A stretch of 64,000 nt of DNA, from NCBI RefSeq assembly GCF_003014535.1, contig NZ_PYGD01000001.1, positions 1,687,427-1,751,426 of the forward strand. Reading direction: 5' to 3'. This DNA is from Taibaiella chishuiensis. Lineage in GTDB: Bacteria > Bacteroidota > Bacteroidia > Chitinophagales > Chitinophagaceae. Each line of letters starts with the position of its first letter. Within the stretch, counting starts at the first letter, position 1. Below the pieces are notes generated by a model, which was not told where the DNA came from, searched no databases, and saw only the letters and a list, made by a program, of their open reading frames with translations. The translations under genes were made by a program, and so were the position numbers. Shown in pieces: positions 1-64,000 of this stretch.

Positions 1-228
1 AGCAGTACGCTTAAACTGGAATACTCGCAGGATGGCGGCCTGACCTGGCAACAAGCCGGTGAAAAAGTAAGCGATGCCTCGGCAACACCTAAAGTAGCCA
101 TCTTTCTGATGGACCTGAAAGGTAAGGTCCGCTTCCGGATCAATAAACTGGGCCTGGGCCCCACCAATGGCGTAGATGTATTCAACGGCCGCCTGAGCAT
201 CGAAGACTTCGCTGTTTTCAGTAACTAG
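1..228 (+). CDS. C-terminal end of a secreted beta-sandwich protein (partial)
   Basis: An open frame enters from the left edge and stops at TAG 226-228, giving 75 residues. The tail has the pattern 'LEYSQDGGLTWQQAG ... GKVRFRINKLG ... GRLSIEDFAV', alternating beta strands like the jelly-roll domains that end many secreted Bacteroidota proteins (DUF5689 or lamin-tail proteins). No T9SS sorting domain follows, so the protein ends in this sandwich. The next genes, a small protein and a calcineurin phosphoesterase, lie close on the same strand and may be co-transcribed. The family assignment is a guess from strand pattern only. Confidence 0.55.
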   Translation, partial: SSTLKLEYSQDGGLTWQQAGEKVSDASATPKVAIFLMDLKGKVRFRINKLGLGPTNGVDVFNGRLSIEDFAVFSN

Positions 229-255
229 ATTCAAACACACCTCAATAAAAACACA

Positions 256-564
256 ATGACGTCAATCAGTAATGCGCAGCACAAAGCTTTCCTGGAGCTG
301 CTACACAAAGAACTGGCACTGGCCGGCCTGACCGCTGACAACCCGGTTATGCGCGACACCGGGCTACAGCAGAGCCTGGACGAGCTGCTTACACTCTATG
401 AAGATTATACCGCTTGCCTGCTCCGGATCCAAACCCTGATCCGGCAATATGAGCACCGGAAAAAGGAAGCCCGGATACAGCTGCGCAAACTATTGGCCCT
501 AAGTAAAAACAAGACATTCAGGGGGGGCAAGCTTTTTAATAACACCATCGGCAAGGCCTCTTAA
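256..564 (+). CDS. small hypothetical helical protein (102 aa)
   Basis: I do not recognise this protein. It has no signal peptide or membrane segment. It is rich in Leu, Gln, Arg and Lys, and residues about 10-85 look mostly alpha-helical (LLHKELALAG; LTLYEDYTACLLRIQ; IRQYEHRKKEARIQLRKLL), ending in a basic tail. It starts 27 bp after the upstream stop and ends 14 bp before the phosphoesterase start, so it is probably the middle gene of one transcript. The tight spacing supports it being a real gene. Confidence 0.55.
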   Translation: MTSISNAQHKAFLELLHKELALAGLTADNPVMRDTGLQQSLDELLTLYEDYTACLLRIQTLIRQYEHRKKEARIQLRKLLALSKNKTFRGGKLFNNTIGKAS

Positions 565-578
565 ATCAATTATCGATT

Positions 579-2060
579 ATGCAAAGAAGGAATTTTATAA
601 AAAACATGGGTCTGCTTTCCGCGGTATTCGGTGTTTCGGCGCCCGCGGTATTTGCCGGTACGCCTAAAGAGAACGAAGATTATTCTTTTCGCCGGGTAAG
701 CGGCCGGATCAACTGCGAAGGCAAAGGACTCGAAAAGGTAGTGGTAAGCGACGGCTTTTCCGTAACGCAGACCGATGCCAAAGGAAATTATGTATTAGAA
801 GCACATTACGATGCGCGCTTTCTCTTTTATACCCTTCCTTCGGGTTACGAGATCCCCAATGAAAAAGGTATTGCCCGCTTTTATATGGCGCTGAAAAAAG
901 GCCAGAAACAGCAACAGGCCGACTTTTCGCTGGTAAAGGCCAAACAGGACGATACCCGGCATGCCTTCGTGGTATGGGCCGATACCCAGATCAAAACGGA
1001 GGAAGATGCGCAAAAGCTGCTGACCATATCGGCGCCTGATGCCCATACGCATATTCAGAAGCTGATGGACCGGCCCGTATTCGGCATCGGTTGCGGCGAC
1101 CTGGTCTGGGATAATTTCGACCTGTTTAAAGATTACCGCGAAGCGGTAGCGATGACGGGCATACCCTTCTGGCAGGTGATCGGCAACCATGATATGGACT
1201 ATGGCGCGCGCACCGACGATGCCTCACAGGAGAGTTTCGAAGCCCAGTTCGGACCATCGTACTATTCCTTTAACAAAGGCAAGGTGCATTACGTGGTACT
1301 CGACGATGTGTTCTTTATCGGTGCCGGGCACCGGTATATCGGTTACCTGACCGAAACCCAGCTGCGTTGGCTGGAGAAAGACCTGAGTTATATTCCCCAG
1401 GGCAGTACGGTAGTGGTTGCCTTACATATTCCTTCCAATACCGGCGATAAACGCCGCAATAAACGGAAGGAGGAAGAGATGGGCGGTGTATTGACCAATC
1501 GCAAAGCGCTGTATGAATTGCTGAAGCCTTATAAGGTGCAGATCGTATCGGGCCATACGCACTGGAACGAAGTATGGGAAAAGGATAATATCACGGAACA
1601 TAACCTGGGTACGGTTTGTGGCGCCTGGTGGTCGGGGCCGGTATGCGGCGATGGTACGCCCAATGGTTTCGGTGTATTCGAAGTTGCGGGCGACGATATC
1701 AGCTGGTATTATAAATCTACCGGCTACGAAAAGGAGCACCAGCTGCGGTTATATAAGCCCGGCGCCGACAAGGAAAGGCCTCAGGCGGTGATCGCCAATA
1801 TCTGGAACCACGACAAACGCTGGACGGTAGAATGGTTTGAAGATGGTGTGGCAAAGGGCAAAATGGAGCAGTATACCGGTTATGATCCTTCAGCAGCAGA
1901 GCTGTACGAAGGTGCTGCCTTGCCGCAGCAACGCAAATGGATCGAACCCATCCTGACCGATCACCTGTTCCAGGCGGTTCCAGCCGCGGGCGTACGCGAG
2001 GTCAGGGTAAAGGCTACGGACCGTTTCGGGCATACCTTTGAAGAGAGAATCCAGCTATAG
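579..2060 (+). CDS. secreted calcineurin-like metallophosphoesterase
   Basis: 493 aa. The N-terminus (MQRRNFIKNMGLLSAVFGVS) has an RRNFIK twin-arginine motif followed by a hydrophobic stretch, so Tat export is likely. Residues about 35-120 form the beta-sandwich N-domain common in Bacteroidota metallophosphatases. The dinuclear metal core follows: WADTQ near 133, GD at 173-174, GNHD around 202-205, a His in VVALHIP, and GHTH at 325-328. A C-terminal beta domain (about 370-493) matches the Metallophos_C type. All expected metal ligands are visible except that the first motif reads D-x-Q rather than D-x-H. The substrate is unknown; phosphodiester or phosphomonoester hydrolysis is the family role. 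A strong terminator follows. Confidence 0.88.
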   Translation: MQRRNFIKNMGLLSAVFGVSAPAVFAGTPKENEDYSFRRVSGRINCEGKGLEKVVVSDGFSVTQTDAKGNYVLEAHYDARFLFYTLPSGYEIPNEKGIARFYMALKKGQKQQQADFSLVKAKQDDTRHAFVVWADTQIKTEEDAQKLLTISAPDAHTHIQKLMDRPVFGIGCGDLVWDNFDLFKDYREAVAMTGIPFWQVIGNHDMDYGARTDDASQESFEAQFGPSYYSFNKGKVHYVVLDDVFFIGAGHRYIGYLTETQLRWLEKDLSYIPQGSTVVVALHIPSNTGDKRRNKRKEEEMGGVLTNRKALYELLKPYKVQIVSGHTHWNEVWEKDNITEHNLGTVCGAWWSGPVCGDGTPNGFGVFEVAGDDISWYYKSTGYEKEHQLRLYKPGADKERPQAVIANIWNHDKRWTVEWFEDGVAKGKMEQYTGYDPSAAELYEGAALPQQRKWIEPILTDHLFQAVPAAGVREVRVKATDRFGHTFEERIQL

Positions 2061-2094
2061 GGCTGAGTTTCTGATCGTGATCAATAAGCGTTAA

Positions 2095-2124
2095 GTTCCC
2101 GGCCTTTGCCGGGAGCTTTTTTTT
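2095..2124 (+). terminator. Rho-independent terminator after the phosphoesterase
   Basis: A perfect 7-bp stem (TCCCGGC at 2097-2103, GCCGGGA at 2108-2114) with a 4-nt loop is followed by eight T residues (2117-2124). It closes the 256-2060 transcript and separates it from the dehydrogenase gene. Confidence 0.85.
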
Positions 2125-2167
2125 ATTCCGCCGGGTCAATACGTACCTTTATAAAAAAAACGACACG

Positions 2168-3019
2168 ATGATCGCATTCTTGGGGATGGGCCTCCTGGGC
2201 TCTAATTTTGTAAAAGCCATGTTGCAGCAGGGTAAAACAGTACAGGTATGGAACCGGAGTTCTGCTAAGGCCAGGGCGCTGGAAGCCTTTGGAGCACGTG
2301 CTTTCGACGATGTGTCCGCAGCCGTGAGCGGTGTGGAAAGGGTACATATCACCCTGCGTGATGATGCCTCCGTGGACGAAGTGCTGGAACAGGCCCTGCC
2401 GGGTTTGCAACCGGGTACATTGCTGATCGATCATACCACCACTTCGGCAGAAGGTGCGCTGGCGCGTACCGAAGCCTGGAAAGCCCGCGGGTTCCGTTAC
2501 CTGCATGCCCCTGTTTTTATGGGGCCGCAAAATGCGTTCGAAAGCACGGGGTATATGCTGGTCTCCGGCGACCAGGACCTGATCGCGGAACTGGAGCCGG
2601 CGCTGGCTGCTATGACGGGGACGGTGATGAATTTCGGTACGACCATTAACCGGGCCGCGGCAATTAAACTGGTGGGCAATGCCTTCCTGGTAGCCTTTAC
2701 CGCAGGCACGGCAGATACCCTGGCATTGGGCAAAGCCCTGGATGTGCCGCTGGATGATATTTTTACCCTGTTCAACGCCTGGAACCCGGGCGCCATGCTG
2801 CCTGCAAGGATCAAAAAGCTGACGGGCGGCACCTTTGATCAGCCTACCTGGGAACTGGTAATGGCCCGGAAGGATACCCAACTGTTTCTCGATGCCGCCA
2901 GGCAGGGTAAACGGCCGCTTACCGTAATCCCGGCAGTGGCCGCCGAGATGGATCGCTGGATCGATAAGGGCCATGGGCACGACGACTGGACGGTGATCGG
3001 TAAGGATGCGGTGTCCTGA
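2168..3019 (+). CDS. NAD(P)-dependent beta-hydroxyacid dehydrogenase family protein
   Basis: 283 aa, the usual length for the 3-hydroxyisobutyrate dehydrogenase / imine reductase superfamily. The N-terminus MIAFLGMGLLGSNFVKAML carries the Rossmann GxGxxG motif, and WNRS after the second strand suggests NADP preference. An all-helical C-domain follows. Lys167 in AIKLVGNAF sits where the catalytic Lys of the family lies. The typical substrate motif near the N-terminal half (DHTTTSAEGA in place of D(A)PVSGG) is altered, so the real substrate cannot be named. It is probably monocistronic, flanked by terminators on both sides. Confidence 0.85.
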   Translation: MIAFLGMGLLGSNFVKAMLQQGKTVQVWNRSSAKARALEAFGARAFDDVSAAVSGVERVHITLRDDASVDEVLEQALPGLQPGTLLIDHTTTSAEGALARTEAWKARGFRYLHAPVFMGPQNAFESTGYMLVSGDQDLIAELEPALAAMTGTVMNFGTTINRAAAIKLVGNAFLVAFTAGTADTLALGKALDVPLDDIFTLFNAWNPGAMLPARIKKLTGGTFDQPTWELVMARKDTQLFLDAARQGKRPLTVIPAVAAEMDRWIDKGHGHDDWTVIGKDAVS

Positions 3020-3040
3020 TCGCGGTCTCGATAACGTTAT

Positions 3041-3080
3041 AAAAAAATCCCGGTCTCTGTTTCGAGACCGGGATTTTTGT
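3041..3080. terminator. bidirectional terminator
   Basis: A perfect 15-bp stem (3043-3057 with 3064-3078, core ATCCCGGTCTC / GAGACCGGGAT) has A-runs on the left and T-runs on the right. It can terminate both the dehydrogenase on the plus strand and the response regulator on the minus strand, which converge here. Confidence 0.9.
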
Positions 3081-3110
3081 TTTAATAAGATAGCAGCGCC
3101 TGAGCTGGTT

Positions 3111-3755
3111 TTATTCTGCCAGGCCCATGGTGAGTGCCTTTTTGACCAGCATGGCCGTATTGTTGACATCCAGTTTCAACATAATGCTGGTGCGGTAATT
3201 GACTACCGTGCGCAGGCTCAGGAAGCAGGTTTCGGCGATCTGCGGCGCGGTATAACCATTCACCAGGAGTTGTAATATTTCCGATTCGCGGGGCGTAAGC
3301 GTCGACTTGGAAAAAGAAGCGTTCTTATCCCGGATATTCATTTGCCTTATTTTTTCCTGCATCCGTTCCTCCACGAATTGTTCGCCACGGTATACTTTTT
3401 CAATCGCGCTGATCAGGGTAATGTTCTCCGCCGTTTTTAAAAGATAACCATGTGCGCCGCGTTTAAACATATTGTTGGCATACAGGGCGCTTTCAAAATT
3501 GGTCAGCACCAGGATCTTAAGCCCCGGATACTTTTTCAGCAATATGGGGGTAAGCTCATCGCCGGTAAGATCGGGCATTTGTATGTCCAGCAGCAATACA
3601 TCCGGCAGGTAATGCTCCAGGCCGGCCAGCAGGGTAGTGCCGTTCTTATAACTGCCTTTAAGCACGATATTGGGGTAGTGGGGCAGGATGTTCTGCAGGC
3701 CGTCCCTGATCATCGGGTGATCGTCGGCGATGGAAATGGTAATACGCATAGGCAA
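3111..3755 (-). CDS. NarL/LuxR-type response regulator
   Basis: 214 aa. The receiver domain (about 3-120) has the acidic pair D11-D12, phospho-acceptor D57 in LLLDIQMPD, a Thr in VLTNF and Lys in YLLKTA. A LuxR-type helix-turn-helix (about 150-210) has the signature LTPRESEILQLLVNGYTAPQIA. It starts 8 bp after the stop of the upstream histidine kinase on the same strand, so the two form a cognate two-component operon. The regulon is unknown; the kinase gene is divergent from the SBBP propeller gene, a possible target. Confidence 0.93.
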   Translation of the reverse strand: MPMRITISIADDHPMIRDGLQNILPHYPNIVLKGSYKNGTTLLAGLEHYLPDVLLLDIQMPDLTGDELTPILLKKYPGLKILVLTNFESALYANNMFKRGAHGYLLKTAENITLISAIEKVYRGEQFVEERMQEKIRQMNIRDKNASFSKSTLTPRESEILQLLVNGYTAPQIAETCFLSLRTVVNYRTSIMLKLDVNNTAMLVKKALTMGLAE

Positions 3756-3763
3756 TTCACCGG

Positions 3764-5725
3764 TTATAAATTCTTCAGTTTTAAAAAATCAAATTCTATA
3801 TGTATGGTTGTACCTTTCCCGATCACGGAAGAACAGGCCAGGTACCCCTGCAGCGTCTCTACTTTTTTGCGGATATTCTGAAGACCCGCGCCGGTGGTGG
3901 CCCGACCGGTATCAAAGCCACCCCCGTTATCCTCAACTATAATACTAAGACTGCTTTCGTGCAGCATAAGTTGGATGACCGCATAATTTGCGCCTGCATG
4001 TTTCACGATATTCTGTACCAGTTCCTGTATAATGCGGTAGATAAACAGTTCCGCATTCTTGGGCATCGCTTCTTTTACATCGTACTGCAGCGCTATTTGT
4101 AACAGGCTGTTGCTGTTGTTCTCGCTGTATTGCAACAGGGCGCCGCGCAGGTTCTGCTTGGTCAGCGCGTCGGGCATCAGGTTATGCGCGGTTTTCCGCA
4201 CTTCGGTTACCGTATCTGCCAGCATGCCCGACACCTTATTGATGCCCGCAAGCTGTTGCAGCTGCGGTTGTTCGTCCTGTATCGCCTGCAGGTTCATCTT
4301 GATCGAGGCCAGCATACCGCCTATGCCATCGTGCAGGTCCTGGGCAATACGGATCCGTTCCTTCTCTTCTCCTTTCATCATGGCCCGCAGCTGGCCGATC
4401 TCCTGTTCCTGTTCCAGGTTGCGGAACTTCTCTTCCTGGAATCTTTGCTGGTGCCAGTTGCTGCGGTACATGCTGTACAGCAGTGCTGCGATGGCCGCAA
4501 GGAGTAAGGCGCCGGCCGATACGCCTACGATCCAGAGGTTCTTCTGTTTAATCTGCGCATTTTGCCTGCTGATCTGCAGCTCTTTTACGATCAGCTCCTT
4601 GTCCTTTTGGGCGGTCCGGTACTTGATCTCGAGGTTGCTGATATCGTGTTTGGTAGCCTGGCTTTCTATACTGTCCTTAAGCTGTATATAACGGTACTGG
4701 TGCTCGTATGCTTTATGGTATTCATGTGTTGCGGCATAGAGTTCCGAAATAATGCGGTGGCCTTCCGTAATGTCCCGGGCAATATGCTTTTGTTCGGCGG
4801 TGCTTATGGATTGCAGCAGGTAGCTTTCTGCTTCTTTATAATTACCCAATGCCAGGTAGACCTTGCCCAGTAAGGCAATATTGGTGTTTTGATAATTGGG
4901 ATCTACATCGCCTTTAAGCGATATGGCTTCTTTCAGGAACCGGAGTGCCTCTTTATTATGTCCCTCTGCATGATGGGTAGCGCCGAGGTTACTTAAAGCC
5001 AGGTGTTTCCATTGCAGGAAATTATACTTACGGGCTATGGCAAGCGCTTCGTCCAGGTTCCTGATACTGGCATCGAGCTGGTCCATACTGTTGAGGGTAT
5101 TGCCTTTATTGATCAGTACCAGGGCCAGCAGGTGCATGTACTTGATCTGCCGGGTAATCTTTTCTGCCTTATCCAGGTAGACCAGTGCATTGGGATAATC
5201 GCCCACGATCTGCAATACCCCGCTAAGGTTGGTATACAAGGTCGCGAGTGAATTGCGGTTAACCGGTGTATCGTTTTCGATTACGGCAATGGCATTATAA
5301 TAATAGGCCATCGACGAGTCGTATTGTCCCGTGCGCTGGAAGCGGTTGGCAAAGCTGTTGTAGATCGTAGGCAGCATGCCTTTCATATTACGTGCTTCTG
5401 CAATGCGCAGCACATCCTTCGCAAAGGTATAAGCGCGTTCATACTCTCCCCGGTTATTATAAAGCGTAACGATATGGCTGTAGGCTTCGGTGGCCTCGGG
5501 AATATTGTGATTCTGTATAGCAGCCCCCAATGCCGTGCGGAACATCGGCATTGCCGTGTCCGATTGTGCGGTGGCACGCGCAATAGCCGAATCGATCAGG
5601 GTATGGATCTCCCGGTTGCTCATCGCCGGCCGGTTAGCGGAAAGCTGGAAATTATCCTGGGCGCCTGCCTTACAGGCAATACAGGTAAACAGGAGCAGGA
5701 GTAAGCGGGTATAAACTGGAATCAT
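3764..5725 (-). CDS. TPR-containing sensor histidine kinase (HisKA_3 type)
   Basis: 653 aa. A signal peptide (MIPVYTRLLLLLFTCIACKAGAQ) is followed by about six tetratricopeptide repeats (about 75-350; for example YTNLSGVLQIVGDYPNALVYL and LALSNLGATHHAEGHNKEAL), placing the sensor in the periplasm. A coiled-coil leads to one membrane segment (LWIVGVSAGALLLAAIAALL). The cytoplasmic part has the HisKA_3 dimerisation helix with the phosphorylated His465 in RIAQDLHDGIGG and a HATPase_c domain (ELVQNIVKHA, EDNGGGFD, GAGLQNIRKKV). It works with the downstream LuxR-type regulator. TPR sensor kinases of this build are common in Bacteroidota; the ligand is unknown. Confidence 0.93.
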   Translation of the reverse strand: MIPVYTRLLLLLFTCIACKAGAQDNFQLSANRPAMSNREIHTLIDSAIARATAQSDTAMPMFRTALGAAIQNHNIPEATEAYSHIVTLYNNRGEYERAYTFAKDVLRIAEARNMKGMLPTIYNSFANRFQRTGQYDSSMAYYYNAIAVIENDTPVNRNSLATLYTNLSGVLQIVGDYPNALVYLDKAEKITRQIKYMHLLALVLINKGNTLNSMDQLDASIRNLDEALAIARKYNFLQWKHLALSNLGATHHAEGHNKEALRFLKEAISLKGDVDPNYQNTNIALLGKVYLALGNYKEAESYLLQSISTAEQKHIARDITEGHRIISELYAATHEYHKAYEHQYRYIQLKDSIESQATKHDISNLEIKYRTAQKDKELIVKELQISRQNAQIKQKNLWIVGVSAGALLLAAIAALLYSMYRSNWHQQRFQEEKFRNLEQEQEIGQLRAMMKGEEKERIRIAQDLHDGIGGMLASIKMNLQAIQDEQPQLQQLAGINKVSGMLADTVTEVRKTAHNLMPDALTKQNLRGALLQYSENNSNSLLQIALQYDVKEAMPKNAELFIYRIIQELVQNIVKHAGANYAVIQLMLHESSLSIIVEDNGGGFDTGRATTGAGLQNIRKKVETLQGYLACSSVIGKGTTIHIEFDFLKLKNL

Positions 5726-5893
5726 ATCTGTAACAGTGCTGTGGTAATAGGTTATTTGATATTAAGAAATATAATATGGATTATTCACTCTCTTTTCAGG
5801 ACCGGTAAAGAATATTTCTTTGTAATGAAAAAATAACAGCAATACTGTCTATACAGACCAGATTAATTCAGGGTAAATCTAAAAACAATAATT

Positions 5894-8881
5894 ATGAAAA
5901 GGAAATTATTTACAATCCTTACACTTGCCATTGCTTCCTGGAGCGGAACGGTAGCGGCCCGTTCGGTAGCCCGGCCGCTTCAACTGCCTGCAGCGCCTGA
6001 TGCACAACAAAAAGCTACCGCAGCGGCAGGTCTGGCAGCAGCCGGCAGCGATGGGGCCTTTACGGAAAATATCGGCCAGGTAAAGGATCAATATGGTAAG
6101 CTGCGGCAGGATATCGATTTTAAAGTAAGGGGAAATGGCGTAAGCGTATTCCTGGGTGATGCCGCAATCCGGTACCAATGGATAACCGATGATAAACAGG
6201 CCGCCAATAAAGCGGTAGCCAAACTCGCAACCGTTGCAGGAACGCCTTTACAGAAGATGATGTACCGTATGGATGTGGAACTGGTGGGCGCCGATAAAAA
6301 TGCTCCTGTGCTGAAAGAAGACCGCCAGGCCTATTTCGAACAGTACCTGAACAAAGGTCTGAACGGGCAGGCTTTCACGTTTAAAAAAGTAACCTATAAA
6401 AACGTTTATCCCAGCATCGATTGGGTGTTCTACTTTAATGCATCGGGTAAACTGGAGCATGATTTTATCGTTCACCCCGGTGGCAATGTGGCTGATATCA
6501 AAATGAAATATGGTGGTGCAACGGGCCTGAACATTAATAAAGACGGTAGTCTTACGGCAACAACACCGATGGGCAGTGTTACCGAATCTGCACCGCACAG
6601 TTATACGGAAGACGGCCGTACGGTTGCTTCAGCATTTTCGCTGAAAGGCAATATGCTTACATTCCGTACCGCGCCCAGCAAAGGAAAGCTGACGATCGAT
6701 CCAACCCTGGCTTGGGGTACCTATTACGGAACGGATGCAGGCACCAGTGGTTCGGGTATGGAGATGCTGGCCATCCGTCCCGACTCCGATGGCAATATTT
6801 ATGTAGCAGGTACAGCCGGCGACGGGTACAGCAATGTGGTAACCACGGGCAGCTACCAGAGCGTGCTGCATGTGGAATACTATATGACCTGGGCGATTGG
6901 TGTAAATCAATTCCTACTGAAGATGAACAGCCAGGGTCAACGCCAGTGGGCTACCTATTATGGCAATGATGTATACGTGATCGGTACCGGCCTGGCCTGC
7001 GACACCAAAGGCAATGTATACCTGGCCGGCGGCACGATGGCCGATACGGCGATCGCCACTACTGGCGCGCACCAGGCTGCTTATGGCGGCGGCACGGAAA
7101 GAGATGCTTACCTCGTTAAATTCTCCGGTACAGGACAGCGCCTGTGGGGCACCTATTACGGCGGCAGCGGCGAGGATATCGCCTATGCGCTCGCCTGCGA
7201 TACTTCCGATAATATTTATATGGTAGGCCGTACGCGCAGTAATACCAATATCGCCAGCGCAGGCAGTCATAAAACGACGCTCGTCGGTACTGAAGTATTT
7301 TTCGCGGCAAAATTCAATAGTTCGGGTGTGCGCCAATGGGGCACCTACTATGGTGAAAACGCTTCGCCGCAATATGGCTGGCTACCTTATATGTCCGCCT
7401 CTGTAGACCTGGCGGGTAACCTTTATTTTGCAGCGAATGTAGGTGTATATCCCAGCACGGTAAACCTCCCCGCAGATATGACGACAGCCGGCAGCCATCA
7501 GCCTGCATACGCCGGCAAAAACGATGTACTGCTGGTTAAGCTCAATAAAGATGGCGTACGCCAATGGGGTACTTATTACGGTGGCGCTAAGGAAGACCTG
7601 GTCGTGCGCGAAGCCCTGACCCATGATAAATGGGGTAATATTTACCTCTTTGGCAGGACGCACAGCGCGAGTGGTATTGCTTCTGCAGGCGCCCACCAGA
7701 CTACGCTGGCAGGTGGCGGATCAAGCTTTGTCGATTCTGCGCACTATGGCGGCGACGGCTTCCTGGCCAAATTCAATCCTGCAGGTGTAAGGCAATGGGC
7801 TACCTATTATGGTGGCGCCGGCAGCGAGAACGGTTACGGCTACGGCGGTGTTACCTGCGATGCGGCCGGTAATATCGTAATCGCGGGCACTACCGAAAGT
7901 AACACCGGTATCGCTACCGCGGGCAATTACCAGTCCTTCATTCTTTCTGAAAGCAGCGGTTATATTGCCAAGTTCGATACTGCGGGCGTACGCAAATGGG
8001 GCACTTATTTCGGTAATATCTCCGAAGGCCGTATCGAAGGCCTGTGTACCAATAACTCCGGCAATATTTATATTACAGGTACTTTCAACGATTATTATAA
8101 CCTGTCTACAACAGGCGCCCACCAGACTACGCCAACGATGCTGTACATCGGCAAATTCGACGATTGCGCAGACCTGCTGGCCAAGCCGGATACCATTCTC
8201 GGCAGTATCGCCCTCTGTAAAGGCGCTACCAAAACATACAGCGTGGCGCCGGTAGCCGGGGCTACCTCCTATACCTGGATACTGCCTTCCGGCTGGACGG
8301 GTAACAGTACGCTTGCTACGATCGATGTAACGGCCGGCAGCAATAACGGTAAGATCGGGGTACTGGTCAATTCTTCCTGCGGTAAAAGCGATACTACCTT
8401 CCTGGATGTTACGGTAAATGCCCTGCCTGTACCGGTAATCACGGTTACCGGCAATGTACTGAGCACCGGCACTTTCGATACTTACCAGTGGCAGCTCAAC
8501 GGGATCGATATACCCGGCGCAACAGCGAATAGTTATACCGCCACCGCTAACGGCAACTATACGGTAGTCGTAACCAACGATAAAGGTTGTAAAGGTACCT
8601 CTGCCATAAAATCGCACAACATTACTGCGATCAAAGATCCGGCGTTGCTCAGCCAAATCCGCATCTTCCCGAGCCCGGCTACGGCTTACCTGAATATCAA
8701 TAGCCCCGTAGCGCTCTATGTTACCTTATGCAGTATCGAAGGCCGCGTGCTGAGCACGAGCCAGGTAACGGCAGGTACGCATACGATCGATATTAAAGCA
8801 CTGACACCCGGTATCTACCTGGTGCGTATCGCGGACAAAAACCAGCAACTGCTGAAAACCGAGAAACTGGTTAAACAATAA
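5894..8881 (+). CDS. SBBP beta-propeller protein with T9SS type A sorting domain
   Basis: 995 aa secreted protein. After a signal peptide (MKRKLFTILTLAIASWSGTVAA), residues about 55-270 match the DUF7948 type domain that precedes SBBP repeats (FTENIGQVKDQYGK ... SIDWVFYFN). At least seven SBBP propeller blades follow (about 270-770), each marked by RQWGTYYGG-like motifs (QWATYYG, LWGTYYGG, KWGTYFG) and 'T.GAHQTT'. Two Ig/PKD-like modules follow (VAPVAGATSYTWILPSGWTG; YQWQLNGIDIPGA). The last 75 residues (IRIFPSPATAYLNI ... GIYLVRIADKNQQLL) are a type A T9SS sorting domain. It is a surface or released protein of unknown ligand. A terminator lies just downstream. Confidence 0.9.
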   Translation: MKRKLFTILTLAIASWSGTVAARSVARPLQLPAAPDAQQKATAAAGLAAAGSDGAFTENIGQVKDQYGKLRQDIDFKVRGNGVSVFLGDAAIRYQWITDDKQAANKAVAKLATVAGTPLQKMMYRMDVELVGADKNAPVLKEDRQAYFEQYLNKGLNGQAFTFKKVTYKNVYPSIDWVFYFNASGKLEHDFIVHPGGNVADIKMKYGGATGLNINKDGSLTATTPMGSVTESAPHSYTEDGRTVASAFSLKGNMLTFRTAPSKGKLTIDPTLAWGTYYGTDAGTSGSGMEMLAIRPDSDGNIYVAGTAGDGYSNVVTTGSYQSVLHVEYYMTWAIGVNQFLLKMNSQGQRQWATYYGNDVYVIGTGLACDTKGNVYLAGGTMADTAIATTGAHQAAYGGGTERDAYLVKFSGTGQRLWGTYYGGSGEDIAYALACDTSDNIYMVGRTRSNTNIASAGSHKTTLVGTEVFFAAKFNSSGVRQWGTYYGENASPQYGWLPYMSASVDLAGNLYFAANVGVYPSTVNLPADMTTAGSHQPAYAGKNDVLLVKLNKDGVRQWGTYYGGAKEDLVVREALTHDKWGNIYLFGRTHSASGIASAGAHQTTLAGGGSSFVDSAHYGGDGFLAKFNPAGVRQWATYYGGAGSENGYGYGGVTCDAAGNIVIAGTTESNTGIATAGNYQSFILSESSGYIAKFDTAGVRKWGTYFGNISEGRIEGLCTNNSGNIYITGTFNDYYNLSTTGAHQTTPTMLYIGKFDDCADLLAKPDTILGSIALCKGATKTYSVAPVAGATSYTWILPSGWTGNSTLATIDVTAGSNNGKIGVLVNSSCGKSDTTFLDVTVNALPVPVITVTGNVLSTGTFDTYQWQLNGIDIPGATANSYTATANGNYTVVVTNDKGCKGTSAIKSHNITAIKDPALLSQIRIFPSPATAYLNINSPVALYVTLCSIEGRVLSTSQVTAGTHTIDIKALTPGIYLVRIADKNQQLLKTEKLVKQ

Positions 8882-8887
8882 AACTCC

Positions 8888-8931
8888 GGCCCGGCTACCG
8901 GAATACTACCGCGTAGCCGGGTCTTTTTTTC
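8888..8931 (+). terminator. Rho-independent terminator after the SBBP gene
   Basis: Stem CCCGGCTAC (8890-8898) with GTAGCCGGG (8913-8921), a 14-nt loop and a run of T residues at 8924-8930. Confidence 0.85.
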
Positions 8932-8949
8932 CTCTCTGACCATTTGGCC

Positions 8950-11499
8950 ATGATCAATAACCTGCTGAAAAAGATATACCTGGTACTGTTCTGCTGTTGC
9001 GGCGCTTACGTCACGTGCGCCCAGCAGGAGCAGTTCTGGGCTTTCGGCTTCGGGGCCGGCCTCGACTTTGCTTCGGGTACACCGGTGCCGGTGACCACGG
9101 CAATCGATGCTGCCGAAGGTTGCGCCTCGGTATGTAATAACAGCGGCGCTTTATTGTTTTATACGAATGGCACGGATATATGGCATGCGGCCGGTAATGT
9201 AATGCCCAACGGGGCTAACCTGCAGCCCGACGGCGCCGGCACGATCTCGCAGGCGGCGGTTATCGTACCCTTGCCGGATAGCAGCAGCAAGTACTATGTA
9301 TTTTCGCTCACCAATAACCACCGCCTTTTCTACAGTGTGGTGGACATGGATCTTAATGGCGGGCTGGGCGATGTGGTGCCTGGCAGGAAAGGTATTCTGG
9401 TCGATACGGGCCTTACCGAACAAATGACGGCCGTAGCCGGCGATGATTGTAATATCTGGGTATTGGTTGTCGGTCAGTTGGGTCTGCTAAAGGCTTACCG
9501 GGTCGATTATACCGGTGTGGCCACTAGCCCGGTGGTGTCGCCGGTAGTACAGGTCAGCGGCTGGCTTTCCGATGGTATCGTAGGTTGTATGAGTGTATCG
9601 CCTAACCGGCAAAAGCTGTCCATAGCCAGGAACAATAGTTTGTCGCTGTATGATTTCAACCCCGCTACCGGCGCCTGCAGTAATGCGATTGTGCTGGATA
9701 CCCTGCGGGTCAATAACTATGCGACTTGTTTCTCGCCGGATAACAGCAAGGTATATTATTCCAATTTTTCCGATGGCCTGTGGCAATACGATCTGGGCCA
9801 GCCTACACCGGCGCAGGTGATCGCTTCTAAATTTACCATGGCCTGGAATGGCTACCTGGGTATGAAGCTGGCTGCCGATGGCAAGATCTATACCGTTAAC
9901 CGTTATGGCGGTTTTGGTAATTACCTGATCGATATTATCCATGCGCCGAATCTCGCCGGTTCCCTGAGCCAGCTGAGCAGCGGTATAATCGGTATCGGTG
10001 GCTTGAACAATGGTTTGCCCAACGTAGTACCTGCCTTTATACAAAGAAGTATAAGCAGCAGTACGAAAACCGTTGCTGGTGGCTGTGCTGCGATCGATAT
10101 TACCCTGCAGGCCGATACGCCCGGCACGCATTATGTGTGGAGCAACGGGCAAACGGGGAGCAGTCTGGCGGTTACCGATACCGGCATGTATTGGGTACGT
10201 TACGAAGCGCCCTGCGCTACACATACCGATACGTTCCGGGTGGTGTATGGTTTTAGCGGTGTAAACTTTCCACAGGTGGTGATCACGGAAGCCTGTAGAG
10301 GCAGTGCCAACGGCCGGGCCCGCGTGCAGCGCAGCCCCGGCGATAATACCGCGTATACTTTTACCTGGACCAATAGCGCCCTTGTGGTATTGTCTGCCTC
10401 CGATACCCTGGAGCATGTGCCTGCGGGCAGTTACTGGCTGCGGGTCAATGCCGGTCCGGGTTGCGACACGACCTTGCCCGTACTGATACCCGACCTTGAA
10501 TTCCTGGCCTCCTTTACTGCCGATACGCTGGCTTGTGCCGGTTCGGACATCCAGTTCAATAATACTTCCCCGGCGCATTTCACGGCCTTTTCCTGGTCAT
10601 TCGGCGATGGTGCGTTCGCTACACAGGCAGCCCCTGTACATCCCTATACCCATCCCGGCCGCTACCCGGTAAGCCTGGTGGCTACCGGGGCCATATGTAG
10701 CGACACGGCCTATACGATGATCACCATAGATCCGCAAGTATCCGGCTTTGCTTTTTCGAAAACGCCGGGAAGTCTTTGTATGGGCGATGCCCTGCAGATC
10801 GTTCCCAGCCTGGATGATACGGTAACCTATACCGGCTTCGACTGGGAGATAGGCGGTAGCAGCAGTTTCAGCTTAGACGGCCTGCAGCCTTTCTCCTATG
10901 CCTGCGACCGTTCAGGTTTGCTGTATATCCACACTACGGCCAATTTCAGGGCCTGTCCCGGGATCAGTTATACCGACAGTGTGATCGTGCATGCTTTCCC
11001 CGTGGTCAACCTGGGTAACGATACGGTGCTTTGTTACCGCGGTATGCCGGTTTACCTGCAGAACCTGGAGCCGCGTGCACCGGGCAGTACGTACCGCTGG
11101 AATACCGGCGATACCTCGCCTGTGCTGAAAGTGTTGCATCCCGGGCTGTACAGCCTGGAAGTTACTTCGGCTGCAGGTTGCACTACCACAGAAAATATAG
11201 AAGTAAAAAAAGACTGTTATGTCGATATCCCCAATTCGTTTACGCCCAATGGCGATGGCAGCAATGACTATTTCTTCCCGCGCCAGCTCTTGTCCCGCGG
11301 ACTGGAGCAGTTCCGTATGAAAGTCTTTAACCGCTGGGGGCAGGTCATATTCGAAACGACGAATCTTTCCGGCCGCGGCTGGGATGGCCGCTTCAACGGC
11401 CAGGCGCAGCCCGAAGGCGTGTATCTCTACCTGGTCGACGTGGTGCTGAAAAACGGCTTCCGCGAACAATACGACGGCAATGTAACCTTGTTACGATAA
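8950..11499 (+). CDS. T9SS type B cargo protein with PKD domain (paralogue 1)
   Basis: 849 aa from ATG 8950 (a TTG two codons earlier is less likely). A signal peptide (KKIYLVLFCCCGAYVTCAQ) is followed by a beta-propeller-like N-half (about 25-370) of the type 'AFGFGAGLDFASGTPV ... EGCASVCN ... LLFYTNGTDIW ... CFSPDNSKVYYSN'. Ig-like modules and one PKD domain (about 520-600, SWSFGDGAFATQAAPVHPY) come next. The C-terminus (FTPNGDGSNDYFFP ... FNRWGQVIF ... GWDGRFNGQ ... GVYLYLVDV) is a type B (CHU_C) sorting domain. The next gene is a close structural paralogue 18 bp downstream, so they are a tandem duplication and one operon. Function unknown; adhesion or matrix role is only a guess. Confidence 0.88.
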   Translation: MINNLLKKIYLVLFCCCGAYVTCAQQEQFWAFGFGAGLDFASGTPVPVTTAIDAAEGCASVCNNSGALLFYTNGTDIWHAAGNVMPNGANLQPDGAGTISQAAVIVPLPDSSSKYYVFSLTNNHRLFYSVVDMDLNGGLGDVVPGRKGILVDTGLTEQMTAVAGDDCNIWVLVVGQLGLLKAYRVDYTGVATSPVVSPVVQVSGWLSDGIVGCMSVSPNRQKLSIARNNSLSLYDFNPATGACSNAIVLDTLRVNNYATCFSPDNSKVYYSNFSDGLWQYDLGQPTPAQVIASKFTMAWNGYLGMKLAADGKIYTVNRYGGFGNYLIDIIHAPNLAGSLSQLSSGIIGIGGLNNGLPNVVPAFIQRSISSSTKTVAGGCAAIDITLQADTPGTHYVWSNGQTGSSLAVTDTGMYWVRYEAPCATHTDTFRVVYGFSGVNFPQVVITEACRGSANGRARVQRSPGDNTAYTFTWTNSALVVLSASDTLEHVPAGSYWLRVNAGPGCDTTLPVLIPDLEFLASFTADTLACAGSDIQFNNTSPAHFTAFSWSFGDGAFATQAAPVHPYTHPGRYPVSLVATGAICSDTAYTMITIDPQVSGFAFSKTPGSLCMGDALQIVPSLDDTVTYTGFDWEIGGSSSFSLDGLQPFSYACDRSGLLYIHTTANFRACPGISYTDSVIVHAFPVVNLGNDTVLCYRGMPVYLQNLEPRAPGSTYRWNTGDTSPVLKVLHPGLYSLEVTSAAGCTTTENIEVKKDCYVDIPNSFTPNGDGSNDYFFPRQLLSRGLEQFRMKVFNRWGQVIFETTNLSGRGWDGRFNGQAQPEGVYLYLVDVVLKNGFREQYDGNVTLLR

Positions 11500-11517
11500 C
11501 CAGATAATAAACATAAA

Positions 11518-13623
11518 ATGAAACGATTGCTACTTTTTGTACTCCTCGCAGGATTTGCTTCCTCGCTTTACGGCCAGGGGCAGGAGAATGTATGGGCCTT
11601 TGGCGGCTTTATGGGGATCGACTTTAACTCCGGGAGCCCGGTCCTTACCTTTTCTTCCCTGGATCACCAGGAGGGATGCGCCTCTATTGCAGATAAGAAC
11701 GGTAACCTGCTTTTTTACACCGACGGCGACCGGATCTATAACCGGGATCATGTGATCATGCCCAATGGCGTATTGTTCTATGGTCTGCCTTATCCCTTAT
11801 TCGGTGCAGGGCCTATCTGGAGTGCCACACAGTCTACCGTGATCGTACCGGTACCGAACGACACGATGAAGTATTATGTCTTTTCCATGGCCAACTCCAA
11901 CTACGGCTACCTGTGGTACAGTGTTGTCGATATGACGCTAGACGCCGGTAAGGGCGATGTAATACCCGCAAAGAAAAACGTGATCTTAAGCGATGCCGGC
12001 ATTCTATCCGAAAAAATGACTGCGGTCAGCGGTAATAACTGTAACGCATGGCTTATGGTGCATGATAAGGTGCAGAATAAGTATATGGCCTACGAGGTTA
12101 CCGGGCATGGTGTGGAAACTACGCCCGTCCTATCCAATGCCGTGGTGCGCACCTCTGATATCGGTGTCATCAAATTTGCGCCCAACAGGCGGCGCATGGT
12201 TGCGGCTTCATACGGCGGTTTCTTTATACAGCGGCCCAAAGGGCTTTCCGTGTACGACTTTGACCCCAACACCGGCGTGTTGAGCAATGCAATGCCCGTG
12301 GATACGTTCACATCTTATTACGGGGCCTGCTTTTCGCCCGATAACCAGAAGTTGTATGCTACCTCGGGCGAACAATACAGCAACTGGGGTACTACCAACA
12401 GGAATTTATTCCAGTTCAACCTGGCGGTGCCGACCCCCGTTACGATGCTCGCTTCCAAAACCTTTCTCGGTGTTGCCGATGCCGATCTCAAACGGGGGCC
12501 CGATGGTAAAATTTATTTTGGCGAAGTGGGCGCCAACAGGATGGGCGCCGTAAATTTTCCCGACCTGGCCGGTGCTGCCTGTAACCCTGTAGCCAATGCA
12601 CTTTCCTGGTTTTATCCCAGCAGGTTGTTGTATGGCTTGCCTAACGATATCGTGGTATTGGTAGACTCGGCCAAAGCAAGAACGTATACCGTTGATGCCT
12701 GCTTCCGCGACAGTGCCGTATTACAGGCCAACTCCGGCGGTTTTAATTTTATCTGGGACGATGGCAGTAACGGTATGAACCGTACGGTAACAGAATCTGG
12801 CAGGTACACGGTCCGTTTCCAGTCGGGTTGTAAGGAGCTTACCGATACCTTCGATGTAACCCTGGCCCGACTGCCGCTGATCAACGCAGATACCGCCTGC
12901 CCGGGCGCAGGCACTGCAAGGATTATCGCGGAAGCAAGGGATGAGACCAATTATAATTATACCTGGAAGGAAGAATCAGGCCGTGTATTGCTCGAACAGT
13001 TAAGTAGTACCGGCAGCACGCTGCCCTCGCTTAATCCCGGCAACTATACGCTGCAGCTAACCACGACCTCCGGTTGCGATACCACTTTTGTGGTCAAGGT
13101 ACAGGGCTATCCGCCGATACACGTTACGGTTAACCCGGATAAAGCGAAGATCCGCTACGGCGATAGTATAAGGCTGGAAGCATCGGGCGCCTATTATTAT
13201 ACCTGGTGGCCTTCCGGTACGGTAAGTAACGATACCGTGCGTAATCCCTTTGTCCGTCCCCTGGCGCCTACGGTGTATACTGTACTGGGTCTTAACGAGG
13301 CGGGCTGTACGGATACGGCTTTGGTAAAGATCGATATCGATTATACCATGCCCGATTTTATACCCAATGCCTTTTCTCCCAATGGCGACGGGCTCAACGA
13401 CATCTTCCGGATCGAGAATATTACCTACCAGAAACTGCTGGCTTTCCGGGTATTTAACCGCTGGGGCGCCATGGTTTATGAAAGCGCCGACATCACCAAA
13501 GGCTGGGATGGCTCGGATAAAGGTAAGCCCTGCGATATGGGCACGTATTATTACATGATCAACCTGTCCTATCCCGATGGCACGGTAAGAAATTATAAAG
13601 GAGAAGTGATACTGATGCGGTAG
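11518..13623 (+). CDS. T9SS type B cargo protein (paralogue 2)
   Basis: 701 aa. A signal peptide (MKRLLLFVLLAGFASSLYGQ) is followed by the same N-terminal propeller-like region as the upstream gene, with matching landmarks: WAFGGFMGIDFNSGSPV, HQEGCASIADKNGNLLFYTDG, STVIVPVPNDTMKYYVFS, YSVVDMTLDAGKGDVIP, KMTAVSGNNCNAWL, ACFSPDNQKLYATS. It has fewer Ig-like modules and lacks the PKD domain of paralogue 1, which explains most of the length difference. A type B sorting domain ends it (FSPNGDGLNDIFRI, FNRWGAMVYE, GWDGSDKGKPC). It is co-directional, 18 bp after paralogue 1. Confidence 0.88.
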   Translation: MKRLLLFVLLAGFASSLYGQGQENVWAFGGFMGIDFNSGSPVLTFSSLDHQEGCASIADKNGNLLFYTDGDRIYNRDHVIMPNGVLFYGLPYPLFGAGPIWSATQSTVIVPVPNDTMKYYVFSMANSNYGYLWYSVVDMTLDAGKGDVIPAKKNVILSDAGILSEKMTAVSGNNCNAWLMVHDKVQNKYMAYEVTGHGVETTPVLSNAVVRTSDIGVIKFAPNRRRMVAASYGGFFIQRPKGLSVYDFDPNTGVLSNAMPVDTFTSYYGACFSPDNQKLYATSGEQYSNWGTTNRNLFQFNLAVPTPVTMLASKTFLGVADADLKRGPDGKIYFGEVGANRMGAVNFPDLAGAACNPVANALSWFYPSRLLYGLPNDIVVLVDSAKARTYTVDACFRDSAVLQANSGGFNFIWDDGSNGMNRTVTESGRYTVRFQSGCKELTDTFDVTLARLPLINADTACPGAGTARIIAEARDETNYNYTWKEESGRVLLEQLSSTGSTLPSLNPGNYTLQLTTTSGCDTTFVVKVQGYPPIHVTVNPDKAKIRYGDSIRLEASGAYYYTWWPSGTVSNDTVRNPFVRPLAPTVYTVLGLNEAGCTDTALVKIDIDYTMPDFIPNAFSPNGDGLNDIFRIENITYQKLLAFRVFNRWGAMVYESADITKGWDGSDKGKPCDMGTYYYMINLSYPDGTVRNYKGEVILMR

Positions 13624-13675
13624 TATACGGCCGGCAAGGCCCGCACACAAGCATATTGTTTATTTAAGTACTGGT

Positions 13676-13984
13676 ATGGAAATTGAATTCAGGAGTTGTT
13701 ATTACGTATATATATTAACCGACCGCCAGCGCGAATCACTGAAAGTAGGGGTTACGGTAGATCTTAAAGCATTACTTCATCCTTCGCCCGACGAAGTGTT
13801 GTTCCGGCCGGGCGAAGAGCAACGCTGCCTGTTGTACTATGAGAAATTTGAGGAGGTAAGGGCAGCGGTGGCGCGTGAAGGAGAGTTGTCGGCCTTCTCT
13901 AAACGGCGCCTGCGCAGGCTGGTGGCCATGAATAACCCCCACTGGCAGTTCCTGGATGAGTTTGATTCAGGAGCAGATCTGTAA
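13676..13984 (+). CDS. degenerate GIY-YIG domain protein
   Basis: 102 aa, the usual length of the stand-alone GIY-YIG (UPF0213-like) proteins common in Bacteroidota. Recognisable landmarks are YYVYILTD (residues 9-16), VGVTVDL (24-30), LLYYEKFEEVRAAVAREGEL, and NNPHWQFLDEF near the end. Key positions have changed: the YIG Tyr is Lys23, and the Arg pair that normally follows 'NDL' is replaced by Ala32-Leu33; the catalytic Glu region (AREGEL) remains. I infer a nuclease-fold protein that has probably lost nuclease activity. It follows the T9SS pair by 52 bp and is followed by a strong terminator, so it may be co-transcribed with them. Confidence 0.72.
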   Translation: MEIEFRSCYYVYILTDRQRESLKVGVTVDLKALLHPSPDEVLFRPGEEQRCLLYYEKFEEVRAAVAREGELSAFSKRRLRRLVAMNNPHWQFLDEFDSGADL

Positions 13985-13988
13985 CAAC

Positions 13989-14026
13989 AAAAGAGGTAAC
14001 GATGTACAATCGTTACCTCTTTTTAT
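13989..14026 (+). terminator. Rho-independent terminator after the GIY-YIG gene
   Basis: A perfect 15-bp stem (13989-14003 with 14009-14023; core AGAGGTAACGAT / ATCGTTACCTCT) with loop GTACA, then T residues. Confidence 0.9.
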
Positions 14027-14622
14027 TTTGAATACTATGGATAAGCAATCATGGGATCAAGCGGAAAAGTTGGGGACTCCGGTATACTTACCCTGATTTT
14101 TTATTCTTCTTTGTCTTAATACAAAGAAGCAAAAATCAAGACTGTAGAAAAAGTGCTAAAAATGCCTTGTACGCCTAAAAGAAATAAGTCCGGGCAGTAG
14201 TAAAAAAATGGACGAAGGAATGACGAACGAACTAAAGTACTGGGCCAGACTGTGGGAACTGTATTTCTTTCTATACGGCGTCCTGCAGCATTTTATTAAC
14301 GCCCTTTTTCTAAAGGTCGGTATGTTTGGTTGTTTCCTGGCTTGACGTCCCGGCAGTGCATGTAATGGACCTTAAGCAAAGCATTTCTACGCGGTTGGTG
14401 ACCATATGTTACGTCCAATATGCACCCGTTCGCTGCGTCGCCGTATCGCTGCGAGAAAAACTCGTATTCACTACTGTAAATAGTAGTAGCGGCCAGGCCA
14501 TGTAAATCTGTAGCGAGACAACACGAATAGCTAAGCAAATAAATAGGGGTCTGGCAAAATGATGATTCGTTTTAAAAACAAGGCTTTTGTCCCCCAGAAA
14601 TTCTGCTTGATCCCAATCATGT
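14027..14622. other. intergenic stretch without a recognisable gene
   Basis: About 600 bp between a terminator and the 3' end of the FAD oxidoreductase gene. Short frames here show no family signature, signal peptide or plausible start. One clear structure is a 9-bp inverted repeat, CTTCTTTGT (14106-14114) / ACAAAGAAG (14121-14129), a type of short palindrome often seen between genes in Bacteroidota. The rest may be decayed sequence; I see nothing else I can support. Confidence 0.5.
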
Positions 14623-15795
14623 TTAAGATCCGGATAAAATGCGGGTTGTATGAACAGCTGCAAACCCGGCTGAAGTGGTCATACCCTTGCCGCCGATGCC
14701 GGTTACGATATGGATGCCGGGAGCAACCTGTTGCGTAAAGATTTCGTCCTTATGCTGGCAATAGAACCCCGTCCAGTTGCGCGCTATACGCCAGTCGTCC
14801 AGTTGTACGATTTTTTTGGCTTCTCTCAGGATAATATCGTTGATCGCCATTTCATTGTAGAATTGCCCGAGCCGGTCCTGTTCGGTAATAGGGGCGTATT
14901 CATGCGAGTCGCCGATAATGATACTGCCGTCCGTACGCTGTTTGAACAGGATATGGATACCGTAGTCCACACAATCCTGCGGTACATCAGCAGGGTCGAG
15001 CTGCTGGTAAGCTGCACAGGAGGTGAAGCTTTCGTAACGGCGTATCGTGAGACCGGTAAGGATATTGCCGGGCAGGGCCACACCGGGTTGCGGTACCGTA
15101 GACATCATGTTGAGTTTGGATACCACGAGTCCGCTCTCCGCAAATACCTCGGGGAATAACAGCTTAAAGTCCCTGCCGGAACAGATGATGCAATGTGCCG
15201 CTTCGTAAGTGTTTTTATCCGCGGTAGTTATGCGGCAACCTTCCGGGATACTGGCTACATCGATTACCGCACAGTTATTCCGGTTGCTGAACTGTGCACC
15301 GAATTTTGCAGACAGGTAGCGGAGTACGCTATGGATCATCATCTCAGGCTCTGCCGAAACTTCCTGTGGAAAGAAAAGAGCGCCTTTGCTATAGGTATCC
15401 AGTACGGCGGGGTAACGCTGTTGCACCTGCTCAGCGGTCCATAAAGCACATTCATAATCGGCTGCCGTAAACTTTTGCTGCATTTCTTCCAGCACGGCCA
15501 TTTCGCTTTCCGTATGGGCAATATAACAGGAACCCCGCTGCCGGATGCCGATCGGGAATTCGGCCTGTATCTCTTTGTACAGTTCGGTGGCGATCCTGCC
15601 ATAGGTATGCCATTCGCTGTCCGGTGCATGTCCCGAAGGTACTACCTGTCCGAAGTTCCGTACGGTGGCCTCCTGGGCTTCCCGGTCCTTCTCCAGCAAT
15701 AATACTTTTTTGCCTGCTTTCAGGCAATGGTAAGCGTGGAAGACACCGAGGGCTCCCGCGCCAACAATAATAACATCAAATTGATTCGAACGCAT
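14623..15795 (-). CDS. FAD-dependent oxidoreductase, TIGR03364 type (aminophosphonate oxidation)
   Basis: 390 aa DAO-fold flavoprotein. The N-terminus MRSNQFDVIIVGAGALG gives the dinucleotide motif G12-x-G14-x-x-G17, followed by KKVLLLEKD (second strand and FAD ribose Glu). It also has the RNFGQVVPSGHAPDS motif and a C-terminal GIGGKGMTTSAGFA segment typical of this subfamily. As I recall, TIGR03364 proteins were defined by their linkage to PhnX-like hydrolases (TIGR03351) and proposed to deaminate aminophosphonates; members (PbfC/PbfD) were later reported to oxidise 2-aminoethylphosphonate or its N-methyl derivative. A TIGR03351-like gene lies in this same locus at 26910. The gene starts 20 bp after the terminator-like hairpin of the upstream LamG gene, so expression may depend on read-through. 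Confidence 0.85.
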   Translation of the reverse strand: MRSNQFDVIIVGAGALGVFHAYHCLKAGKKVLLLEKDREAQEATVRNFGQVVPSGHAPDSEWHTYGRIATELYKEIQAEFPIGIRQRGSCYIAHTESEMAVLEEMQQKFTAADYECALWTAEQVQQRYPAVLDTYSKGALFFPQEVSAEPEMMIHSVLRYLSAKFGAQFSNRNNCAVIDVASIPEGCRITTADKNTYEAAHCIICSGRDFKLLFPEVFAESGLVVSKLNMMSTVPQPGVALPGNILTGLTIRRYESFTSCAAYQQLDPADVPQDCVDYGIHILFKQRTDGSIIIGDSHEYAPITEQDRLGQFYNEMAINDIILREAKKIVQLDDWRIARNWTGFYCQHKDEIFTQQVAPGIHIVTGIGGKGMTTSAGFAAVHTTRILSGS

Positions 15796-15806
15796 AAGGA
15801 TAAAAG

Positions 15807-15846
15807 AGAAAAAACCACAGCTGTTATGCTAAGATAACAACTGTGG
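15807..15846 (-). terminator. terminator-like hairpin between the LamG and FAD oxidoreductase genes
   Basis: Arms CCACAGCTGTTAT (15815-15827) and ATAACAACTGTGG (15834-15846) pair with one mismatch. On the minus strand the stem is followed by a TTTTTT run (complement of 15809-15814). It sits 12 bp after the stop of the LamG gene and 11 bp before the start of the oxidoreductase gene. It could separate or attenuate the two. Confidence 0.75.
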
Positions 15847-15858
15847 TAAAATTAAGAA

Positions 15859-18800
15859 CTAGTGCTGTACAACAATCTTGCGGTTGCCGCTCGATTGGCC
15901 CTGGCTCAGGCTGATGAAGTAAATACCTGAAGTCAGCTGGCTTGTGCTGATTGCGGTAGTGGCGTTCCGGGTTATTGTCTCGTAAACGATACTGCCCAGG
16001 TTATTGCGGATAATGATCGTGGTGGCTTCGCCGCTTGCGGGCAGCTGAACGGTTACCTGGTCCTGTGCAGGGTTGGGGTAGAGGCCGAAAGCAAGACTGC
16101 CGGCGGTTTTGTCGATAGCCGTAGGTTGGATGGTCCTGAAGCTATACGGGCCTTTCCAGGGGTTAATACCCACTGTGCAACTGTCCTGCAGGTAGAAGTC
16201 ATAAGCTGTATTGGCGGCCAGGTTGCTGAAGGTATAACTGGCGGCTGTAAGGTTGCTCACTGGTGTGCCGGTGCCGCGGTTAAAGCCTTCAGTACCGTAT
16301 TCCAGGTTCCAGTGACCGCTGGTGCCGGTCCAGCTTGCTTTTGCGCCGGTGCTGGTTATCTGTGTGGTGCTTACCCCCGTGGCTACATTGCAGGCCAGTG
16401 TGCTGAAGGTAAATGGTCCGGCCCATCCGCTGTTGCTCACACTCGAGTTACAATTGGTACGCACATAGAAGTCGTAGGCGGTATTGGCGCCGGCGCCGGT
16501 CAGTTCAAACCGTTTTTCGTTTACATTGGTCTGGATGCCGAATGCGGGGTTGCCAAAACCTTGTACGCCCCAGCTTACAATATAGTCCTGGGTTACCATA
16601 CCGTTGTCTACCCATTTGATCACCATGGAAGCATCGGTAATGCTGTCGGCGGTAATATTAACCGGCAGTGGGCATGGATTCAGTGTAGTAAAGGTGAATG
16701 GGCCTACCCAGGCGCTGCTGCTGGTAGCCGAGCAGGAGTCCTTGATGTAGAAGGTATAGGTCTGCGCTGCATCCAGGTTGTTCAACGTTAAGGACGCACC
16801 GGTAGCCGATACCGTAGTGCCGGTACCCGGTACAAAACCGTTATTGCCGTATTCGATGATATGGCCTGCGGCGGTAGAGGTCCAGTTGATCGTGGCTTTG
16901 CCGGTATCGATACCGGTAGTGCTGATATTGGCGGGTGTAGGACAAGCCGCAGCGCTGAAGTCGGCCAGTATATACTGTTTTACGGCTGTCGCAGGCGAAA
17001 GGCCGATGGTATTGCTTGTTGTATTATTCTGTGCCGGGGTCTGGATCCAGGTCATATCGGCATTGGAGCCACGGTTATAGATATGCAGTTGCGTATTGTT
17101 GGCAACAGCGGTAGGGTAGGCGCTGTAGTTATAGCTCATTTTGTACGCTGCATTTTTATTGCCCGGTATAAACACGCCAAAGTGATTATTGGTGCTGCCC
17201 AGCTGCACGATGCCATTGGTAAAGTTAGGCGCATTGTTGATGCGGTATACATGCATACCCAGCGCACCGGCTGCGATGCTGTCGATCGTGATCGAGCCCT
17301 GTGCGTTGCTGCCCAGGCTCAGGCTTAAGCCGGTCCAGTCGGTGGGGTAATTGTTGATACTGGTATCGCCGATAGCTGCACCGCTGATAATACGCTGCGG
17401 ATTGTTCATCAATACACCGTTGAACACTGCGCCGGAAGCCTGTGCCAGGTTGGTCAGTACATTGCCTGCGGTTTCGTCCATGCGGTAATAAGCGATCAGG
17501 TTGGTGTCGTTGCCATTTACTTTCTGGCAGATGTGCTGGCGAAGTTCATTTACAGTCAGTGCCTTGTTCCATATTTTCAGTTCGTCCATAGCGCCTTTAA
17601 ATTTAGGGCCATACACACCGGTGCCGTCCTGGCCTATACGCAGGGGCAATACGCCGTCGAGGCTCCTGCCGCTGTCTGCAGCGATATTGATCGGGGTACC
17701 GGCCTGTATGCCGTTCAGGTAGGCGGTCAGCATACCGGAGCGGTCTACTACCATTGCAATATGGTTCCAGGCCGAAGGGTCGGGTACCGTCATGTCGTAA
17801 TCGCGACGGGTACCGCCGGCGGGTTTAAAGTTGAAACGCAGGCTGTTGCCGCCGTTCCAGCACCAGAGTATACCGGTGTTCTGGCCGCTGGCCCAGTCTT
17901 TGTTGCCGATAAAGGAAGGATCGCTGGAAGGGTTATTGAACCTGATCCAGGTCTCGATCGTGAAATTGGTTTTCGCGATAGCGCCGGATAAGGAGTCGCC
18001 GAGGTTTACATGCTCATTGGCTGCCGTGCCCTGGAAGTTCATGGCATAACCGCTGCCGAAGCTGCTATAGTCCATAGCGGTGGTAAAGGAGAAAGGACCG
18101 GCCCAGGCGCTGCTGCTGTTCAGGGCGGCACAGCTATCCTGTACATAGAACCGGTAGGTGGTATTGGCAGTAAGGCCGGTAAGCGTAGTAGCTGCCGTGC
18201 TGAGGTTATGCAGGGTTGTACCGCCTGTGCCCGGTGTAAAGGCGCCGGTACCATAACTCAGGTTCCAGGTATTGGAGCCGCCGGTGGTCCAGCCCAGCGT
18301 AGCACCGTTGGCACTGATGTTCTGGGCATTGAGTGCAGTGGGTATATTACAGGTTACAGAAGGGACGAAACTGCCCATCACCAGGTCGTTGCGGCCTTTG
18401 GCAGCAGTTTTGGTCAGGGTATTGGCCGTGGTGTTTTTCAATGCGCCCCAGAGCGTCCAGGTAGAATCGGTCGAGTAACGGTTAAACAGGTCGATGCCGC
18501 CTTCGTTGCTGATGGCCGCGGGGAAATTGGTATAGTCGTAAGCCAGGGTATAACTTGCCGTATCGTTTACAGGGAAGATGCCGTAATAAACATTGTTGCT
18601 GCCGGGGTTGGGAATGCCCGCGGTTGTGTTGGGTGCGGCATTTACTTTAAAGATGTGTACACCGTACATGCTGTCGCTGATACCGCTGAGCTGGATATTG
18701 CCGTTGGCGGCAGACGTGAGGTTAAGGCTCTGCCCGGCAAATGAGGTAGCATAGAGGTTTACTGCGGCATCGCCGATCGCGGCGCCGCTTGCGATGCGGA

Positions 18801-19539
18801 CCGGAGCGCCGGCGAAACTGCCGTCAAAGAAGCCGGTCGATGCGGCAGCGCTGTTGGTCAGGGTATTGCCGGAAGTCTCATCGATGCGGTAATAGGCCAT
18901 CAGCCCGCTTTCTGCGCCACTGATCTTCTGGCACATATTGTTACGGATATCAGCTTCTGTACGGATGGTGTTCCAGATGCGTACTTCATCCATATCGCCG
19001 TCGATGGTATAGGCATTGTTACCATCTGCGCCAAGGCGCAGCGGGAAGTTGGCATGCAGCGCATAACCGGAGTCTGCAGCAATATTGATAGGCGTGCCGT
19101 TCAGCCTGCCGTTTACATAACCGGTAATGCTGCCGTTACGTTTTACGGTAATGGCAATGTGGTTCCATTTTGCATAATCCAGGGTCATGTTGTAATCCTT
19201 GCGGGTACGGCCATTGGCCCTGAAGTTGAATCGCAGGGTATTGGCAGCATACCGGCACCAAAGGAACCCGGTGTTGGCACCGCTCGCCCAGTTTTTATTC
19301 CCGATAAATACGGGGTCGGAGGCATTGCTTCTTACTTTGACCCACATTTCGATGGTAAAGTCGGATTGCGACAGCGCCTGCGACAGGGAGTCGCTTAAGT
19401 TAGCGCTGCTGGTGGCTGCGCCGGTAAAGCGGATGGCCGAACCTGCGCCTTGCGCCTGTGCCTGATCTGTGGCGGCCAGGGCTACCGTCAGGGCAAAAGA
19501 ATAGCTTATAAGCTTTTTGAGCTTATTAAAAAGTTTCAT
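15859..19539 (-). CDS. T9SS-targeted double-LamG, fibronectin type III protein
   Basis: 1226 aa. A signal peptide (ISYSFALTVALAATDQAQAQ) is followed by two LamG/concanavalin-like domains (about 32-230 and 490-700). They are clear internal duplicates sharing the motif FIGNK-W-ASG-NTG-LWC, the phrase 'TPINIAADSG' and 'LIAYYRMDET'. One FnIII-like module lies between them and three follow (about 870-1135), each with the pattern 'Y.FY..DSC......GPF.F.T'. A type A T9SS sorting domain ends the protein (FGLYPNPAQDQVTVQL ... SGIYFISLSQGQSSGNRKIVVQH). It contains no catalytic domain that I can see, so I infer a surface-attached binding protein. It lies 62 bp downstream of the alkaline-phosphatase-superfamily gene and probably binds the same substrate or polymer. 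Confidence 0.87.
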   Translation of the reverse strand: MKLFNKLKKLISYSFALTVALAATDQAQAQGAGSAIRFTGAATSSANLSDSLSQALSQSDFTIEMWVKVRSNASDPVFIGNKNWASGANTGFLWCRYAANTLRFNFRANGRTRKDYNMTLDYAKWNHIAITVKRNGSITGYVNGRLNGTPINIAADSGYALHANFPLRLGADGNNAYTIDGDMDEVRIWNTIRTEADIRNNMCQKISGAESGLMAYYRIDETSGNTLTNSAAASTGFFDGSFAGAPVRIASGAAIGDAAVNLYATSFAGQSLNLTSAANGNIQLSGISDSMYGVHIFKVNAAPNTTAGIPNPGSNNVYYGIFPVNDTASYTLAYDYTNFPAAISNEGGIDLFNRYSTDSTWTLWGALKNTTANTLTKTAAKGRNDLVMGSFVPSVTCNIPTALNAQNISANGATLGWTTGGSNTWNLSYGTGAFTPGTGGTTLHNLSTAATTLTGLTANTTYRFYVQDSCAALNSSSAWAGPFSFTTAMDYSSFGSGYAMNFQGTAANEHVNLGDSLSGAIAKTNFTIETWIRFNNPSSDPSFIGNKDWASGQNTGILWCWNGGNSLRFNFKPAGGTRRDYDMTVPDPSAWNHIAMVVDRSGMLTAYLNGIQAGTPINIAADSGRSLDGVLPLRIGQDGTGVYGPKFKGAMDELKIWNKALTVNELRQHICQKVNGNDTNLIAYYRMDETAGNVLTNLAQASGAVFNGVLMNNPQRIISGAAIGDTSINNYPTDWTGLSLSLGSNAQGSITIDSIAAGALGMHVYRINNAPNFTNGIVQLGSTNNHFGVFIPGNKNAAYKMSYNYSAYPTAVANNTQLHIYNRGSNADMTWIQTPAQNNTTSNTIGLSPATAVKQYILADFSAAACPTPANISTTGIDTGKATINWTSTAAGHIIEYGNNGFVPGTGTTVSATGASLTLNNLDAAQTYTFYIKDSCSATSSSAWVGPFTFTTLNPCPLPVNITADSITDASMVIKWVDNGMVTQDYIVSWGVQGFGNPAFGIQTNVNEKRFELTGAGANTAYDFYVRTNCNSSVSNSGWAGPFTFSTLACNVATGVSTTQITSTGAKASWTGTSGHWNLEYGTEGFNRGTGTPVSNLTAASYTFSNLAANTAYDFYLQDSCTVGINPWKGPYSFRTIQPTAIDKTAGSLAFGLYPNPAQDQVTVQLPASGEATTIIIRNNLGSIVYETITRNATTAISTSQLTSGIYFISLSQGQSSGNRKIVVQH

Positions 19540-19564
19540 TTTTTTTGTTTTTGTATTTAAGAAT

Positions 19565-19590
19565 ATTGCCTGCCCGTTAAGGCAGGCAAT
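19565..19590 (-). terminator. hairpin between the AP-superfamily and LamG genes
   Basis: A 10-bp stem (ATTGCCTGCC 19565-19574, GGCAGGCAAT 19581-19590) with a 6-nt loop, 11 bp after the stop of the AP-superfamily gene. There is no good T-run on the minus strand, so it could be an mRNA-stabilising or attenuating hairpin rather than a full terminator. Confidence 0.5.
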
Positions 19591-19601
19591 GTTTTAGCAT
19601 G

Positions 19602-20900
19602 TTAGCGTAAGACGATTTTGCGGGTGGTGCGTCTGCCGTCATGTTCTACCTGCATCAGGTAAATGCCTTTGGGCAGGCTGGTGAGGTCGAACGGTACTAC
19701 GGTCAATTCCTGGATCGCTTTTTCTTTCTTCTCGATAAATACCCTGCCGGTCATACTGATCACTTTGATGTCGATGATGCCCTGCAGTTTGTGGAAGGCT
19801 GCTTTGAATACGCCGTTGTTCGGGTTGGGGAAGATGCCGAACTGGATCGTTGCGTTGTTTACGTCTTCGATATAGGTTGGCGGATGCGTTGAGGTATCGG
19901 TTGGTACCGTATCGGTCATCAACCAGGATTTACCATCTAGGTTCCAGGCCGGGTTGGTCTCCGGGTTGCCACAGTTGCTGCCTTTCAGGATATGGGCCAA
20001 AGCCGTAACGGCGATGTCGGTCAGTACCGGCGTGCTTTTCAGCAGGGTAGTGTCCACCGGGTTGGTAGGCATATAATAGCTGCCCGGATCGGGGCCTGTA
20101 ATTTGCAGGTGGGGTACGCTTGGGCCTGCGGCTACCCACCAGATATGGCGTTCGGTATTGGACTGGCCACCATGCGTGGTGCCGATACCGCCGTGGTCGG
20201 TGGTCAGTAGGATCAGCCAGTCTTCCTGGCTGTAGGTAGGGCGTTGGTATAACTTCTGCAATACCTGGCCTACCTGGGCGTCTACATCCTGGATGGCATT
20301 CATGTATTGCGCATTGGCCGGGTTGAAGCCCGAAGAGTGGCCGGCAGCGTCGGTTTCATCATAGTGGATGAAGAGGATGTCCAGGTTGGGATCGGCCAGC
20401 TGGATCTTGGCAGCAGCAGTTACTGCGCCCTGTCCGTGCGTACCCGCATCGATCGACTGGTTAAAGCCGCTGTTAAATACGAAGCCGGCACTGTTGTTAC
20501 TGTTGGTCGGATCGTTCATAGGGTCCCAGGTAATGATCTGTACGGCCTTCAGGTTAGGAAGGCATTCCTTCGCTCTTTTCGGGAAGTAAGGATAGTTCAG
20601 GAAGTTCGGGTTCGGGTAGTTGTTATTGGTCACATGGTGCTTGGCTTCCCATACACCGGTCATCATGGAGCTCCAGGAGGCGCCGCTGGAAGTAGCGCCG
20701 CAATGCCAGGAGTCGTAGGTGTAAAGACCGTGTGCCATCAGGGTGTCTATATTGGGCGTATTGGCCTGTAATAAGGCGTCTGATCGTACACCGTCGATGC
20801 CGATAAAAAGTACTTTCGGCTTTTTTGTGGTCTGTGCCTGTACGGCTGCCGTAGCGCCAAACAGTAAGGCCCCGGTAAGGAGTAAAGCAAAAGGTTTCAT
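19602..20900 (-). CDS. secreted alkaline-phosphatase-superfamily phosphodiesterase/phosphonate hydrolase-like enzyme with T9SS tail
   Basis: 432 aa. After a signal peptide (MKPFALLLTGALLFGATAAVQAQ), residues about 28-330 form a type I phosphodiesterase/nucleotide pyrophosphatase fold. It has Asp36 in FIGIDGVRSD, the SSGASWSSMMTG block (Ser72 aligns with the Thr/Ser nucleophile), the D-x-x-GH motif in ETDAAGHSSG, TTDHGG, and a late His in NTERHIWW. These are the six metal ligands and nucleophile expected in this superfamily, which also includes phosphonoacetate hydrolase and phosphonate monoester hydrolases. A type A T9SS domain (FGIFPNPNNGVFKAAF ... KGIYLMQVEHDGRRTTRKIVLR) places it on the cell surface. 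In this neighbourhood a role in releasing a phosphonate or phosphate group from a larger molecule is likely; the exact substrate is not readable. Confidence 0.87.
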   Translation of the reverse strand: MKPFALLLTGALLFGATAAVQAQTTKKPKVLFIGIDGVRSDALLQANTPNIDTLMAHGLYTYDSWHCGATSSGASWSSMMTGVWEAKHHVTNNNYPNPNFLNYPYFPKRAKECLPNLKAVQIITWDPMNDPTNSNNSAGFVFNSGFNQSIDAGTHGQGAVTAAAKIQLADPNLDILFIHYDETDAAGHSSGFNPANAQYMNAIQDVDAQVGQVLQKLYQRPTYSQEDWLILLTTDHGGIGTTHGGQSNTERHIWWVAAGPSVPHLQITGPDPGSYYMPTNPVDTTLLKSTPVLTDIAVTALAHILKGSNCGNPETNPAWNLDGKSWLMTDTVPTDTSTHPPTYIEDVNNATIQFGIFPNPNNGVFKAAFHKLQGIIDIKVISMTGRVFIEKKEKAIQELTVVPFDLTSLPKGIYLMQVEHDGRRTTRKIVLR

Positions 20901-20916
20901 TGTATTGAGTTGTTGG

Positions 20917-21180
20917 ATTTTAGAATTGGATATGAGATGTTAGATATGAGATGTTAGACGTTAGATGTTAGATATGAGATGTTAGATGTTAGATGTTGGG
21001 TATTGGGTATTGAGCGTTGGGTATTGGGTATTGGGTATTGGGTATTGGGTATTGAGTGTTGAGTGTTGAGTCTTGCTGTTCCGTGTTGGGTATTGTGTAT
21101 TGGGTACTGTGTATTGAGTGTTAAGTGTTAAGTGTTAAGTGTTGCTGTTCCGTGTTGGGTATTGTGTATTGGGTGTGGCG
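20917..21180. repeat. degenerate heptamer tandem repeat (GTTAGAT and ATTGGGT families)
   Basis: The gap between the TonB receptor and the AP-superfamily gene consists of 7-bp units: GATGTTA/GTTAGAT units at about 20917-20996, then GGGTATT units at about 20997-21056 (five consecutive GGG runs spaced by TATT near 21019-21050), then GAGTGTT, AAGTGTT and mixed units with the phrase 'CTTGCTGTTCCGTGTTGGG' or 'GTTGCTGTTCCGTGTTGGG' occurring twice. No spacers or cas genes are present. Heptamer tracts like this are known between genes in Bacteroidota. The plus strand is G-rich. Confidence 0.85.
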
Positions 21181-21285
21181 GTTGTCATCCTGAGCGCAGC
21201 GAAGGATCTCATCCCATAGCTGGCTTTATTATAGCCGGTCCTTGCTCCTTGCTCCTTGATACTTGCTACTTGATACTACTTACTA
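21181..21285. repeat. dispersed Bacteroidota intergenic motif plus short CTTGCT repeats
   Basis: Positions 21184-21209 carry the motif GTCATCCTGAGCGCAGCG followed by AAGGATCT, which I recognise as a widespread intergenic sequence of Bacteroidota genomes. It is followed by CCTTGCTCCTTGCTCCTTG repeats at about 21239-21275, up to the stop codon of the TonB receptor gene. Confidence 0.7.
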
Positions 21286-24225
21286 TCATAGATTAAACCG
21301 GATACCGGCCAGGCCCCTGATGGAATAGTATTCCGTTTTTAATGGGCGTTCCTTGCGGCCGCGATACATGGTATAAGGCGTATTGGTCAGGTTGTTCAGT
21401 TCCACGAAGAAGCTGAAGCGTTCTTTGAAACGATAGGAAAACGAATAATCCAGGGTCATGCTGCGGCCGATATATACGTCATAGTCGTTGTCCTGGTGCA
21501 GGATCAGTGTTTGTTGCGATGCGGGATCTTTTACGGCATAGAGGTTCAGTTCGTACAGGTAGGGATCACGATAGTTCAGGCCCAGGCGGGTGGTAATTTT
21601 CCCGTTCTCGAAGAAGAGGGCTACGTTCATTACGTTCGGCGACTGGCGGGGCAACTGTTGCGGTTTGTCCCTGGCGTCGATGTTCATCCGGGAATAAGTA
21701 TGCGAATAGTTGATGCTTACACCCAGGTTCTTCATGATGCCGGGCAGGAAGCGCAGCTTGGTCATCAGCGCCGCTTCGAAACCCGCAGCCATGGCCTGCG
21801 GCGCATTCTGGAATTTTTTTGCGATCACGCCTCCCGGTATCTGGAATTCGTTGGAGATGCCGGTATTGTCGGTGCTGCTGGCTTCGAATGCCGTGTAAAT
21901 ATGGTCTTTTACGTTCTTGTAAAATACGGAGGCGCTGAACATACTGGTGGCGCCCAGGTAGCGTTCGTAAGCCAGGTCGAAGTTCCAGGAATAGGTAGGC
22001 TTAAGATCGGGATTGCCATAAAGCAGGTCGTTGTTGGAATAGTCGATTGCTGCAGCGCCGGGTTTGATCTCGTTAAAGTTAGGCCGGCGGAAAGACCTTG
22101 TAGCTGCGAAACGCAGGTTCTGCCGCTCGGTAAGCGCATACTTGACATTCAGCATCGGTAATAGCGAAAGATAAGCCTTACCTGCTCTTACATTGGTCAG
22201 GGCTACGGTACCCAATGCCGGATCTACCGTCATGATGCTGTCGGCCTTTACTTCAGGAGCTGTATATTCGGCCCTCAGGCCGGGTACGATAGTCAGGCCA
22301 GGTACAGGTTGCCACTCTGCCATGGCATAACCGGCATATACATTTTCGGTATAGCTATAACTCGATCCGACCATTTGCTGGAAGTAAGGCGTCTTTACGC
22401 CAAAGGGAATATAACGCAGCGAATCGCCGAGGTTACGGACAAAGTTGTCGGTGCCTTTTACATCGAAGAAGGGGAAGAGTTTGCCCGCATAAGGACTGCC
22501 CAGTTCCTTCAGGAACCCGCCGCGTTCATTAAAGGGCGCGGGGTTATAGTTGTTGTAGATAATAGCGGGGCTCAGGTCTTTATTGCGCTCCCAGAGTTCC
22601 AGGCCTACTTTTCGTTCCCCTTCTTTCATGCGCAGCTTACCGCCGAATTTGATCTTCAGGTTGTTGTTGATGTGGTATTGCAGGTCCAGTTGGGCTACGA
22701 TCGGGTCTTTCTCTATAGTCTGGTTCGTTTCTGAATAGGCGCGGGTAAAGGCAAACAGGCTGTCGGTAGGATTTACGAGGTGTGTATTGCGATATTGCGG
22801 TTGTATGTTTTTGTAGTTATCGCCATAACCCGGTACGGGGCTGTCGATATCAAGCAGCTTCAGGCGATCGTAGGCATTCATCTCATCGGTAACGCGGCCC
22901 TGCTCGTCGAGGTAGAGGAAATCGGTAAAGTCGACGGCCTTCTCAAATTCTACTACGTGATACCCGTTTCTTGCATCGCCTTTGCTGTAAGGCACGGCGC
23001 CATAAGCGAAGGAGTTGCGGTAGCTGGCTACCCGCCAGTTGGCAGACAGGTTCCTGCCGGCTTTAAAATCGCCGCCGAGTTCGGCGCCCCAAAAGCGCGT
23101 CTGCATGATATTATGGATGTTTTGCAGTTTGATCGATTGTCCCCAGCCGGTGCTCCAGTTATACATGGTCTTCCGGTTAAACTCGTTGTCGTTCATGCTG
23201 CCGTAAACACCTTTGGCATAGATCTTGGCATCGTCGTTGAATTTATATTCGAGCGCGCCGTTGAAGCCAAGTGTCGTTCTTTTGCCCTCGTAATCCCGGA
23301 GTTCGAGGCGGGTGAGCGACTGGTCGCGGTTACTGCCGTAAAACACCTGGTAGTTGTCAGTGGCCCAGTTGCGGCTGTATAGTGAGCCCCCGGCAAAGTA
23401 GCCGAACCTGCCGTTGCGGCTGCTGTTGCCATAAGCCAGCGATGCATTATAAACCGGTTTGGCTGCCTGTGCATTGTAACCTGCTCCCAGCGAGGCTTGC
23501 AGGGTTTTGGTAGCCGGTGCGCTCTTGGTCATGAAGTTAGCGCTGCCGCCGATAGCGTCGCCTTCCATATCGGGCGATAAGGTTTTGGAGACTACGATAT
23601 AATCCACAAGGCTGGAGGGGAAAATGTCGAAGTTCATCGCCCTGGTCTTGGACTCCTCGTCGGCAACGGGCATGCGGTCGCCGTTCACCAGGGCCGAACT
23701 CCAATCGGAAGGCGTACCCCGGAACGAGATAAAGCGGCCTTCTCCCTGGTCTGACTCCATTACTACGCCCGGCAGGCGTTGTACGGCTTCTGCAACATTG
23801 CGGTCCGGCAGTTTGGCCACACCTTCGGCCGATACGATATTGGCAAATACATTGGAAGCCTTCATCATATTCAGGGCCTTGGTTTCCGTGCCTTTCAGCT
23901 CGGCTACTACCTGTACTTCTTTTAAGGATTGTGTGTTCAGGGTAATCACGCCGAGTGACAGGTCCTGGTCCACAACGACCTGTTGCAGCAGGGTTTCATA
24001 ACCCAGCGAAGCAATCCGTAAGGTATGGGTGCCTTTGGGTATGCCGGTCAGTTCGAAGTTGCCGTCCAGGTCGGTTACGGTATTAAACGATTCGTGCTCC
24101 AGGCTTACGATAATGCCTGGTAGCGCTTCTTCCTTATCTTTAACGGTACCCCTGATCCTTAACGACTGTGCGTATAAGGCAAGGGGAAGTAAATAAACAA
24201 CTACGGTCGATAATATTTTTTTCAT
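21286..24225 (-). CDS. TonB-dependent outer-membrane receptor
   Basis: 979 aa. A signal peptide (MKKILSTVVVYLLPLALYAQ) is followed by a carboxypeptidase-regulatory-like domain (about 22-105, GTVKDKEEALPGIIVSLEHE ... LGYETLLQQVVV), a plug domain (about 120-235, LPDRNVAEAVQRLPGV, RFISFRGTPSDWSSALVNGDRMP, EGDAIGGSANF) and a 22-strand barrel ending in an aromatic-type terminus (GLAGIRFNL). The plug signature resembles the TIGR01782 (Xanthomonas/Caulobacter) group, which works without a SusD partner, and none is present here. It starts 3 bp after the stop of the small secreted protein gene, so the two are translationally linked. It faces the regulator/transporter genes divergently, suggesting import of the organophosphonate that this locus processes. 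Confidence 0.92.
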   Translation of the reverse strand: MKKILSTVVVYLLPLALYAQSLRIRGTVKDKEEALPGIIVSLEHESFNTVTDLDGNFELTGIPKGTHTLRIASLGYETLLQQVVVDQDLSLGVITLNTQSLKEVQVVAELKGTETKALNMMKASNVFANIVSAEGVAKLPDRNVAEAVQRLPGVVMESDQGEGRFISFRGTPSDWSSALVNGDRMPVADEESKTRAMNFDIFPSSLVDYIVVSKTLSPDMEGDAIGGSANFMTKSAPATKTLQASLGAGYNAQAAKPVYNASLAYGNSSRNGRFGYFAGGSLYSRNWATDNYQVFYGSNRDQSLTRLELRDYEGKRTTLGFNGALEYKFNDDAKIYAKGVYGSMNDNEFNRKTMYNWSTGWGQSIKLQNIHNIMQTRFWGAELGGDFKAGRNLSANWRVASYRNSFAYGAVPYSKGDARNGYHVVEFEKAVDFTDFLYLDEQGRVTDEMNAYDRLKLLDIDSPVPGYGDNYKNIQPQYRNTHLVNPTDSLFAFTRAYSETNQTIEKDPIVAQLDLQYHINNNLKIKFGGKLRMKEGERKVGLELWERNKDLSPAIIYNNYNPAPFNERGGFLKELGSPYAGKLFPFFDVKGTDNFVRNLGDSLRYIPFGVKTPYFQQMVGSSYSYTENVYAGYAMAEWQPVPGLTIVPGLRAEYTAPEVKADSIMTVDPALGTVALTNVRAGKAYLSLLPMLNVKYALTERQNLRFAATRSFRRPNFNEIKPGAAAIDYSNNDLLYGNPDLKPTYSWNFDLAYERYLGATSMFSASVFYKNVKDHIYTAFEASSTDNTGISNEFQIPGGVIAKKFQNAPQAMAAGFEAALMTKLRFLPGIMKNLGVSINYSHTYSRMNIDARDKPQQLPRQSPNVMNVALFFENGKITTRLGLNYRDPYLYELNLYAVKDPASQQTLILHQDNDYDVYIGRSMTLDYSFSYRFKERFSFFVELNNLTNTPYTMYRGRKERPLKTEYYSIRGLAGIRFNL

Positions 24226-24228
24226 AAA

Positions 24229-24720
24229 CTATTGCTTGCTGGATTGATGCCCGTTGCCGGGAAAATGGTGCTCATGTGCATCCTGTTCGTCATGATGTTT
24301 GGGGTCGGCGATTAGGGGACCTGGATGCAGCCGTTCGCGATCGCTGATCAGCAGGGCGGCGTCGGCCGGGGAGCGGAAATACTGGGCTACCGGTATGCTC
24401 TCGTTATAAAAGTCATCGCTGAAATAGTTTGCCTGTTCTGCCGCGTTGATGTTGTTGCAGATATCCCGGTACTCCTGCATGCATAAACGGAAAAGCGAAT
24501 CGGGGTTAGTGGTCAGGGGAGCAGGTAAACGGAATTTTTTTATTTTATATAAATTACCTGCGATCAGTAACTGGTGTTTTAAAATGTCGATACGGTAAAC
24601 GCGGGCTATACTGTCGGTAGTCGTGTGGCGGGTTTGCGCCTGGCTTTTCAGGGTAAGCAATAACAGTAAGAACAGGAGCAAAACTGCCGGCAGCAGCCGT
24701 TTTACAAAGAAAGTAGTCAT
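24229..24720 (-). CDS. small secreted protein encoded upstream of the TonB receptor
   Basis: 163 aa. The hydrophobic N-terminus (LLPAVLLLFLLLLLTLKSQAQ) is a signal peptide. The rest has no family that I recognise: a helical middle part (SLFRLCMQEYRDICNNINAAEQANYF) and a His-rich tail (HHDEQDAHEHHFPGNGH) that might bind metal. It is the first gene of the minus-strand operon. A TANNTTTG-type element (TAATTTTG on the minus strand, complement of 24743-24750) lies 22 bp upstream, with an operator-like site at 24765-24779 behind it. Confidence 0.7.
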   Translation of the reverse strand: MTTFFVKRLLPAVLLLFLLLLLTLKSQAQTRHTTTDSIARVYRIDILKHQLLIAGNLYKIKKFRLPAPLTTNPDSLFRLCMQEYRDICNNINAAEQANYFSDDFYNESIPVAQYFRSPADAALLISDRERLHPGPLIADPKHHDEQDAHEHHFPGNGHQSSKQ

Positions 24721-24742
24721 GATATCTGTTATAATGATGAGG

Positions 24743-24792
24743 CAAAATTAGAGAACAATAGTTTACAAATGCTGAACTAGTGTTTACTAAAT
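24743..24792 (-). promoter_or_regulatory. minus-strand promoter with operator-like sites
   Basis: The -7 element TAATTTTG (complement of 24743-24750) drives the receptor operon. ACAAATGCTGAACTA at 24765-24779 matches the locus motif ACAAATACTAAACAT at 12 of 15 positions and would cover the -33 region. A second degenerate copy in the other orientation (GTTTACTAAAT, 24782-24792) follows it. Promoter and site calls are inferences from motif matching. Confidence 0.55.
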
Positions 24793-24837
24793 TGTTAACT
24801 CTGGTGTTGCTTTTATATTATTTCAAACGTGGGAATG

Positions 24838-24867
24838 TTGCATTCTTGCGCAGAGGTAATATCTTTG
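24838..24867 (+). promoter_or_regulatory. Bacteroidota-type promoter of the XRE-cupin regulator
   Basis: TTG at 24838-24840, a 19-bp spacer and TATCTTTG at 24860-24867 match the -33/-7 consensus. The start point is predicted near 24870, just upstream of the operator-like site at 24874-24887, which suggests autorepression. Confidence 0.75.
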
Positions 24868-24873
24868 GCGTTT

Positions 24874-24887
24874 ATAAATACTAAACC
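24874..24887 (+). promoter_or_regulatory. operator-like site in the leader of the regulator gene
   Basis: ATAAATACTAAACC contains the full 11-bp core AAATACTAAAC found in three perfect 15-bp copies downstream. It lies between the predicted transcription start and the ATG at 24892. Confidence 0.65.
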
Positions 24888-24891
24888 CTAT

Positions 24892-25461
24892 ATGGAAGGA
24901 GCATTCCTTTTAGAAGTAAGCCGGCGCATCAAAGAGTTCCGGCTCGAAAAGCGCCTCACGGTACAGGAACTGGCCGACCGCGCCAATGTAAGCAAAGGCC
25001 TGATCTCCCAGATCGAAAATGGCCGCAGCATACCCTCGCTGCCGGTATTGTTTGGTATTATACAATCGCTGGAAATGGCGGTCAGCAGCTTCTTCGACGG
25101 CCTTAACCTGCAGGCGCCCAATGTGCTGGTGCAACGCAAAAAGGATTATGAATCTTTTACGAAAGAAGATGCGAAAGGCTTTTTATATAAACGGATCTTC
25201 GTGAAGAACGTATCGGCCTCGACGCTCGATTTCGTGATCCTGGAACTGAGTAAACAAGCCAAACGCGGCGAGGTGGTTACCGAGGCCTTCGAATACAAGT
25301 ATATTATACAGGGGCAATGCGAATACCTGATCAATGGTGAGAAATACGAATTATCCGAAGGCGATTCACTTTTCTTCGACGGCCGCCTGCCACACCTGCC
25401 CAAAAATACCGGTACCGAAAAATGTATTATGCTGATTGTTTACTTCTTCATACAGAAGTAA
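24892..25461 (+). CDS. XRE-cupin transcriptional regulator of the phosphonate locus
   Basis: 189 aa from ATG 24892, chosen because it follows the promoter and begins right before the HTH; upstream in-frame GTG/ATG codons lie before or inside the promoter. Residues about 8-65 are an XRE-type HTH (RIKEFRLEKRLTVQELADRANVSKGLISQIENGRSIPSLPVL, quoted in part). The C-terminal half (about 110-185) is a cupin sensor domain with YIIQGQCEYLINGEKYELSEGD and DGRLPHLPKN. Such proteins usually sense a small metabolite through the cupin. Its own leader, the next gene's promoter and the PhnX-like gene all carry the AAATACTAAAC motif, so it is the natural candidate to bind it. Confidence 0.9.
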   Translation: MEGAFLLEVSRRIKEFRLEKRLTVQELADRANVSKGLISQIENGRSIPSLPVLFGIIQSLEMAVSSFFDGLNLQAPNVLVQRKKDYESFTKEDAKGFLYKRIFVKNVSASTLDFVILELSKQAKRGEVVTEAFEYKYIIQGQCEYLINGEKYELSEGDSLFFDGRLPHLPKNTGTEKCIMLIVYFFIQK

Positions 25462-25476
25462 ACAAATACTAAACAT
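25462..25476 (+). promoter_or_regulatory. operator-like site upstream of the transporter promoter
   Basis: ACAAATACTAAACAT, identical to copies at 25523 and (inverted) 26854. It begins directly after the regulator stop codon (25459-25461) and lies about 40-55 bp before the predicted transporter start point. Confidence 0.7.
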
Positions 25477-25505
25477 TTATTTACATTTAGGTAATATTGG
25501 CTTGC

Positions 25506-25537
25506 TACATTTGCGCTCGATTACAAATACTAAACAT
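25506..25537 (+). promoter_or_regulatory. transporter promoter -7 element with downstream operator-like site
   Basis: TACATTTG (25506-25513) fits TANNTTTG; no good -33 TTTG stands at 19 bp, so the promoter may be weak or controlled. A second perfect ACAAATACTAAACAT (25523-25537) covers the region just after the start point and ends 7 bp before the ATG at 25545. Sites flanking the promoter on both sides fit repression by a dimer or by looping. Confidence 0.65.
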
Positions 25538-25544
25538 TAGTTTA

Positions 25545-26861
25545 ATGAGTTTTGGGCGTAAGATCGGCATCAGTGCCAATTCTTTTTTCTTCGTGGTTTT
25601 TGCCACCGTAGCTTCCTTTCTTACCTATACATCTATGTACGCGGTAAGAAAGGCCTTTACCGCCGGGACCTTTGACGGCCGGGTCTTTGCTGGTATGGAT
25701 TATAAGGTTTGGCTGGTCATTGCCCAGACCATCGGGTATACCCTGTCGAAGTGGTGGGGCATAAAGATCGTAGCCGAGAATACGCCGCGCCAACGACCCT
25801 GGTACATCCTGGGGTTGGTAACAGCGGGCATCCTGTCGTTATTGCTCTTTGCCCTGATCCCCGCGCCGTACAGTATTATCTGTCTTTTCCTGAATGGCCT
25901 GCCCATCGGTATGATCTTCGGGCTGGTGTTTAACTACCTGGAGGGGCGCCGTACCACCGAGATCCTGGTGGCAGGGCTTACCATCACTCAGATCTTTTCT
26001 TCCGGATTTGTAAAAAGCGTAGGCCGTTTCTTTATCCATGACCTGGGTGTGCCTGACCTCTGGATGCCTTTCCTGGTAGGCCTTATCTTCTTCCCGGTAC
26101 TCCTGTTGTCGGTATGGATGCTCGAACAACTGCCCGCGCAGGATAAAGCCGATATCCAGCTCAAATCCAAGCGCGGCGCTATGACGGCGCCCGAACGACG
26201 GACTTTCGTACGCAACTTCCTGGCGGGCCTTTTTATCTTTATGTTCAGTTATATACTGATGACGGCCTACCGCGACTATCGCGATAACTTTGCGGCTGAA
26301 ATATGGGAGGGGCTTGGCTTTAAGGGACATGCCGATCTTTTTACCCTTACCGAGATCCCGGTATCCGCGGTCATCCTGTTGCTCATGATCTTCCTGCAAC
26401 GCATCCGGGATAATATGAAAGCCTTCCTGTTTATACATTATATGGGTATCGCGGGCGCGGCCATCCTGTTGCTGGCTACCTGCTGTTATGCGGCGGGCTG
26501 GATCAGCCCGGTGCTATGGATCAGCGCAACCGGCGTAGGGCTTTATATTGCGTATGTGCCGGCCAATACTATCTTTTTCGAAAGAATGATTGCTGTGTTC
26601 AAATACCCGGGCAACGCGGGTTTCATCGTTGTGATGGCCGACTTCTATGGTTATAGCGGCAGCCTGGGTGTATTGCTTTATAAAAGTTTCGGTAAGCAAA
26701 GCCTGAGTTATAGCAGCTTCTTTCTCTATGCCTCTTTCGCGGTCGGCTTGATGCTCCTGCTGGCCCAGGTGGGCTCCTGCATTTACTTTTCCCTGAAAAA
26801 TAAAAAACAACAGGCCCATACAGCAACACCGGTTGCCCGTTTGGAAATGTCTGATGTTTAG
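25545..26861 (+). CDS. DUF5690 family MFS-like inner-membrane transporter
   Basis: 438 aa from ATG 25545; an upstream TTG would place the start before the promoter. About twelve hydrophobic segments are visible (for example FFFVVFATVASFLTYTSM, YILGLVTAGILSLLLFALI, GLFIFMFSYILMTAY, AAILLLATCCYAAGWI, AVGLMLLLAQVGSCIYF). The opening 'SFLTYTSMYAVRKAFTAGTF' and the internal AYRDYRDNFA segment are typical of the DUF5690 family, a branch of the major facilitator superfamily. It lies between the regulator and the PhnX-like hydrolase under the shared operator motif. I infer that it imports the phosphonate substrate across the inner membrane, a role not established for this family as far as I know. Confidence 0.85.
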   Translation: MSFGRKIGISANSFFFVVFATVASFLTYTSMYAVRKAFTAGTFDGRVFAGMDYKVWLVIAQTIGYTLSKWWGIKIVAENTPRQRPWYILGLVTAGILSLLLFALIPAPYSIICLFLNGLPIGMIFGLVFNYLEGRRTTEILVAGLTITQIFSSGFVKSVGRFFIHDLGVPDLWMPFLVGLIFFPVLLLSVWMLEQLPAQDKADIQLKSKRGAMTAPERRTFVRNFLAGLFIFMFSYILMTAYRDYRDNFAAEIWEGLGFKGHADLFTLTEIPVSAVILLLMIFLQRIRDNMKAFLFIHYMGIAGAAILLLATCCYAAGWISPVLWISATGVGLYIAYVPANTIFFERMIAVFKYPGNAGFIVVMADFYGYSGSLGVLLYKSFGKQSLSYSSFFLYASFAVGLMLLLAQVGSCIYFSLKNKKQQAHTATPVARLEMSDV

Positions 26862-26868
26862 TATTTGT
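26854..26868 (-). promoter_or_regulatory. operator-like site before the PhnX-like hydrolase
   Basis: ATGTTTAGTATTTGT is the exact reverse complement of the 15-bp motif at 25462 and 25523. It overlaps the transporter stop codon (26859-26861) and lies 41 bp before the hydrolase ATG. A weak TTTG (26874-26877) and TAAAATTT (26895-26902) follow. Confidence 0.65.
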
Positions 26869-26909
26869 ATATTTTTGTTTAATTTTGTAAAAAATAAAAT
26901 TTCCTATAA

Positions 26910-27611
26910 ATGCTGACAGATTCTATTAAGCTTGTCATTTTCGACATGGCAGGTACCACTGTTTACGATGATCATTATGTTTCGGAGGTGCTGTGTGCAT
27001 CGCTTGCCCTGCACGGTTATACGGTGCCCCGCGAAGCGGCCGACGAAGTAATGGGTATTGCGAAACCCGTTGCGATCAGGACCTTGCTCAACCAGTTTTA
27101 CCCGGCTGCAACCGGTGTGTCCATCGAGCCTATTCACCAGGACTTCCTGCGGCTGATGATCGAATTTTATGCAAACGCTGAGGATATACGCGAGATCGAA
27201 GGTTCCTCGGTGGTGTTCCGCGAGCTGCGCAGGCAAGGTATAAAGGTGGGTATCGATACCGGCTTCAGCCGCGATATCACCGATATTATCATGAACCGCC
27301 TGGGCTGGCAGGAAGAAGGCCTGGTAGATGTGAGCGTGGCCAGCGATGAGGTTGCCCATGGCCGCCCCGCGCCGGATATGGTCTATAGAGCCATGGAGCT
27401 TACTGGTATCACCGATGTGAAATCGGTAATGAAGGTGGGCGATACACCGGTCGATATTATGGAAGGCAATAATGCCGGTTGCGGTATGGTTGTGGGCGTA
27501 TTGAGCGGTATCGGCACACCCGTCGAGCTTAAAGAAGCCGGCGAAGCCTTACTGGTCGACTCGATCTCCGATATCACGGCCATACTGGATAAAACAGTAG
27601 TGTATAACTAA
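26910..27611 (+). CDS. phosphonatase-like HAD hydrolase (TIGR03351 type)
   Basis: 233 aa HAD-superfamily enzyme with a C1 cap. Nucleophile Asp12 stands in IFDMAGTTV, the motif shared with phosphonoacetaldehyde hydrolase (FDWAGTT). Motif II is in VGIDTGFSRD, a Lys/Arg follows in MNRLGWQEEGLVD, and motif IV is KVGDTPVDIMEGNNAGC. Lys52 in MGIAKPVAIRTLL falls where phosphonatase carries its Schiff-base Lys. The expected reaction is hydrolysis of the C-P bond of a phosphono-aldehyde made by the FAD oxidoreductase at 14623. A role on a hydroxylated analogue rather than phosphonoacetaldehyde itself is possible. It is 48 bp from the transporter gene with its own operator-like site. Confidence 0.88.
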   Translation: MLTDSIKLVIFDMAGTTVYDDHYVSEVLCASLALHGYTVPREAADEVMGIAKPVAIRTLLNQFYPAATGVSIEPIHQDFLRLMIEFYANAEDIREIEGSSVVFRELRRQGIKVGIDTGFSRDITDIIMNRLGWQEEGLVDVSVASDEVAHGRPAPDMVYRAMELTGITDVKSVMKVGDTPVDIMEGNNAGCGMVVGVLSGIGTPVELKEAGEALLVDSISDITAILDKTVVYN

Positions 27612-27629
27612 GTCCGTTTTGTTTTAATA

Positions 27630-27672
27630 AAAGGTCCCGTTGGTGTCATGCCGGCGGGGCTTTATTTTTTTA
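27630..27672. terminator. terminator between the hydrolase and GNAT genes
   Basis: A stem with G-U pairs (AAAGGTCCCGTTGG / CCGGCGGGGCTTT) followed by TATTTTTT on the plus strand, with A residues on the left for the minus-strand GNAT gene. It lies between the two convergent stops and overlaps the GNAT 3' end. Confidence 0.65.
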
Positions 27673-28204
27673 AGTCCAGCCAGGTATCGCGGTCGATCCG
27701 GTACCAATGGTGTAGCGCTGTTTCGTGCATAAAGCTGCCGTCCTGAACCAGGCCGCATTTCTTCAGCACTTTGTCCGAACCCGTGTTGGCAGCATCTGCC
27801 ATGGCATATACGGTATCGGGTTTCAGGGTGCTGAATCCATGATCGAGCGTGGCTTGTGCTGCCTCGGTAGCCACGCCTTTGCCCCAGTAAGCGCGCAACA
27901 AGCGGTACCCCAGGTCGTAATAATGGCTATGCCCGTTTACGGTATCGCGTATCAGTTTGAGTCCTGCCCAGCCGGCGAAGTTGCCGGTGGCCTTTTCGAT
28001 AATGACCAGGCGCCCGGTACCCAGGTCGCGGTATTGTTGCTGGAGGAACAGGATCATATCACGTGCCTCCTCTTTGCGGTGTTGTGGTTTATTGCCCACA
28101 TAACGTACGACTTCAGGATCGGAGTCGAGGGCAAAGAAGCCATCGGTATCGGTGATGAGGGCGGGCCTGATCAACAGGCGCGGGGTTTCGATTTCGTAGG
28201 GCAT
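27662..28204 (-). CDS. GNAT N-acetyltransferase (RimJ/RimL type)
   Basis: 180 aa from the ATG at 28204, which starts MPYEIETPRLLIRPA, the standard opening of this family; a longer frame adds 15 unrelated residues. Conserved parts are TPRLLIR, FALDSDPEVVRYVG, FAGWAGLKLI, and the acetyl-CoA loop in LLRAYWGKGVATEA. The end reads NTGSDKVLKKCGLVQDG, matching 'N..S..v..K.GF'. The acceptor is unknown; ribosomal-protein or small-molecule amines are the family's usual substrates. Confidence 0.88.
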   Translation of the reverse strand: MPYEIETPRLLIRPALITDTDGFFALDSDPEVVRYVGNKPQHRKEEARDMILFLQQQYRDLGTGRLVIIEKATGNFAGWAGLKLIRDTVNGHSHYYDLGYRLLRAYWGKGVATEAAQATLDHGFSTLKPDTVYAMADAANTGSDKVLKKCGLVQDGSFMHETALHHWYRIDRDTWLDLKK

Positions 28205-28319
28205 GAGGATGGTTTCGACGAAAGTACATGATTCCGTTAAAGCCGCCACGGATCACTGCCCGGAAAAAAAATCGGGTTACCCTGTAACTTTTTTATTCCG
28301 GCCCCGATATACTGTTGTT

Positions 28320-28505
28320 ATGGGAACGCTCAAGTTTTTATTCCTCGTATTTGTGCTCAGCTTCGTGTCCGGTTTGTTCTACACCGAACCGGAGCAACAG
28401 GTTTTGCCCAAACAGGAACAGGACAAGAACGAACAAAAAACAAAGCCCGGTCCTGACTGGGAAACCCTGAAAGCCTGCATCCGGCAGAGCAGCCTGTTTT
28501 TCTAA
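28320..28505 (+). CDS. small membrane or secreted peptide (61 aa)
   Basis: It starts MGTLKFLFLVFVLSFVSGLF, one strong hydrophobic segment, and continues with a Gln/Lys-rich hydrophilic stretch. No family recognised. It is a free-standing short gene between the GNAT gene (divergent) and the Sel1-repeat gene. It may be real given the clean signal or anchor segment and ATG, but no promoter is clear. Confidence 0.4.
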   Translation: MGTLKFLFLVFVLSFVSGLFYTEPEQQVLPKQEQDKNEQKTKPGPDWETLKACIRQSSLFF

Positions 28506-28663
28506 CCGGTGCCGGGTTATTTTTAAGAACGCCTTTTTTCCTATCTTTTTGCCTTTTTGTCTGCGATCCCGACCATGCTAATAATCGCCTTGCCAGGGGC
28601 GCCAGGATACATTTTTTATTCCTGCAACAGTCATTTTACGGTGTCATTGTGATTTTATTGGGA

Positions 28664-28671
28664 TAAATTTG
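28664..28671 (+). promoter_or_regulatory. -7 promoter element of the Sel1-repeat gene
   Basis: TAAATTTG fits TANNTTTG and lies 17 bp before the ATG at 28689. The -33 element is not clear (only TTG at 28647-28649, too close). Confidence 0.45.
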
Positions 28672-28688
28672 CGGCAATTTTAACATTC

Positions 28689-31600
28689 ATGAAAGCAATT
28701 TATCTTACGCTTATCGGGCTGTTGTACGGACAGCTCCAGGCGCAGGCTTTTAGCAGCCCCCAGGATAGCCTGTCTGCTCCCGGGGTACAACAGGAACTGA
28801 AGCGGGCCGACAGTCTTTATACCCTTGGAAGAATTATCGATGCGCGCGACCTCTATCGCAAACAACCGCCGGAGGCCTTATCCCCTGCCGCAAAGGTAAG
28901 GCTGGGGTCTTTGCTGATCCTGAACGATGCCACAGGCCTGGACATCCGGATGGGCGCCCGGCTGCTGGAAGAGGAGTATACGGCAGGCAATAAAGCGGCC
29001 GCGCCTTACCTGGGCTGGTTATACTACAACGGACGTGGTGTTGCTGAAGACGAGGCAAAGGGGCTATCGCTTATCGAAATTGCCATCAAAGAAGACCTCG
29101 CTGCAGGGTACTATTATAAGGGCAGGGTAGCCCAGGACAAAAAAAAGTATACCGATGCCGTCGCTAACTTTGAAAAGGCTGCTGCTGCCGGCCATGCAGC
29201 CTCCCTCGTTGCGCTCGGTGCGCTGTATGAGTCGGGGCTTGTGGGCAATGCCGATGGTTTGAAGGCCGAGGCCTGTTATCAACGGTCCGCGAAACTGGGC
29301 AATGGCAGCGCCTGTTCACGTTTAGGTTGGCTCTATTATTGGGGTAAAAATGGTGTGAAGCAGGATTACGACAAGGCCTTCCGCAGTTTTAATAAAGCAG
29401 TAGTGCAGGGCGATGTGGAGCACAATGAAGCACTGGGACTGGGTTATTGTTATAATTGGGGTAAGGGAACAGCAAAGCAGGCAGACTCCGCCCTGTATTA
29501 TTACCGGCTTGCCGGCGCATGGGGCCGGGGCAGGGGGTATGCGCAGATCGGTATTATGTATCGTTATGGCCACCTGGTGCCCAAACAAGCAGACTCTGCT
29601 TTCTTTTATCTCCGGAAGGCTGCGGATGCGAAAGACGCCTGGGCCTGTTACCACTTGTCTGACCTGTTTTCGGAAGGCATACAGGTAGCCCGGGACGAAG
29701 AAGCGGCCATGGCCTGGATTAAAATGGGGGTATCGCTTGGCGATGAAGATTGTAAGGTAAAGCTGGCACGGTATTATAAAGATGGCGTAGGTACTCCGAA
29801 AAATATAGAACAATGCCTGGCTATCCTTAAAGATCCGGCCCTGGCGAACTACCCGAGGGCTTTAGTACTTGCCGGCGAGATTGCCGCTCAGGAAGGGAAT
29901 ACAAACGAAGCCCTGGCCTATTTCAAAAAAGCGGCCGAGGGGGGTAATGATGGCGCCATGCTAGCCCTGAGCAAGGCTTACCAGTGGCAGAAAAATCGAC
30001 GGGAAAGGGAAAAGTGGCTGGATGCCGCAATAACGGCCGGCAATGCCGAGGCCATGTATATAAAAGGCGTAGAGTACAACGCCGGCAACGAACGTAAACG
30101 GGATACAGTTAAAGGCAACCAGTTGATCCTGGCGGCAGCCGAGCGTGGGCATATGCCGGCCATCGATGTTGTAGGCTTGATGCCCCAGTTTTTCGGTGCA
30201 TCGGCAAAGCCGCTGCTGGAGCGCTGGAAGAAAGCGGAAGCCATCCAGGATGTTGATTATTCTGCCGATTATAATCCTAAGCTTTCGGGGCTCGCAGCGA
30301 GCGCTTTTGACGGCGATGCCAGTGGCCAGTACCTGCTGGGGCTGAAATACCTGAATGGTATAGGCGTAGAAAAAAATTATAAGCTCGCTGTTCAATGGTT
30401 CCAGCAGTCGGCCGCGCAGGGGTTTGCCGAAAGCTATTATGAATTGGGCAAAATGTATTATAACGGAACCGGTTTCCAGCAGAGTTATGCCGATGCGTTG
30501 ACCTGGTATGAGCTGGCTGCAGAAAAAGGCGTGGCTGATGCTATCAACAGTATCGGGGTTATGTATTACAGTGGGACCGGGCTATCTATGGACAGGAAAA
30601 AAGCGGCTACCTATTATGAAAGAGCCGCCGCAGCTGGTAGTGTTCCCGGGCAATCCAACCTGGGCTATTACTATATCTACCATCTTGCACCCACGCAGCA
30701 GAACTATAAACGAGGCGTAGCGCTGACGATAAAAGCTGCCGAAGCAGGGTATCCCACTGCCCAGTGTAACCTGGGTATGCTTTATGAAAATGGCACCGGC
30801 GTGCCGCAGGATAAAGCCAAAGCCGAAGCCTGGTACAGAAAAGCATGGGCACAGGATGAACTCAGGGCTTTGGGTATGTTGATCAAAATGTATTGGAGTC
30901 GTGATATCCGGCACCCGGAGGCCTGTACATTGCTGGTCAGCCTCTACGAAAAAAAGAAACACCTACCTACCCTGGTATGGCTTTACGATGTGTGCAAGCG
31001 GAGAGATGTGTTATCGGGTGGGGAAGCGGCAAAATTGCTGGATAGTCTCATGACCGACCGGTATAAGCTGAGCATCCGCGATAAAGTGGCGCTTATGGAG
31101 TTTTGGCGCCTGGGTATCGGTACGGCGCCGGATATCGACAAGGCCATAGCGCTGGGGCTGGAATTCGAAAAGGCAGGGAAGGATGTCGAATTAGAACAGG
31201 AGCTGGCAAGATTGTACGGCGCTCAACAGCCTGCAAATTATACGGAGGCCTTTAAATGGTGCTCGCTGGTGGCTGCCAGTCAGGGCGAAATCGCTGTTTT
31301 CGGTATGGGGGATTATTATGCGGACGACGATACACATATAAGCGATAACGACAGCCTGATTTACAGCTATTTTAAAGCAGAGGCGGAAAAGGGAAACATT
31401 AATGCCATGCGTTTCCTGGGCTATCATTACAAACTTGGCCGGGGCGTACCTGTCGATTTCGCCAGGTCCATCTATTGGTTTGAACAGGCTGCGGCTGCAA
31501 AAGATACGGCTTCGATGCAACTCTTGTGTCTTGCCTATAGCGGTAAGGGCATTATTAAACTTGCTGATGATGAGAAAATGCGCTACTGGCTGGAGCAACT

Positions 31601-31976
31601 GGCCGCAGCCGGGAATGTGAACAGCTTTGCTGAGTTGGGCGATTTTTATTTTAATCATAAAGCATATCCGGATGCCGCGCGTAAATGTGTTTATTGGTAT
31701 GAAAAAGCCGCAGTGCTTGGTCATGGCGTCGCATTGAATAATTTGGGAGAGTGCTATTACCAGGGGTATGGGGTGCCTAAAAATTATGAAAAAGCCCGTC
31801 ATTATTATGAGCAGGCTGTTGAAAACAACTGCATGTGGGGCAAAGTCAGTTTGTCTACCTTATACCTGAAAGGGCATGGCGTACCCAAAGATAAGAACAA
31901 GGCCAGGCAGCTTTGCCGGGAAGCCTGCGAGGCCAACGAGCCCGGCGCCTGTATCGAACTCGAAAAAATCAATTAA
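28689..31976 (+). CDS. giant Sel1/TPR-like repeat protein
   Basis: 1095 aa. A signal peptide (MKAIYLTLIGLLYGQLQAQ) is followed by about 25 Sel1-like repeats across nearly the whole chain, with consensus 'A...LG.+Y..G.GV..D...A..W+..AA..G' (examples: LGWLYYNGRGVAEDEAKG, LGLKYLNGIGVEKNYKLAVQ, LGECYYQGYGVPKNYEKARH). Such alpha-solenoids act as protein-binding scaffolds and the export signal suggests a periplasmic or surface place. The last residues (ACIELEKIN) and stop codon are included in the repeat unit copied twice more downstream. Confidence 0.9.
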   Translation: MKAIYLTLIGLLYGQLQAQAFSSPQDSLSAPGVQQELKRADSLYTLGRIIDARDLYRKQPPEALSPAAKVRLGSLLILNDATGLDIRMGARLLEEEYTAGNKAAAPYLGWLYYNGRGVAEDEAKGLSLIEIAIKEDLAAGYYYKGRVAQDKKKYTDAVANFEKAAAAGHAASLVALGALYESGLVGNADGLKAEACYQRSAKLGNGSACSRLGWLYYWGKNGVKQDYDKAFRSFNKAVVQGDVEHNEALGLGYCYNWGKGTAKQADSALYYYRLAGAWGRGRGYAQIGIMYRYGHLVPKQADSAFFYLRKAADAKDAWACYHLSDLFSEGIQVARDEEAAMAWIKMGVSLGDEDCKVKLARYYKDGVGTPKNIEQCLAILKDPALANYPRALVLAGEIAAQEGNTNEALAYFKKAAEGGNDGAMLALSKAYQWQKNRREREKWLDAAITAGNAEAMYIKGVEYNAGNERKRDTVKGNQLILAAAERGHMPAIDVVGLMPQFFGASAKPLLERWKKAEAIQDVDYSADYNPKLSGLAASAFDGDASGQYLLGLKYLNGIGVEKNYKLAVQWFQQSAAQGFAESYYELGKMYYNGTGFQQSYADALTWYELAAEKGVADAINSIGVMYYSGTGLSMDRKKAATYYERAAAAGSVPGQSNLGYYYIYHLAPTQQNYKRGVALTIKAAEAGYPTAQCNLGMLYENGTGVPQDKAKAEAWYRKAWAQDELRALGMLIKMYWSRDIRHPEACTLLVSLYEKKKHLPTLVWLYDVCKRRDVLSGGEAAKLLDSLMTDRYKLSIRDKVALMEFWRLGIGTAPDIDKAIALGLEFEKAGKDVELEQELARLYGAQQPANYTEAFKWCSLVAASQGEIAVFGMGDYYADDDTHISDNDSLIYSYFKAEAEKGNINAMRFLGYHYKLGRGVPVDFARSIYWFEQAAAAKDTASMQLLCLAYSGKGIIKLADDEKMRYWLEQLAAAGNVNSFAELGDFYFNHKAYPDAARKCVYWYEKAAVLGHGVALNNLGECYYQGYGVPKNYEKARHYYEQAVENNCMWGKVSLSTLYLKGHGVPKDKNKARQLCREACEANEPGACIELEKIN

Positions 31977-32696
31977 TACCAAGGAGTACATGGAATAAAA
32001 CGGGCGCCTGGCCTATTTTCATCGCGACGTACTGTAAGTGACCTTGCGCGTGGATGGCAGTTTACCTGGTCGGTAGGGTTACGCATTTGATGTTATTTAC
32101 TGCTGTTGTTGCCTGCCGCAGGGTCCCTTTGCAGGAGACCCTGCGGGGACATCTGAGTTCACCCTGTTTGCTTTTCAAAGTTCCTGCTTCTTTCTGCGCC
32201 TGTATCGAACTCGAAAAAATCAATTAGTACCAAGGAATACATGGAATAAAAACGGGCGCCTGGCCGATTTTCGTCGCGATACAGTAAGAGACGTTGCGCG
32301 TGGGTGGCAGTTTATCTGGCCGGTAGGGATGCGCATTTGATGCTATTTACTGCTGTTGTTGCCAGCCTGCCGCAGGGTCCCTTTGCAGGAGACCCTGCGG
32401 GAACATCTAAGTTCACCCTGTTTGCTTTTCAAAGTTCCTGCTTCTTTCGGCGCCTGTATCGAACTAGAAAAATCAATTAACACCAAGGAATACATGGAAT
32501 AAAACGGGCGCCTGGCCGGTTTCCGTCGCGACGGCACCTGTAAGGAAGCGTGGCGGCAGTTTACCTGGTCGGTAGGGCTACACATTTGATGTTATTTACT
32601 GCAGTTGTTGCCCGCCTGCCGCAGGGTCCCTTTGCAGGAAACCCTGCGGGAACATCTAAGTTCACCCCGTTTGCTTTTCAAAGTTCCTGCTTCTTT
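31945..32696. repeat. tandem triplicated 250-bp repeat that includes the 3' end of the Sel1 gene
   Basis: Three direct copies start at 31945, 32196 and 32450 (periods 251 and 254 bp). Each begins with GCGCCTGTATCGAACT, the codons for the last residues and stop of the Sel1 protein, then 'ACCAAGGA.TACATGGAATAAA', a 150-bp core and TTCAAAGTTCCTGCTTCTTT. Each core holds a 10-bp perfect hairpin (CCGCAGGGTC / GACCCTGCGG, or one change). A fourth copy of the core alone lies at 48581-48732, so the core is a dispersed element. No coding potential is seen in copies 2 and 3. Confidence 0.9.
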
Positions 32697-32949
32697 TATT
32701 CCTCTCTTTTTTATCTAAAGGCCGCGGCGCTGCAAGAAAAAATAAAATTTATGGGATCACATTCATTCGCAAGGACCTGGTAAGGTGGAAGATTTATCTA
32801 TCCCGATGGCTAAAACACGCCCGATTTATTTCCCTTGAATAAATAAGATAGGAACACAGCTGCAGGTTCGACTTTTAATACTCCCCGGAAATTGCGCTTG
32901 ATCCTTACGCTCTCGTCGCTTCGTTTATCGGCCTGACCAGGACTTTACA
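32697..32949. other. intergenic stretch, nothing recognised
   Basis: About 250 bp between the tandem repeat and the terminator of the next gene. I see no conserved frame, tRNA or strong hairpin here. Confidence 0.4.
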
Positions 32950-32990
32950 AAAGAAAGACAGCAGCCGGAAGGCTGCTGTCTTTCTTTATA
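32950..32990. terminator. strong bidirectional terminator
   Basis: A perfect 17-bp stem (32950-32966 with 32971-32987, core GACAGCAGCC / GGCTGCTGTC) with loop GGAA and A/T flanks. It ends the minus-strand T9SS gene that stops at 33010. Confidence 0.9.
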
Positions 32991-33009
32991 TTGTATTTTC
33001 TTGCAATCG

Positions 33010-35031
33010 TCATCGTAGTAGTGTGACCGTCCCCGATTTTCGGAATCGCTGTTGGGTATTGGCGCAGTTGGCATCGATCTCCCATACATATACACCGAGC
33101 GGGGCGTCTTTGCCATCCACCTTGCCATCCCAGCGGCCGGCCTTGTCTGTGGTGGTGAATACTTCTTTACCCCAACGGTCAAAGATTTTAAAGTAGTTGA
33201 TCTTTACCAGCTGCAGGTTCCAGATGCCGAACCTGTTGGTGCTTTCGTTGCCTGAGCCTGGTGTAAAGGCGTTTGGCAGGTGGATATCGTCGCAGGGAAC
33301 AGTAACCTGTACGGTGTCGATATCGCTGCAACCATCGGTATTCCGGACACGCAGGTAATAAGTAATGTCGTAAGGCGGCTGTGCCTCGCTTACCGGCAGG
33401 TTGGTCGGACGGGTAAAGCCGATTTCCGGGAACCACTCATAAGTGTATTGCGTACCGAGTGTAGTTCCGGGACCGCCCAGTACGGTACGGGAACCATCGG
33501 ATATGATCCGGTCCGGACCTGCATCGGCAACGATCTTGCTTACTTTTACTTCAATCGGGTTCTTAACGATACAATTCACATCGTAGTACGCGGTTACATA
33601 GTAAGTGGTAGTAATGGTCGGATGTACATTTACGAACTGGCCGTAAAGAGTGTCGATATTATAATTCGGAGACCATTTAAAGCTATCGGCTGAGAAGGAC
33701 AGGACGCTGAGCCTTGTCGTGTCGCCCTGGCAAAGCAGTAAGTCGTTGGTCAGGGTGATGGGCGGATGATCGTATACCACGATCTGTTCGCAATCGGTAG
33801 TAACGTTGGGCAAGCCTTCGTTGATCGTCAGGAATATGGTGTATACACCCGGCTCCATCAGTTTGAAGGTTGGGGGCAGGCGTTGTCCTGAAGAAGGGAT
33901 AGAAGCATCGGTACAAGGGTTGAAAAAGACCCTGCTTATCGAGTTGTCGCCGTTTACAGAAAGCATGTATACCGAACCGCTGTCGCGTGCAATACCGGAC
34001 AGTGCCCTGGCTTGTGTAAAGCCCGAGGTATTGCCATGGTTGGTTACTGCAGGCGGGTTGGCGATAGACTGTGCATCCCACTTCAGGGTGATGATGCTGC
34101 TGGTACCATAGTTCAGTACATAACCGTAGTAAGCGTCGCAATCGCGGGTAATGGCAATACCTACCGGCGCTACCACACGGCTGGCGAGGTCGCCCAGGTT
34201 ATCTACATAAGGCGTATTGGACAGGGCGTTACCGAAAGTAATGTGGTTGACGGTGCTGGCGGTGCGGTTGGTAATAAACAGGTGCCAGTTATTCAATTCT
34301 ACAATGCCTGTAATACCGGATACACCAGAGAAGTGACCATCGATATTACCCATATTGCTTACGGTTGGTACATTGCTCAGCGCATTGCCGAAGCTTAACC
34401 GCAGCATTTCATCGGATTTGGTAAAGGAGAAACCATACCATCCGTTCTGATCCTTGGCCAGGAACAGGTGTTTAGGGCCATTGAGCGCACCGCCCATATT
34501 ACCGAGGTTCACTTCGGTAGGCATTGCTTTCAGTCCGTTTGTGAAGGTATAGTGCATCAGGCGGGAGTTGGCGCTATCGGTACCTGCTACGATGAACAGG
34601 TTCCATTTGCCGCCGTCCTGGGCGGCATAGATGCCACGCGGGTTATTTAAAGTAGAGCCTATCTGGGTCACCTGCGAAGGCGCGCCTTCGTACCCGTTCA
34701 GGAAACGCATACGTACCACACCGCCATTGGTGTTGATATGAAAAGAATAGGTTACCCCTTCGTCTTCCGCCAATACGATGCCATTAGTCGCATTCATCGA
34801 TTGCTGGGCCCCCATGTTATTGCCGTTGGGCAATCCGCCGAGGTTGGGCGGACAGAATGTCCAGTTGTAATTTGCTGCGCCTTCAATAATGTCGAACGGG
34901 GCGATCTCATGCCCGGTACATACCGTATCCGGAAGCTTGAACAGGTTCGGATCAGTCTGGGCAAGCACTTTACCTTGGGGAACAATCAAAAGCAGTAATA
35001 ACGAAGCAAGTAATAGTAATCTTTTGCTCAT
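33010..35031 (-). CDS. T9SS type B cargo protein with propeller-like N-half
   Basis: 673 aa. A signal peptide (MSKRLLLLASLLLLLIVPQGKVLAQ) is followed by an Ig-like opening, then a repetitive region (about 100-370) with units such as 'LRLSFGNALSNVPTVSNMGNIDG' (quoted in part) and 'HITFGNALSNTPYVDNLGDL' that look like propeller blades. PKD/Ig-like modules come next and the end is a type B sorting domain (HLPNAFTPGSGNESTNRFGI, FDRWGKEVFTT, GRWDGKVDGK, GVYVWEIDA). The sorting motif has FTPGSGNE where FTPNGDGxND is usual. It is divergent from the S46 peptidase gene. Function unknown. Confidence 0.87.
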   Translation of the reverse strand: MSKRLLLLASLLLLLIVPQGKVLAQTDPNLFKLPDTVCTGHEIAPFDIIEGAANYNWTFCPPNLGGLPNGNNMGAQQSMNATNGIVLAEDEGVTYSFHINTNGGVVRMRFLNGYEGAPSQVTQIGSTLNNPRGIYAAQDGGKWNLFIVAGTDSANSRLMHYTFTNGLKAMPTEVNLGNMGGALNGPKHLFLAKDQNGWYGFSFTKSDEMLRLSFGNALSNVPTVSNMGNIDGHFSGVSGITGIVELNNWHLFITNRTASTVNHITFGNALSNTPYVDNLGDLASRVVAPVGIAITRDCDAYYGYVLNYGTSSIITLKWDAQSIANPPAVTNHGNTSGFTQARALSGIARDSGSVYMLSVNGDNSISRVFFNPCTDASIPSSGQRLPPTFKLMEPGVYTIFLTINEGLPNVTTDCEQIVVYDHPPITLTNDLLLCQGDTTRLSVLSFSADSFKWSPNYNIDTLYGQFVNVHPTITTTYYVTAYYDVNCIVKNPIEVKVSKIVADAGPDRIISDGSRTVLGGPGTTLGTQYTYEWFPEIGFTRPTNLPVSEAQPPYDITYYLRVRNTDGCSDIDTVQVTVPCDDIHLPNAFTPGSGNESTNRFGIWNLQLVKINYFKIFDRWGKEVFTTTDKAGRWDGKVDGKDAPLGVYVWEIDANCANTQQRFRKSGTVTLLR

Positions 35032-35179
35032 ACTTGAATTTATGAAATCGTATTGTTTATTTATGGGGCACTGTCACTTTGCCGGAAGCAGCGTTTCCCG
35101 AAAAGTTTGGCTAATGTAATATTTTATTGGAAAAATCTGCAAACAATTATTATTTTTATTTCCAAATTCAAAGAGAAAC

Positions 35180-37339
35180 ATGCCGAAACGTACTTACCGA
35201 AAAGTAATATTAATGACTACCCTTGCAGGCTGCACAGCGCTGAGCGGATTTGCCCGCGAAGGCATGTGGCAACCTTCCAAGCTTAAAAGACAGGAAAGTG
35301 ATATGCAGAAGTTGGGGCTTAAAATCCCCGTAGAAGATTTATACAACGACCAGGGAACAGGACTCAATAATGCAGTGGTCCTGTTCGGCCAGGGTTGTAC
35401 CGGCGAAATGGTTTCTGCTAAAGGATTACTGTTTACCAATCACCACTGTGCCTACAGCCATGCGCAGGCACTGAGCACCCCGCAGAAAAACTATCTCGTA
35501 GACGGGTTCTGGGCACGCAACCAGCAGGAAGAGCTGCCTTGCCCGGGGCTTAAGGTAACCTTCGTACGCCGTACGGAAGATGTGACGGAGCACGTGCTCG
35601 AGCACATTACCGATTCCATGCCCGAGGCATTGCGCAATAAAAAGATAAGCGAACGCATCGCCAGTCTGCAGACGGCGTATAAAAAATTACAGGGACTCGA
35701 CGCAGAGATAAAACCTTACTACAATGGCAACCAGTATTGGGTAACGCTCAGCGAAACCTTCTCCGATGTACGCCTGGTGGGCTTCCCACCCAACGGCATC
35801 GGTAAGTTCGGCGCAGATACCGATAACTGGATGTGGCCCCGCAATACCGGCGACTTCGCCGTGTTCCGCATCTATGCCAGCGCCAACAATAAACCTGCCG
35901 ATTACAGTACTGCCAACGTACCTTATAAACCCCAAAAATTCTTCCCGATCAATACCGCCGGGTACAGCGAAGGCGACTTTTCCATGGTATATGGCTTTCC
36001 TTATCAAACGCAGGAATACCTGAGCTCTTACCAGGTTAACCAGGTACAGTATATCTCAGACCCCATCCGTATCGAAGCCCGGGATAAAAGGCTGAATGCA
36101 TGGGATAAGGAAATGCGCGCCAGGCCCGACGTATTCCTGAAGTATGCCGCCAAACAATCGCAGCTCAGCAACGGTTTCAAAAAATGGAAAGGCGAAGTGC
36201 TGGGCCTCGAAACCAATGATGTGATCGCGAAAAAACAAAGTTATGAAAAGAGCTTCCAGGAAGCTGCCGGGATGAGTGCCGATTCAAGCGATAAATTATT
36301 GCTGACCCGTATCCAGGCCACGGTTTTGGGTAGCGACAATGCCCTGATCGCATCCGAGTACACCCGCGAAACCGTATTGGGCGTTGAAGCCATAGCCCAG
36401 GCCGCTCAATTAAATAAGGTGCTGGCATTGTACCGTTCCGGGCCTGTTACCGCAGCGGTGCAGGACAGCCTGTCGAAAATAAGGACCGCGCTCGAAACTT
36501 TTTATAAAGACTACGATGCGGCTACCGACCAGAAAGTATTTGATGTGCTGATGCCTTTGTATATGCAGCAGGGCGAGCAGGTAGTGGCGCCGCAGATGAA
36601 GTCGCTGATGACAAACTCGGGTAATAACTATGCTTCCTGGTCGAAGAATATTTATAACCATGCCTATACCGCCAGCCCGGAGCTTGTGTTCCAGCTGCTG
36701 GACCGTGCCAGCCGTGCCGATACCACGGCGATCAAAGCGGATCCGGCCTTCCAGGTTTATCATGCGGTAACGGCCTTCCAGAACGAGAAAATAACACCGG
36801 TACTGAAAAAGTACACGGAGCGTATTGCCCCGCTCAACCGGTTATATATGAAACGCCAGATGGAATACCTGAACAGTGGAAAGGCCTTTTATCCCGATGC
36901 CAACCAGACCCTGAGGCTTACCTATGGCAAGGTGCAGGGTATTAAACTGGAAAACAGCGACCGCTTCCAGACCACGCTCGACGACCTGATACCAAGACAT
37001 AACCCCGCGGTGGAAGAGTTTAATATTCCCCAGGGATTGCGTAACCTTTACCAGGCCCGGAACTACGGCCGCTGGGCGGTAAATGGTACCGTACCGGTCA
37101 ATTTTACAGGCAGCAACCATACGAGCGGCGGCAACTCCGGCAGCCCGGTACTGAATGCTAAAGGACAACTGATCGGTATCAATTTCGACCGGATCTGGCA
37201 GGGTACCATGAGCGATATCTATTACGATCCGTCGCTGTGCCGCAATGTGGCCGTCGATATCCGGTATGTACTCTTCATTATCGAGAAATTCGGAAATGCA
37301 GGCTGGTTGTTAAACGAAATGAAATTGACTGCCAAGTGA
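35180..37339 (+). CDS. S46 family dipeptidyl-peptidase (DPP11-like)
   Basis: 719 aa periplasmic serine exopeptidase with a short signal peptide ([17 protein letters not shown]). The triad is visible: His88/89 in [14 protein letters not shown], Asp in [17 protein letters not shown], and Ser653 in [12 protein letters not shown]. Arg671 in [10 protein letters not shown] is at the position that in the Porphyromonas enzymes distinguishes DPP11 (Arg, prefers P1 Asp/Glu) from DPP7 (Gly, prefers hydrophobic P1), so acidic specificity is inferred. Length matches the family (about 700-720). It likely trims peptides for uptake as a carbon and nitrogen source. A terminator follows at 37381. Confidence 0.92.
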
Positions 37340-37380
37340 TTATTTCCAGGTAAAACTTTACGACATTTGCACGGTTACCA

Positions 37381-37413
37381 GGGGCCGTTCTGCTCCGCAG
37401 AACGGCCCCTTTA
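37381..37413 (+). terminator. terminator after the S46 peptidase gene
   Basis: A 13-bp stem GGGGCCGTTCTGC (37381-37393) with GCAGAACGGCCCC (37397-37409), a 3-nt loop, then TTTA. Confidence 0.75.
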
Positions 37414-37451
37414 TAATTCCTATTCCCCGATCGCTAAAAATTGTCTTATCC

Positions 37452-38189
37452 TTGAAAAAGATTGCTCTTATTCCCGCCCGCTACGCAGCTACCCGCTTCC
37501 CCGGAAAACTGATGCAGCGGCTCGGAGATAAAACCGTTATCCTGCATACCTACGAATCGACCCTGCACACCGGTTTGTTTGACGAAGTAGCCGTAGTGTG
37601 CGACAGCGAGATCATTTATAACGAAATAACCGGTAATGGCGGAAAGGCGATCATGAGTCTCAAAGAACATGAATGCGGCACCGACCGGATCGCGGAAGCC
37701 GTGCTGGGCCTGCCCGACGCCGACATCGTCGTGAATGTACAGGGCGACGAGCCCTTTACCCGTAAGGAGCCGCTCGAAAAACTGCTCCGGGTATTTGAAG
37801 GCGAGGCCGGGGCTTCGGTACAGGTGGCTTCGCTTATGCAGGAGTTGCATGATCCCGAACTGGTGGCCGATCCGAATTATGTGAAAGTGGCTGTGGACAA
37901 GCAGTTCAACGCCTTATTCTTTTCCCGTTCCGTAATTCCTTACCTGCGCGACCAGAACGTACAACCCGTTTATTACGAACATATCGGGATTTACGCCTTC
38001 CGGAGGCAAACCCTGCTCGACTTTACCCAAATGCCGGTAAGCCCGCTCGAAGCCGCCGAAAAAATAGAATGCCTGCGTTATCTCGAAAACGGCATCCGTA
38101 TGAAAATGGTGCCGACCAGTTATATGGGTGTAGAGATCGATACGCCCGAAGATCTCGTAAAAGCAGAACGTTATATGCAGGGGCAATAA
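37452..38189 (+). CDS. kdsB: 3-deoxy-manno-octulosonate cytidylyltransferase (KdsB)
   Basis: 245 aa. The start is TTG 37452; the protein begins [20 protein letters not shown], the nucleotide-binding loop of the family, leaving no room for a later start. Other hallmarks are [18 protein letters not shown] and a C-terminal [14 protein letters not shown]. It activates Kdo, or the 8-amino derivative Kdo8N, as the CMP-sugar for lipid A core assembly in the cytoplasm. The next gene, 49 bp away, is kdnB-like, as in Shewanella where KdsB acts on Kdo8N, so the true substrate here may be Kdo8N. Confidence 0.93.
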
Positions 38190-38238
38190 CACCGGCAACG
38201 AGATTCTAAAAACATTAATTTATTTAATAAAGCATAGC

Positions 38239-39315
38239 ATGAGTTTCAGAAATTTTAAAATGGTGGATTACGTCGTGTACGGACGTGGCGCCTTCAATCA
38301 ACTCGATGAAATACTGGCCCCCAGGCGCAAAGGCGAGGCCCCGATGATCTTTTTTGTAGACCAGTACTTCGAACATAATAGTACCTTCCTGGCCCGTGTA
38401 CCCCTGCGGGGAAAAGATAAAGTGGTGATTATCGATGTTACCCACGAGCCCAAAACAACTTATGTAGACCAGCTGCGCGACGAGCTGACAGCCGAATTCG
38501 GCACAGTAAGCGGTATTATCGGTATCGGTGGCGGCAGCGTGATGGATATGGCCAAGGCCGTATCGCTGATGATGACCAACCCGGGTTCTTCGGCCGACTA
38601 CCAGGGCTGGGATCTGGTTAAACAAGCCGGCGTATACAAAGCCGGTATACCCACCATTTCGGGAACCGGCGCAGAGGTAAGCCGTACCACCGTCTTGACC
38701 GGGCCTGTACGCAAACTGGGTATGAACTCCGATTTTACCCCTTTCGACCAGATCGTGCTCGATCCCGAACTGATCAGTACCGTGCCCGCGCAGCAACGCT
38801 TCTATACCGCTATGGATTGTTTTATCCACTGTGTGGAATCGCTTACCGGCACCTACCTCAATACCTTTAGCCAGTCGTATGGCGAAAAAGCCCAGGACCT
38901 CTGCGAGGAGATCTTCCTGCACCAGTCGGCCTGGAGCCCCGAGTCGGACGAAAAACTGATGATGGCTTCCTATGCCGGTGGTATGAGTATCGCCTACTCG
39001 CAGGTAGGGGTAGCCCATGCGGTGAGTTATGGCCTGTCGTACCTGCTGGGTACCAAACATGGTATCGGTAACTGTATCGTATTCGATAAGCTCGAGGAAT
39101 TTTATCCCGAAGGTGTGGTCAAGTTTAAGAAAATGGTCGACCTGCACCGGATCGAAATTCCCCAGGGCATCACCAAAGGCCTGAGCGATGCGGATTTCGA
39201 AAAAATGATGGACGTGTCTATGGGACTGGCCCCGCTCTGGGAAAATGCATTGGGTAAAAACTGGCAGGAACAGATGACCCGTGAGCGTTTGCGGGCTTTA
39301 TATGAAAGACTGTAA
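38239..39315 (+). CDS. kdnB: iron-containing alcohol dehydrogenase family, KdnB-like Kdo 8-oxidase
   Basis: 358 aa, close to the length I recall for Shewanella KdnB. The NAD-binding GIGGGSVMDMAKA, the metal-site region (AMDCFIHCVESLTG, VGVAHAVSYGLSYLLGTKHGIGNC) and a Kdn-type opening (FKMVDYVVYGRGAFNQL) are seen. KdnB oxidises the C8 hydroxyl of Kdo to an aldehyde, which the PLP enzyme KdnA then aminates to give Kdo8N. Position directly after kdsB supports this specific call over a general alcohol dehydrogenase. No kdnA follows here: the next gene is unrelated and on the other strand. Confidence 0.78.
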   Translation: MSFRNFKMVDYVVYGRGAFNQLDEILAPRRKGEAPMIFFVDQYFEHNSTFLARVPLRGKDKVVIIDVTHEPKTTYVDQLRDELTAEFGTVSGIIGIGGGSVMDMAKAVSLMMTNPGSSADYQGWDLVKQAGVYKAGIPTISGTGAEVSRTTVLTGPVRKLGMNSDFTPFDQIVLDPELISTVPAQQRFYTAMDCFIHCVESLTGTYLNTFSQSYGEKAQDLCEEIFLHQSAWSPESDEKLMMASYAGGMSIAYSQVGVAHAVSYGLSYLLGTKHGIGNCIVFDKLEEFYPEGVVKFKKMVDLHRIEIPQGITKGLSDADFEKMMDVSMGLAPLWENALGKNWQEQMTRERLRALYERL

Positions 39316-39338
39316 TCCTTTTCCGGGAAAAGTAATAA

Positions 39339-39369
39339 CGCCGGGTCCGCAGGGACCCGGTTTTTTTTG
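39339..39369 (+). terminator. terminator after kdnB
   Basis: An 8-bp stem CCGGGTCC (39341-39348) / GGACCCGG (39353-39360), loop GCAG, followed by eight T residues. Confidence 0.85.
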
Positions 39370-39819
39370 TTAAAACACGGCTTCTATAATGTATTCGGTA
39401 TTCCGGAAGCGGAAAGTGTCGCCGCTGTTTTTGCCCATCAGTACCAGGCCTAGCGGTGCTGCGGGCGACAGGGCAAATACCTGGACCCCGTCTACCACCA
39501 GCTTGCCCAGGGCTACGCCCGGAAATAAGTAGCCCTGCGACGTTAATACCAGGCTGCCGGCAATAATAGCGCCGGTATAGGCGTTAATGTCGATATGGGC
39601 CAGCGCTGCCTGTTGTTCCGATAGGGTAGCGAGCTGCCGGCCCAGGTTTTCCTGTTCGATATGGATCATGGCGCGGCCGGTTTCGTACTTATCACCGGCG
39701 GTACTTTTGGTTTCCGATTGCAGGCCGGTGCTTAGCTCTTCCATCGCCGCCCTCAGGGTCCCGATCCGGGATGCTACCCAATTAATATAGCCTTCATATA
39801 CCTTTTGCCGGAAGTTCAT
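39370..39819 (-). CDS. GreA/GreB-like C-domain protein with coiled-coil N-terminus
   Basis: 149 aa. The first 75 residues are helical and charged, with the segment SETKSTAGDKYETGRAMIHI, the type seen in GreA-related Bacteroidota proteins. The C-terminus ALSPAAPLGLVLMGKNSGDTFRFRN (quoted in part) matches the GreA/GreB FKBP-like pattern 'SP.APLG.AL.GK..GD.v'. It is too short and different for bona fide GreA. A role near RNA polymerase is possible but not shown. Some databases label this family '3-oxoacyl-ACP synthase', which the sequence does not support. Confidence 0.65.
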   Translation of the reverse strand: MNFRQKVYEGYINWVASRIGTLRAAMEELSTGLQSETKSTAGDKYETGRAMIHIEQENLGRQLATLSEQQAALAHIDINAYTGAIIAGSLVLTSQGYLFPGVALGKLVVDGVQVFALSPAAPLGLVLMGKNSGDTFRFRNTEYIIEAVF

Positions 39820-40016
39820 GAGTTTGAATTAGTGGTTAATAACAATTTATTTGTTAACAGTAATTAACATTGTGAGGGGTTGAAAATTTGCCAATTTTTA
39901 CCTTAAAATTCGATAACTTTACTACCTCCTGTTTCGGGGCTGCCTTTCTATTGTGTAGGGTAGCTTTGGTTTTCCGGGAGGAAATTATCTCCAATATTCT
40001 AAACTAAATCAAAAAA

Positions 40017-41471
40017 ATGCAAAAAAAATCTCTCGGCATCGCGTTACTGATGTCTTGCAGCCTCGGAGCTTTTGCAAGTCCGGTTAGTGTTCAGACGGCT
40101 CAGAAGGTAGCAGAAAATTTCATGTCAAAAAAGGTAGCGGCTGCTGCGGGTTTAAACCTCCAGTTGTCCAAAACCTACACTGCTTTAGGTACTTCAGGTC
40201 AGGCTTCTCTTTATATTTTCGATGTGAATAACGGTTCAGGCTTTGTGATCGTGTCAGGAGATGATGCCGTTACCCCGGTTCTGGGTTATTCTGCAGAAAA
40301 TAAATTCCCTGTTGCAGTTTCCAACAGCGAAGTAAATTACTGGATGGATGGTTATAACGAACAGATCTCTGCAGTGATCGACCACCAGGTTGCCGCTACA
40401 ACTGCGGTTGCATCCGATTGGAACAAACTGATCACCAATACCGGTAGCGATGAAGCAAGGGGTACTGATGTAGAGCCGTTAGTGCGTACCAAATGGAACC
40501 AGGACGGAAACGGTTACGAAGACCTTTGCCCGCCCAACACACCAACCGGTTGCGTAGCTACGGCTATGGCCCAGATCATGAAATTCTGGAATCATCCGAG
40601 CGTAGGTGTAGGTAACCACAGCTATACCGCACCGGCTCCGATCAATGCCGTACAGACAGCCGATTTCGCCAATACCACTTATATGTGGGCCAATATGCCG
40701 AACGAGCTCACCACCAATTCAAACAGTGCCCAGCGTGGCGCAGTAGCTACCCTTATGTTCCATTGCGGTGTGAGCGTAAACATGAGCTACAACTATGCAA
40801 GCGCCGGTGGTAGCGGTTCTTACGTTATCTCTTCAGGCAGCCCTATGCAGAACTGCTCTGAGTATGCACTGAAAACGTACTTCCAATACAGCACCGATAT
40901 CAAAGGTCTTGCCCGTAGCCAGTATGCCAACAAAGATGCAGAGTGGATCGCGCTGCTGAAAACAGAACTCGACGGCGGACGTCCTATCCTGTATACCGGT
41001 TTCGGTTCCGGTGGTGGTCACGCATTCGTATTCGACGGTTATGATGGTATCAACAGGTTCCACATCAACTGGGGCTGGGGTGGTTCTTCAGACGGTTACT
41101 TTATCGTGAATAACCTTGCTCCGAGCGTTTTAGGTACAGGCGGTGGCGCCGGTAACTTCAACAGCGGCCAGCAGGCACTTACTAAAATCATGCCGAACAA
41201 CGTTACCAAAATCGTAAACGTAGAAGGTGCGGATAAGATCAATGCCTATCCTGTACCCGCTTCCGATAAACTGAACATCGATCTGAGCCGTTTCGAAGGT
41301 AAAGTTACCGCTATCCAGCTGTACAATATCCAGGGCCAGAAAGTACTGAGCCAGGAAGTAAAAGGCGCACAGGCAGTAATGCCGGTAAGCCAGGTAGCCC
41401 AGGGCATGTACCTGCTGCACCTGCAGTCTGATAAAGGAACTATCATCCGCAAAGTATCTGTTGTAAAATAA
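40017..41471 (+). CDS. C10 family cysteine peptidase (streptopain-like) with T9SS type A domain
   Basis: 484 aa secreted zymogen. A signal peptide (SLGIALLMSCSLGAFA) is followed by an Spi/pro-domain (about 22-150; VQTAQKVAENFMSKK ... GSGFVIVSGDDAVTPVLGYS, quoted in parts). The peptidase domain (about 155-395) has nucleophile Cys179 in PTGCVATAMAQIMKFW and His335 in GGGHAFVFDGYDG, with the HINWGWGGSSDGYF block that carries the conserved Trp. A type A sorting domain ends it (INAYPVPASDKLNIDLSRF, GMYLLHLQSDKGTIIRKVSV). The stop overlaps the next gene's ATG (TAATG), coupling the two. Confidence 0.93.
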   Translation: MQKKSLGIALLMSCSLGAFASPVSVQTAQKVAENFMSKKVAAAAGLNLQLSKTYTALGTSGQASLYIFDVNNGSGFVIVSGDDAVTPVLGYSAENKFPVAVSNSEVNYWMDGYNEQISAVIDHQVAATTAVASDWNKLITNTGSDEARGTDVEPLVRTKWNQDGNGYEDLCPPNTPTGCVATAMAQIMKFWNHPSVGVGNHSYTAPAPINAVQTADFANTTYMWANMPNELTTNSNSAQRGAVATLMFHCGVSVNMSYNYASAGGSGSYVISSGSPMQNCSEYALKTYFQYSTDIKGLARSQYANKDAEWIALLKTELDGGRPILYTGFGSGGGHAFVFDGYDGINRFHINWGWGGSSDGYFIVNNLAPSVLGTGGGAGNFNSGQQALTKIMPNNVTKIVNVEGADKINAYPVPASDKLNIDLSRFEGKVTAIQLYNIQGQKVLSQEVKGAQAVMPVSQVAQGMYLLHLQSDKGTIIRKVSVVK

Positions 41472-41962
41472 TGCAGAAAAAATATCTTACTTTATTGACT
41501 TGTCTGAATGTTGCCGGAATCTTTTCCGGCAACATTTGTTTCGGGCAAAGCCCCGCGCCCAACCCGGCCCCCCATGTGCTGGTATACAAGATGCGCAAGG
41601 ATTACAGTAAACAGGTACCGGTTATCCTGTCGGCCGATAAAAAGGAAATTGTTTCCTATCCCGACCCGGTAGACCTCGGATCCGGTATGGAGCCTGTAAA
41701 ACTTAAAGGCAACTACTGGCTCGATAACCGGGGTATAGGCGCCGATGTGGCGTTCCTGAAGCTGACTTATAAACAATATGCGGCGCTGAAGAAAGCACCT
41801 TCTGAGGCCGAACTTAAAGGCATGATCCTGGATGCCAGCCCCTTGAAAGAGCTTTGCGACTGCGGTCCTAAATCGGCATTCAAACAGGCGCCGGCACAGC
41901 AGCTCAATACCTGGATTACCTCCGGTAAATTGCGCAGGCATTGTAAAACGATACGTAAATAA
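41471..41962 (+). CDS. secreted small protein translationally coupled to the C10 peptidase
   Basis: 163 aa. The start codon shares one base with the peptidase stop. A signal peptide (LTLLTCLNVAGIFSGNICFGQ) is followed by a compact domain: HVLVYKMRKDYSKQVPVIL, EIVSYPDPVDL, GNYWLDNRGIGADVAFLKLTY and a Cys-containing LKELCDCGPKSAF end. I do not recognise a named family. Genes of C10 peptidases in Bacteroides and Streptococcus are often coupled to genes for small inhibitors, so an inhibitor or accessory role is a reasonable guess but unproven by sequence. Confidence 0.8.
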   Translation: MQKKYLTLLTCLNVAGIFSGNICFGQSPAPNPAPHVLVYKMRKDYSKQVPVILSADKKEIVSYPDPVDLGSGMEPVKLKGNYWLDNRGIGADVAFLKLTYKQYAALKKAPSEAELKGMILDASPLKELCDCGPKSAFKQAPAQQLNTWITSGKLRRHCKTIRK

Positions 41963-41980
41963 CAACGATAAGAAATGCTC

Positions 41981-42016
41981 AAAGAGGATGCCCTTTACAG
42001 GTGCATCCTCTTTTTT
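41981..42016. terminator. terminator after the C10 operon
   Basis: An 11-bp stem AAAGAGGATGC (41981-41991) / GCATCCTCTTT (42003-42013) followed by T residues; usable from both strands, as the next gene converges. Confidence 0.85.
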
Positions 42017-43097
42017 ATTGGAAGGCTTCGCGGATAGCGTTCATATCGGTGATGCTGAAACGGCGCAAGGCAAAGCTGTCGAGGTGGAAATAGGCCAGGC
42101 GGAAGGCACTGTCGTTTATCCTGGGCCGGATATAGGACGCGATATCCAGCAGCATGTCGCGGTCGGGATGTTCGAAGCGGATCTCGGTGCCGGGCTTAAA
42201 GCTATAACCGGCCGCCTCTACCGGTTTGGGCACCAGGTACAGGTCGCCTTTGATACGTACCAGGTCGCCCTTTTTAAAATCGTCTTCCGATACATTATAA
42301 ACCAGCCCGCCGAAGTTTTGCCGTATAAAAAGTACGCCCCAATGATAGAAGGGCAGGGCTACATCGAGCGGCAGAGGGTACTGGCCTATATTTTTCATAT
42401 AGTCTTTGGCATCCTTCAGGTCGAGAATGGAGTTGGCCGGACCGTATTTTTTCAGGTTGCCCATGTTATAGACCATCAGCAAACCCCGGTCTACCGGCGG
42501 AATACCGCTGCTGGCCGTGTACTTAACCTGGTGCATCCTTATCGTACAGGACATCTTTTTGTCCTGCACAAATGCCTGTGCTTTGATCTGGCGTAGCAGG
42601 GCAAAATAAAGGTCTGCCCGTTGCTTCGTCCAGTCGCAATCGATCTGGATCTCCGGGGGCTTTATCTGCAGGCCTTTGCAGAGTTCGGCCATCAGTTGTG
42701 TGATCCGCGATGCCAGTACGGGCAGGTCTTTTTCCTGCAGCCGGGCAAGGCAGCGTTGGGTAATAAATACCACCGGGATGCAGGTAAGCGTGGTATCCTG
42801 TACGGGTGAGGGCTGCAGGAGGCCTACCGGGCGGGGCTGCTGCTGCCGTTCATCCCAATCCACATCGAACAGGCGTATGTAAAGCGTTTTACTGCCGGTT
42901 TGCTGCAAGGTACGTTGTTCGTATCCGCCCATGCGGAAATTGGTTTTCCAGTAATAGAATGCAGGTTCAACGGCATTTTTCCGTTTAGGTCCGCAGCCGG
43001 CGGCGGTCCATAACAGGAAAAAGCCCGGAATCCATAACAGTATCCGGGCTTTATGCAGTAAACGTGCTGCAATCGTCAGGTGTTTTCCTGAGAACAT
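42015..43097 (-). CDS. putative lipoprotein with TIM-barrel-like region
   Basis: 360 aa. A long N-terminal hydrophobic segment ends in a lipobox-like WTAAGC, so it is probably a lipoprotein. The middle part has PPEIQIDCDWTKQRADLYFALLRQIKA (quoted in part) and 'VVFITQRCLARLQEKDLPVLASRI', a pattern like glycosidase-type barrels of DUF3142-like proteins (a strand ending in IDxDW, then helix). No other hallmark is visible and I cannot name a function. It is encoded just downstream of the carB half gene on the same strand (12-bp gap). Confidence 0.72.
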   Translation of the reverse strand: MFSGKHLTIAARLLHKARILLWIPGFFLLWTAAGCGPKRKNAVEPAFYYWKTNFRMGGYEQRTLQQTGSKTLYIRLFDVDWDERQQQPRPVGLLQPSPVQDTTLTCIPVVFITQRCLARLQEKDLPVLASRITQLMAELCKGLQIKPPEIQIDCDWTKQRADLYFALLRQIKAQAFVQDKKMSCTIRMHQVKYTASSGIPPVDRGLLMVYNMGNLKKYGPANSILDLKDAKDYMKNIGQYPLPLDVALPFYHWGVLFIRQNFGGLVYNVSEDDFKKGDLVRIKGDLYLVPKPVEAAGYSFKPGTEIRFEHPDRDMLLDIASYIRPRINDSAFRLAYFHLDSFALRRFSITDMNAIREAFQ

Positions 43098-43109
43098 AAC
43101 AACAGGTTA

Positions 43110-44291
43110 TTATTTACTAAGGTGCATGCTTCTTTCTTTGTACAGCTGGCGGAACCAGGGATCGCGCAGGTTCTTGATAAAGCGGATCGCTTCGCCCGTG
43201 CTCTTCATTTCGGGGCCCAGCTCCTTGTTCACGTTCGGGAATTTGTTGAAGCTGAATACGGGTTCTTTTACCGCATAACCTTCGAGTTTAGGCTCTATCT
43301 TGAAATCTTTGAGTTTGGCCGCGCCCAGCATTACTTTGGTTGCGATATTCAGGAACGGTACGCCGTATGCTTTGGCGATGAATGGCGTGGTACGGCTGGC
43401 GCGCGGGTTAGCTTCGATCACGAATACCTTACCTTCTTTAATGGCGAACTGGATATTGATCAGTCCGCGGATATTAAGTTTCAGTGCCAGTTTTTTGGCG
43501 ATATCCACCATCTCTTCCACTTCCAGTTTACCCAGGTTGAATACGGGCAGTACAGAGTGGCTGTCGCCGCTGTGGATACCGGCAGGTTCAATGTGCTCCA
43601 TGATACCCATAATGTAAACATCCTCACCATCGCAGATCGCATCGATCTCGGCCTCCTGGCAACGGTCCAGGAAGTGGTCGATCAGGATCTTGTTACCGGG
43701 CAGGTGCTTCAGCAGGCTCAATACGCTTTTCTCCAGCTCTTCGTCGTTGATCACGATCCGCATACGCTGACCGCCCAATACATAGGAGGGGCGTACCAGT
43801 ACGGGGTAACCTACTTCATTGGCCACTTCGATAGCATCGTCGGTCGTGAAGGCGGTGCCGTATTTAGGGAAGGGGATATGCATTTGTTCCAGCAGGTCGC
43901 TGAAGCGGCCGCGGTCTTCGGCGATATCCATATCGTCAAAAGAGGTGCCGATAATCTTAATGCCTTTTTCGTGCAGGCGTTTGGCCAGCTTCAGGGCCGT
44001 TTGGCCACCCAGCTGTACGATTACACCTTCCGGCTTTTCATGTTCGATAATCTCCCAGAGATGTTCCCAGTATACCGGTTCGAAGTACAGCTTATCGGCT
44101 ATATCGAAATCCGTCGAAACCGTTTCGGGGTTACAGTTGATCATGATCGCCTCGTAACCGCACTCTTTAATGGCCAGCAGGCCGTGCGTACAGCAGTAAT
44201 CAAATTCAATACCCTGGCCTATGCGGTTGGGGCCGCTACCCAGTACAATGATCTTTTTCTTTTGAGAAGGTATGGACTCGTTGTGTAACAT
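43110..44291 (-). CDS. carB: carbamoyl-phosphate synthase large subunit, C-terminal half only (split CarB)
   Basis: 393 aa against about 1070 for full CarB. It starts in what is the linker of the full protein (LHNESIPSQKKKIIVLGSGP), then has the second pre-ATP-grasp domain (GSGPNRIGQGIEFDYCC) and second ATP-grasp domain (PSYVLGGQRMRIVI, DAICDGEDVYIMGIMEHIEPAG, FVIEANPRASRTTPFI). It ends soon after GPEMKSTGEAIRF, where the allosteric MGS domain would begin. So the carbamate-phosphorylating half stands alone with its own ATG, and no frame for the N-half or the MGS domain is adjacent. The other half should be encoded elsewhere. The intact active-site motifs argue for a functional split gene, not a pseudogene. 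Confidence 0.88.
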   Translation of the reverse strand: MLHNESIPSQKKKIIVLGSGPNRIGQGIEFDYCCTHGLLAIKECGYEAIMINCNPETVSTDFDIADKLYFEPVYWEHLWEIIEHEKPEGVIVQLGGQTALKLAKRLHEKGIKIIGTSFDDMDIAEDRGRFSDLLEQMHIPFPKYGTAFTTDDAIEVANEVGYPVLVRPSYVLGGQRMRIVINDEELEKSVLSLLKHLPGNKILIDHFLDRCQEAEIDAICDGEDVYIMGIMEHIEPAGIHSGDSHSVLPVFNLGKLEVEEMVDIAKKLALKLNIRGLINIQFAIKEGKVFVIEANPRASRTTPFIAKAYGVPFLNIATKVMLGAAKLKDFKIEPKLEGYAVKEPVFSFNKFPNVNKELGPEMKSTGEAIRFIKNLRDPWFRQLYKERSMHLSK

Positions 44292-44360
44292 TTTATTTAT
44301 ACAGCGCCAGCGTCTGGCTTTTACTTTGTTGCATAGGTATAATCTGGTCCTGCGGCGGTT

Positions 44361-45500
44361 TTATACGCCTACCATCAGCGGCATCAGCAGCATCAGCAGA
44401 TCTTCATTTTCTGTTTTCTCCACGGGGCGGTAAATGCCTGCGCGCGATGGCATGCTCAGTTCCAGTTTGATCTCTTCGCCTTCCATATTGTTCAGCATTT
44501 CGATCAGCAGTTTAGCGTTGAACGCGATCTTCATATCGTCGCCGGTATACTGGCAGGACAGCTGTTCTTTACCTTCGTAAGAGAAGTCGATGTCCTGTGC
44601 ACTGATGCTTACTGTATTGCCTACGATGTCGAATACGACCTGGCTGGTGCTTTTGTTGGCGAAGATGCTAACACGGCGCAGGGAACTGATCAGGTCGGCG
44701 CGGTTAATCGTCATGTTGAACGGGTTGTCGGCCGGGATTACCGCTTTATAGGGCGGGAATTTACCCTCGATCAGGCGGCAGCTCAGGCGGATGCGGTCGT
44801 TGCGGATAAACAGGTGACTGGCGTTATAGGAAACTTCCAGCGGGCTTTCGTCCGATGGGATAATATTGCGTAATTGTTGCAGGGGTTTGCGGGGTACGAT
44901 AATACCGCCTTCTTCGGGGCAGTTGATATCGTTGCGGGTCAGCTTTACCAGGCGGTGGGCGTCGGTAGCTACGAAGGTAATACCGTCCTGCTGCAGTTCG
45001 AAAAATACGCCGGTCATTGCAGGACGTAAGGTATCGGAGCTGGTTGCAAACAGGGTTTTGGTAATGGCTTCGCTCAGGCGTACGGAAGGCAGGGTGAAGG
45101 AAGTTGCGTCGTTAGGTTGCGGTTCTTTCGGGTATTCATCCGCTTTTTCGCCGCCTATTTTATACTTGCCGGTATTGCTTGAAATTTCAATAGAATTATC
45201 ATCCCTGTTTACCGTGAAATGCACCGGTTGTTCCGGCAGGTTTTTCAGGTATTCCAACAGGATTTTTGAAGGGATACAGATGCGTCCCGAATTATTGTCG
45301 TCCCCGTCGGTCAGTTCTTTCTGGATTTCCATCTGAACCTTGATCATGGTTTCCATATCGCCGCCGGTAAGCGTGAGGCTATTCCCTTCCAATTCGAACA
45401 AAAAGTCCTCCAGGATAGGAAGAACCACATTGGCGCTGATGATACCGCCAACAAGTTGTAAATTTTTCAACAATGAGGTTGAAGAGACAATAAAGCGCAT
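44361..45500 (-). CDS. dnaN: DNA polymerase III beta subunit (sliding clamp)
   Basis: 379 aa, normal length. Three repeated clamp domains are visible: N-terminal MRFIVSSTSLLKNLQLVGGII, the middle TSFTLPSVRLSEAITKTLFA with TGVFFELQQDGITFVATDAHRL (quoted in part), and the C-terminal PADNPFNMTINRADLISSLRR ending LLMPLMV (M-P-M/L type end). It forms the processivity ring for DNA polymerase III. A -7 type element TATCTTTG lies on the minus strand (complement of 45549-45556). No dnaA, DnaA-box cluster or recF is visible nearby, so the replication origin is not implied here. Confidence 0.96.
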   Translation of the reverse strand: MRFIVSSTSLLKNLQLVGGIISANVVLPILEDFLFELEGNSLTLTGGDMETMIKVQMEIQKELTDGDDNNSGRICIPSKILLEYLKNLPEQPVHFTVNRDDNSIEISSNTGKYKIGGEKADEYPKEPQPNDATSFTLPSVRLSEAITKTLFATSSDTLRPAMTGVFFELQQDGITFVATDAHRLVKLTRNDINCPEEGGIIVPRKPLQQLRNIIPSDESPLEVSYNASHLFIRNDRIRLSCRLIEGKFPPYKAVIPADNPFNMTINRADLISSLRRVSIFANKSTSQVVFDIVGNTVSISAQDIDFSYEGKEQLSCQYTGDDMKIAFNAKLLIEMLNNMEGEEIKLELSMPSRAGIYRPVEKTENEDLLMLLMPLMVGV

Positions 45501-45619
45501 AGCGTATTCAGGAATTTAGATAAAAATTGAAGCCCGGTAATTGGGGCACAAAGATAAAAGATTGCGCGAACATTAAGGGAATCATTTTATAAAGGGGGAT
45601 AAAAAACTTAAAAAAAAGA

Positions 45620-45650
45620 TTTGGCCGTTACGTTTTTTGAGTTACCTTTG
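45620..45650 (+). promoter_or_regulatory. consensus promoter of the tRNA-Phe operon
   Basis: TTTG (45620-45623), a 19-bp spacer and TACCTTTG (45643-45650) match the Bacteroidota -33/-7 consensus exactly. The start point is predicted near 45653, giving a leader of about 40 nt before the first tRNA. Confidence 0.85.
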
Positions 45651-45692
45651 CACTCCTTTCGGTAACGATTTATTCAACGCCGGCAAGGTAAT

Positions 45693-45765
45693 GGTGCGGT
45701 AGCTCAGTTGGTAGAGCAATGGACTGAAAATCCATGTGTCGCCGGTTCGATCCCGGCTCACACCA
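45693..45765 (+). tRNA. tRNA-Phe (GAA), copy 1
   Basis: A 73-nt cloverleaf: D-stem GCTC/GAGC, anticodon stem ATGGA/TCCAT with loop CTGAAAA (anticodon GAA), T-stem GCCGG/CCGGC with TTCGATC loop, discriminator A. CCA is not encoded. The acceptor stem GGTGCGG/TCACACC has a C5-A68 mismatch and a G7-U66 wobble. Confidence 0.95.
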
Positions 45766-45770
45766 CAGAA

Positions 45771-45798
45771 GGCCTTAGATCTTTCTAAGGCTTTTATT
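45771..45798 (+). terminator. hairpin between the two tRNA genes
   Basis: GCCTTAG (45772-45778) / CTAAGGC (45785-45791) with following TTTTATTTT. It may act as a partial terminator or a processing element between the tRNAs. Confidence 0.6.
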
Positions 45799-45835
45799 TT
45801 CCAAAATACGGAACTGATTTTTGCAGTTCTACAAT

Positions 45836-45908
45836 GGTGCGGTAGCTCAGTTGGTAGAGCAATGGACTGAAAATCCATGTGTCGCCGGTTCGATCCCGGC
45901 TCACACCA
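45836..45908 (+). tRNA. tRNA-Phe (GAA), copy 2
   Basis: Identical to copy 1 over all 73 nt, including the C5-A68 acceptor mismatch. It is 70 bp downstream of copy 1; no separate promoter is clear, so it is probably transcribed from the promoter at 45620. Confidence 0.95.
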
Positions 45909-45910
45909 CA

Positions 45911-45957
45911 AGAAAAAGCCTTTCAGCGATTAAGCTGGAAGGCTTTTTTGTTTTTTG
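45911..45957 (+). terminator. terminator after the tRNA-Phe pair
   Basis: A stem of about 15 bp (45913-45927 with 45934-45949, AAAGCCTTTCAGC / GCTGGAAGGCTTT, one G-U pair) followed by TTTTTTG-TTTTTT. Confidence 0.85.
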
Positions 45958-45980
45958 CGCTCCTCGCAATATAATTGTTG

Positions 45981-46487
45981 CTATTGTCTAACCCAATGCA
46001 ACTGTACAAAATCGCCGTTGACGGTATGTGCTGCCAGCCGGAAGCGGGTATGCAATCCGGCATCATGGCCTAAAATACCGCCATTGCCGGTCAGAATCGG
46101 GCAGATATTAAAATGGAGATCCGTTACCAGCTCTTTGTCGATAAAGCTATTGAAGGTGCCGGTGCCGCCGCCCACGGTAATTTCCCCGAAACCTTTACGG
46201 GCGAGGCTTTCGATCGCGGCTTCCGGGCTTTCCACCACTTCGTAACCCGCAGCAACAACCGGTGTTGCCGATAACACGACGATGGTGATGTCCTTGAACA
46301 AGGCCTGGGTATCCGGCGGGAACTTTGCAAAGCTTTCAAAGGTATTCCAGCCGATGACCAGGTTGCCGGTCTGCTGTGCCATTTTTAAATAGAAGGTCAT
46401 GGCCTCTTGTGGTAATTGGTGCTGCGGGTTATCAGACAGCAATGCCTTTCCATTGACGGAGATATTCGCAATTAAGGTTACTTTCAT
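45981..46487 (-). CDS. dihydrofolate-reductase-like (RibD C-domain) protein
   Basis: 168 aa from the ATG at 46487 (MKVTLIANISVNGKALL), the usual opening of the family; an in-frame ATG 18 codons upstream gives an untypical extension. Key parts are GNLVIGWNTFESF, ITIVVLSATP, GEITVGGGTGTFNSFI and ELVTDLHFNICPILTGNGG. It belongs to the stand-alone RibD_C / DHFR-like reductases whose substrates are mostly unknown. A -7 type TAGTTTTG (complement of 46511-46518) precedes it. It is divergent from an HxlR regulator that probably controls it. Confidence 0.87.
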   Translation of the reverse strand: MKVTLIANISVNGKALLSDNPQHQLPQEAMTFYLKMAQQTGNLVIGWNTFESFAKFPPDTQALFKDITIVVLSATPVVAAGYEVVESPEAAIESLARKGFGEITVGGGTGTFNSFIDKELVTDLHFNICPILTGNGGILGHDAGLHTRFRLAAHTVNGDFVQLHWVRQ

Positions 46488-46574
46488 GAGCTGAATTTTT
46501 ATCGTTGCTGCAAAACTATCCGGGGCAGGTAATTTTATCACTATCCCTTACCTTTAGGAAAGTAACTTGTATTT

Positions 46575-46919
46575 ATGCATTGTAACGACCAGGCCCCTTC
46601 AAAAGAAAAGATATTAGCGTTACAGGATGCGATCGATTTGCTGGGTGGCAAATGGAAAATCAGTATCCTGCGCAACCTCTCGTTTGGTGTTATGCGCTTT
46701 AAGGACCTGCAGGAAGCGCTTATTGGCATCTCGCCGAAAGTACTGACCCGCGAATTGCAGCAGTTGGAGCAAAACCTGCTGATCACCAGGACGGTCAATA
46801 CTACAAAACCCATTACGGTTAGTTATGCGCTTACGCAGCATGCCCTCGAAACAGAACAGGCTATACGGGCCTTGCTTGATTTTGGCCTGGAGCATAGGAA
46901 GAAAATAAAAGCGGGATGA
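46575..46919 (+). CDS. HxlR family transcriptional regulator
   Basis: 114 aa winged-helix protein: CNDQAPSKEKILALQDAID then LLGGKWKISILRNL, MRFKDLQEALIGISPKVLTRELQQLEQ (quoted in part) and YALTQHALETEQAIRALLDFG, matching the HxlR pattern with Cys3 at the usual N-terminal position, a possible redox or electrophile sensor. It is divergent from the RibD-like reductase, a common arrangement. Its last 48 codons are copied downstream at 47092. Confidence 0.9.
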   Translation: MHCNDQAPSKEKILALQDAIDLLGGKWKISILRNLSFGVMRFKDLQEALIGISPKVLTRELQQLEQNLLITRTVNTTKPITVSYALTQHALETEQAIRALLDFGLEHRKKIKAG

Positions 46920-46977
46920 TTATGCTGCTTCCGGGCGATGTCAGCTATAACCTTTTTGTCCTTTAGGATAATAGATC

Positions 46978-47082
46978 TTGTTGGTGACAACACCAACGAT
47001 GGCGAAGGGTAGTACATGTTGTTGGTGATAACACCAACAACGGCGAAGGGTAGTACATGTTGTTGGTGATAACACCAACAAC
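46978..47082. repeat. 41-bp tandem hairpin repeats (set 1)
   Basis: Three hairpins, GTTGGTG/CACCAAC-type, at 46980-46997, 47018-47041 and 47059-47082. The last two are a perfect 41-bp tandem period. Unit: GGCGAAGGGTAGTACAT followed by the inverted repeat GTTGTTGGTG-ATAA-CACCAACAAC. They are preceded at about 46945-46976 by CTATAACCTTTTTGTCCTTT-AGGATAATAGAT, also found near 47260 and 48747. Confidence 0.88.
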
Positions 47083-47087
47083 GGCGA

Positions 47088-47236
47088 AAAACCTGCTGAT
47101 CACCAGGACGGTCAATACTACAAAACCCATAACGGTTAGTTATGCGCTTACGCAGCATGCCCTCGAAACAGAACAGGCTATACGGGCCTTGCTTGATTTT
47201 GGCCTGGAGTATAGGAAGAAAATAAAAGCGGGATGA
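47088..47236 (+). pseudogene. duplicated 3' fragment of the hxlR gene at 46575
   Basis: From AAAACCTGCTGATCACCAGG to the stop, the fragment repeats 46771-46919 with a 317-bp offset and only a few changes. The frame stays open (NLLITRTVNTTKPITVSYAL ... GLEYRKKIKAG) but it has no start or HTH. The similarity continues past the stop into the hairpin repeats (to about 47319), so the duplicated block is about 230 bp. Confidence 0.88.
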
Positions 47237-47284
47237 TTATGCTGTTTCCGGGCGATGTCAGCTATAACCTTTTTGTCCTTTAGG

Positions 47285-47358
47285 ATAATAGATATTGTTG
47301 GTGACAACACCAACAATGGCGAAGGATAATAGATGTTATTGGTGACAACACCAACAAC
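47285..47358. repeat. 41-bp tandem hairpin repeats (set 2)
   Basis: Two more hairpins, at 47294-47317 (ATTGTTGGTG/CACCAACAAT) and 47335-47358 (GTTATTGGTG/CACCAACAAC), spaced by 41 bp with GGCGAAGGATAATAGAT between them. Same family as the set at 46978. Confidence 0.85.
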
Positions 47359-47687
47359 GGCGAAAAATAGATAATTATGAAAATGAAGACTATTACACCT
47401 GGTCGTAGGGGTCCGCTACGGCATTTTTTTATCACTCTAATCTGGTCTTAGCCTTCCTGTCGACTTTCGTAAATCTTCTTTTTGTAAAGATACTCTATTT
47501 TTGATGCATTATTATTAATTTTTATTAAATATAAATATTGTTTAATTTTATTTAACTATTTATTCGTTTTTGCTTTTTGAATAAAGCTTTTGTAGCGGAC
47601 TACTGCTGTGCGCTGGTTGTGTCAAAACTACTATCGTGATATTTAATGCTATCAGATTTACATCGCCCGCGAGACTTGTGTTCTCAT
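47359..47687. other. AT-rich intergenic stretch before the toxin-antitoxin genes
   Basis: About 330 bp, strongly AT-rich from about 47460 to 47595 (runs such as TTTTATTAAATATAAATATT), unlike the rest of the window. No gene is seen. The composition suggests acquired DNA or a plasmid/phage-derived border of the HigBA module. Confidence 0.55.
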
Positions 47688-47718
47688 TTTGTGAACTTTT
47701 GTAAAATACCTATCTTTG
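47688..47718 (+). promoter_or_regulatory. consensus promoter of higBA
   Basis: TTTG (47688-47691), a 19-bp spacer and TATCTTTG (47711-47718). The -7 element ends 2 bp before the toxin ATG (47721), so the transcript would be leaderless or nearly so if this promoter is used. Confidence 0.75.
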
Positions 47719-47720
47719 AT

Positions 47721-48053
47721 ATGAATGTTCATTTAATAAGAAAAGAGACCATTGAAGCTTATACTAAAAAGAACGCTTCAGGTAGAACTGGCTTTAACGA
47801 ATGGTGTGTAAAACTGAAATACGCAGATTGGCACAAGCCGGAAGATATGCAGGCAACATATCCGGGTACGGATTTACTGGGGAACGGTTCGAACAGGGCC
47901 GTATTTAATATCGGGGGTAACAAGTACAGGATGATTGGCAAATATGGTTTTGGTGCAAGCGAGGTACATCTTTTCATCTGTTGGATCGGAACGCATGCCG
48001 AATATGATAAGCTTTGTAAGGCGGGGCTACAATATACCGTCAGCAACCACTAA
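47721..48053 (+). CDS. higB: HigB-type toxin (mRNA interferase family)
   Basis: 110 aa. It begins MNVHLIRKETIEAYTKKNAS and has GFNEWCVKLKYADWHKPEDMQ (quoted in part), TDLLGNGSNRAVFNIGGNKYR and LFICWIGTHAEYDKL, the pattern of the HigB-like toxin family (PF09907 type), a RelE-fold ribosome-dependent mRNA cutter. ATG 47721 is chosen because it gives the family's normal N-terminus; a longer frame runs back through the promoter. The antitoxin gene follows after 32 bp, with a short imperfect direct repeat (ATACCGTCAGCA.CCACTAA, 48032-48074) across the junction. Confidence 0.9.
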   Translation: MNVHLIRKETIEAYTKKNASGRTGFNEWCVKLKYADWHKPEDMQATYPGTDLLGNGSNRAVFNIGGNKYRMIGKYGFGASEVHLFICWIGTHAEYDKLCKAGLQYTVSNH

Positions 48054-48085
48054 ATATACCGTCAGCAGCCACTAAAAAAACAAAA

Positions 48086-48544
48086 ATGAAAACACCGGAA
48101 GCAATATTGAAATATAAGGTTATAAGTAGCAAACGGCAATACCGGGAATATTGTAATGCCCTTGAGCAACTTGTATTTTCCAGGGTTAAAGACAGGGATA
48201 CGAAAGATGAAATTGCATTACTGACGCTGCTTATTGAAAAATGGGATGCGGAACATGCTACTACCGCAGATTTAGACCCAATAGCATTGCTGCATGCGCT
48301 TATTAAGGATCATGACTTAAAGGCTAAAGACCTGGCGGATATGCTGGGGATGAGCAAAGGTTATATATCGGATATCCTGCACTACAAAAAGGGGCTTTCC
48401 AAGGAAGTGATCAGGAAATTAGCCGCTCATTTTAAAGTGGCCCAGGAAGCCTTTAACCGGCCTTATCAATTGGCCGTTACGGGAAATGCACATTTGAGCA
48501 AAGCCAAGGGCATAAATACGAAAAAGAAACTGGCGGTAGCCTGA
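48086..48544 (+). CDS. higA: HigA-type antitoxin (XRE HTH)
   Basis: 152 aa. The N-terminal part (about 1-75) is the helical region that in this family precedes the DNA-binding domain (YREYCNALEQLVF ... LLTLLIEKWD). The HTH is at about 85-135 (LIKDHDLKAKDLADMLGMSKGYISDILHYK, quoted in part; KGLSKEVIRKLAAHFKV). It neutralises HigB and represses the higBA promoter. The toxin-first order is typical of HigBA. Confidence 0.9.
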   Translation: MKTPEAILKYKVISSKRQYREYCNALEQLVFSRVKDRDTKDEIALLTLLIEKWDAEHATTADLDPIALLHALIKDHDLKAKDLADMLGMSKGYISDILHYKKGLSKEVIRKLAAHFKVAQEAFNRPYQLAVTGNAHLSKAKGINTKKKLAVA

Positions 48545-48580
48545 TCTGGTAGCAGCGTCACCCTGGGCCCTCAAACTGGT

Positions 48581-48732
48581 CGGCCGATTTTCGTCGCGAT
48601 GGCTACAGTAAGGGACGTTGCGCGTGGGTGACAGTTTATCTGGTCGGTATAGATACGCATTTGATGCTATTTACTGCTGTTGTTGCCTGTCTTCCGCAGG
48701 GGCCCTTTGCAGCAGACCCTGCGGGCACATCC
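48581..48732. repeat. dispersed copy of the 150-bp core repeat seen at 32 kb
   Basis: From CGGCCGATTTTCGTCGCGAT through GACGTTGCGCGTGGGTGACA, CGCATTTGATGCTATTTACT and the CCGCAGGGGCCCTTTGC hairpin region, this matches the three tandem cores at 31945-32696. It lacks the Sel1-gene tail and the TTCAAAGTTCC end, which shows the limits of the mobile core. Confidence 0.88.
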
Positions 48733-48746
48733 AAAAGACGAACTGC

Positions 48747-48802
48747 TATAACCTTTGCTTGTCCTTTAGGAGAATAGATGTTGTTGGTGACAACACCAAC
48801 AA
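48747..48802. repeat. dispersed copy of the hairpin repeat
   Basis: CTATAACCTTTGCTTGTCCT-TTAGGAGAATAGATG followed by TTGTTGGTG (48781-48789) / CACCAACAA (48794-48802), the same element as at 46945-46998. It directly follows the 150-bp core repeat. The rest of 48803-48885 shows no gene. Confidence 0.85.
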
Positions 48803-48886
48803 GGGCAGGGAGAAAAGTCGCGCACGATAAGAGTGCCGGCCAGCGCCGGTTTGGCAGGTGTCCTGCTCTCTGCTCCCCCTTAAAAC

Positions 48887-48935
48887 AAAACGCCGGGCGA
48901 AGTATAAAACCTGCCCGGCGTGTCCTGTTTTTTTT
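48887..48935 (-). terminator. terminator of the nitroreductase gene
   Basis: An 8-bp stem CGCCGGGC (48891-48898) / GCCCGGCG (48913-48920), followed on the minus strand by TTTTGTTTTAA. Confidence 0.65.
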
Positions 48936-48938
48936 AAA

Positions 48939-49571
48939 TTAAGCAATCTCGGTTGCGAATGCTTCTTTGGATACCCGTACTTTTTTAAGGTTCACCAACC
49001 AGTCGTTGCTCTCGTCCCGGTAACCGATAGGCAGGATCACCGCGCTTTTCAATCCTTGTTGTGGCAGACCGAGCAGTTCATCCAGTTTTGCGTTGTCAAA
49101 GCCTTCCATCGGGGTTGCGTCTACCTTTTGTTCTGCTGCGGCAGCAATAGCCATACCAAACGAAATATAGGCCTGCTTGGCGCTGTGGCTTTCCTGCCAT
49201 GTTTTCCCTAAGGGCTCATACATACTGAGCAGCATCTTCTTATAGTCATCCATCGTGTTGGTGGGCAAACCCCTTTCCCGGGTCGTCCGTACAAACACAT
49301 CGTCTATTCTTGCCTCACTATAACCATCCCAGGCGGCCCATACCAGCAGGTGAGAACAATCCGTGATCTGGCTTTGGTCAAAAGAAAAGGCCCTGATCTG
49401 CTCCAGCTTTTCCTTGTCGCTGATCACGAAAATTTTATAGGGCTGTAAACCCGAAGAGGAGGGCGCAAAACGGGCTGCCTCCAATATGTAATCCAGTTTT
49501 TCCTGCGGAACTTTTTGTCCGTTCATTTTTTTCGTAGCATAACGCCACTTCAGATCTTCTAATAATGCCAT
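48939..49571 (-). CDS. NfsB/NAD(P)H-dependent nitroreductase family protein
   Basis: 210 aa FMN-dependent nitroreductase. Visible parts: the FMN-phosphate region WRYATKKMNGQKVP, ARFAPSSSGLQPYKIFVI (quinone/nitro site), AKQAYISFGMAIAAAAEQKVD (quoted in part), ATPMEGFD and the second FMN region VILPIGYRDESNDWLV. It reduces quinones or nitroaromatics with NAD(P)H in the cytoplasm. A TAATTTTG -7 element (complement of 49596-49603) precedes it. It is divergent from an HxlR regulator, a pairing known from quinone/electrophile stress control in other bacteria. Confidence 0.92.
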   Translation of the reverse strand: MALLEDLKWRYATKKMNGQKVPQEKLDYILEAARFAPSSSGLQPYKIFVISDKEKLEQIRAFSFDQSQITDCSHLLVWAAWDGYSEARIDDVFVRTTRERGLPTNTMDDYKKMLLSMYEPLGKTWQESHSAKQAYISFGMAIAAAAEQKVDATPMEGFDNAKLDELLGLPQQGLKSAVILPIGYRDESNDWLVNLKKVRVSKEAFATEIA

Positions 49572-49626
49572 ACTGCAAATTTTTAATTAGATAGGCAAAA
49601 TTAGGATGCAATTGTTTATTTTTGAT

Positions 49627-49671
49627 ACCTGGTAACAAAAAGTAACAGTAACTTTTGGGTAACCTGGTAAC
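49627..49671. promoter_or_regulatory. candidate HxlR operator between nitroreductase and regulator genes
   Basis: The direct repeat ACCTGGTAAC occurs at 49627-49636 and 49662-49671. Between them is an imperfect inverted repeat CAAAAAGT/ACTTTTG. Both lie just upstream of the regulator ATG (49674). They are plausible binding sites for the regulator encoded next. Confidence 0.45.
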
Positions 49672-49673
49672 TT

Positions 49674-50027
49674 ATGGCGAAACTTAAATTTGCAAACGAG
49701 GAATGCAAAAAGCATATCATGGCGGTGCACGATGCTATGGATCTGCTGAACGGTAAATGGAAGATATCCATTATCGGGGTATTATGCTACCACGGGAAAA
49801 GGCGTTTTTCCGATATCCTGGGCGATATCAATGGCATATCCAACAAGATGCTGAGCAAAGAGCTGAAGGATCTTGAAATGAACCAGCTCGTCAAACGCAT
49901 GGTGCTGGATACGCAGCCGGTAACGGTCGAATATACCCTTACCGAATACGGGCGGGAACTGAAGACGGTGATCAATCATTTGTCGGACTGGGGCACGAAA
50001 CACCGGATAAAAATTATCGGTAAATAA
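49674..50027 (+). CDS. HxlR family transcriptional regulator
   Basis: 117 aa: KFANEECKKHIMAVHDAMD, LLNGKWKISIIGVLCY, KRRFSDILGDINGISNKMLS, KELKDLEMNQLVKRMVLDT, and YTLTEYGRELKTVINHLSDWG. Cys11 matches the N-terminal sensor Cys of HxlR/YodB-type regulators. It probably controls the divergent nitroreductase gene. Its last 36 codons have a second copy (about 89% identical) at 53155-53263, on the far side of the hybrid kinase gene. Confidence 0.92.
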   Translation: MAKLKFANEECKKHIMAVHDAMDLLNGKWKISIIGVLCYHGKRRFSDILGDINGISNKMLSKELKDLEMNQLVKRMVLDTQPVTVEYTLTEYGRELKTVINHLSDWGTKHRIKIIGK

Positions 50028-50259
50028 GTTACGGGTAAGCCGCCGTTAACCGGCCGCTCCTTTAAACGAAGAGAGCGGCTTACTTAGCGGAACGCTTGCC
50101 TGGTAAGGCATACCGGGCTGCCTTTCAGGCCGTCTATCCTGCCTGAGGCATCCAGATGTACATCGCCGGTTGTTATTGAACTTTTTTGTATCCCCGAAGT
50201 TATGGTTCTCATCGCCAGGCAGGTCGCCGCCGGATAAACACCACTGAAATAATTTTTTT

Positions 50260-53160
50260 TTGAAACAGACAGAAGAAAAATACCAGGCCCTTTTTAATTC
50301 CATCGATGAGGGCTTTCATATCAGCGAACTGATATACGATGAGGCCGGGAACGTAATGGACTGGCGTTTCCTGGAAGTAAACGCTGCCTTTGAACGGCAG
50401 ACGGGGCTTTACGATATCGTAGGCAAACTGGGCAGCGAGGTTGCTCCCGATTCGGAAAGTTATTGGCTTGAGGCTTATGACCGGGTAATAAAAACGGGCG
50501 AACCACTGCGCGTGGAAAATTACAATGGGGCAACGGGACGATGGTATTCGGCCTATGCATCGCCGGCCGGCGATGCCGACCAGCGCCAGTTCCTGGTAGT
50601 GTTTGCAGATATAACCGAGCGTAAAAAAGCAGAAGAAGTGCTGCTGCAACACAAAGAACGGGCCGATTTTGCACTTAACCTGAGCGATGCCTTGCGCGAC
50701 CTGTCAGACGCCGGAGCAATCCGGGCATTTGTAGCGCAGTTTTCGTTGAACTACTTCGGGGCGGACCGTTGCTTTTTTTGTGAACTGACCGCTACCGGCG
50801 CCCTTATCCGGCAGGATGCATGCAGGGACGGCCTGCACTCCGTGGCAGGCGTTTATGCGCTAAACGGCTATAGCAGGCTCCAGGCCATTATAGACGAGGG
50901 GCTTCCCTTTATCGTGCATGATGTGAACAGCGATGACCGGGTGGATGAATCCTTACGGCAGTTGTGCGCCGGGGCTGATATTGGTTCTTTGCTCCATATC
51001 CCGGTGTTCAAAGCGGGCGGGGTTGCGGGTATGCTCTGTGTAATTCAAAGCCAGCCCCGACGGTGGACCGCGCATGAGATAGTTCTGGCCCGGGAAGCGG
51101 CTGAAAGAAGCTGGGCCGCTTTGGAACGTAATAGTGTAGCGGCACGTCTACGGGTATCTGAAGAGAAATACCGGAACCTGTTCAACTCTATCGATACCGG
51201 CTTCTGTATTATCGAAGTCCTGTTTGATAAAACGGACCATCCCTATGATTACCGCTTCCTGGAAGCGAATGCCGCATTTGAAAGACATACCGGCTTACGA
51301 GACGTTATAGGCAAAACCATACGCGAGTTTGCCCCGGCGCACGAAGCACACTGGTTCGAGATTTATGGGCGTATTGCGCGTACAGGTATACCGGAGCGGT
51401 TCGAAAATGTAGCAGCAGCCATCGGGTTTTATTACGAGGTATATGCGTTCCGTGTCGATGCGGCAGCGGAAAACCAGGTTTGCGTCATGTTCCATGATAT
51501 TACAGAACGCAGGCGCAGGGAATCGGACAACGCTTTCCTTGAAGAAATAGACCAGGAGTTGGCCAGGCTTACCCTTCCGGGCGACATTATAAAAATGGTA
51601 GGCGAACGTCTGGGCGCCTACATGCAGGTTGATCTTTGTGTTTTCGGGGATATAGATGAATCATGCGCAACCGTCTCTGTGCTTATGGCCTGGAGCAAAT
51701 CGCCGCTGCCGGGGCTGATGGAGCAGCATACCTATACCCTGGAAGCTTACGCCACAACGGAATTTATACAGGCCTGCAAGCTAGGCGAAGCGGTTGCCAT
51801 CCGTGATACTGCTACGGACGGAAAGGTACCTGCAGGCGCATGGGAACGGCTACGCACCGGCGCCTGGCTTACCATTCCTTTTCATCACGATAAACGCTGG
51901 GCCGGTTTTATTTCTGTATCTGAAGCTGCGCCACGCGATTGGCGCAGCGACGAAACGGAACTTGTCCGTGCCATTGCCGACCGCGTATTCCCCCGTATAG
52001 AGCGCGCCCGGGCCGAAGAGGCCCTACGGCAGGCGAATAGGCATAAAGATGCTTTCCTCGCTATGCTGGCCCATGAACTGCGTAACCCAATGGCGGCTAT
52101 TTACAACGGTTTACAGTTGTTGGCCCCGGTGCAGCAGGAGGGTGAAGCGGCAGCCGGACCGGCGGATCATGCGATATGGGAGATGCTGGGCCGCCAGACA
52201 CAACACCTGATGCGCATGGTAGACGACCTGCTGGATGTTAACCGTATCAGCCATGGTAAGATAACGTTGCGTAAGGAACCAACCGACTTAACGGAACTGG
52301 TGGCACAGGCGGTGTCATCAGTAAAAGAGGCATTCCAACACGAAGGGCGGGCCTTAGAAGTAGGGCTTCCGGCTGCTGCGCTATGGCTGGATGGTGATGC
52401 TGCCCGGTTGATACAGGTTGTGACGAACCTGCTGACGAATGGCCTTCGCTATACAGGAGCAGGTGGTTGCGTATGGTTGACCCTACAGCAAAGAGTTAAC
52501 GGGGCGGGTAAATCCGAAGCCGTTTTACAGGTACAGGACAATGGCATCGGTCTTGCAGAGGATCAGTTGCTCTCCATTTTCGACATGTTTGCCCAGGCGG
52601 ATAATGCGCTGGCAAGGCCCAACAGCGGGTTAGGATTGGGTCTGACCCTTGTAAAACAACTTGTGCTCCTGCATGGGGGACAGGTAGAAGCACAAAGCGC
52701 CGGACCGGGTAAAGGCAGCACCTTTCTCGTTATCCTTCCAATTACGGAGAAGGTTGATGCCCTCCACCGGCAGCCGGAAGCAACCGGGAGCAGCGGCAAG
52801 GCAACAGCATCTATACTGATAATCGACGACAATGCAGATGCTGCACACACACTTAGGATGTTGCTGGAACGGAGAGGATACGGTGCGCATACCTGTAATA
52901 GCGGCGCGAGGGGTATTGACGCGTTCCGGCGTATGCGGCCCGATGTTATCCTGCTGGATATCAGCATGCCCGACCTGGATGGTTTTGCTACCTGTAAGAT
53001 CCTGCGTGAACAGCCCGGGGGTAAAGACGTAACGATCTTCGCACTGACGGGTTATGGCCAGCAGGGGGACCGGGAACAAGCCCGGGAGGCGGGTTTCGAC
53101 GAGTTACTGGTAAAGCCGGTGGAGCTTGCGATATTGTATAAGCTACTGGCTGAGCGGTAA
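50260..53160 (+). CDS. hybrid sensor histidine kinase (PAS-GAF-PAS-GAF-HisKA-HATPase-REC)
   Basis: 966 aa cytoplasmic sensor without membrane segments; start TTG 50260 (no ATG before the first PAS domain, so the start or N-terminus is uncertain). PAS1 (about 5-125, EEKYQALFNSIDEGFHI) and PAS2 (about 295-425, EEKYRNLFNSIDTGFCI) are clear duplicates; each is followed by a GAF domain (about 130-290, 425-590). His605 in MLAHELRNPMAA, a HATPase domain (QVVTNLLTNGLRYTG, QDNGIGL, GLGLGLTLVKQL) and a receiver with phospho-Asp900 in LLDISMPD and Lys in ELLVKPVEL follow. No output regulator is adjacent. The stop codon lies at the junction with an hxlR 3' fragment. Confidence 0.9.
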   Translation: MKQTEEKYQALFNSIDEGFHISELIYDEAGNVMDWRFLEVNAAFERQTGLYDIVGKLGSEVAPDSESYWLEAYDRVIKTGEPLRVENYNGATGRWYSAYASPAGDADQRQFLVVFADITERKKAEEVLLQHKERADFALNLSDALRDLSDAGAIRAFVAQFSLNYFGADRCFFCELTATGALIRQDACRDGLHSVAGVYALNGYSRLQAIIDEGLPFIVHDVNSDDRVDESLRQLCAGADIGSLLHIPVFKAGGVAGMLCVIQSQPRRWTAHEIVLAREAAERSWAALERNSVAARLRVSEEKYRNLFNSIDTGFCIIEVLFDKTDHPYDYRFLEANAAFERHTGLRDVIGKTIREFAPAHEAHWFEIYGRIARTGIPERFENVAAAIGFYYEVYAFRVDAAAENQVCVMFHDITERRRRESDNAFLEEIDQELARLTLPGDIIKMVGERLGAYMQVDLCVFGDIDESCATVSVLMAWSKSPLPGLMEQHTYTLEAYATTEFIQACKLGEAVAIRDTATDGKVPAGAWERLRTGAWLTIPFHHDKRWAGFISVSEAAPRDWRSDETELVRAIADRVFPRIERARAEEALRQANRHKDAFLAMLAHELRNPMAAIYNGLQLLAPVQQEGEAAAGPADHAIWEMLGRQTQHLMRMVDDLLDVNRISHGKITLRKEPTDLTELVAQAVSSVKEAFQHEGRALEVGLPAAALWLDGDAARLIQVVTNLLTNGLRYTGAGGCVWLTLQQRVNGAGKSEAVLQVQDNGIGLAEDQLLSIFDMFAQADNALARPNSGLGLGLTLVKQLVLLHGGQVEAQSAGPGKGSTFLVILPITEKVDALHRQPEATGSSGKATASILIIDDNADAAHTLRMLLERRGYGAHTCNSGARGIDAFRRMRPDVILLDISMPDLDGFATCKILREQPGGKDVTIFALTGYGQQGDREQAREAGFDELLVKPVELAILYKLLAER

Positions 53161-53263
53161 CGGTCGAATATAGCGTTGCCGAATATGGGCTGGCGTTGAA
53201 GACCGTGATCCATCATCTGTCGGACCGGGGCACGAAACACCGGATAAAAATTATCGGTAAATA
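53155..53263 (+). pseudogene. truncated hxlR 3' fragment after the hybrid kinase
   Basis: It matches 49919-50027 with about 12 differences in 108 nt. In the hxlR frame it still reads VTVEYSVAEYGLALKTVIHH and LSDRGTKHRIKIIGK-stop, so it derives from a once intact paralogue that lost its 5' two-thirds. The kinase stop codon (TAA 53158-53160) falls in the first bases of the homologous segment, in another frame. Confidence 0.85.
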
Positions 53264-53362
53264 ACCTGCGGGAAAGTAGCATGGGCCGGGGCGTATAGCC
53301 TTAACGAAGCACCCGTGTTTTAAATACCTCTGCGTATCTATCGGTAATTATGCTCCTAAGCG

Positions 53363-53722
53363 TTATTGCTGTGTGACTGCTTTTAAAAACATACTTATCT
53401 CATCGTCCACATTGCCCTTGTATCTTTCGATGGCAGCAACAATACTACCGTCTCTTAAGTAAACAAGCTCTCCCCTGCCATGACTTATAAAGTTATACCG
53501 TTGTGCAAACAATTGGTAGGCCGCGGTATCGATATCATAGATATAAAGCGGGCTGCCCGGGTCGCGCTCTTCCAGGTGTTTTAAAAAAGACTTTAAGATC
53601 ATATAACTACTGCTCCATGAAGGATAGCAGAAGACCAGGCCGTTTTCCGGAACCTCTTTGCTATTCACAACATAGTTGCGAAAGCCGGACTGCGTCAATA
53701 TTTCCTTTAAATAATCGGGCAT
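53363..53722 (-). CDS. thioredoxin-fold-like protein lacking the CXXC motif
   Basis: 119 aa. The order LVFCYPSWSSSYMILKSFLK, then LYIYDIDTAAYQLFAQRYNF, then ELVYLRDGSIVAAIERYKG follows a thioredoxin layout (strand, active-site helix, partner strand, beta-hairpin). The site where WCGPC is expected reads WSSSY, so it cannot be a redox thioredoxin. It lies 40 bp downstream of a CcmE-like gene on the same strand. Fold assignment is by pattern only. Confidence 0.6.
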   Translation of the reverse strand: MPDYLKEILTQSGFRNYVVNSKEVPENGLVFCYPSWSSSYMILKSFLKHLEERDPGSPLYIYDIDTAAYQLFAQRYNFISHGRGELVYLRDGSIVAAIERYKGNVDDEISMFLKAVTQQ

Positions 53723-53762
53723 GTTTATCGTGCTTGATATTCCTGGTGTTGCTGCTCCGGTA

Positions 53763-54110
53763 TTACCCGCGTATCCTTACCTGGTTGCAATAAAAAAACT
53801 CCTGTTGTATATAGCCGGTAATGACCAATTGCTTTGACTTTGCAAATTCGGCAGGTGGCGGTCCCTGCAGCACTACCTTACACGAGGTGCCATTTTTATC
53901 GCGGGCCGTAAAGATAAAATGGTCCGGCACGGCAGTATCGAAATGCGCGGGTTGCAGGGTATCCAATATGCCGATCACCTGGAAAGAGCTACCCGGGCTT
54001 TGCCTGGCTGAGGTAAATGTTGCGTAGGTGCTGATCTTTCCGAACAGCGCTACGATAAGGGCAATGCCCGTAGCAACGAGCAACAGGATGAGCATACTGC
54101 TTTTCTTCAT
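53763..54110 (-). CDS. CcmE-like OB-fold protein without a recognisable haem-binding motif
   Basis: 115 aa. An N-terminal membrane anchor (SSMLILLLVATGIALIVAL) is followed by KISTYATFTSARQSPGSSFQ and VIGILDT, then FIFTARDKNGTSCKVVLQGP and KQLVITGYIQQEFFYCNQVR, the CcmE strand order. Typical CcmE proteins carry a C-terminal HxxxY or CxxxY haem attachment site. Here the chain ends IRG right after the last strand and has neither. It probably is a paralogue or decayed form, not a haem chaperone. No other cytochrome c maturation genes are adjacent apart from the thioredoxin-like neighbour. Confidence 0.7.
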   Translation of the reverse strand: MKKSSMLILLLVATGIALIVALFGKISTYATFTSARQSPGSSFQVIGILDTLQPAHFDTAVPDHFIFTARDKNGTSCKVVLQGPPPAEFAKSKQLVITGYIQQEFFYCNQVRIRG

Positions 54111-54179
54111 CAGCTGGGGTTAAGACAGGCAAAAATAATAAAACTCCCGGCCTCCGGGGCAAGATGCCGGAATAAGTGG

Positions 54180-54755
54180 CTAGACGGCTTGAGGCTTCAG
54201 GCGTTGCAGGTAATACTTTGCCGTATCGCTGAGCAGCACCAGCGCAGCCCCGAGCAGCGCAGCGTCTTTAAGTACGAGCCTGCCCCGGCCCGAGAGAAAA
54301 GGGAATCCCGTATCCTTGTCGCCCAAAGCCGGTACCCAGCTTTCCGGTGTGGTAACCAGGAAGGACAAGGTGCCCAGCGTCATCAAAAAGATGAATGCCG
54401 TGCCGATCATACTCCATACCGGCGTTACTGTATACATAAGCGGCGCCAAACCCAGGATGACCAGGAATATACCCAGGCCTTTCGAAAAGCCATAGGTATT
54501 GTTTTGCTCATGCCAGCTGTGGTTGCCGGCAATGAGCTCGCCTTCCTTGTTCATATGCGTTTTGTAACCGGCGGGATGATTGTAGAAGAACGACATAAAA
54601 GGGCTGTTGGCTACAAAGGGTACGATACCGTCGGCTTCATAGTTAAAGAATTTGAGCCCGCCGATCCACAGGAATATAATGGCTACAGCAACCCGCAGCA
54701 ATTTTTTGCCCGCGCCTTCCATACCCGCCAGGGCCCTTATAATCTTATGTTTCAT
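54180..54755 (-). CDS. DUF417 (YkgB-like) membrane protein
   Basis: 191 aa from the ATG at 54755 (MKHKIIRALAGMEGAGKKLL); a longer frame adds 43 residues of low quality. Four membrane segments are visible: LLRVAVAIIFLWIGGLKFF, GLGIFLVILGLAPLMYTVTP, MIGTAFIFLMTLGTLSFLVT and LKDAALLGAALVLLSDTA. The phrase KFFNYEADGIVPFVANSPFM is the hallmark of DUF417. It is related to DoxX-like proteins; function unknown. It lies 26 bp downstream of the esterase gene, so they form an operon facing a Crp-type regulator. Confidence 0.88.
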   Translation of the reverse strand: MKHKIIRALAGMEGAGKKLLRVAVAIIFLWIGGLKFFNYEADGIVPFVANSPFMSFFYNHPAGYKTHMNKEGELIAGNHSWHEQNNTYGFSKGLGIFLVILGLAPLMYTVTPVWSMIGTAFIFLMTLGTLSFLVTTPESWVPALGDKDTGFPFLSGRGRLVLKDAALLGAALVLLSDTAKYYLQRLKPQAV

Positions 54756-54781
54756 GAAAAATAAATAGCCTGGTTGATAAT

Positions 54782-55627
54782 TTACAGGGCTTCCTGCGTG
54801 GTGCTTTGATGTTCGCCGGCAAACGTGTGCATGGCCTGTAATGCCTGTTGCGCGGCCCTTGTATCGATGTCCATAAATGGCCATACATGTTGCTCGGCTT
54901 CAAATGCGAGCAGTTCGGCTTTGACGCCGGCAGCAACCAGCCTTTGGTATAGTTGTATGCTGTCGCCTGCCAGTATCTCGGCGGTGCCGTAAAGAATCTG
55001 TACCGGGGCAAGACCTTCGAGCGACGCATAGACCGGCGAAAGCAGCGCGGTATTCAATGGGGTGGTGCCGGCATATAATCCTGCAGCCCATTCCAGGTAG
55101 GGTCGGTTTAGCATAATATCTTTATCCTGGTTGGTGTTATAACTCGCGTTTGTACAGGTCAGATCTACCCAGGGCGATACCAGGATGCTGTAGCAGGGCC
55201 GGGTACCACCAAGCTCCCTGAGTTGGAGTTGTATGGCTATACTGAGATTACCGCCCGCACTATCGCCGATCATACCGAAGCGGATTGCCGGGTATGTGGT
55301 CCTCAGCGCGTTGATTACTGCAATGCCGTCATCGATACCTGCAGGAAAGGGATGCTCGGGCGCCAACCGGTACCCGATAAGCAGGATATTGCGTTCCAGC
55401 GCCGATGCGATATGGCTTACCATCGGGGCATGCGATTCCAGGGATCCGTAAATAAAAGCGCCACCGTGGATATAGACGATCACTTCTTCCGTTAGGGTCT
55501 TCCCGGGTCTTACCCAGGTGCATGGCACCCCGGCCAGGACCAGGTGTTCAAAGCTTACGCCTGCTGCGGGCGGGTACTGCCGGCCCAGTAGTTCAAAGCC
55601 GGCGCGTCCTGTTGTTACTGCTTCCAT
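54782..55627 (-). CDS. alpha/beta hydrolase (HSL-family esterase)
   Basis: 281 aa from the ATG at 55627. The oxyanion motif HGGAF, nucleophile in MIGDSAGGNLSIA, Asp near LYGTAEILAGD and His in AEQHVWPFMD define an HSL/type IV carboxylesterase. No signal peptide, so it is cytoplasmic and acts on short-chain esters or lactones. It is divergent from the Crp/Fnr regulator at 55757, which is its likely controller. Confidence 0.9.
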   Translation of the reverse strand: MEAVTTGRAGFELLGRQYPPAAGVSFEHLVLAGVPCTWVRPGKTLTEEVIVYIHGGAFIYGSLESHAPMVSHIASALERNILLIGYRLAPEHPFPAGIDDGIAVINALRTTYPAIRFGMIGDSAGGNLSIAIQLQLRELGGTRPCYSILVSPWVDLTCTNASYNTNQDKDIMLNRPYLEWAAGLYAGTTPLNTALLSPVYASLEGLAPVQILYGTAEILAGDSIQLYQRLVAAGVKAELLAFEAEQHVWPFMDIDTRAAQQALQAMHTFAGEHQSTTQEAL

Positions 55628-55756
55628 GAATGATATTGACAGGCACAAAATTCGTGGCGGGTAACCGGAAAAAAAATTAAGGTATCTTAGTTTTTTGAAT
55701 AGCGCCCGGATCGGAACTTTGCAAGTTATCAGCTGTTCAAAGCCTGTAGTTGTTTT

Positions 55757-56350
55757 ATGAATAAGCCTTTCTCAAATTTCCTGGCCAATATAAAACGGTA
55801 TACGGTCCTTACGCCAATGGAGGAGGAGGAACTGTGCGGGCTGTTGCTGCTGAAGACCGTAAAGCGGAAGCAGCTCCTGTTGCGGGAGGGAGAGGTTTGC
55901 AGCTACGAATATTATGTGCATACAGGTTGTCTCAGAACCTATTATACCGATGGTAAAGGCACGGAGCATAACCTGTACTTTGCCGTAGAGGACTGGTGGA
56001 TATCCGACCTGTACAGTCGCACTACCGGTAAGCCGGCGCATTGCACCATTGCAGCCCTCGAGGATTCGGAGGTAATCGGTATCCGCCAGGATGACCTGGA
56101 GGCTTTTATGATACGGGTGCCTGCCATGGAGCGTTTTTTTCGGAAGGCTTACCAGCAGGCCCTTATCGCCAATCATCTCCGCAGTCTGCGCATGTTGTCG
56201 GTGAACGGGCAGGAGCGGTATAAACTGTTCCGAGAACAATTCCCGGAGCTGGCCGGGCGGGTACCGCAAAAACATATTGCTACGTTCCTGGGGCTTACGC
56301 CCGAGTTTTTTAATACCATCCACGCCCGGGTATTGCGGCAGGATCAGTAA
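55757..56350 (+). CDS. Crp/Fnr family transcriptional regulator
   Basis: 197 aa. A cyclic-nucleotide-binding-like domain (about 15-120, KRKQLLLREGEVCSYEYYVHTGCLRTYY, quoted in part) is followed by a helical linker and a short C-terminal HTH (QKHIATFLGLTPEFFNTIHARVL, quoted in part). This short form without a full Crp HTH motif is frequent in Bacteroidota and often sits next to a small enzyme that it controls, here the divergent esterase operon. Confidence 0.88.
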   Translation: MNKPFSNFLANIKRYTVLTPMEEEELCGLLLLKTVKRKQLLLREGEVCSYEYYVHTGCLRTYYTDGKGTEHNLYFAVEDWWISDLYSRTTGKPAHCTIAALEDSEVIGIRQDDLEAFMIRVPAMERFFRKAYQQALIANHLRSLRMLSVNGQERYKLFREQFPELAGRVPQKHIATFLGLTPEFFNTIHARVLRQDQ

Positions 56351-56429
56351 GCGGTCGCAAAACATAACATCGCCACGCGGTCCTCAACAGGTAAATAGGA
56401 TAACTGTTAATCGCGTTCGATATCCGGGC

Positions 56430-56984
56430 CTACCGTTGGCCGGCGAGTTGTTGTGCCACGGCAACAATGTCGGGGCGCAGCAGTTCCCGGTAGGGATCGC
56501 CTGGAAGCCCTAAGGCCCGTGCAAATGCGGGTTCTGTTTTATATCCCTGGTTTTTTAGATCAATAACCTGTTGCCGGAGTGCCGGCCCGAAGGCCAGTAA
56601 TAACCGGTATTCGGCAAGCATATGCCGGTACCCCTGCTGTTGTGTTACCGCAAGCTGCTGACCAAAAACTTCGATTTCGAAACCGCCGCATATAAAACCT
56701 GCAATAATTGCCGTGCCTTCCGGAAGCTGCCTGGTACGGATCTTGAAATGCGCTTCCTGACCGAAACGTGCGGTAACTACCGTTGTAAACCGCGTTGCAT
56801 CGCTAAAGCAACAGAGGATGTCGAGATCGCTTCCGCTTATATCGATAGCCAGGGGGATGGTGCCGGCCAGCACTGGTGTAAAGCCCTGGAGCTGTTCCAT
56901 GATCCGGAATTCGGTCAGCGCTGCATAGGCTTGTTGCTGGCGGGTGTTGCCTTGTCGTAAATAGGTAATGTCGGTAAAGTCCAT
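56430..56984 (-). CDS. DUF4269 nucleotidyltransferase-fold protein
   Basis: 184 aa from the ATG at 56984 (MDFTDITYLRQGNTRQQQAY); the longer frame extends into the AraC gene. The signature VLAGTIPLAIDISGSDLDIL gives the G-(T/S)...D-L-D-I metal motif of pol-beta-type nucleotidyltransferases, and EYRLLLAFGPALRQQVIDLK with GYKTEPAFARALGL are typical of DUF4269. Function unknown, possibly an antitoxin-like or modifying nucleotidyltransferase. It is the last gene of a three-gene minus-strand run. Confidence 0.87.
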   Translation of the reverse strand: MDFTDITYLRQGNTRQQQAYAALTEFRIMEQLQGFTPVLAGTIPLAIDISGSDLDILCCFSDATRFTTVVTARFGQEAHFKIRTRQLPEGTAIIAGFICGGFEIEVFGQQLAVTQQQGYRHMLAEYRLLLAFGPALRQQVIDLKNQGYKTEPAFARALGLPGDPYRELLRPDIVAVAQQLAGQR

Positions 56985-57012
56985 AAGCGGGTTGGTCGTG
57001 TGGTATGCTGTA

Positions 57013-57822
57013 CTACAGGGCGCGGGGCAAGTTACTGGGCGGATAGCCAAAGTATTTTTTAAACGCATGCGAGAAGTGCGAAAGGTTCTCGAAGCCTACT
57101 TCATAACATACATCCAGCGGCTTGTGCTTTTGCGTGGTCAGTTGGTAATGCGCGAGCTCCAGGCGTTTGCGGGTAAGCCACCGTTGCGGTGTCATATCGA
57201 AGGCTTTTTTAAAGTCGCGTTTAAATGTAGTAAGACTGCGGCCGGTCAGGTAACCAAAGCGTTCCAGGGGCAGGTTAAACATAAAGTTCCTTTCCATGTA
57301 GTCAGCCAGGTCTATTTTACCGGGCGTTTCGAAATTGGCCAGGACCCGATCTGTTTTTTTATCGATCGCTCTCAGGATGCTGATGGCCTCGGCGATCTTC
57401 AGGGCGGCAATATCTTCGGGCAATACATCCATATCGAAATAAGGAATAAGCGAGGCCAGGCAACTCTCGAGCAAGGGGTGTTTGTTGTAACAAAGAATAC
57501 CGGGCGAGGGGAGCGGCGCCGGATTAACATCCAGCTTGCTGTAATAAGTGCGCAGGCGTTCTGCCGATAAATGCATCACTACCGTTTTATGGGGTAGTCC
57601 ATCAGCAGGGTAATTGATGATCGTAGCCAGTTGGTTGCGCGGTATCAGGAAGATATCGCCTGCTTTAAAGATATAAGTTGCATCGGCCTGTACGATTTTC
57701 GTAGTACCCGACAGGAACCAGATCAGCATATGGTGATCAAACACAATATCGGATTTGAAAAACTTATCCTCATAACAGGAAAGTTTGATGTCTGCTGTAA
57801 TGTATTTGGCTTTGTATTCCAT
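57013..57822 (-). CDS. AraC family transcriptional regulator
   Basis: 269 aa from the ATG at 57822. The N-terminal cupin-like sensor (about 1-130, ADATYIFKAGDIFLIPRNQL) is followed by a two-HTH AraC domain (about 170-265, LPLERFGYLTGRSLTTFKRD, FKKAFDMTPQRWLTRKRLE, DVCYEVGFENLSHFSHAFKK). It lies 84 bp downstream of the SDR gene and likely regulates it. Confidence 0.92.
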   Translation of the reverse strand: MEYKAKYITADIKLSCYEDKFFKSDIVFDHHMLIWFLSGTTKIVQADATYIFKAGDIFLIPRNQLATIINYPADGLPHKTVVMHLSAERLRTYYSKLDVNPAPLPSPGILCYNKHPLLESCLASLIPYFDMDVLPEDIAALKIAEAISILRAIDKKTDRVLANFETPGKIDLADYMERNFMFNLPLERFGYLTGRSLTTFKRDFKKAFDMTPQRWLTRKRLELAHYQLTTQKHKPLDVCYEVGFENLSHFSHAFKKYFGYPPSNLPRAL

Positions 57823-57906
57823 CGTACCCTGTTTTATAAGCCGGTGTCCTGCAAAATTATAAAGAAGCGGCACAAGTTGCGCCCGTGCCGCGGTACCTGC
57901 TATCGC

Positions 57907-58902
57907 TTAATTTACCGGGAAACGGATACCGGTCGCCTGCTCGCTCCATTGCCATAAGCGGCGTGCATCGTTTTTATCGAGGCTATCGGCGGTTACGCCC
58001 TGTTGTACCAGGCGCTCCGCTGCCAGCGGTGCTATGTCGGCGTCCTCGCAGTATACGCCCCCAATCCTGTCGAGCATAGGGCTCGTGGCACACCAAACGG
58101 TGGTGGCTGCGCCCTGGGCTATGGTTTTCAGAGACGCTGCTTTTTCCGGTGTCAGTTTGCCTTCGGCATCGTAGTAGCCCAATTGCTGAAACAGTTCCAA
58201 CGGGGCTTCCCGGGCAAGTTCCGTGCCGTTTATAGCGCCGGGATGTAGGGCATAACTGCGCACCCCGTAAGTCCTGGCCCGCTCGTCAAGGGCCAGGGTA
58301 AAGAGGTTGAGCGCTGTCTTGGATTGGCCATACCCTTCCAGTGTTGCATAGGGTCGGTGTTGGAAATTGGGATCGTCGAAATTAAAAGGGGCAAACTGGT
58401 GTCCCAGTGAGGATACATTGACTACCCTTGCCTGTTGTGCCTTTTTTAGCGCCGGCCACAGGCGGGCGGTCAGCTGGAATGCAGCCAGGTAATTGGTTGC
58501 CAGTTGCGATTCAATGCCCCTGCTGTCCCTGCGCAACGGCACCCACATAATACCGGCATTATTGATCAGCAGGTGCAACGGGCTGCCGGAATCAAGGAAT
58601 TGACGGGCAAAGGCATCTATCGATATGGGGTCCATCAGGTCCAGGGGCGCCGCTTCGGCCCGGGTAATACCTTGCAGGTTCTGCGTGGCTTTGGCCAGGT
58701 CGCGGGCGGGCACGATTACCCTGGTGCCTGCTGCCGCCAGTGTTTTTACGGTTTCCAGGCCGATGCCCGTATTGCCGCCGGTTACGATAGCCGTTTTGCC
58801 GCTGAGGTCGATCCCGCGGATCACATCGGTTGTTGTGGAGGTGGCATTGAAGCCGGAGCCTAAGGCTTGTTGCAGGGCTCCCTGGTCATTATTCAGGTTC
58901 AT
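57907..58902 (-). CDS. short-chain dehydrogenase/reductase
   Basis: 331 aa from the ATG at 58902. The cofactor motif TGGNTGIG, NNAG in LLINNAGIMWVP, catalytic Ser in VVNVSSLGHQ and Tyr-x-x-x-Lys in GYGQSKTALN are all present, with ARDLAK after the second strand suggesting NADP. The long form with the C-terminal tail resembles retinol dehydrogenase/WWOX-like SDRs. Substrate unknown. It is the first gene of the run with the AraC regulator and DUF4269 protein. Confidence 0.92.
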   Translation of the reverse strand: MNLNNDQGALQQALGSGFNATSTTTDVIRGIDLSGKTAIVTGGNTGIGLETVKTLAAAGTRVIVPARDLAKATQNLQGITRAEAAPLDLMDPISIDAFARQFLDSGSPLHLLINNAGIMWVPLRRDSRGIESQLATNYLAAFQLTARLWPALKKAQQARVVNVSSLGHQFAPFNFDDPNFQHRPYATLEGYGQSKTALNLFTLALDERARTYGVRSYALHPGAINGTELAREAPLELFQQLGYYDAEGKLTPEKAASLKTIAQGAATTVWCATSPMLDRIGGVYCEDADIAPLAAERLVQQGVTADSLDKNDARRLWQWSEQATGIRFPVN

Positions 58903-59282
58903 TTTTTTTTGTTTTGTACAGGGCAAAAGTAGGGCGCCTGTAAACGGGTGACTTTGTTTAAACGTCCGAATAAGGTTTGTTGAAAAGGCCGCAAAAAAAT
59001 TAACCCCGGCAGGCGCCGGGGTATTTCGCTGATGATGGAGGTCTGTAATGATGCATTGTTCCCGGGAGACCTGCCCGGGTTTGGGGTATAGTGGTTATTT
59101 TATCGCTGCCGAAAATGCTTTATCCCGGGCAGATAAAAAAATGGTATTTAGCATCGGCGCATTTTCGAGGTATAACTGCGTTGGTTGTGCAGCTAGCTGC
59201 ACAACCCGCTTACGGGCAAATATGCCCTGCCGTTTCGCCTTTCTCTTTTTGTTTATCTTGCCGGCATAATATTACCATTGTC
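58903..59282. promoter_or_regulatory. long regulatory region upstream of the propeller kinase, with a 24-bp perfect palindrome
   Basis: About 380 bp between divergent genes. It holds a 7-bp GC-rich hairpin CCCCGGC/GCCGGGG (59004-59021), a perfect 24-bp palindrome with arms GGTTGTGCAGCT / AGCTGCACAACC (59183-59206), and a smaller dyad GGGCA/TGCCC (59214-59227). No gene is seen. The palindrome lies 77 bp before the kinase start and is a good candidate protein-binding site. Confidence 0.6.
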
Positions 59283-62195
59283 TTGTTCCTGAGATTCGTT
59301 TATGTGTTGCTGAGCCTGCTGTTCGCGGGCTTTTCCGCCGCGGGCCAATACCCGCTGCTGCGGCACTATACCCTGCAGGATGGGTTGCCGAGTAATGTGA
59401 TCTACGATGTGTACCAGGACAGCAAAGGCTTTATCTGGTTCTGTACCGACCAGGGCGTAAGCCGCTTTGACGGTAGCGAGTTCCGTAACTTTTCGATCAA
59501 GGACGGCTTGCCCGATACCGAGGTATTCCGCATCCGGGAAGACGGCGCACACCGCTACTGGCTCATCTCCTACAACGAAAAGGCCTGTTACCTGAAGAAC
59601 GGGAAGGTGTATACCGCGGCCAACGACGCCCTGTGCCGGAGTGTAGAGCAGGCAGGTATTCACTACGACGAATTGTTCCAGGCGCGCAGTGGCAATTATT
59701 GTCTTGCCGGCGAGCGGATAGGCGAACTGCTGGACGAGCCGCCCTACCTGCGTTTATGGCCCAGGGACGTTGTCCGCGACGGGCGTGTTAACTATTTCCG
59801 GAAGCACGATGCGGAGTATATGGTGGTACAGGTAGACCTGGTCAACCTGACTACCGGCAAGGTTTATAAGGTTTCGAAGAGCCTGATACCCGAGTCTTAT
59901 TACGACGGACGGGACCTGTTCCTGTTCCAGAACACCCTGCAGGAACTGCTGCTGGAACAATGGGATATAGGCCGGGATACGGTAAGCCGGCGTAAGGTGG
60001 TAACGGCGCCGGCCGTCATTCACCAGATGATCCGCGTCGACGACGACCGCCTGCTTTGTTCTACAGACAGCAGTTTATATGATTATCACATTCCTTCGGG
60101 CGTCTTCAAACGGGATACGATGTTCCCCCGGCATATCAGGGCTAATAAAATGCAGCTGGACAAGGACGGCAATTTCTGGTTGGGTACCCTGAACGACGGG
60201 GTATACTGCCGGCCGGTAAATGGGGGGCGGATTGTGAATGAGCAGTCGGGCCTTATAAAGAATAAAATACTGTCGCTGGAACTTGCTTCGGACGACGGCC
60301 TGCTGGCAGGCGACGACGCCGGGAATATCAGCCTGATCCGGAAGGGCAAAATCGCGTTCCGTTCGGGGGTAAGGGCAGGCACGGCCAACCGCATCCTGTT
60401 TATACGCGAGCTGGAACCCGGGCATTTTATTTTCGGCGGAGATCAGGGCCTGTACCGTTCCGATTGGAGACAGAACGCGGCATCCTTGTCGCTCGACCTG
60501 TTTTCCTGTAAAGGAGGAATATGGCGGCCCCCTTTTTTCTATTCGGGTTATATAGGAGGCATGTCGGTACTGAATACGGTTACCGGTGTCCTGAATCGTA
60601 TTGAATGCGGCAAGATTACCGCGATCGAAATGGATGCCGCGGGTATAATATGGCAGGGCCGCACCTCGGGGCTGACCTATAGCAAGAACAACCACCAGTA
60701 TGTATACGGGCCAGACCCCGTACTGAACCAGAACCGCGTAACCTGTATGGCATTGAGTCCCGACGGTTATGTGCTCGTAGGTACCAGCAGTGCCGGCTTG
60801 TTTATTGTTAAAGATCCACGACAGTTGCCCCTGCACCTGGACCGGAACAGCGGCCTGAGCAGCAACAATTGTAAAAAAATGTTTACCGCCGGCGATGGCT
60901 GCATCTGGCTTTGCTCCGAAGATGGTCTTGACCGGCTCCGGCCCGTGGGTAACGGCCGATTTTCCATCAACCACTTTCCCCTTTACGGACCCGTATCCGG
61001 GAATAAAATCAACGACCTGCGCGAACGGGACGGGAAACTATACCTGGCAACCGACGATGGCATCGTGATCCTGGACAGCCGCGATACTGCTGCGACCAAA
61101 CCACCGCGACTCTATATCGAAGCGATCAATAACCGGGTATTCACCGAACCGGAAAAAAACGTGATACGGGAATTCAGCTACCAGGAAAGAAACGTACAGG
61201 TGAGTTATACCGGCGTTTGTTTTACCACCGTAGCCGACCTGCAGTACCGTTACCTGCTGAACGGGGGTACTAAAGACACTTTGTATACCAGCGAGCGGAC
61301 GATTAACTTCAGCGCACTCAGCCCGGGCATTTACGAACTCTACCTGTGGGCACGCAGTACAGGTAGCAACTGGACGGAACGACCTGTGCGCCTGGCTTTC
61401 CGGATATTACCACCGTTCTGGATGCGGGGCGATTTTCTCGCAGCTGTTGCCCTGGCGGTACTGTTTACAACCATCCTGCTATACAGGGCCCGTATCCGGA
61501 AAATAAAACGGAGGGCTGCAGCCCTTGCCCAGAGCCGCCAGCAGCTGGCCGAGCTCGAGATGAAAGCGTTGCGGGCACAGATCAACCCGCACTTTATCTT
61601 CAACGCGCTTAATGCCATCCAGTCGTATTATAGCCAGAACGACGAGCTGAAGGCCAATCACTATATGACCTCTTTTGCCCGGTTTATCCGGCTTACACTT
61701 ACCCATTCGCAATCGCACTGGTTGGCGCTGAGCGAAGAAATAGCCATGTTGCGTACGTATATCGAACTCGAGCAGATGCGTTTTAAACAACTTTTTACTT
61801 TTGAGATCGTTGTCGGACCAGGTATCAATCCTACCGAAGTAGCGGTGCCGGCCATGCTTATCCAGCCTTATGTAGAGAACGCGATTAATCACGGACTGCG
61901 TTATCTTAGCGACCGGAAAGGTGTATTGCTGGTCCGGTTTGCCCTGCTGGGCGACAACCTGCTGTGCGAAGTGGACGACAACGGTGTGGGCATGAAGGCT
62001 TCGGCCGCCGGCAAACCGATGCAACATAATTCGCTGGGGATGAAAATAAACCGGGAGCGTATCGATACGATATGCCGGATGTATGATATCCGGATCGTAC
62101 TGAACGTAACGGAAAAAGATGCAGTACAAACCGGGGACCACGGCACGCTGATCTCCCTGCTTGTGCCCTTAAGAAAAAACGTGCAGCCATGCTGA
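59283..62195 (+). CDS. two-component propeller sensor histidine kinase (LytS-type kinase domain)
   Basis: 970 aa from TTG 59283, chosen because it directly precedes a signal peptide (FLRFVYVLLSLLFAGFSAAGQ); the open frame extends 64 codons upstream without a family match. About twelve propeller blades of the Reg_prop kind fill residues about 20-640 (HYTLQDGLPSNVIYDVYQDS, GFIWFCTDQGVSRFDG), then a Y_Y_Y domain (about 650-735), one membrane segment (FLAAVALAVLFTTILLY) and a His_kinase/LytS domain with His770 in QINPHFIFNALN, and a HATPase (MLIQPYVENAINHG, VDDNGVGM). The stop overlaps the regulator ATG by 7 bp. Confidence 0.9.
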   Translation: MFLRFVYVLLSLLFAGFSAAGQYPLLRHYTLQDGLPSNVIYDVYQDSKGFIWFCTDQGVSRFDGSEFRNFSIKDGLPDTEVFRIREDGAHRYWLISYNEKACYLKNGKVYTAANDALCRSVEQAGIHYDELFQARSGNYCLAGERIGELLDEPPYLRLWPRDVVRDGRVNYFRKHDAEYMVVQVDLVNLTTGKVYKVSKSLIPESYYDGRDLFLFQNTLQELLLEQWDIGRDTVSRRKVVTAPAVIHQMIRVDDDRLLCSTDSSLYDYHIPSGVFKRDTMFPRHIRANKMQLDKDGNFWLGTLNDGVYCRPVNGGRIVNEQSGLIKNKILSLELASDDGLLAGDDAGNISLIRKGKIAFRSGVRAGTANRILFIRELEPGHFIFGGDQGLYRSDWRQNAASLSLDLFSCKGGIWRPPFFYSGYIGGMSVLNTVTGVLNRIECGKITAIEMDAAGIIWQGRTSGLTYSKNNHQYVYGPDPVLNQNRVTCMALSPDGYVLVGTSSAGLFIVKDPRQLPLHLDRNSGLSSNNCKKMFTAGDGCIWLCSEDGLDRLRPVGNGRFSINHFPLYGPVSGNKINDLRERDGKLYLATDDGIVILDSRDTAATKPPRLYIEAINNRVFTEPEKNVIREFSYQERNVQVSYTGVCFTTVADLQYRYLLNGGTKDTLYTSERTINFSALSPGIYELYLWARSTGSNWTERPVRLAFRILPPFWMRGDFLAAVALAVLFTTILLYRARIRKIKRRAAALAQSRQQLAELEMKALRAQINPHFIFNALNAIQSYYSQNDELKANHYMTSFARFIRLTLTHSQSHWLALSEEIAMLRTYIELEQMRFKQLFTFEIVVGPGINPTEVAVPAMLIQPYVENAINHGLRYLSDRKGVLLVRFALLGDNLLCEVDDNGVGMKASAAGKPMQHNSLGMKINRERIDTICRMYDIRIVLNVTEKDAVQTGDHGTLISLLVPLRKNVQPC

Positions 62196-62950
62196 AAACT
62201 TTATTAGTCGATGATGAACAGGATAGCCGCGACGCATTGCGGCACTTCCTTACCCGCTACTGTCCCGGTGTGCAGATCGTAGCGGAGGCAGCCTCTGTAG
62301 CCACTGCCGTGACCGCTATCAACCTGTATCATCCCGACCTGGTTTTTCTCGATATCAATATGCCGCACGAGAATGGCTTCGTGCTTTTTGAAAGGATATC
62401 CCGGCCTGAGTTCCAGACGATCTTCGTAACCGCTTATGATGAATATGCCCTGCAGGCCATTAAACAGCAGGCCCTGGACTATATTCTTAAACCGCTCAAT
62501 ATAACGGAGCTGATGCTGGCAGTAGGCCGGGCCCAACAGGCTGTAGAGCAGCAACAGGTAGCCCGGCGCTTTGACGAGCTGCTGGCGGCACGGCAGTTAC
62601 CGGCTACCCCGGTAAAAATAGAGCTGCCCACAAACAACGGGTTTGTGTATATGCCGGTTACCGATATTATCCGCTGCGAGGCGGAAGGCAGTTATACTCT
62701 TTTCCATTTTACGGGCCGTAAACCGATGATCGTCTGCAAGACCCTGGGCGCCTACGAAACCATACTGAAAGAGTATGGGTTTGTACGCGTACATCACCGG
62801 CACCTGGTTAACCTGTCGCATGTAGAGCAATACCAGCGCGGCAGGGGCGGCATTATACTGATGAGCGATAAGAAAGAAGTGCTTGTCTCCCAGCGGAAAA
62901 AAGATGATTTTCTCCGTTCGATGAAAGGCGGTATCATCATCGAGAAATAA
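62189..62950 (+). CDS. LytTR response regulator
   Basis: 253 aa. The receiver (about 3-120) has D8/D9, phospho-Asp55 in LVFLDINMPHENGF and Lys in YILKPL. The LytTR DNA-binding domain (about 145-250) shows IRCEAEGSYTLFHF, YGFVRVHHRHLVNLSHVEQY and ILMSDKKEVLVSQRKKDDFL. The start lies inside the kinase 3' end (ATGCTGA overlap), so translation is coupled and the pair is cognate. Confidence 0.94.
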   Translation: MLKTLLVDDEQDSRDALRHFLTRYCPGVQIVAEAASVATAVTAINLYHPDLVFLDINMPHENGFVLFERISRPEFQTIFVTAYDEYALQAIKQQALDYILKPLNITELMLAVGRAQQAVEQQQVARRFDELLAARQLPATPVKIELPTNNGFVYMPVTDIIRCEAEGSYTLFHFTGRKPMIVCKTLGAYETILKEYGFVRVHHRHLVNLSHVEQYQRGRGGIILMSDKKEVLVSQRKKDDFLRSMKGGIIIEK

Positions 62951-62954
62951 GGAC

Positions 62955-63656
62955 CTACAGGATGCGCATGGCTTCGAGGAAGGGATCCCTGAACAGGCCG
63001 CCCAGCGGGATCTCGTGCCCGGAACTCATTTTCAGGATACCATTATCGATCTCGTTGATAAAGTCTTTATTGACCAGGAAGGACTTGTGTACCCGGTGTA
63101 TGAACGGAAACCGGCGGAGTTGTTCTTCGAGGTATACCAGGGTACTGTGAATAATAATTTTCTGGCTTGTGGTGCAGATACAGAGATAGTTTTTGAGCGC
63201 TTCTACATAAATGATTTCCCTGGGATTGATCTTCACCAGCTTCCGGTCGCTACGCACATAAAAGGCATCGGCCTGTCCGCCGTCATCGCGGTGGACGCCG
63301 CTTGCAGCCTGTTCAGGTTTTACCTTGTCGATTGCCTTCAGGAAACGCTTAAAGGAAATCGGTTTCAGCAGGTAGTCGACCACATCCAGTTCAAAACCTT
63401 CCAGGGCGTATTCGTGGTAGGCGGTGGTCAGGATCACTTTAGGCGGATGTTTTAAGGTGCGGAGAAATTCAAGGCCCGTCATCTCCGGCATTTTTATGTC
63501 CAGGAACATCAGGTCTACGGGCTCCCGGTTCAGTGCTGCAAAAGCCTGTATGGCATTGCTGCAGGAGCCGGCCAGCTGCAGGGTATCTACCTGCTGGATG
63601 TAAGATTGGATCACTTCCCTGGCCAGCATTTCATCATCAACGATCAGGCATTTCAT
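62955..63656 (-). CDS. LytTR response regulator (second pair)
   Basis: 233 aa. The receiver has D7/D8, phospho-Asp53 in LMFLDIKMPEMTG and Lys in YLLKPISFKRF. The LytTR domain (about 130-230) has IIYVEALKNYLCICT, FPFIHRVHKSFLVNKDFINE and the end LGGLFRDPFLEAM. Its ATG shares one base with the kinase stop (TGATG). Its stop is 4 bp from the stop of the other LytTR regulator, so the two pairs converge. Confidence 0.94.
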   Translation of the reverse strand: MKCLIVDDEMLAREVIQSYIQQVDTLQLAGSCSNAIQAFAALNREPVDLMFLDIKMPEMTGLEFLRTLKHPPKVILTTAYHEYALEGFELDVVDYLLKPISFKRFLKAIDKVKPEQAASGVHRDDGGQADAFYVRSDRKLVKINPREIIYVEALKNYLCICTTSQKIIIHSTLVYLEEQLRRFPFIHRVHKSFLVNKDFINEIDNGILKMSSGHEIPLGGLFRDPFLEAMRIL

Positions 63657-64000
63657 CAGTTCAGGATTAAATTTAGGGTTACGGTAAAAATAGTGTTTTC
63701 ATTGCGGATGTCCAGCTCATGCTTGCCGGGGTAGAGCAGCGCCAACCTTTTGCGTACATTCTCCAGGCCTATACCGCCGGCCCTTTCGGGGCCGCCGGTC
63801 TTGAAGTTGTTGCGGCTGTAAAACCGCAATACGCCCTGCTTTACCTCGATATCGATATGGGCAAAGGCATGCTCGCTCATCGAGTCGATGCCGTGTTTGA
63901 CCGTGTTTTCAACAAAGGGTAACAGCAGCATAGGCGCGATCACACAGGCTTCAGAGTCGGTAACCACGTTAAGTGTGATTTGCTGGTGTTGCTCTATTCT
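63656..64000 (-). CDS. LytS-type sensor histidine kinase, C-terminal part (partial)
   Basis: The frame is open to the right edge; the visible 114 residues end in LNLILN. They contain the HATPase N-box MLLLPFVENTVKHGI and the G-boxes GGIGLENVRKRLALLY, as in His_kinase/LytS proteins; the H-box and sensor region are beyond the window. It is cognate to the LytTR regulator that follows with a 1-bp overlap. Confidence 0.92.
   Translation of the reverse strand, partial: RIEQHQQITLNVVTDSEACVIAPMLLLPFVENTVKHGIDSMSEHAFAHIDIEVKQGVLRFYSRNNFKTGGPERAGGIGLENVRKRLALLYPGKHELDIRNENTIFTVTLNLILN

Follow-up and report, generated by a model that had tools for sequence, protein, structure and literature searches.

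Phosphonates such as AEP are described as being largely made as cell-surface decoration in lipids and glycans (relevant sections of PMC6697681 and PMC8316502), and the phosphonate pathways, in the parts of the literature drawn on here, start with free AEP. Among the closest described systems, the PbfD2-PhnX route of Mariniblastus fucicola (Zangelmi et al. 2023, PMC10590968) likewise combines a PbfD-type oxidase with a PhnX-type hydrolase in a genome where no PhnW was found; the sections of that paper used here describe no surface esterase, LamG protein, TonB receptor or DUF5690, and our HAD differs in being TIGR03351-like and below the PhnX cut-off. At the outer membrane, one sentence of PMC8115612 reports that six Flavobacterium PusCD complexes co-localise with PMEs, PDEs and "phosphonate-degrading enzymes". 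As described there, receptor genes adjoin organophosphorus enzymes as in our locus, but the complexes are of SusCD type and induced by low phosphate, whereas ours combines a single TIGR01782 receptor with T9SS cargo and an XRE-cupin regulator. The Maribacter forsetii SusCD pair P177_RS04595/04600, with an alkaline phosphatase, an FAD oxidoreductase and a phosphonatase-like hydrolase as neighbours, is discussed as a laminarin transporter in the part of PMC11345257 concerned, and is likened to our locus by description only. These Flavobacterium and Maribacter accounts, as far as they go, make the original prediction's claim of no precedent too strong. The cytoplasmic chemistry in relatives (PbfD, then cleavage of phosphonoacetaldehyde by PhnX) is already known, and Flavobacterium SusCD loci with phosphonate genes have been mentioned.

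Here we describe a compact set of seven genes from a Bacteroidota bacterium, found in a window (the whole stretch of DNA analysed) of 64,000 nucleotides. Judged from its sequence, the set most likely acts at the cell surface to clip a C-P compound from a larger molecule, then carries this compound across both membranes and degrades it.

Gene content and organization of the locus

The seven genes, at 14623-27611, encode a PbfD-type FAD oxidoreductase, an NPP-like esterase, a LamG/FnIII protein, a TonB receptor, an XRE-cupin regulator, a DUF5690 protein and a PhnX-like HAD (Table 1); family profile searches recovered every gene named in the original prediction. An additional 163-aa protein matched no family in these searches; a homologue occupies the same position in L089, L091, L092, L129-L132 and L135, and none was called in L087. 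The two hairpins belong to a class of hairpin plus T-run hits that shows no enrichment (16 observed, 16.2 in shuffles).

Table 1. Positions, strands and assignments of the features of the locus
Feature	Position	Strand	Evidence or predicted role
PbfD-type FAD oxidoreductase	14623..15795	-	TIGR03364, PF01266; predicted N-methyl-AEP/AEP oxidase yielding phosphonoacetaldehyde
Hairpin, 14 pairs + T-run, between LamG and FAD genes	15814..15847	-	terminator- or attenuator-like
LamG/FnIII protein, T9SS type A tail	15859..19539	-	predicted secreted; predicted substrate-binding partner of esterase
NPP-like alkaline-phosphatase-superfamily esterase, T9SS type A tail	19602..20900	-	PF01663; predicted secreted
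TonB-dependent receptor with carboxypeptidase-regulatory domain	21286..24225	-	TIGR01782
163-aa protein, apparent signal peptide, His-rich C-terminus	24229..24720	-	no family matched
Operator-like site 1, divergent spacer	24765..24786	+	exact ACAAATRCTNAAC-N4-DTTTA
XRE-cupin regulator	24892..25461	+	HTH_3 + Cupin_2; ORF listed from 24829
Operator-like site 2, immediately past XRE-cupin stop codon	25462..25483	+	motif match
Operator-like site 3, touching likely DUF5690 start codon	25523..25544	+	motif match
DUF5690, predicted inner-membrane aminophosphonate permease	25545..26861	+	PF18943; ORF listed from 25497
PhnX-like HAD hydrolase, predicted phosphonoacetaldehyde hydrolase	26910..27611	+	TIGR03351 best family
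Hairpin, 15 pairs + T-run, directly 3' of HAD gene	27631..27663	+	likely rightward-operon end

Cytoplasmic enzymes

The flavoenzyme scores 354.2 bits against TIGR03364 (NCBIfam cut-off 285.1) and 148.4 bits against PF01266, and the phosphonate family is its best match, as originally predicted. Characterised PbfD members of TIGR03364 oxidise N-methyl-AEP or AEP to phosphonoacetaldehyde, according to the section of PMC10590968 on these enzymes.

The HAD scores best with TIGR03351, as had also been proposed, at 216.5 bits, just below the cut-off of 218.9; this is about 100 bits ahead of the second-best family, the PhnX equivalog TIGR01422 (113.9 bits, cut-off 220). Since both cut-offs were missed, we call the predicted hydrolase PhnX-like only, not PhnX proper. 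Its closest solved structures are those of PhnX, and Asp12, Lys52, Arg152, Asp178 and Asp182 are each present in all 67 aligned HADs. Asp12 corresponds to the PhnX nucleophile, Lys52 to the Schiff-base Lys53, and Asp178 and Asp182 to the motif-4 Asp pair; the lysine aligns with a position occupied by Lys in 2iof and by Arg in 2ioh. His56, which we take to be a functional residue of the PhnX cap, is replaced by Ala55, and 59 of the 67 HADs have Ala there. Profile searches of the window genome found no PhnW, PepM, HD oxygenase or PhnJ above cut-off, and a C-P lyase system was ruled out by the missing PhnJ.

We consider it very improbable that the locus serves no phosphonate at all and that a PuuR-like XRE-cupin, a DAO-family amine oxidase and a HAD phosphatase act in amine or phosphoester metabolism. 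The XRE-cupin is weakly PuuR-like (45.4 bits, cut-off 211) and DAO oxidases are broad, but the flavoenzyme lies 69 bits over the TIGR03364 cut-off, the Schiff-base lysine is kept in every aligned HAD, and DUF5690 has PhnW, PhnX, PhnY, PhnA and PbfA as neighbours elsewhere.

DUF5690 is probably an aminophosphonate permease

The DUF5690 protein (PF18943, 479.5 bits, cut-off 25) gave a model with a pLDDT of 91.6, whose top PDB fold is G6PT/SLC37A4. G6PT occupies ranks 1-4 (TM-score 0.63-0.64) and GlpT (1pw4) rank 30 (0.64), with other MFS folds, namely sialin, SPNS2, GLUT1 and PiPT, scoring near G6PT. At the sequence level, its profile found nothing at E<=10 among PDB chains, and hhalign against four GlpT-like carriers gave no significant match (probability 14%, E 0.002); the pairing of the invariant Arg51 with the invariant Arg of these carriers in this weak alignment is suggestive only. 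The fold leaves the substrate unfixed, because no antiporter sequence match is significant and other MFS folds score close.

Phosphonate enzymes above curated cut-offs flank DUF5690 as PhnX with PhnW (L162), PhnA with PhnY and PhnW (L171, L157) and PbfA (L127, L168, L173), and they occur in at least five of 20 further loci; a sixth, L164, has a PbfA-like gene at 46%, by BLAST only, and the neighbours of the others were scanned in part. In 66 of the 75 loci that hold both genes, DUF5690 and the flavoenzyme are on one strand and no more than 400 bp apart. Among 395 genomes of the phylum, 33 have TIGR03364 at E<=1e-60 and 30 of these also have DUF5690, which occurs in 42 overall; these counts ignore kinship. 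The association is not exclusive, and the family also registers in Caulobacter vibrioides. We found no mention of DUF5690 among 5.39 million open-licence papers.

Considering its occurrence beside PhnW and PhnX, beside PhnW, PhnY and PhnA, and beside PbfA, together with a predicted fold nearest to G6PT, we propose as a new finding that DUF5690 is probably an aminophosphonate permease; the gene set points to it as a candidate for the missing importer. It resembles AepP, the 2AEP permease of Pseudomonas putida, an aminophosphonate MFS carrier beside phnWAY/phnWX. According to the same part of PMC8316502, AepP is a recognisable GlpT relative (27.75%), whereas DUF5690 shares the fold class and has no significant sequence match.

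Proteins predicted at the cell surface

The esterase scores 70.4 bits with PF01663 (cut-off 23), and its profile search recovers Xanthomonas NPP (1.3e-18) and ENPP4-7, with which it shares fold and metal-ligand pattern. Asp36, Ser72, Asp184, His188, Asp235, His236 and His243 are at least 90% conserved in a 31-row alignment; in a 29-row realignment only Asp36 and His236 retain this level. Together with PF01663, these residues, which we take to be metal ligands of the NPP branch, place the enzyme in that branch. Ser72 lies at the NPP nucleophile position, and the enzyme differs from NPPs in having Ser instead of Thr, a T9SS tail and a LamG partner that is fused in relatives. A type I sulfatase or phosphonate monoester hydrolase was ruled out: the esterase has S72-G-A-S-W, with Trp at the Arg required by C/S-x-P-x-R, presumably the formylglycine motif of those enzymes. 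The model (pLDDT 83.9) has AP-superfamily folds as its PDB matches.

TIGR04183/PF18962 is over cut-off in both T9SS-tagged proteins: Por_Secre_tail scores 40.1 bits in the esterase and 51.0 bits in the LamG/FnIII protein (cut-off 27), which also has two LamG (Laminin_G_3) and three fn3 domains. Both carry this C-terminal type A sorting domain, and the T9SS core protein SprA is encoded in the window genome (2499.7 bits, cut-off 200); signal peptides were judged by eye. New here, a LamG domain is fused into the esterase itself in relatives such as L116 and L110, where it matches the LamG of the window at 95.1 and 103 bits, respectively.

TonB receptors, SusCD and LamG proteins are common in Bacteroidota, a point against reading much into their presence here. 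The receptor scores 424 bits with TIGR01782 (cut-off 310) and only 48.9 bits with TIGR04056 (cut-off 368.25). A SusCD-type PUL/PUS was rejected for this locus, since the receptor is not SusC and no SusD occurs among the nine proteins scanned.

Recurrence of the gene set

All seven genes occur together in six other genomes (L087; L129/L091+L098, Edaphocola flava; L130/L089+L097, E. aurantiacus; L132/L092+L099, Taibaiella sp. KBW10; L131; L135). The flanks of these sets differ from those of the window when ORFs are compared by size and order; one flank is common to the two Edaphocola, and L131 seems to resemble L135 on one side. Because the same seven genes recur in six genomes with different neighbours, the grouping is not due to chance, and the expectation that relatives would keep it together was borne out.

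Of 195 genomes sampled from the family, 66 have TIGR03364 over cut-off, and the Bacteroidota PbfD gene often adjoins genes for DUF5690, a secreted esterase and an outer-membrane receptor. The PhnX-type hydrolase shares the locus of the oxidase in 44 of 65 same-family loci, which also hold DUF5690 (58), the receptor (51) and the esterase (54), with all four in 36, or in 30 of the 51 that are full 20-kb stretches (BLAST at 1e-10 over at least 35% of the reference). In 25 other-family loci the numbers are 18 for the HAD, 17 for DUF5690 (20 with GlpT/PgtP-like carriers), 15 for the receptor and 18 for the esterase, all four occurring in 11. SusC or SusD is present in 44 of the 65 same-family loci, and our locus is a TonB/T9SS variant of this commoner SusCD form.

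These distributions bear on whether only the FAD, HAD, DUF5690 and XRE genes form a module, for free AEP, with the TonB, esterase and LamG genes as an adjacent set scavenging general organophosphates or nucleotides. Window-type TonB and AP genes each occur in only 5 of the 65 loci, the core without them being commoner, and the esterase fold fits sulfatases, phosphonate monoester hydrolases and NPPs alike. Of 19 loci with esterase relatives at 40% identity or more, 10 adjoin HAD, FAD, DUF5690 or XRE and nine do not (three of these on contigs below 12 kb); L141-L146 have no phosphonate genes nearby. Against this division, TonB and esterase genes accompany the core in loci of the window type and in L067, L110, L113, L116, L137 and L138, receptors and esterases of other kinds occupy this place elsewhere (SusCD with AP360; PC-PLC), and an operator-like motif lies in both spacers. 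We regard two separate sets as unlikely.

A still smaller chance is given to another phosphonate, such as 2-hydroxyethylphosphonate or hydroxy-AEP derivatives, in which case a related amine would be the substrate of the flavoenzyme. The TonB, esterase, LamG and HAD genes are retained in Taibaiella soli and T. lutea, with no FAD or DUF5690 gene in the 21 kb fetched; both encode an alcohol dehydrogenase resembling TIGR03366 (316.7 and 306.1 bits, cut-off 328.1), a family for which we know of no proven substrate, and T. soli a PgtP/GlpT-like carrier. Because other genes take the place of FAD and DUF5690, the head groups released by the surface module may differ. The window, however, keeps PbfD, and AEP and N-methyl-AEP are the substrates of the characterised members (same section of PMC10590968).

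A shared operator-like motif

The start of the XRE-cupin in relatives corresponds to 24892, and orthologues 85-90% identical begin at the equivalent ATG. The motif ACAAATRCTNAAC-N4-DTTTA has three exact copies in the window, in two spacers, against 0.08 expected at up to 2 mismatches; the window genome has one other exact copy, and a longer form is exact in 7 other distinct genomes. Since exact copies occupy both spacers, these three putative operator sites, also new here, suggest that both operons are linked, and the gene set is apparently under one regulator.

Proposed pathway and implications

We consider it probable that the locus is one regulon that acquires and mineralises an aminophosphonate esterified to a larger molecule. 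The T9SS would export the esterase and the LamG/FnIII protein; the latter would hold a polymer or lipid while the esterase hydrolyses a P-O-R ester, releasing AEP, N-methyl-AEP or a close analogue. The TonB receptor, judging from its place and recurrence, would carry the product over the outer membrane, and DUF5690, with an MFS fold nearest to solved organophosphate:phosphate antiporters, would take it across the inner membrane, as suggested mainly by association. The PbfD oxidase is expected to deaminate it to phosphonoacetaldehyde, an activity known from other family members, and the HAD, from its residues, would form a Schiff base via Lys52 and cleave the C-P bond to acetaldehyde and phosphate. 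The XRE-cupin may bind the three sites and control both operons, probably in response to the substrate. A phosphonolipid or phosphonoglycan is the presumed natural substrate.

The pathway originally predicted is supported in part. Its cytoplasmic half stands on firmer ground than in that prediction, PbfD chemistry being known in relatives (PMC10590968, same section). For the surface and import half, the roles proposed for the TonB receptor, DUF5690 and surface enzyme are backed by recurrence, DUF5690 in other phosphonate pathways, LamG-esterase fusions and the shared motif. The chances are about even that the whole picture holds jointly: that DUF5690 is a new aminophosphonate permease family across at least four Bacteroidota phosphonate pathways, and that the T9SS displays a complete front end whose NPP-like esterase, guided by LamG, releases aminophosphonate from the phosphonolipids or phosphonoglycans of prey or litter for a dedicated TonB receptor, under a single XRE-cupin regulator.

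The locus offers a specific route, open to testing, by which Bacteroidota could turn bound phosphonate into phosphate, and DUF5690 gains a role as candidate importer. It also carries a warning that, among the SusCD or TonB genes assigned to glycans, some may act on phosphonates.

Locus organization and conservation

Family searches of the window proteins bore out the gene list that the original prediction had drawn up for 14623-27611, and the genes are arranged in two divergent operons. Judged by their relatives, the regulator and DUF5690 likely start at 24892 and 25545, respectively, rather than at the mechanical ORF starts. Hairpins followed by T-runs lie after the HAD gene and between the LamG and FAD genes, a class of hits that is not above chance, and a sigma-70 promoter scan returned 15 candidates against 15.5 in shuffles. 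The GNAT gene at 27662-28249 was rejected as a member of the locus, since it does not adjoin the HAD gene in three related loci (L087, L097 and L099). The gene at 24229-24720 encodes a small protein, secreted and His-rich at its C-terminus, that sister loci have as well; it may handle metal for the esterase, which is metal-dependent.

Coordinates of the features described in this section and the following ones
Feature	Position	Content
Divergent spacer between the two operons	24721-24891	
Leftward operon		163-aa gene, TonB receptor, T9SS-tagged NPP-like esterase, T9SS-tagged LamG/FnIII protein, TIGR03364 flavoenzyme
Rightward operon		XRE-cupin regulator, DUF5690, PhnX-like HAD
Operator-like copy	24765-24786	divergent spacer
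Operator-like copies	25462-25483, 25523-25544	regulator-DUF5690 spacer
LamG-containing esterases	L110:11663-13345, L113:6749-8434, L116:6547-8400, L155:9989-11986	
PC-PLC (TIGR03396) genes	L075:6967-9300, L104:6677-9277, L034:10952-13522, L040:15438-17999	

The seven main genes occur in identical arrangement in six further genomes: a member of the same genus (L087), Edaphocola flava, E. aurantiacus, Taibaiella sp. KBW10 and two MAGs (L131 and L135). As judged by ORF size and order, the outer neighbours in these six are unlike those of the window; a flank is common to the two Edaphocola, and the two MAGs look similar on one side. Five of the six have the 163-aa gene, none being called in L087. 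Two other sampled genomes of the window's genus have no TIGR03364 protein over the cut-off.

Elsewhere in the window we noted, by eye, two tandem large secreted proteins with tails of the 'FTPNGDG'/'FSPNGDG' type (T9SS type B-like, 8944-13623) and a 1095-aa protein with apparent Sel1-type repeats (28689-31976), as well as a tandem pair of tRNA-Phe genes with the same anticodon (45693-45909).

An operator-like motif

The motif ACAAATRCTNAAC-N4-DTTTA, whose core resembles the inverted repeat TAAAC-N4-GTTTA, is matched exactly at three sites in the window, where shuffles of the window predict 0.08 at up to two mismatches. Because the motif was derived from its own sites, what is informative is how rare it is elsewhere and how well it is conserved. 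One further exact copy was found in the genome, with a weaker right half, before an unrelated 1577-aa BNR/T9SS surface protein (L184:9735-9756). At up to two mismatches the genome holds nine matches to the motif and nine to the reversed control, thus no excess; that exact copies are rare is supported by the window shuffles and the four exact genome hits, not by this control. A longer form of the divergent-spacer site is found without mismatch in seven distinct genomes besides this one (14 of 175 loci, several of them retrieved twice). In the regulator-DUF5690 spacer, both sites can be made out in each of the seven genomes compared, window included (ten sequences). The motif did not turn up upstream of the more distant XRE genes checked (at most 62% identity).

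Cytoplasmic enzymes and alternative routes

The TIGR03364 family includes PbfD1 of Acinetobacter baumannii, and conversion of N-methyl-AEP and AEP to phosphonoacetaldehyde was shown for PbfD1 and PbfD2, the latter from an organism without PhnW (PMC10590968, in excerpt). By analogy with these PbfD relatives, the cytoplasmic chemistry of the locus would be known in principle. Like the PbfD2 organism, the window genome has no PhnW over the cut-off; its best match reaches 42.4 bits where the cut-off is 400.8, on which ground the canonical PhnW route was rejected. C-P lyase and a biosynthetic locus were likewise rejected, as neither PhnJ nor PepM is found over the cut-off in the genome, and no HD oxygenase over the cut-off was found there. 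These genome-wide searches covered PhnW, PepM, HD oxygenase and PhnJ.

The window HAD is named PhnX-like, on sequence grounds, because it scores slightly under the TIGR03351 cut-off and far under that of PhnX, retains in alignment the nucleophile, the motif-4 aspartates and the Schiff-base lysine, and does not have His56. When aligned with solved structures, the Schiff-base column is Lys in chain 2iof and Arg in chain 2ioh, which we take to be a Lys53 mutant. The column is Lys in all 67 aligned HADs, window counted (200-300 aa, more than 60 bits, L129-L132 excluded). Inactive HADs of the PcrP/PA2803 type are described as being without catalytic residues (PMC12632274, in excerpt), and this reading of the window HAD was rejected because it retains these residues.

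Surface esterase and LamG protein

The esterase profile matched, among solved structures, Xanthomonas NPP (1.3e-18) and ENPP4 to 7. Ser72 pairs with a position occupied by Thr in chain 2gsn and by Ala in 7mw8, a pairing taken from an ungapped profile alignment, a HMMER alignment having a gap near Ser72. The metal-ligand columns are at least 90% conserved in a first alignment (window plus 30) and less so in a realignment (window plus 28), both selected from 48 esterase hits. The window esterase has no formylglycine motif, and its identification as a sulfatase or phosphonate monoester hydrolase of that type was rejected. Since the AlphaFold model (pLDDT 83.9) resembles sulfatases, phosphonate monoester hydrolases and NPPs equally, the fold does not fix the substrate.

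The esterases of L110 and L116 contain a LamG segment resembling the window's separate LamG protein, and alignment places a LamG insertion in those of L113 and L155 too, the insertion being preceded by the last metal-ligand region and followed by the C-terminal W-x-LDG motif. That the two are fused in one lineage and encoded side by side in another is an argument for the esterase and the LamG protein working together. Speaking against such cooperation, none of the core genes (HAD, FAD, DUF5690, XRE) is seen in nine of the 19 loci whose esterase reaches 40% identity. Four MAGs (L141, L142, L145 and L146) carry an esterase relative beside an opposite-strand gene like AP360, a 360-aa esterase relative of SusCD-type loci, with no phosphonate genes seen nearby.

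Taibaiella soli and T. lutea keep the TonB receptor, esterase, LamG protein and HAD, with a TIGR03366-like alcohol dehydrogenase (316.7 and 306.1 bits, cut-off 328.1), and T. soli also has a PgtP-like carrier. Locus L137 combines receptor, esterase, LamG protein and FAD with a TIGR03366-like dehydrogenase over the cut-off (332.8 bits). Given these variants, the surface module may serve more than one head group.

TIGR03364 neighbourhoods in relatives

TIGR03364 is over the cut-off in 66 of 195 genomes of the window's family, where the usual order is XRE, SusC, SusD, AP360, HD oxygenase, HAD, DUF5690, FAD. Among 65 family loci besides the window, BLAST found DUF5690 in 58, HAD in 44, HD oxygenase in 42 and XRE in 19, counts that are low because 14 of the 65 are short stretches; clustering instead gives 43 HAD, 41 HD oxygenase and 18 XRE. 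As raw BLAST counts, the same 65 have SusC or SusD in 44, AP360 in 43, and the window-type TonB receptor and esterase in five each. AP360 and the window esterase are distant relatives (hhalign 98.6%); a sequence search of AP360 against solved structures gave no useful result. The HD oxygenase of one locus (L070) scores 212.3 bits to TIGR03276 (cut-off 214.6). Of 395 phylum genomes, 32 have a TIGR03364 protein over the cut-off, and G410 (278.5 bits), lying just below it, brings the number to 33. Outside the family, 11 of 25 loci combine receptor, esterase, transporter and HAD, again as a raw count.

A phosphocholine-specific phospholipase C (PC-PLC; TIGR03396, cut-off 580) directly adjoins the flavoenzyme in L075 (727.8 bits), L104 (821.3) and L034 (784.4), and lies three genes from it in L040 (812.3). 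Phospholipase C at PbfD-type loci fits, and does not prove, a possible lipid (phosphonolipid) source.

All six PusCD complexes of Flavobacterium are reported to co-localise with PMEs, PDEs and phosphonate-degrading enzymes (PMC8115612, in excerpt). A SusCD pair of Maribacter forsetii, proposed for laminarin, has an alkaline phosphatase, an FAD oxidoreductase and a phosphonatase-like hydrolase as neighbours (PMC11345257, in excerpt), and could be a phosphonate locus. Among the matches listed, the titles and abstract beginnings of open-licence PMC articles gave no description of a T9SS or TonB phosphonate system.

DUF5690 as a candidate permease

DUF5690 is listed by Pfam as of unknown function, and no mention of it was found in 5.39 million open-licence PMC papers. 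It is present in 42 of 395 phylum genomes and in 30 of the 33 with TIGR03364 (kinship ignored), and a family match exists in Caulobacter vibrioides as well. Among 20 further DUF5690 loci fetched away from TIGR03364, phosphonate enzymes exceed their curated cut-offs in five: PhnX and PhnW in L162; PhnA, PhnY and PhnW in L171, with an XRE gene, and in L157, with SusD, AP360 and HD-oxygenase relatives; and PbfA in L168 and L173. PbfA is also present in L127, the locus of the G410 flavoenzyme; PbfA counts in the locus survey are BLAST-based and may contain other class-III aminotransferases, only these three being model-confirmed. No phosphonate enzymes over the cut-off were found in the other 15, whose neighbours were partly scanned, so that either the family is broader than phosphonates or the scan is incomplete.

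The DUF5690 model (pLDDT 91.6) has G6PT/SLC37A4 as its nearest fold, sialin, SPNS2, GLUT1 and GlpT scoring nearly as well, and sequence comparison with solved structures and GlpT-like carriers detected no kinship to antiporters. The DUF5690 alignment comprised the window and 43 of 73 hits. GlpT/PgtP-like carriers stand in place of the absent DUF5690 in two loci (L134 and L103). An AEP permease of antiporter fold has precedent, since P. putida has AepP, a GlpT-like permease for 2AEP (PMC8316502, in excerpt). The assignment of DUF5690 as a predicted inner-membrane aminophosphonate permease is the most valuable testable claim of this analysis.
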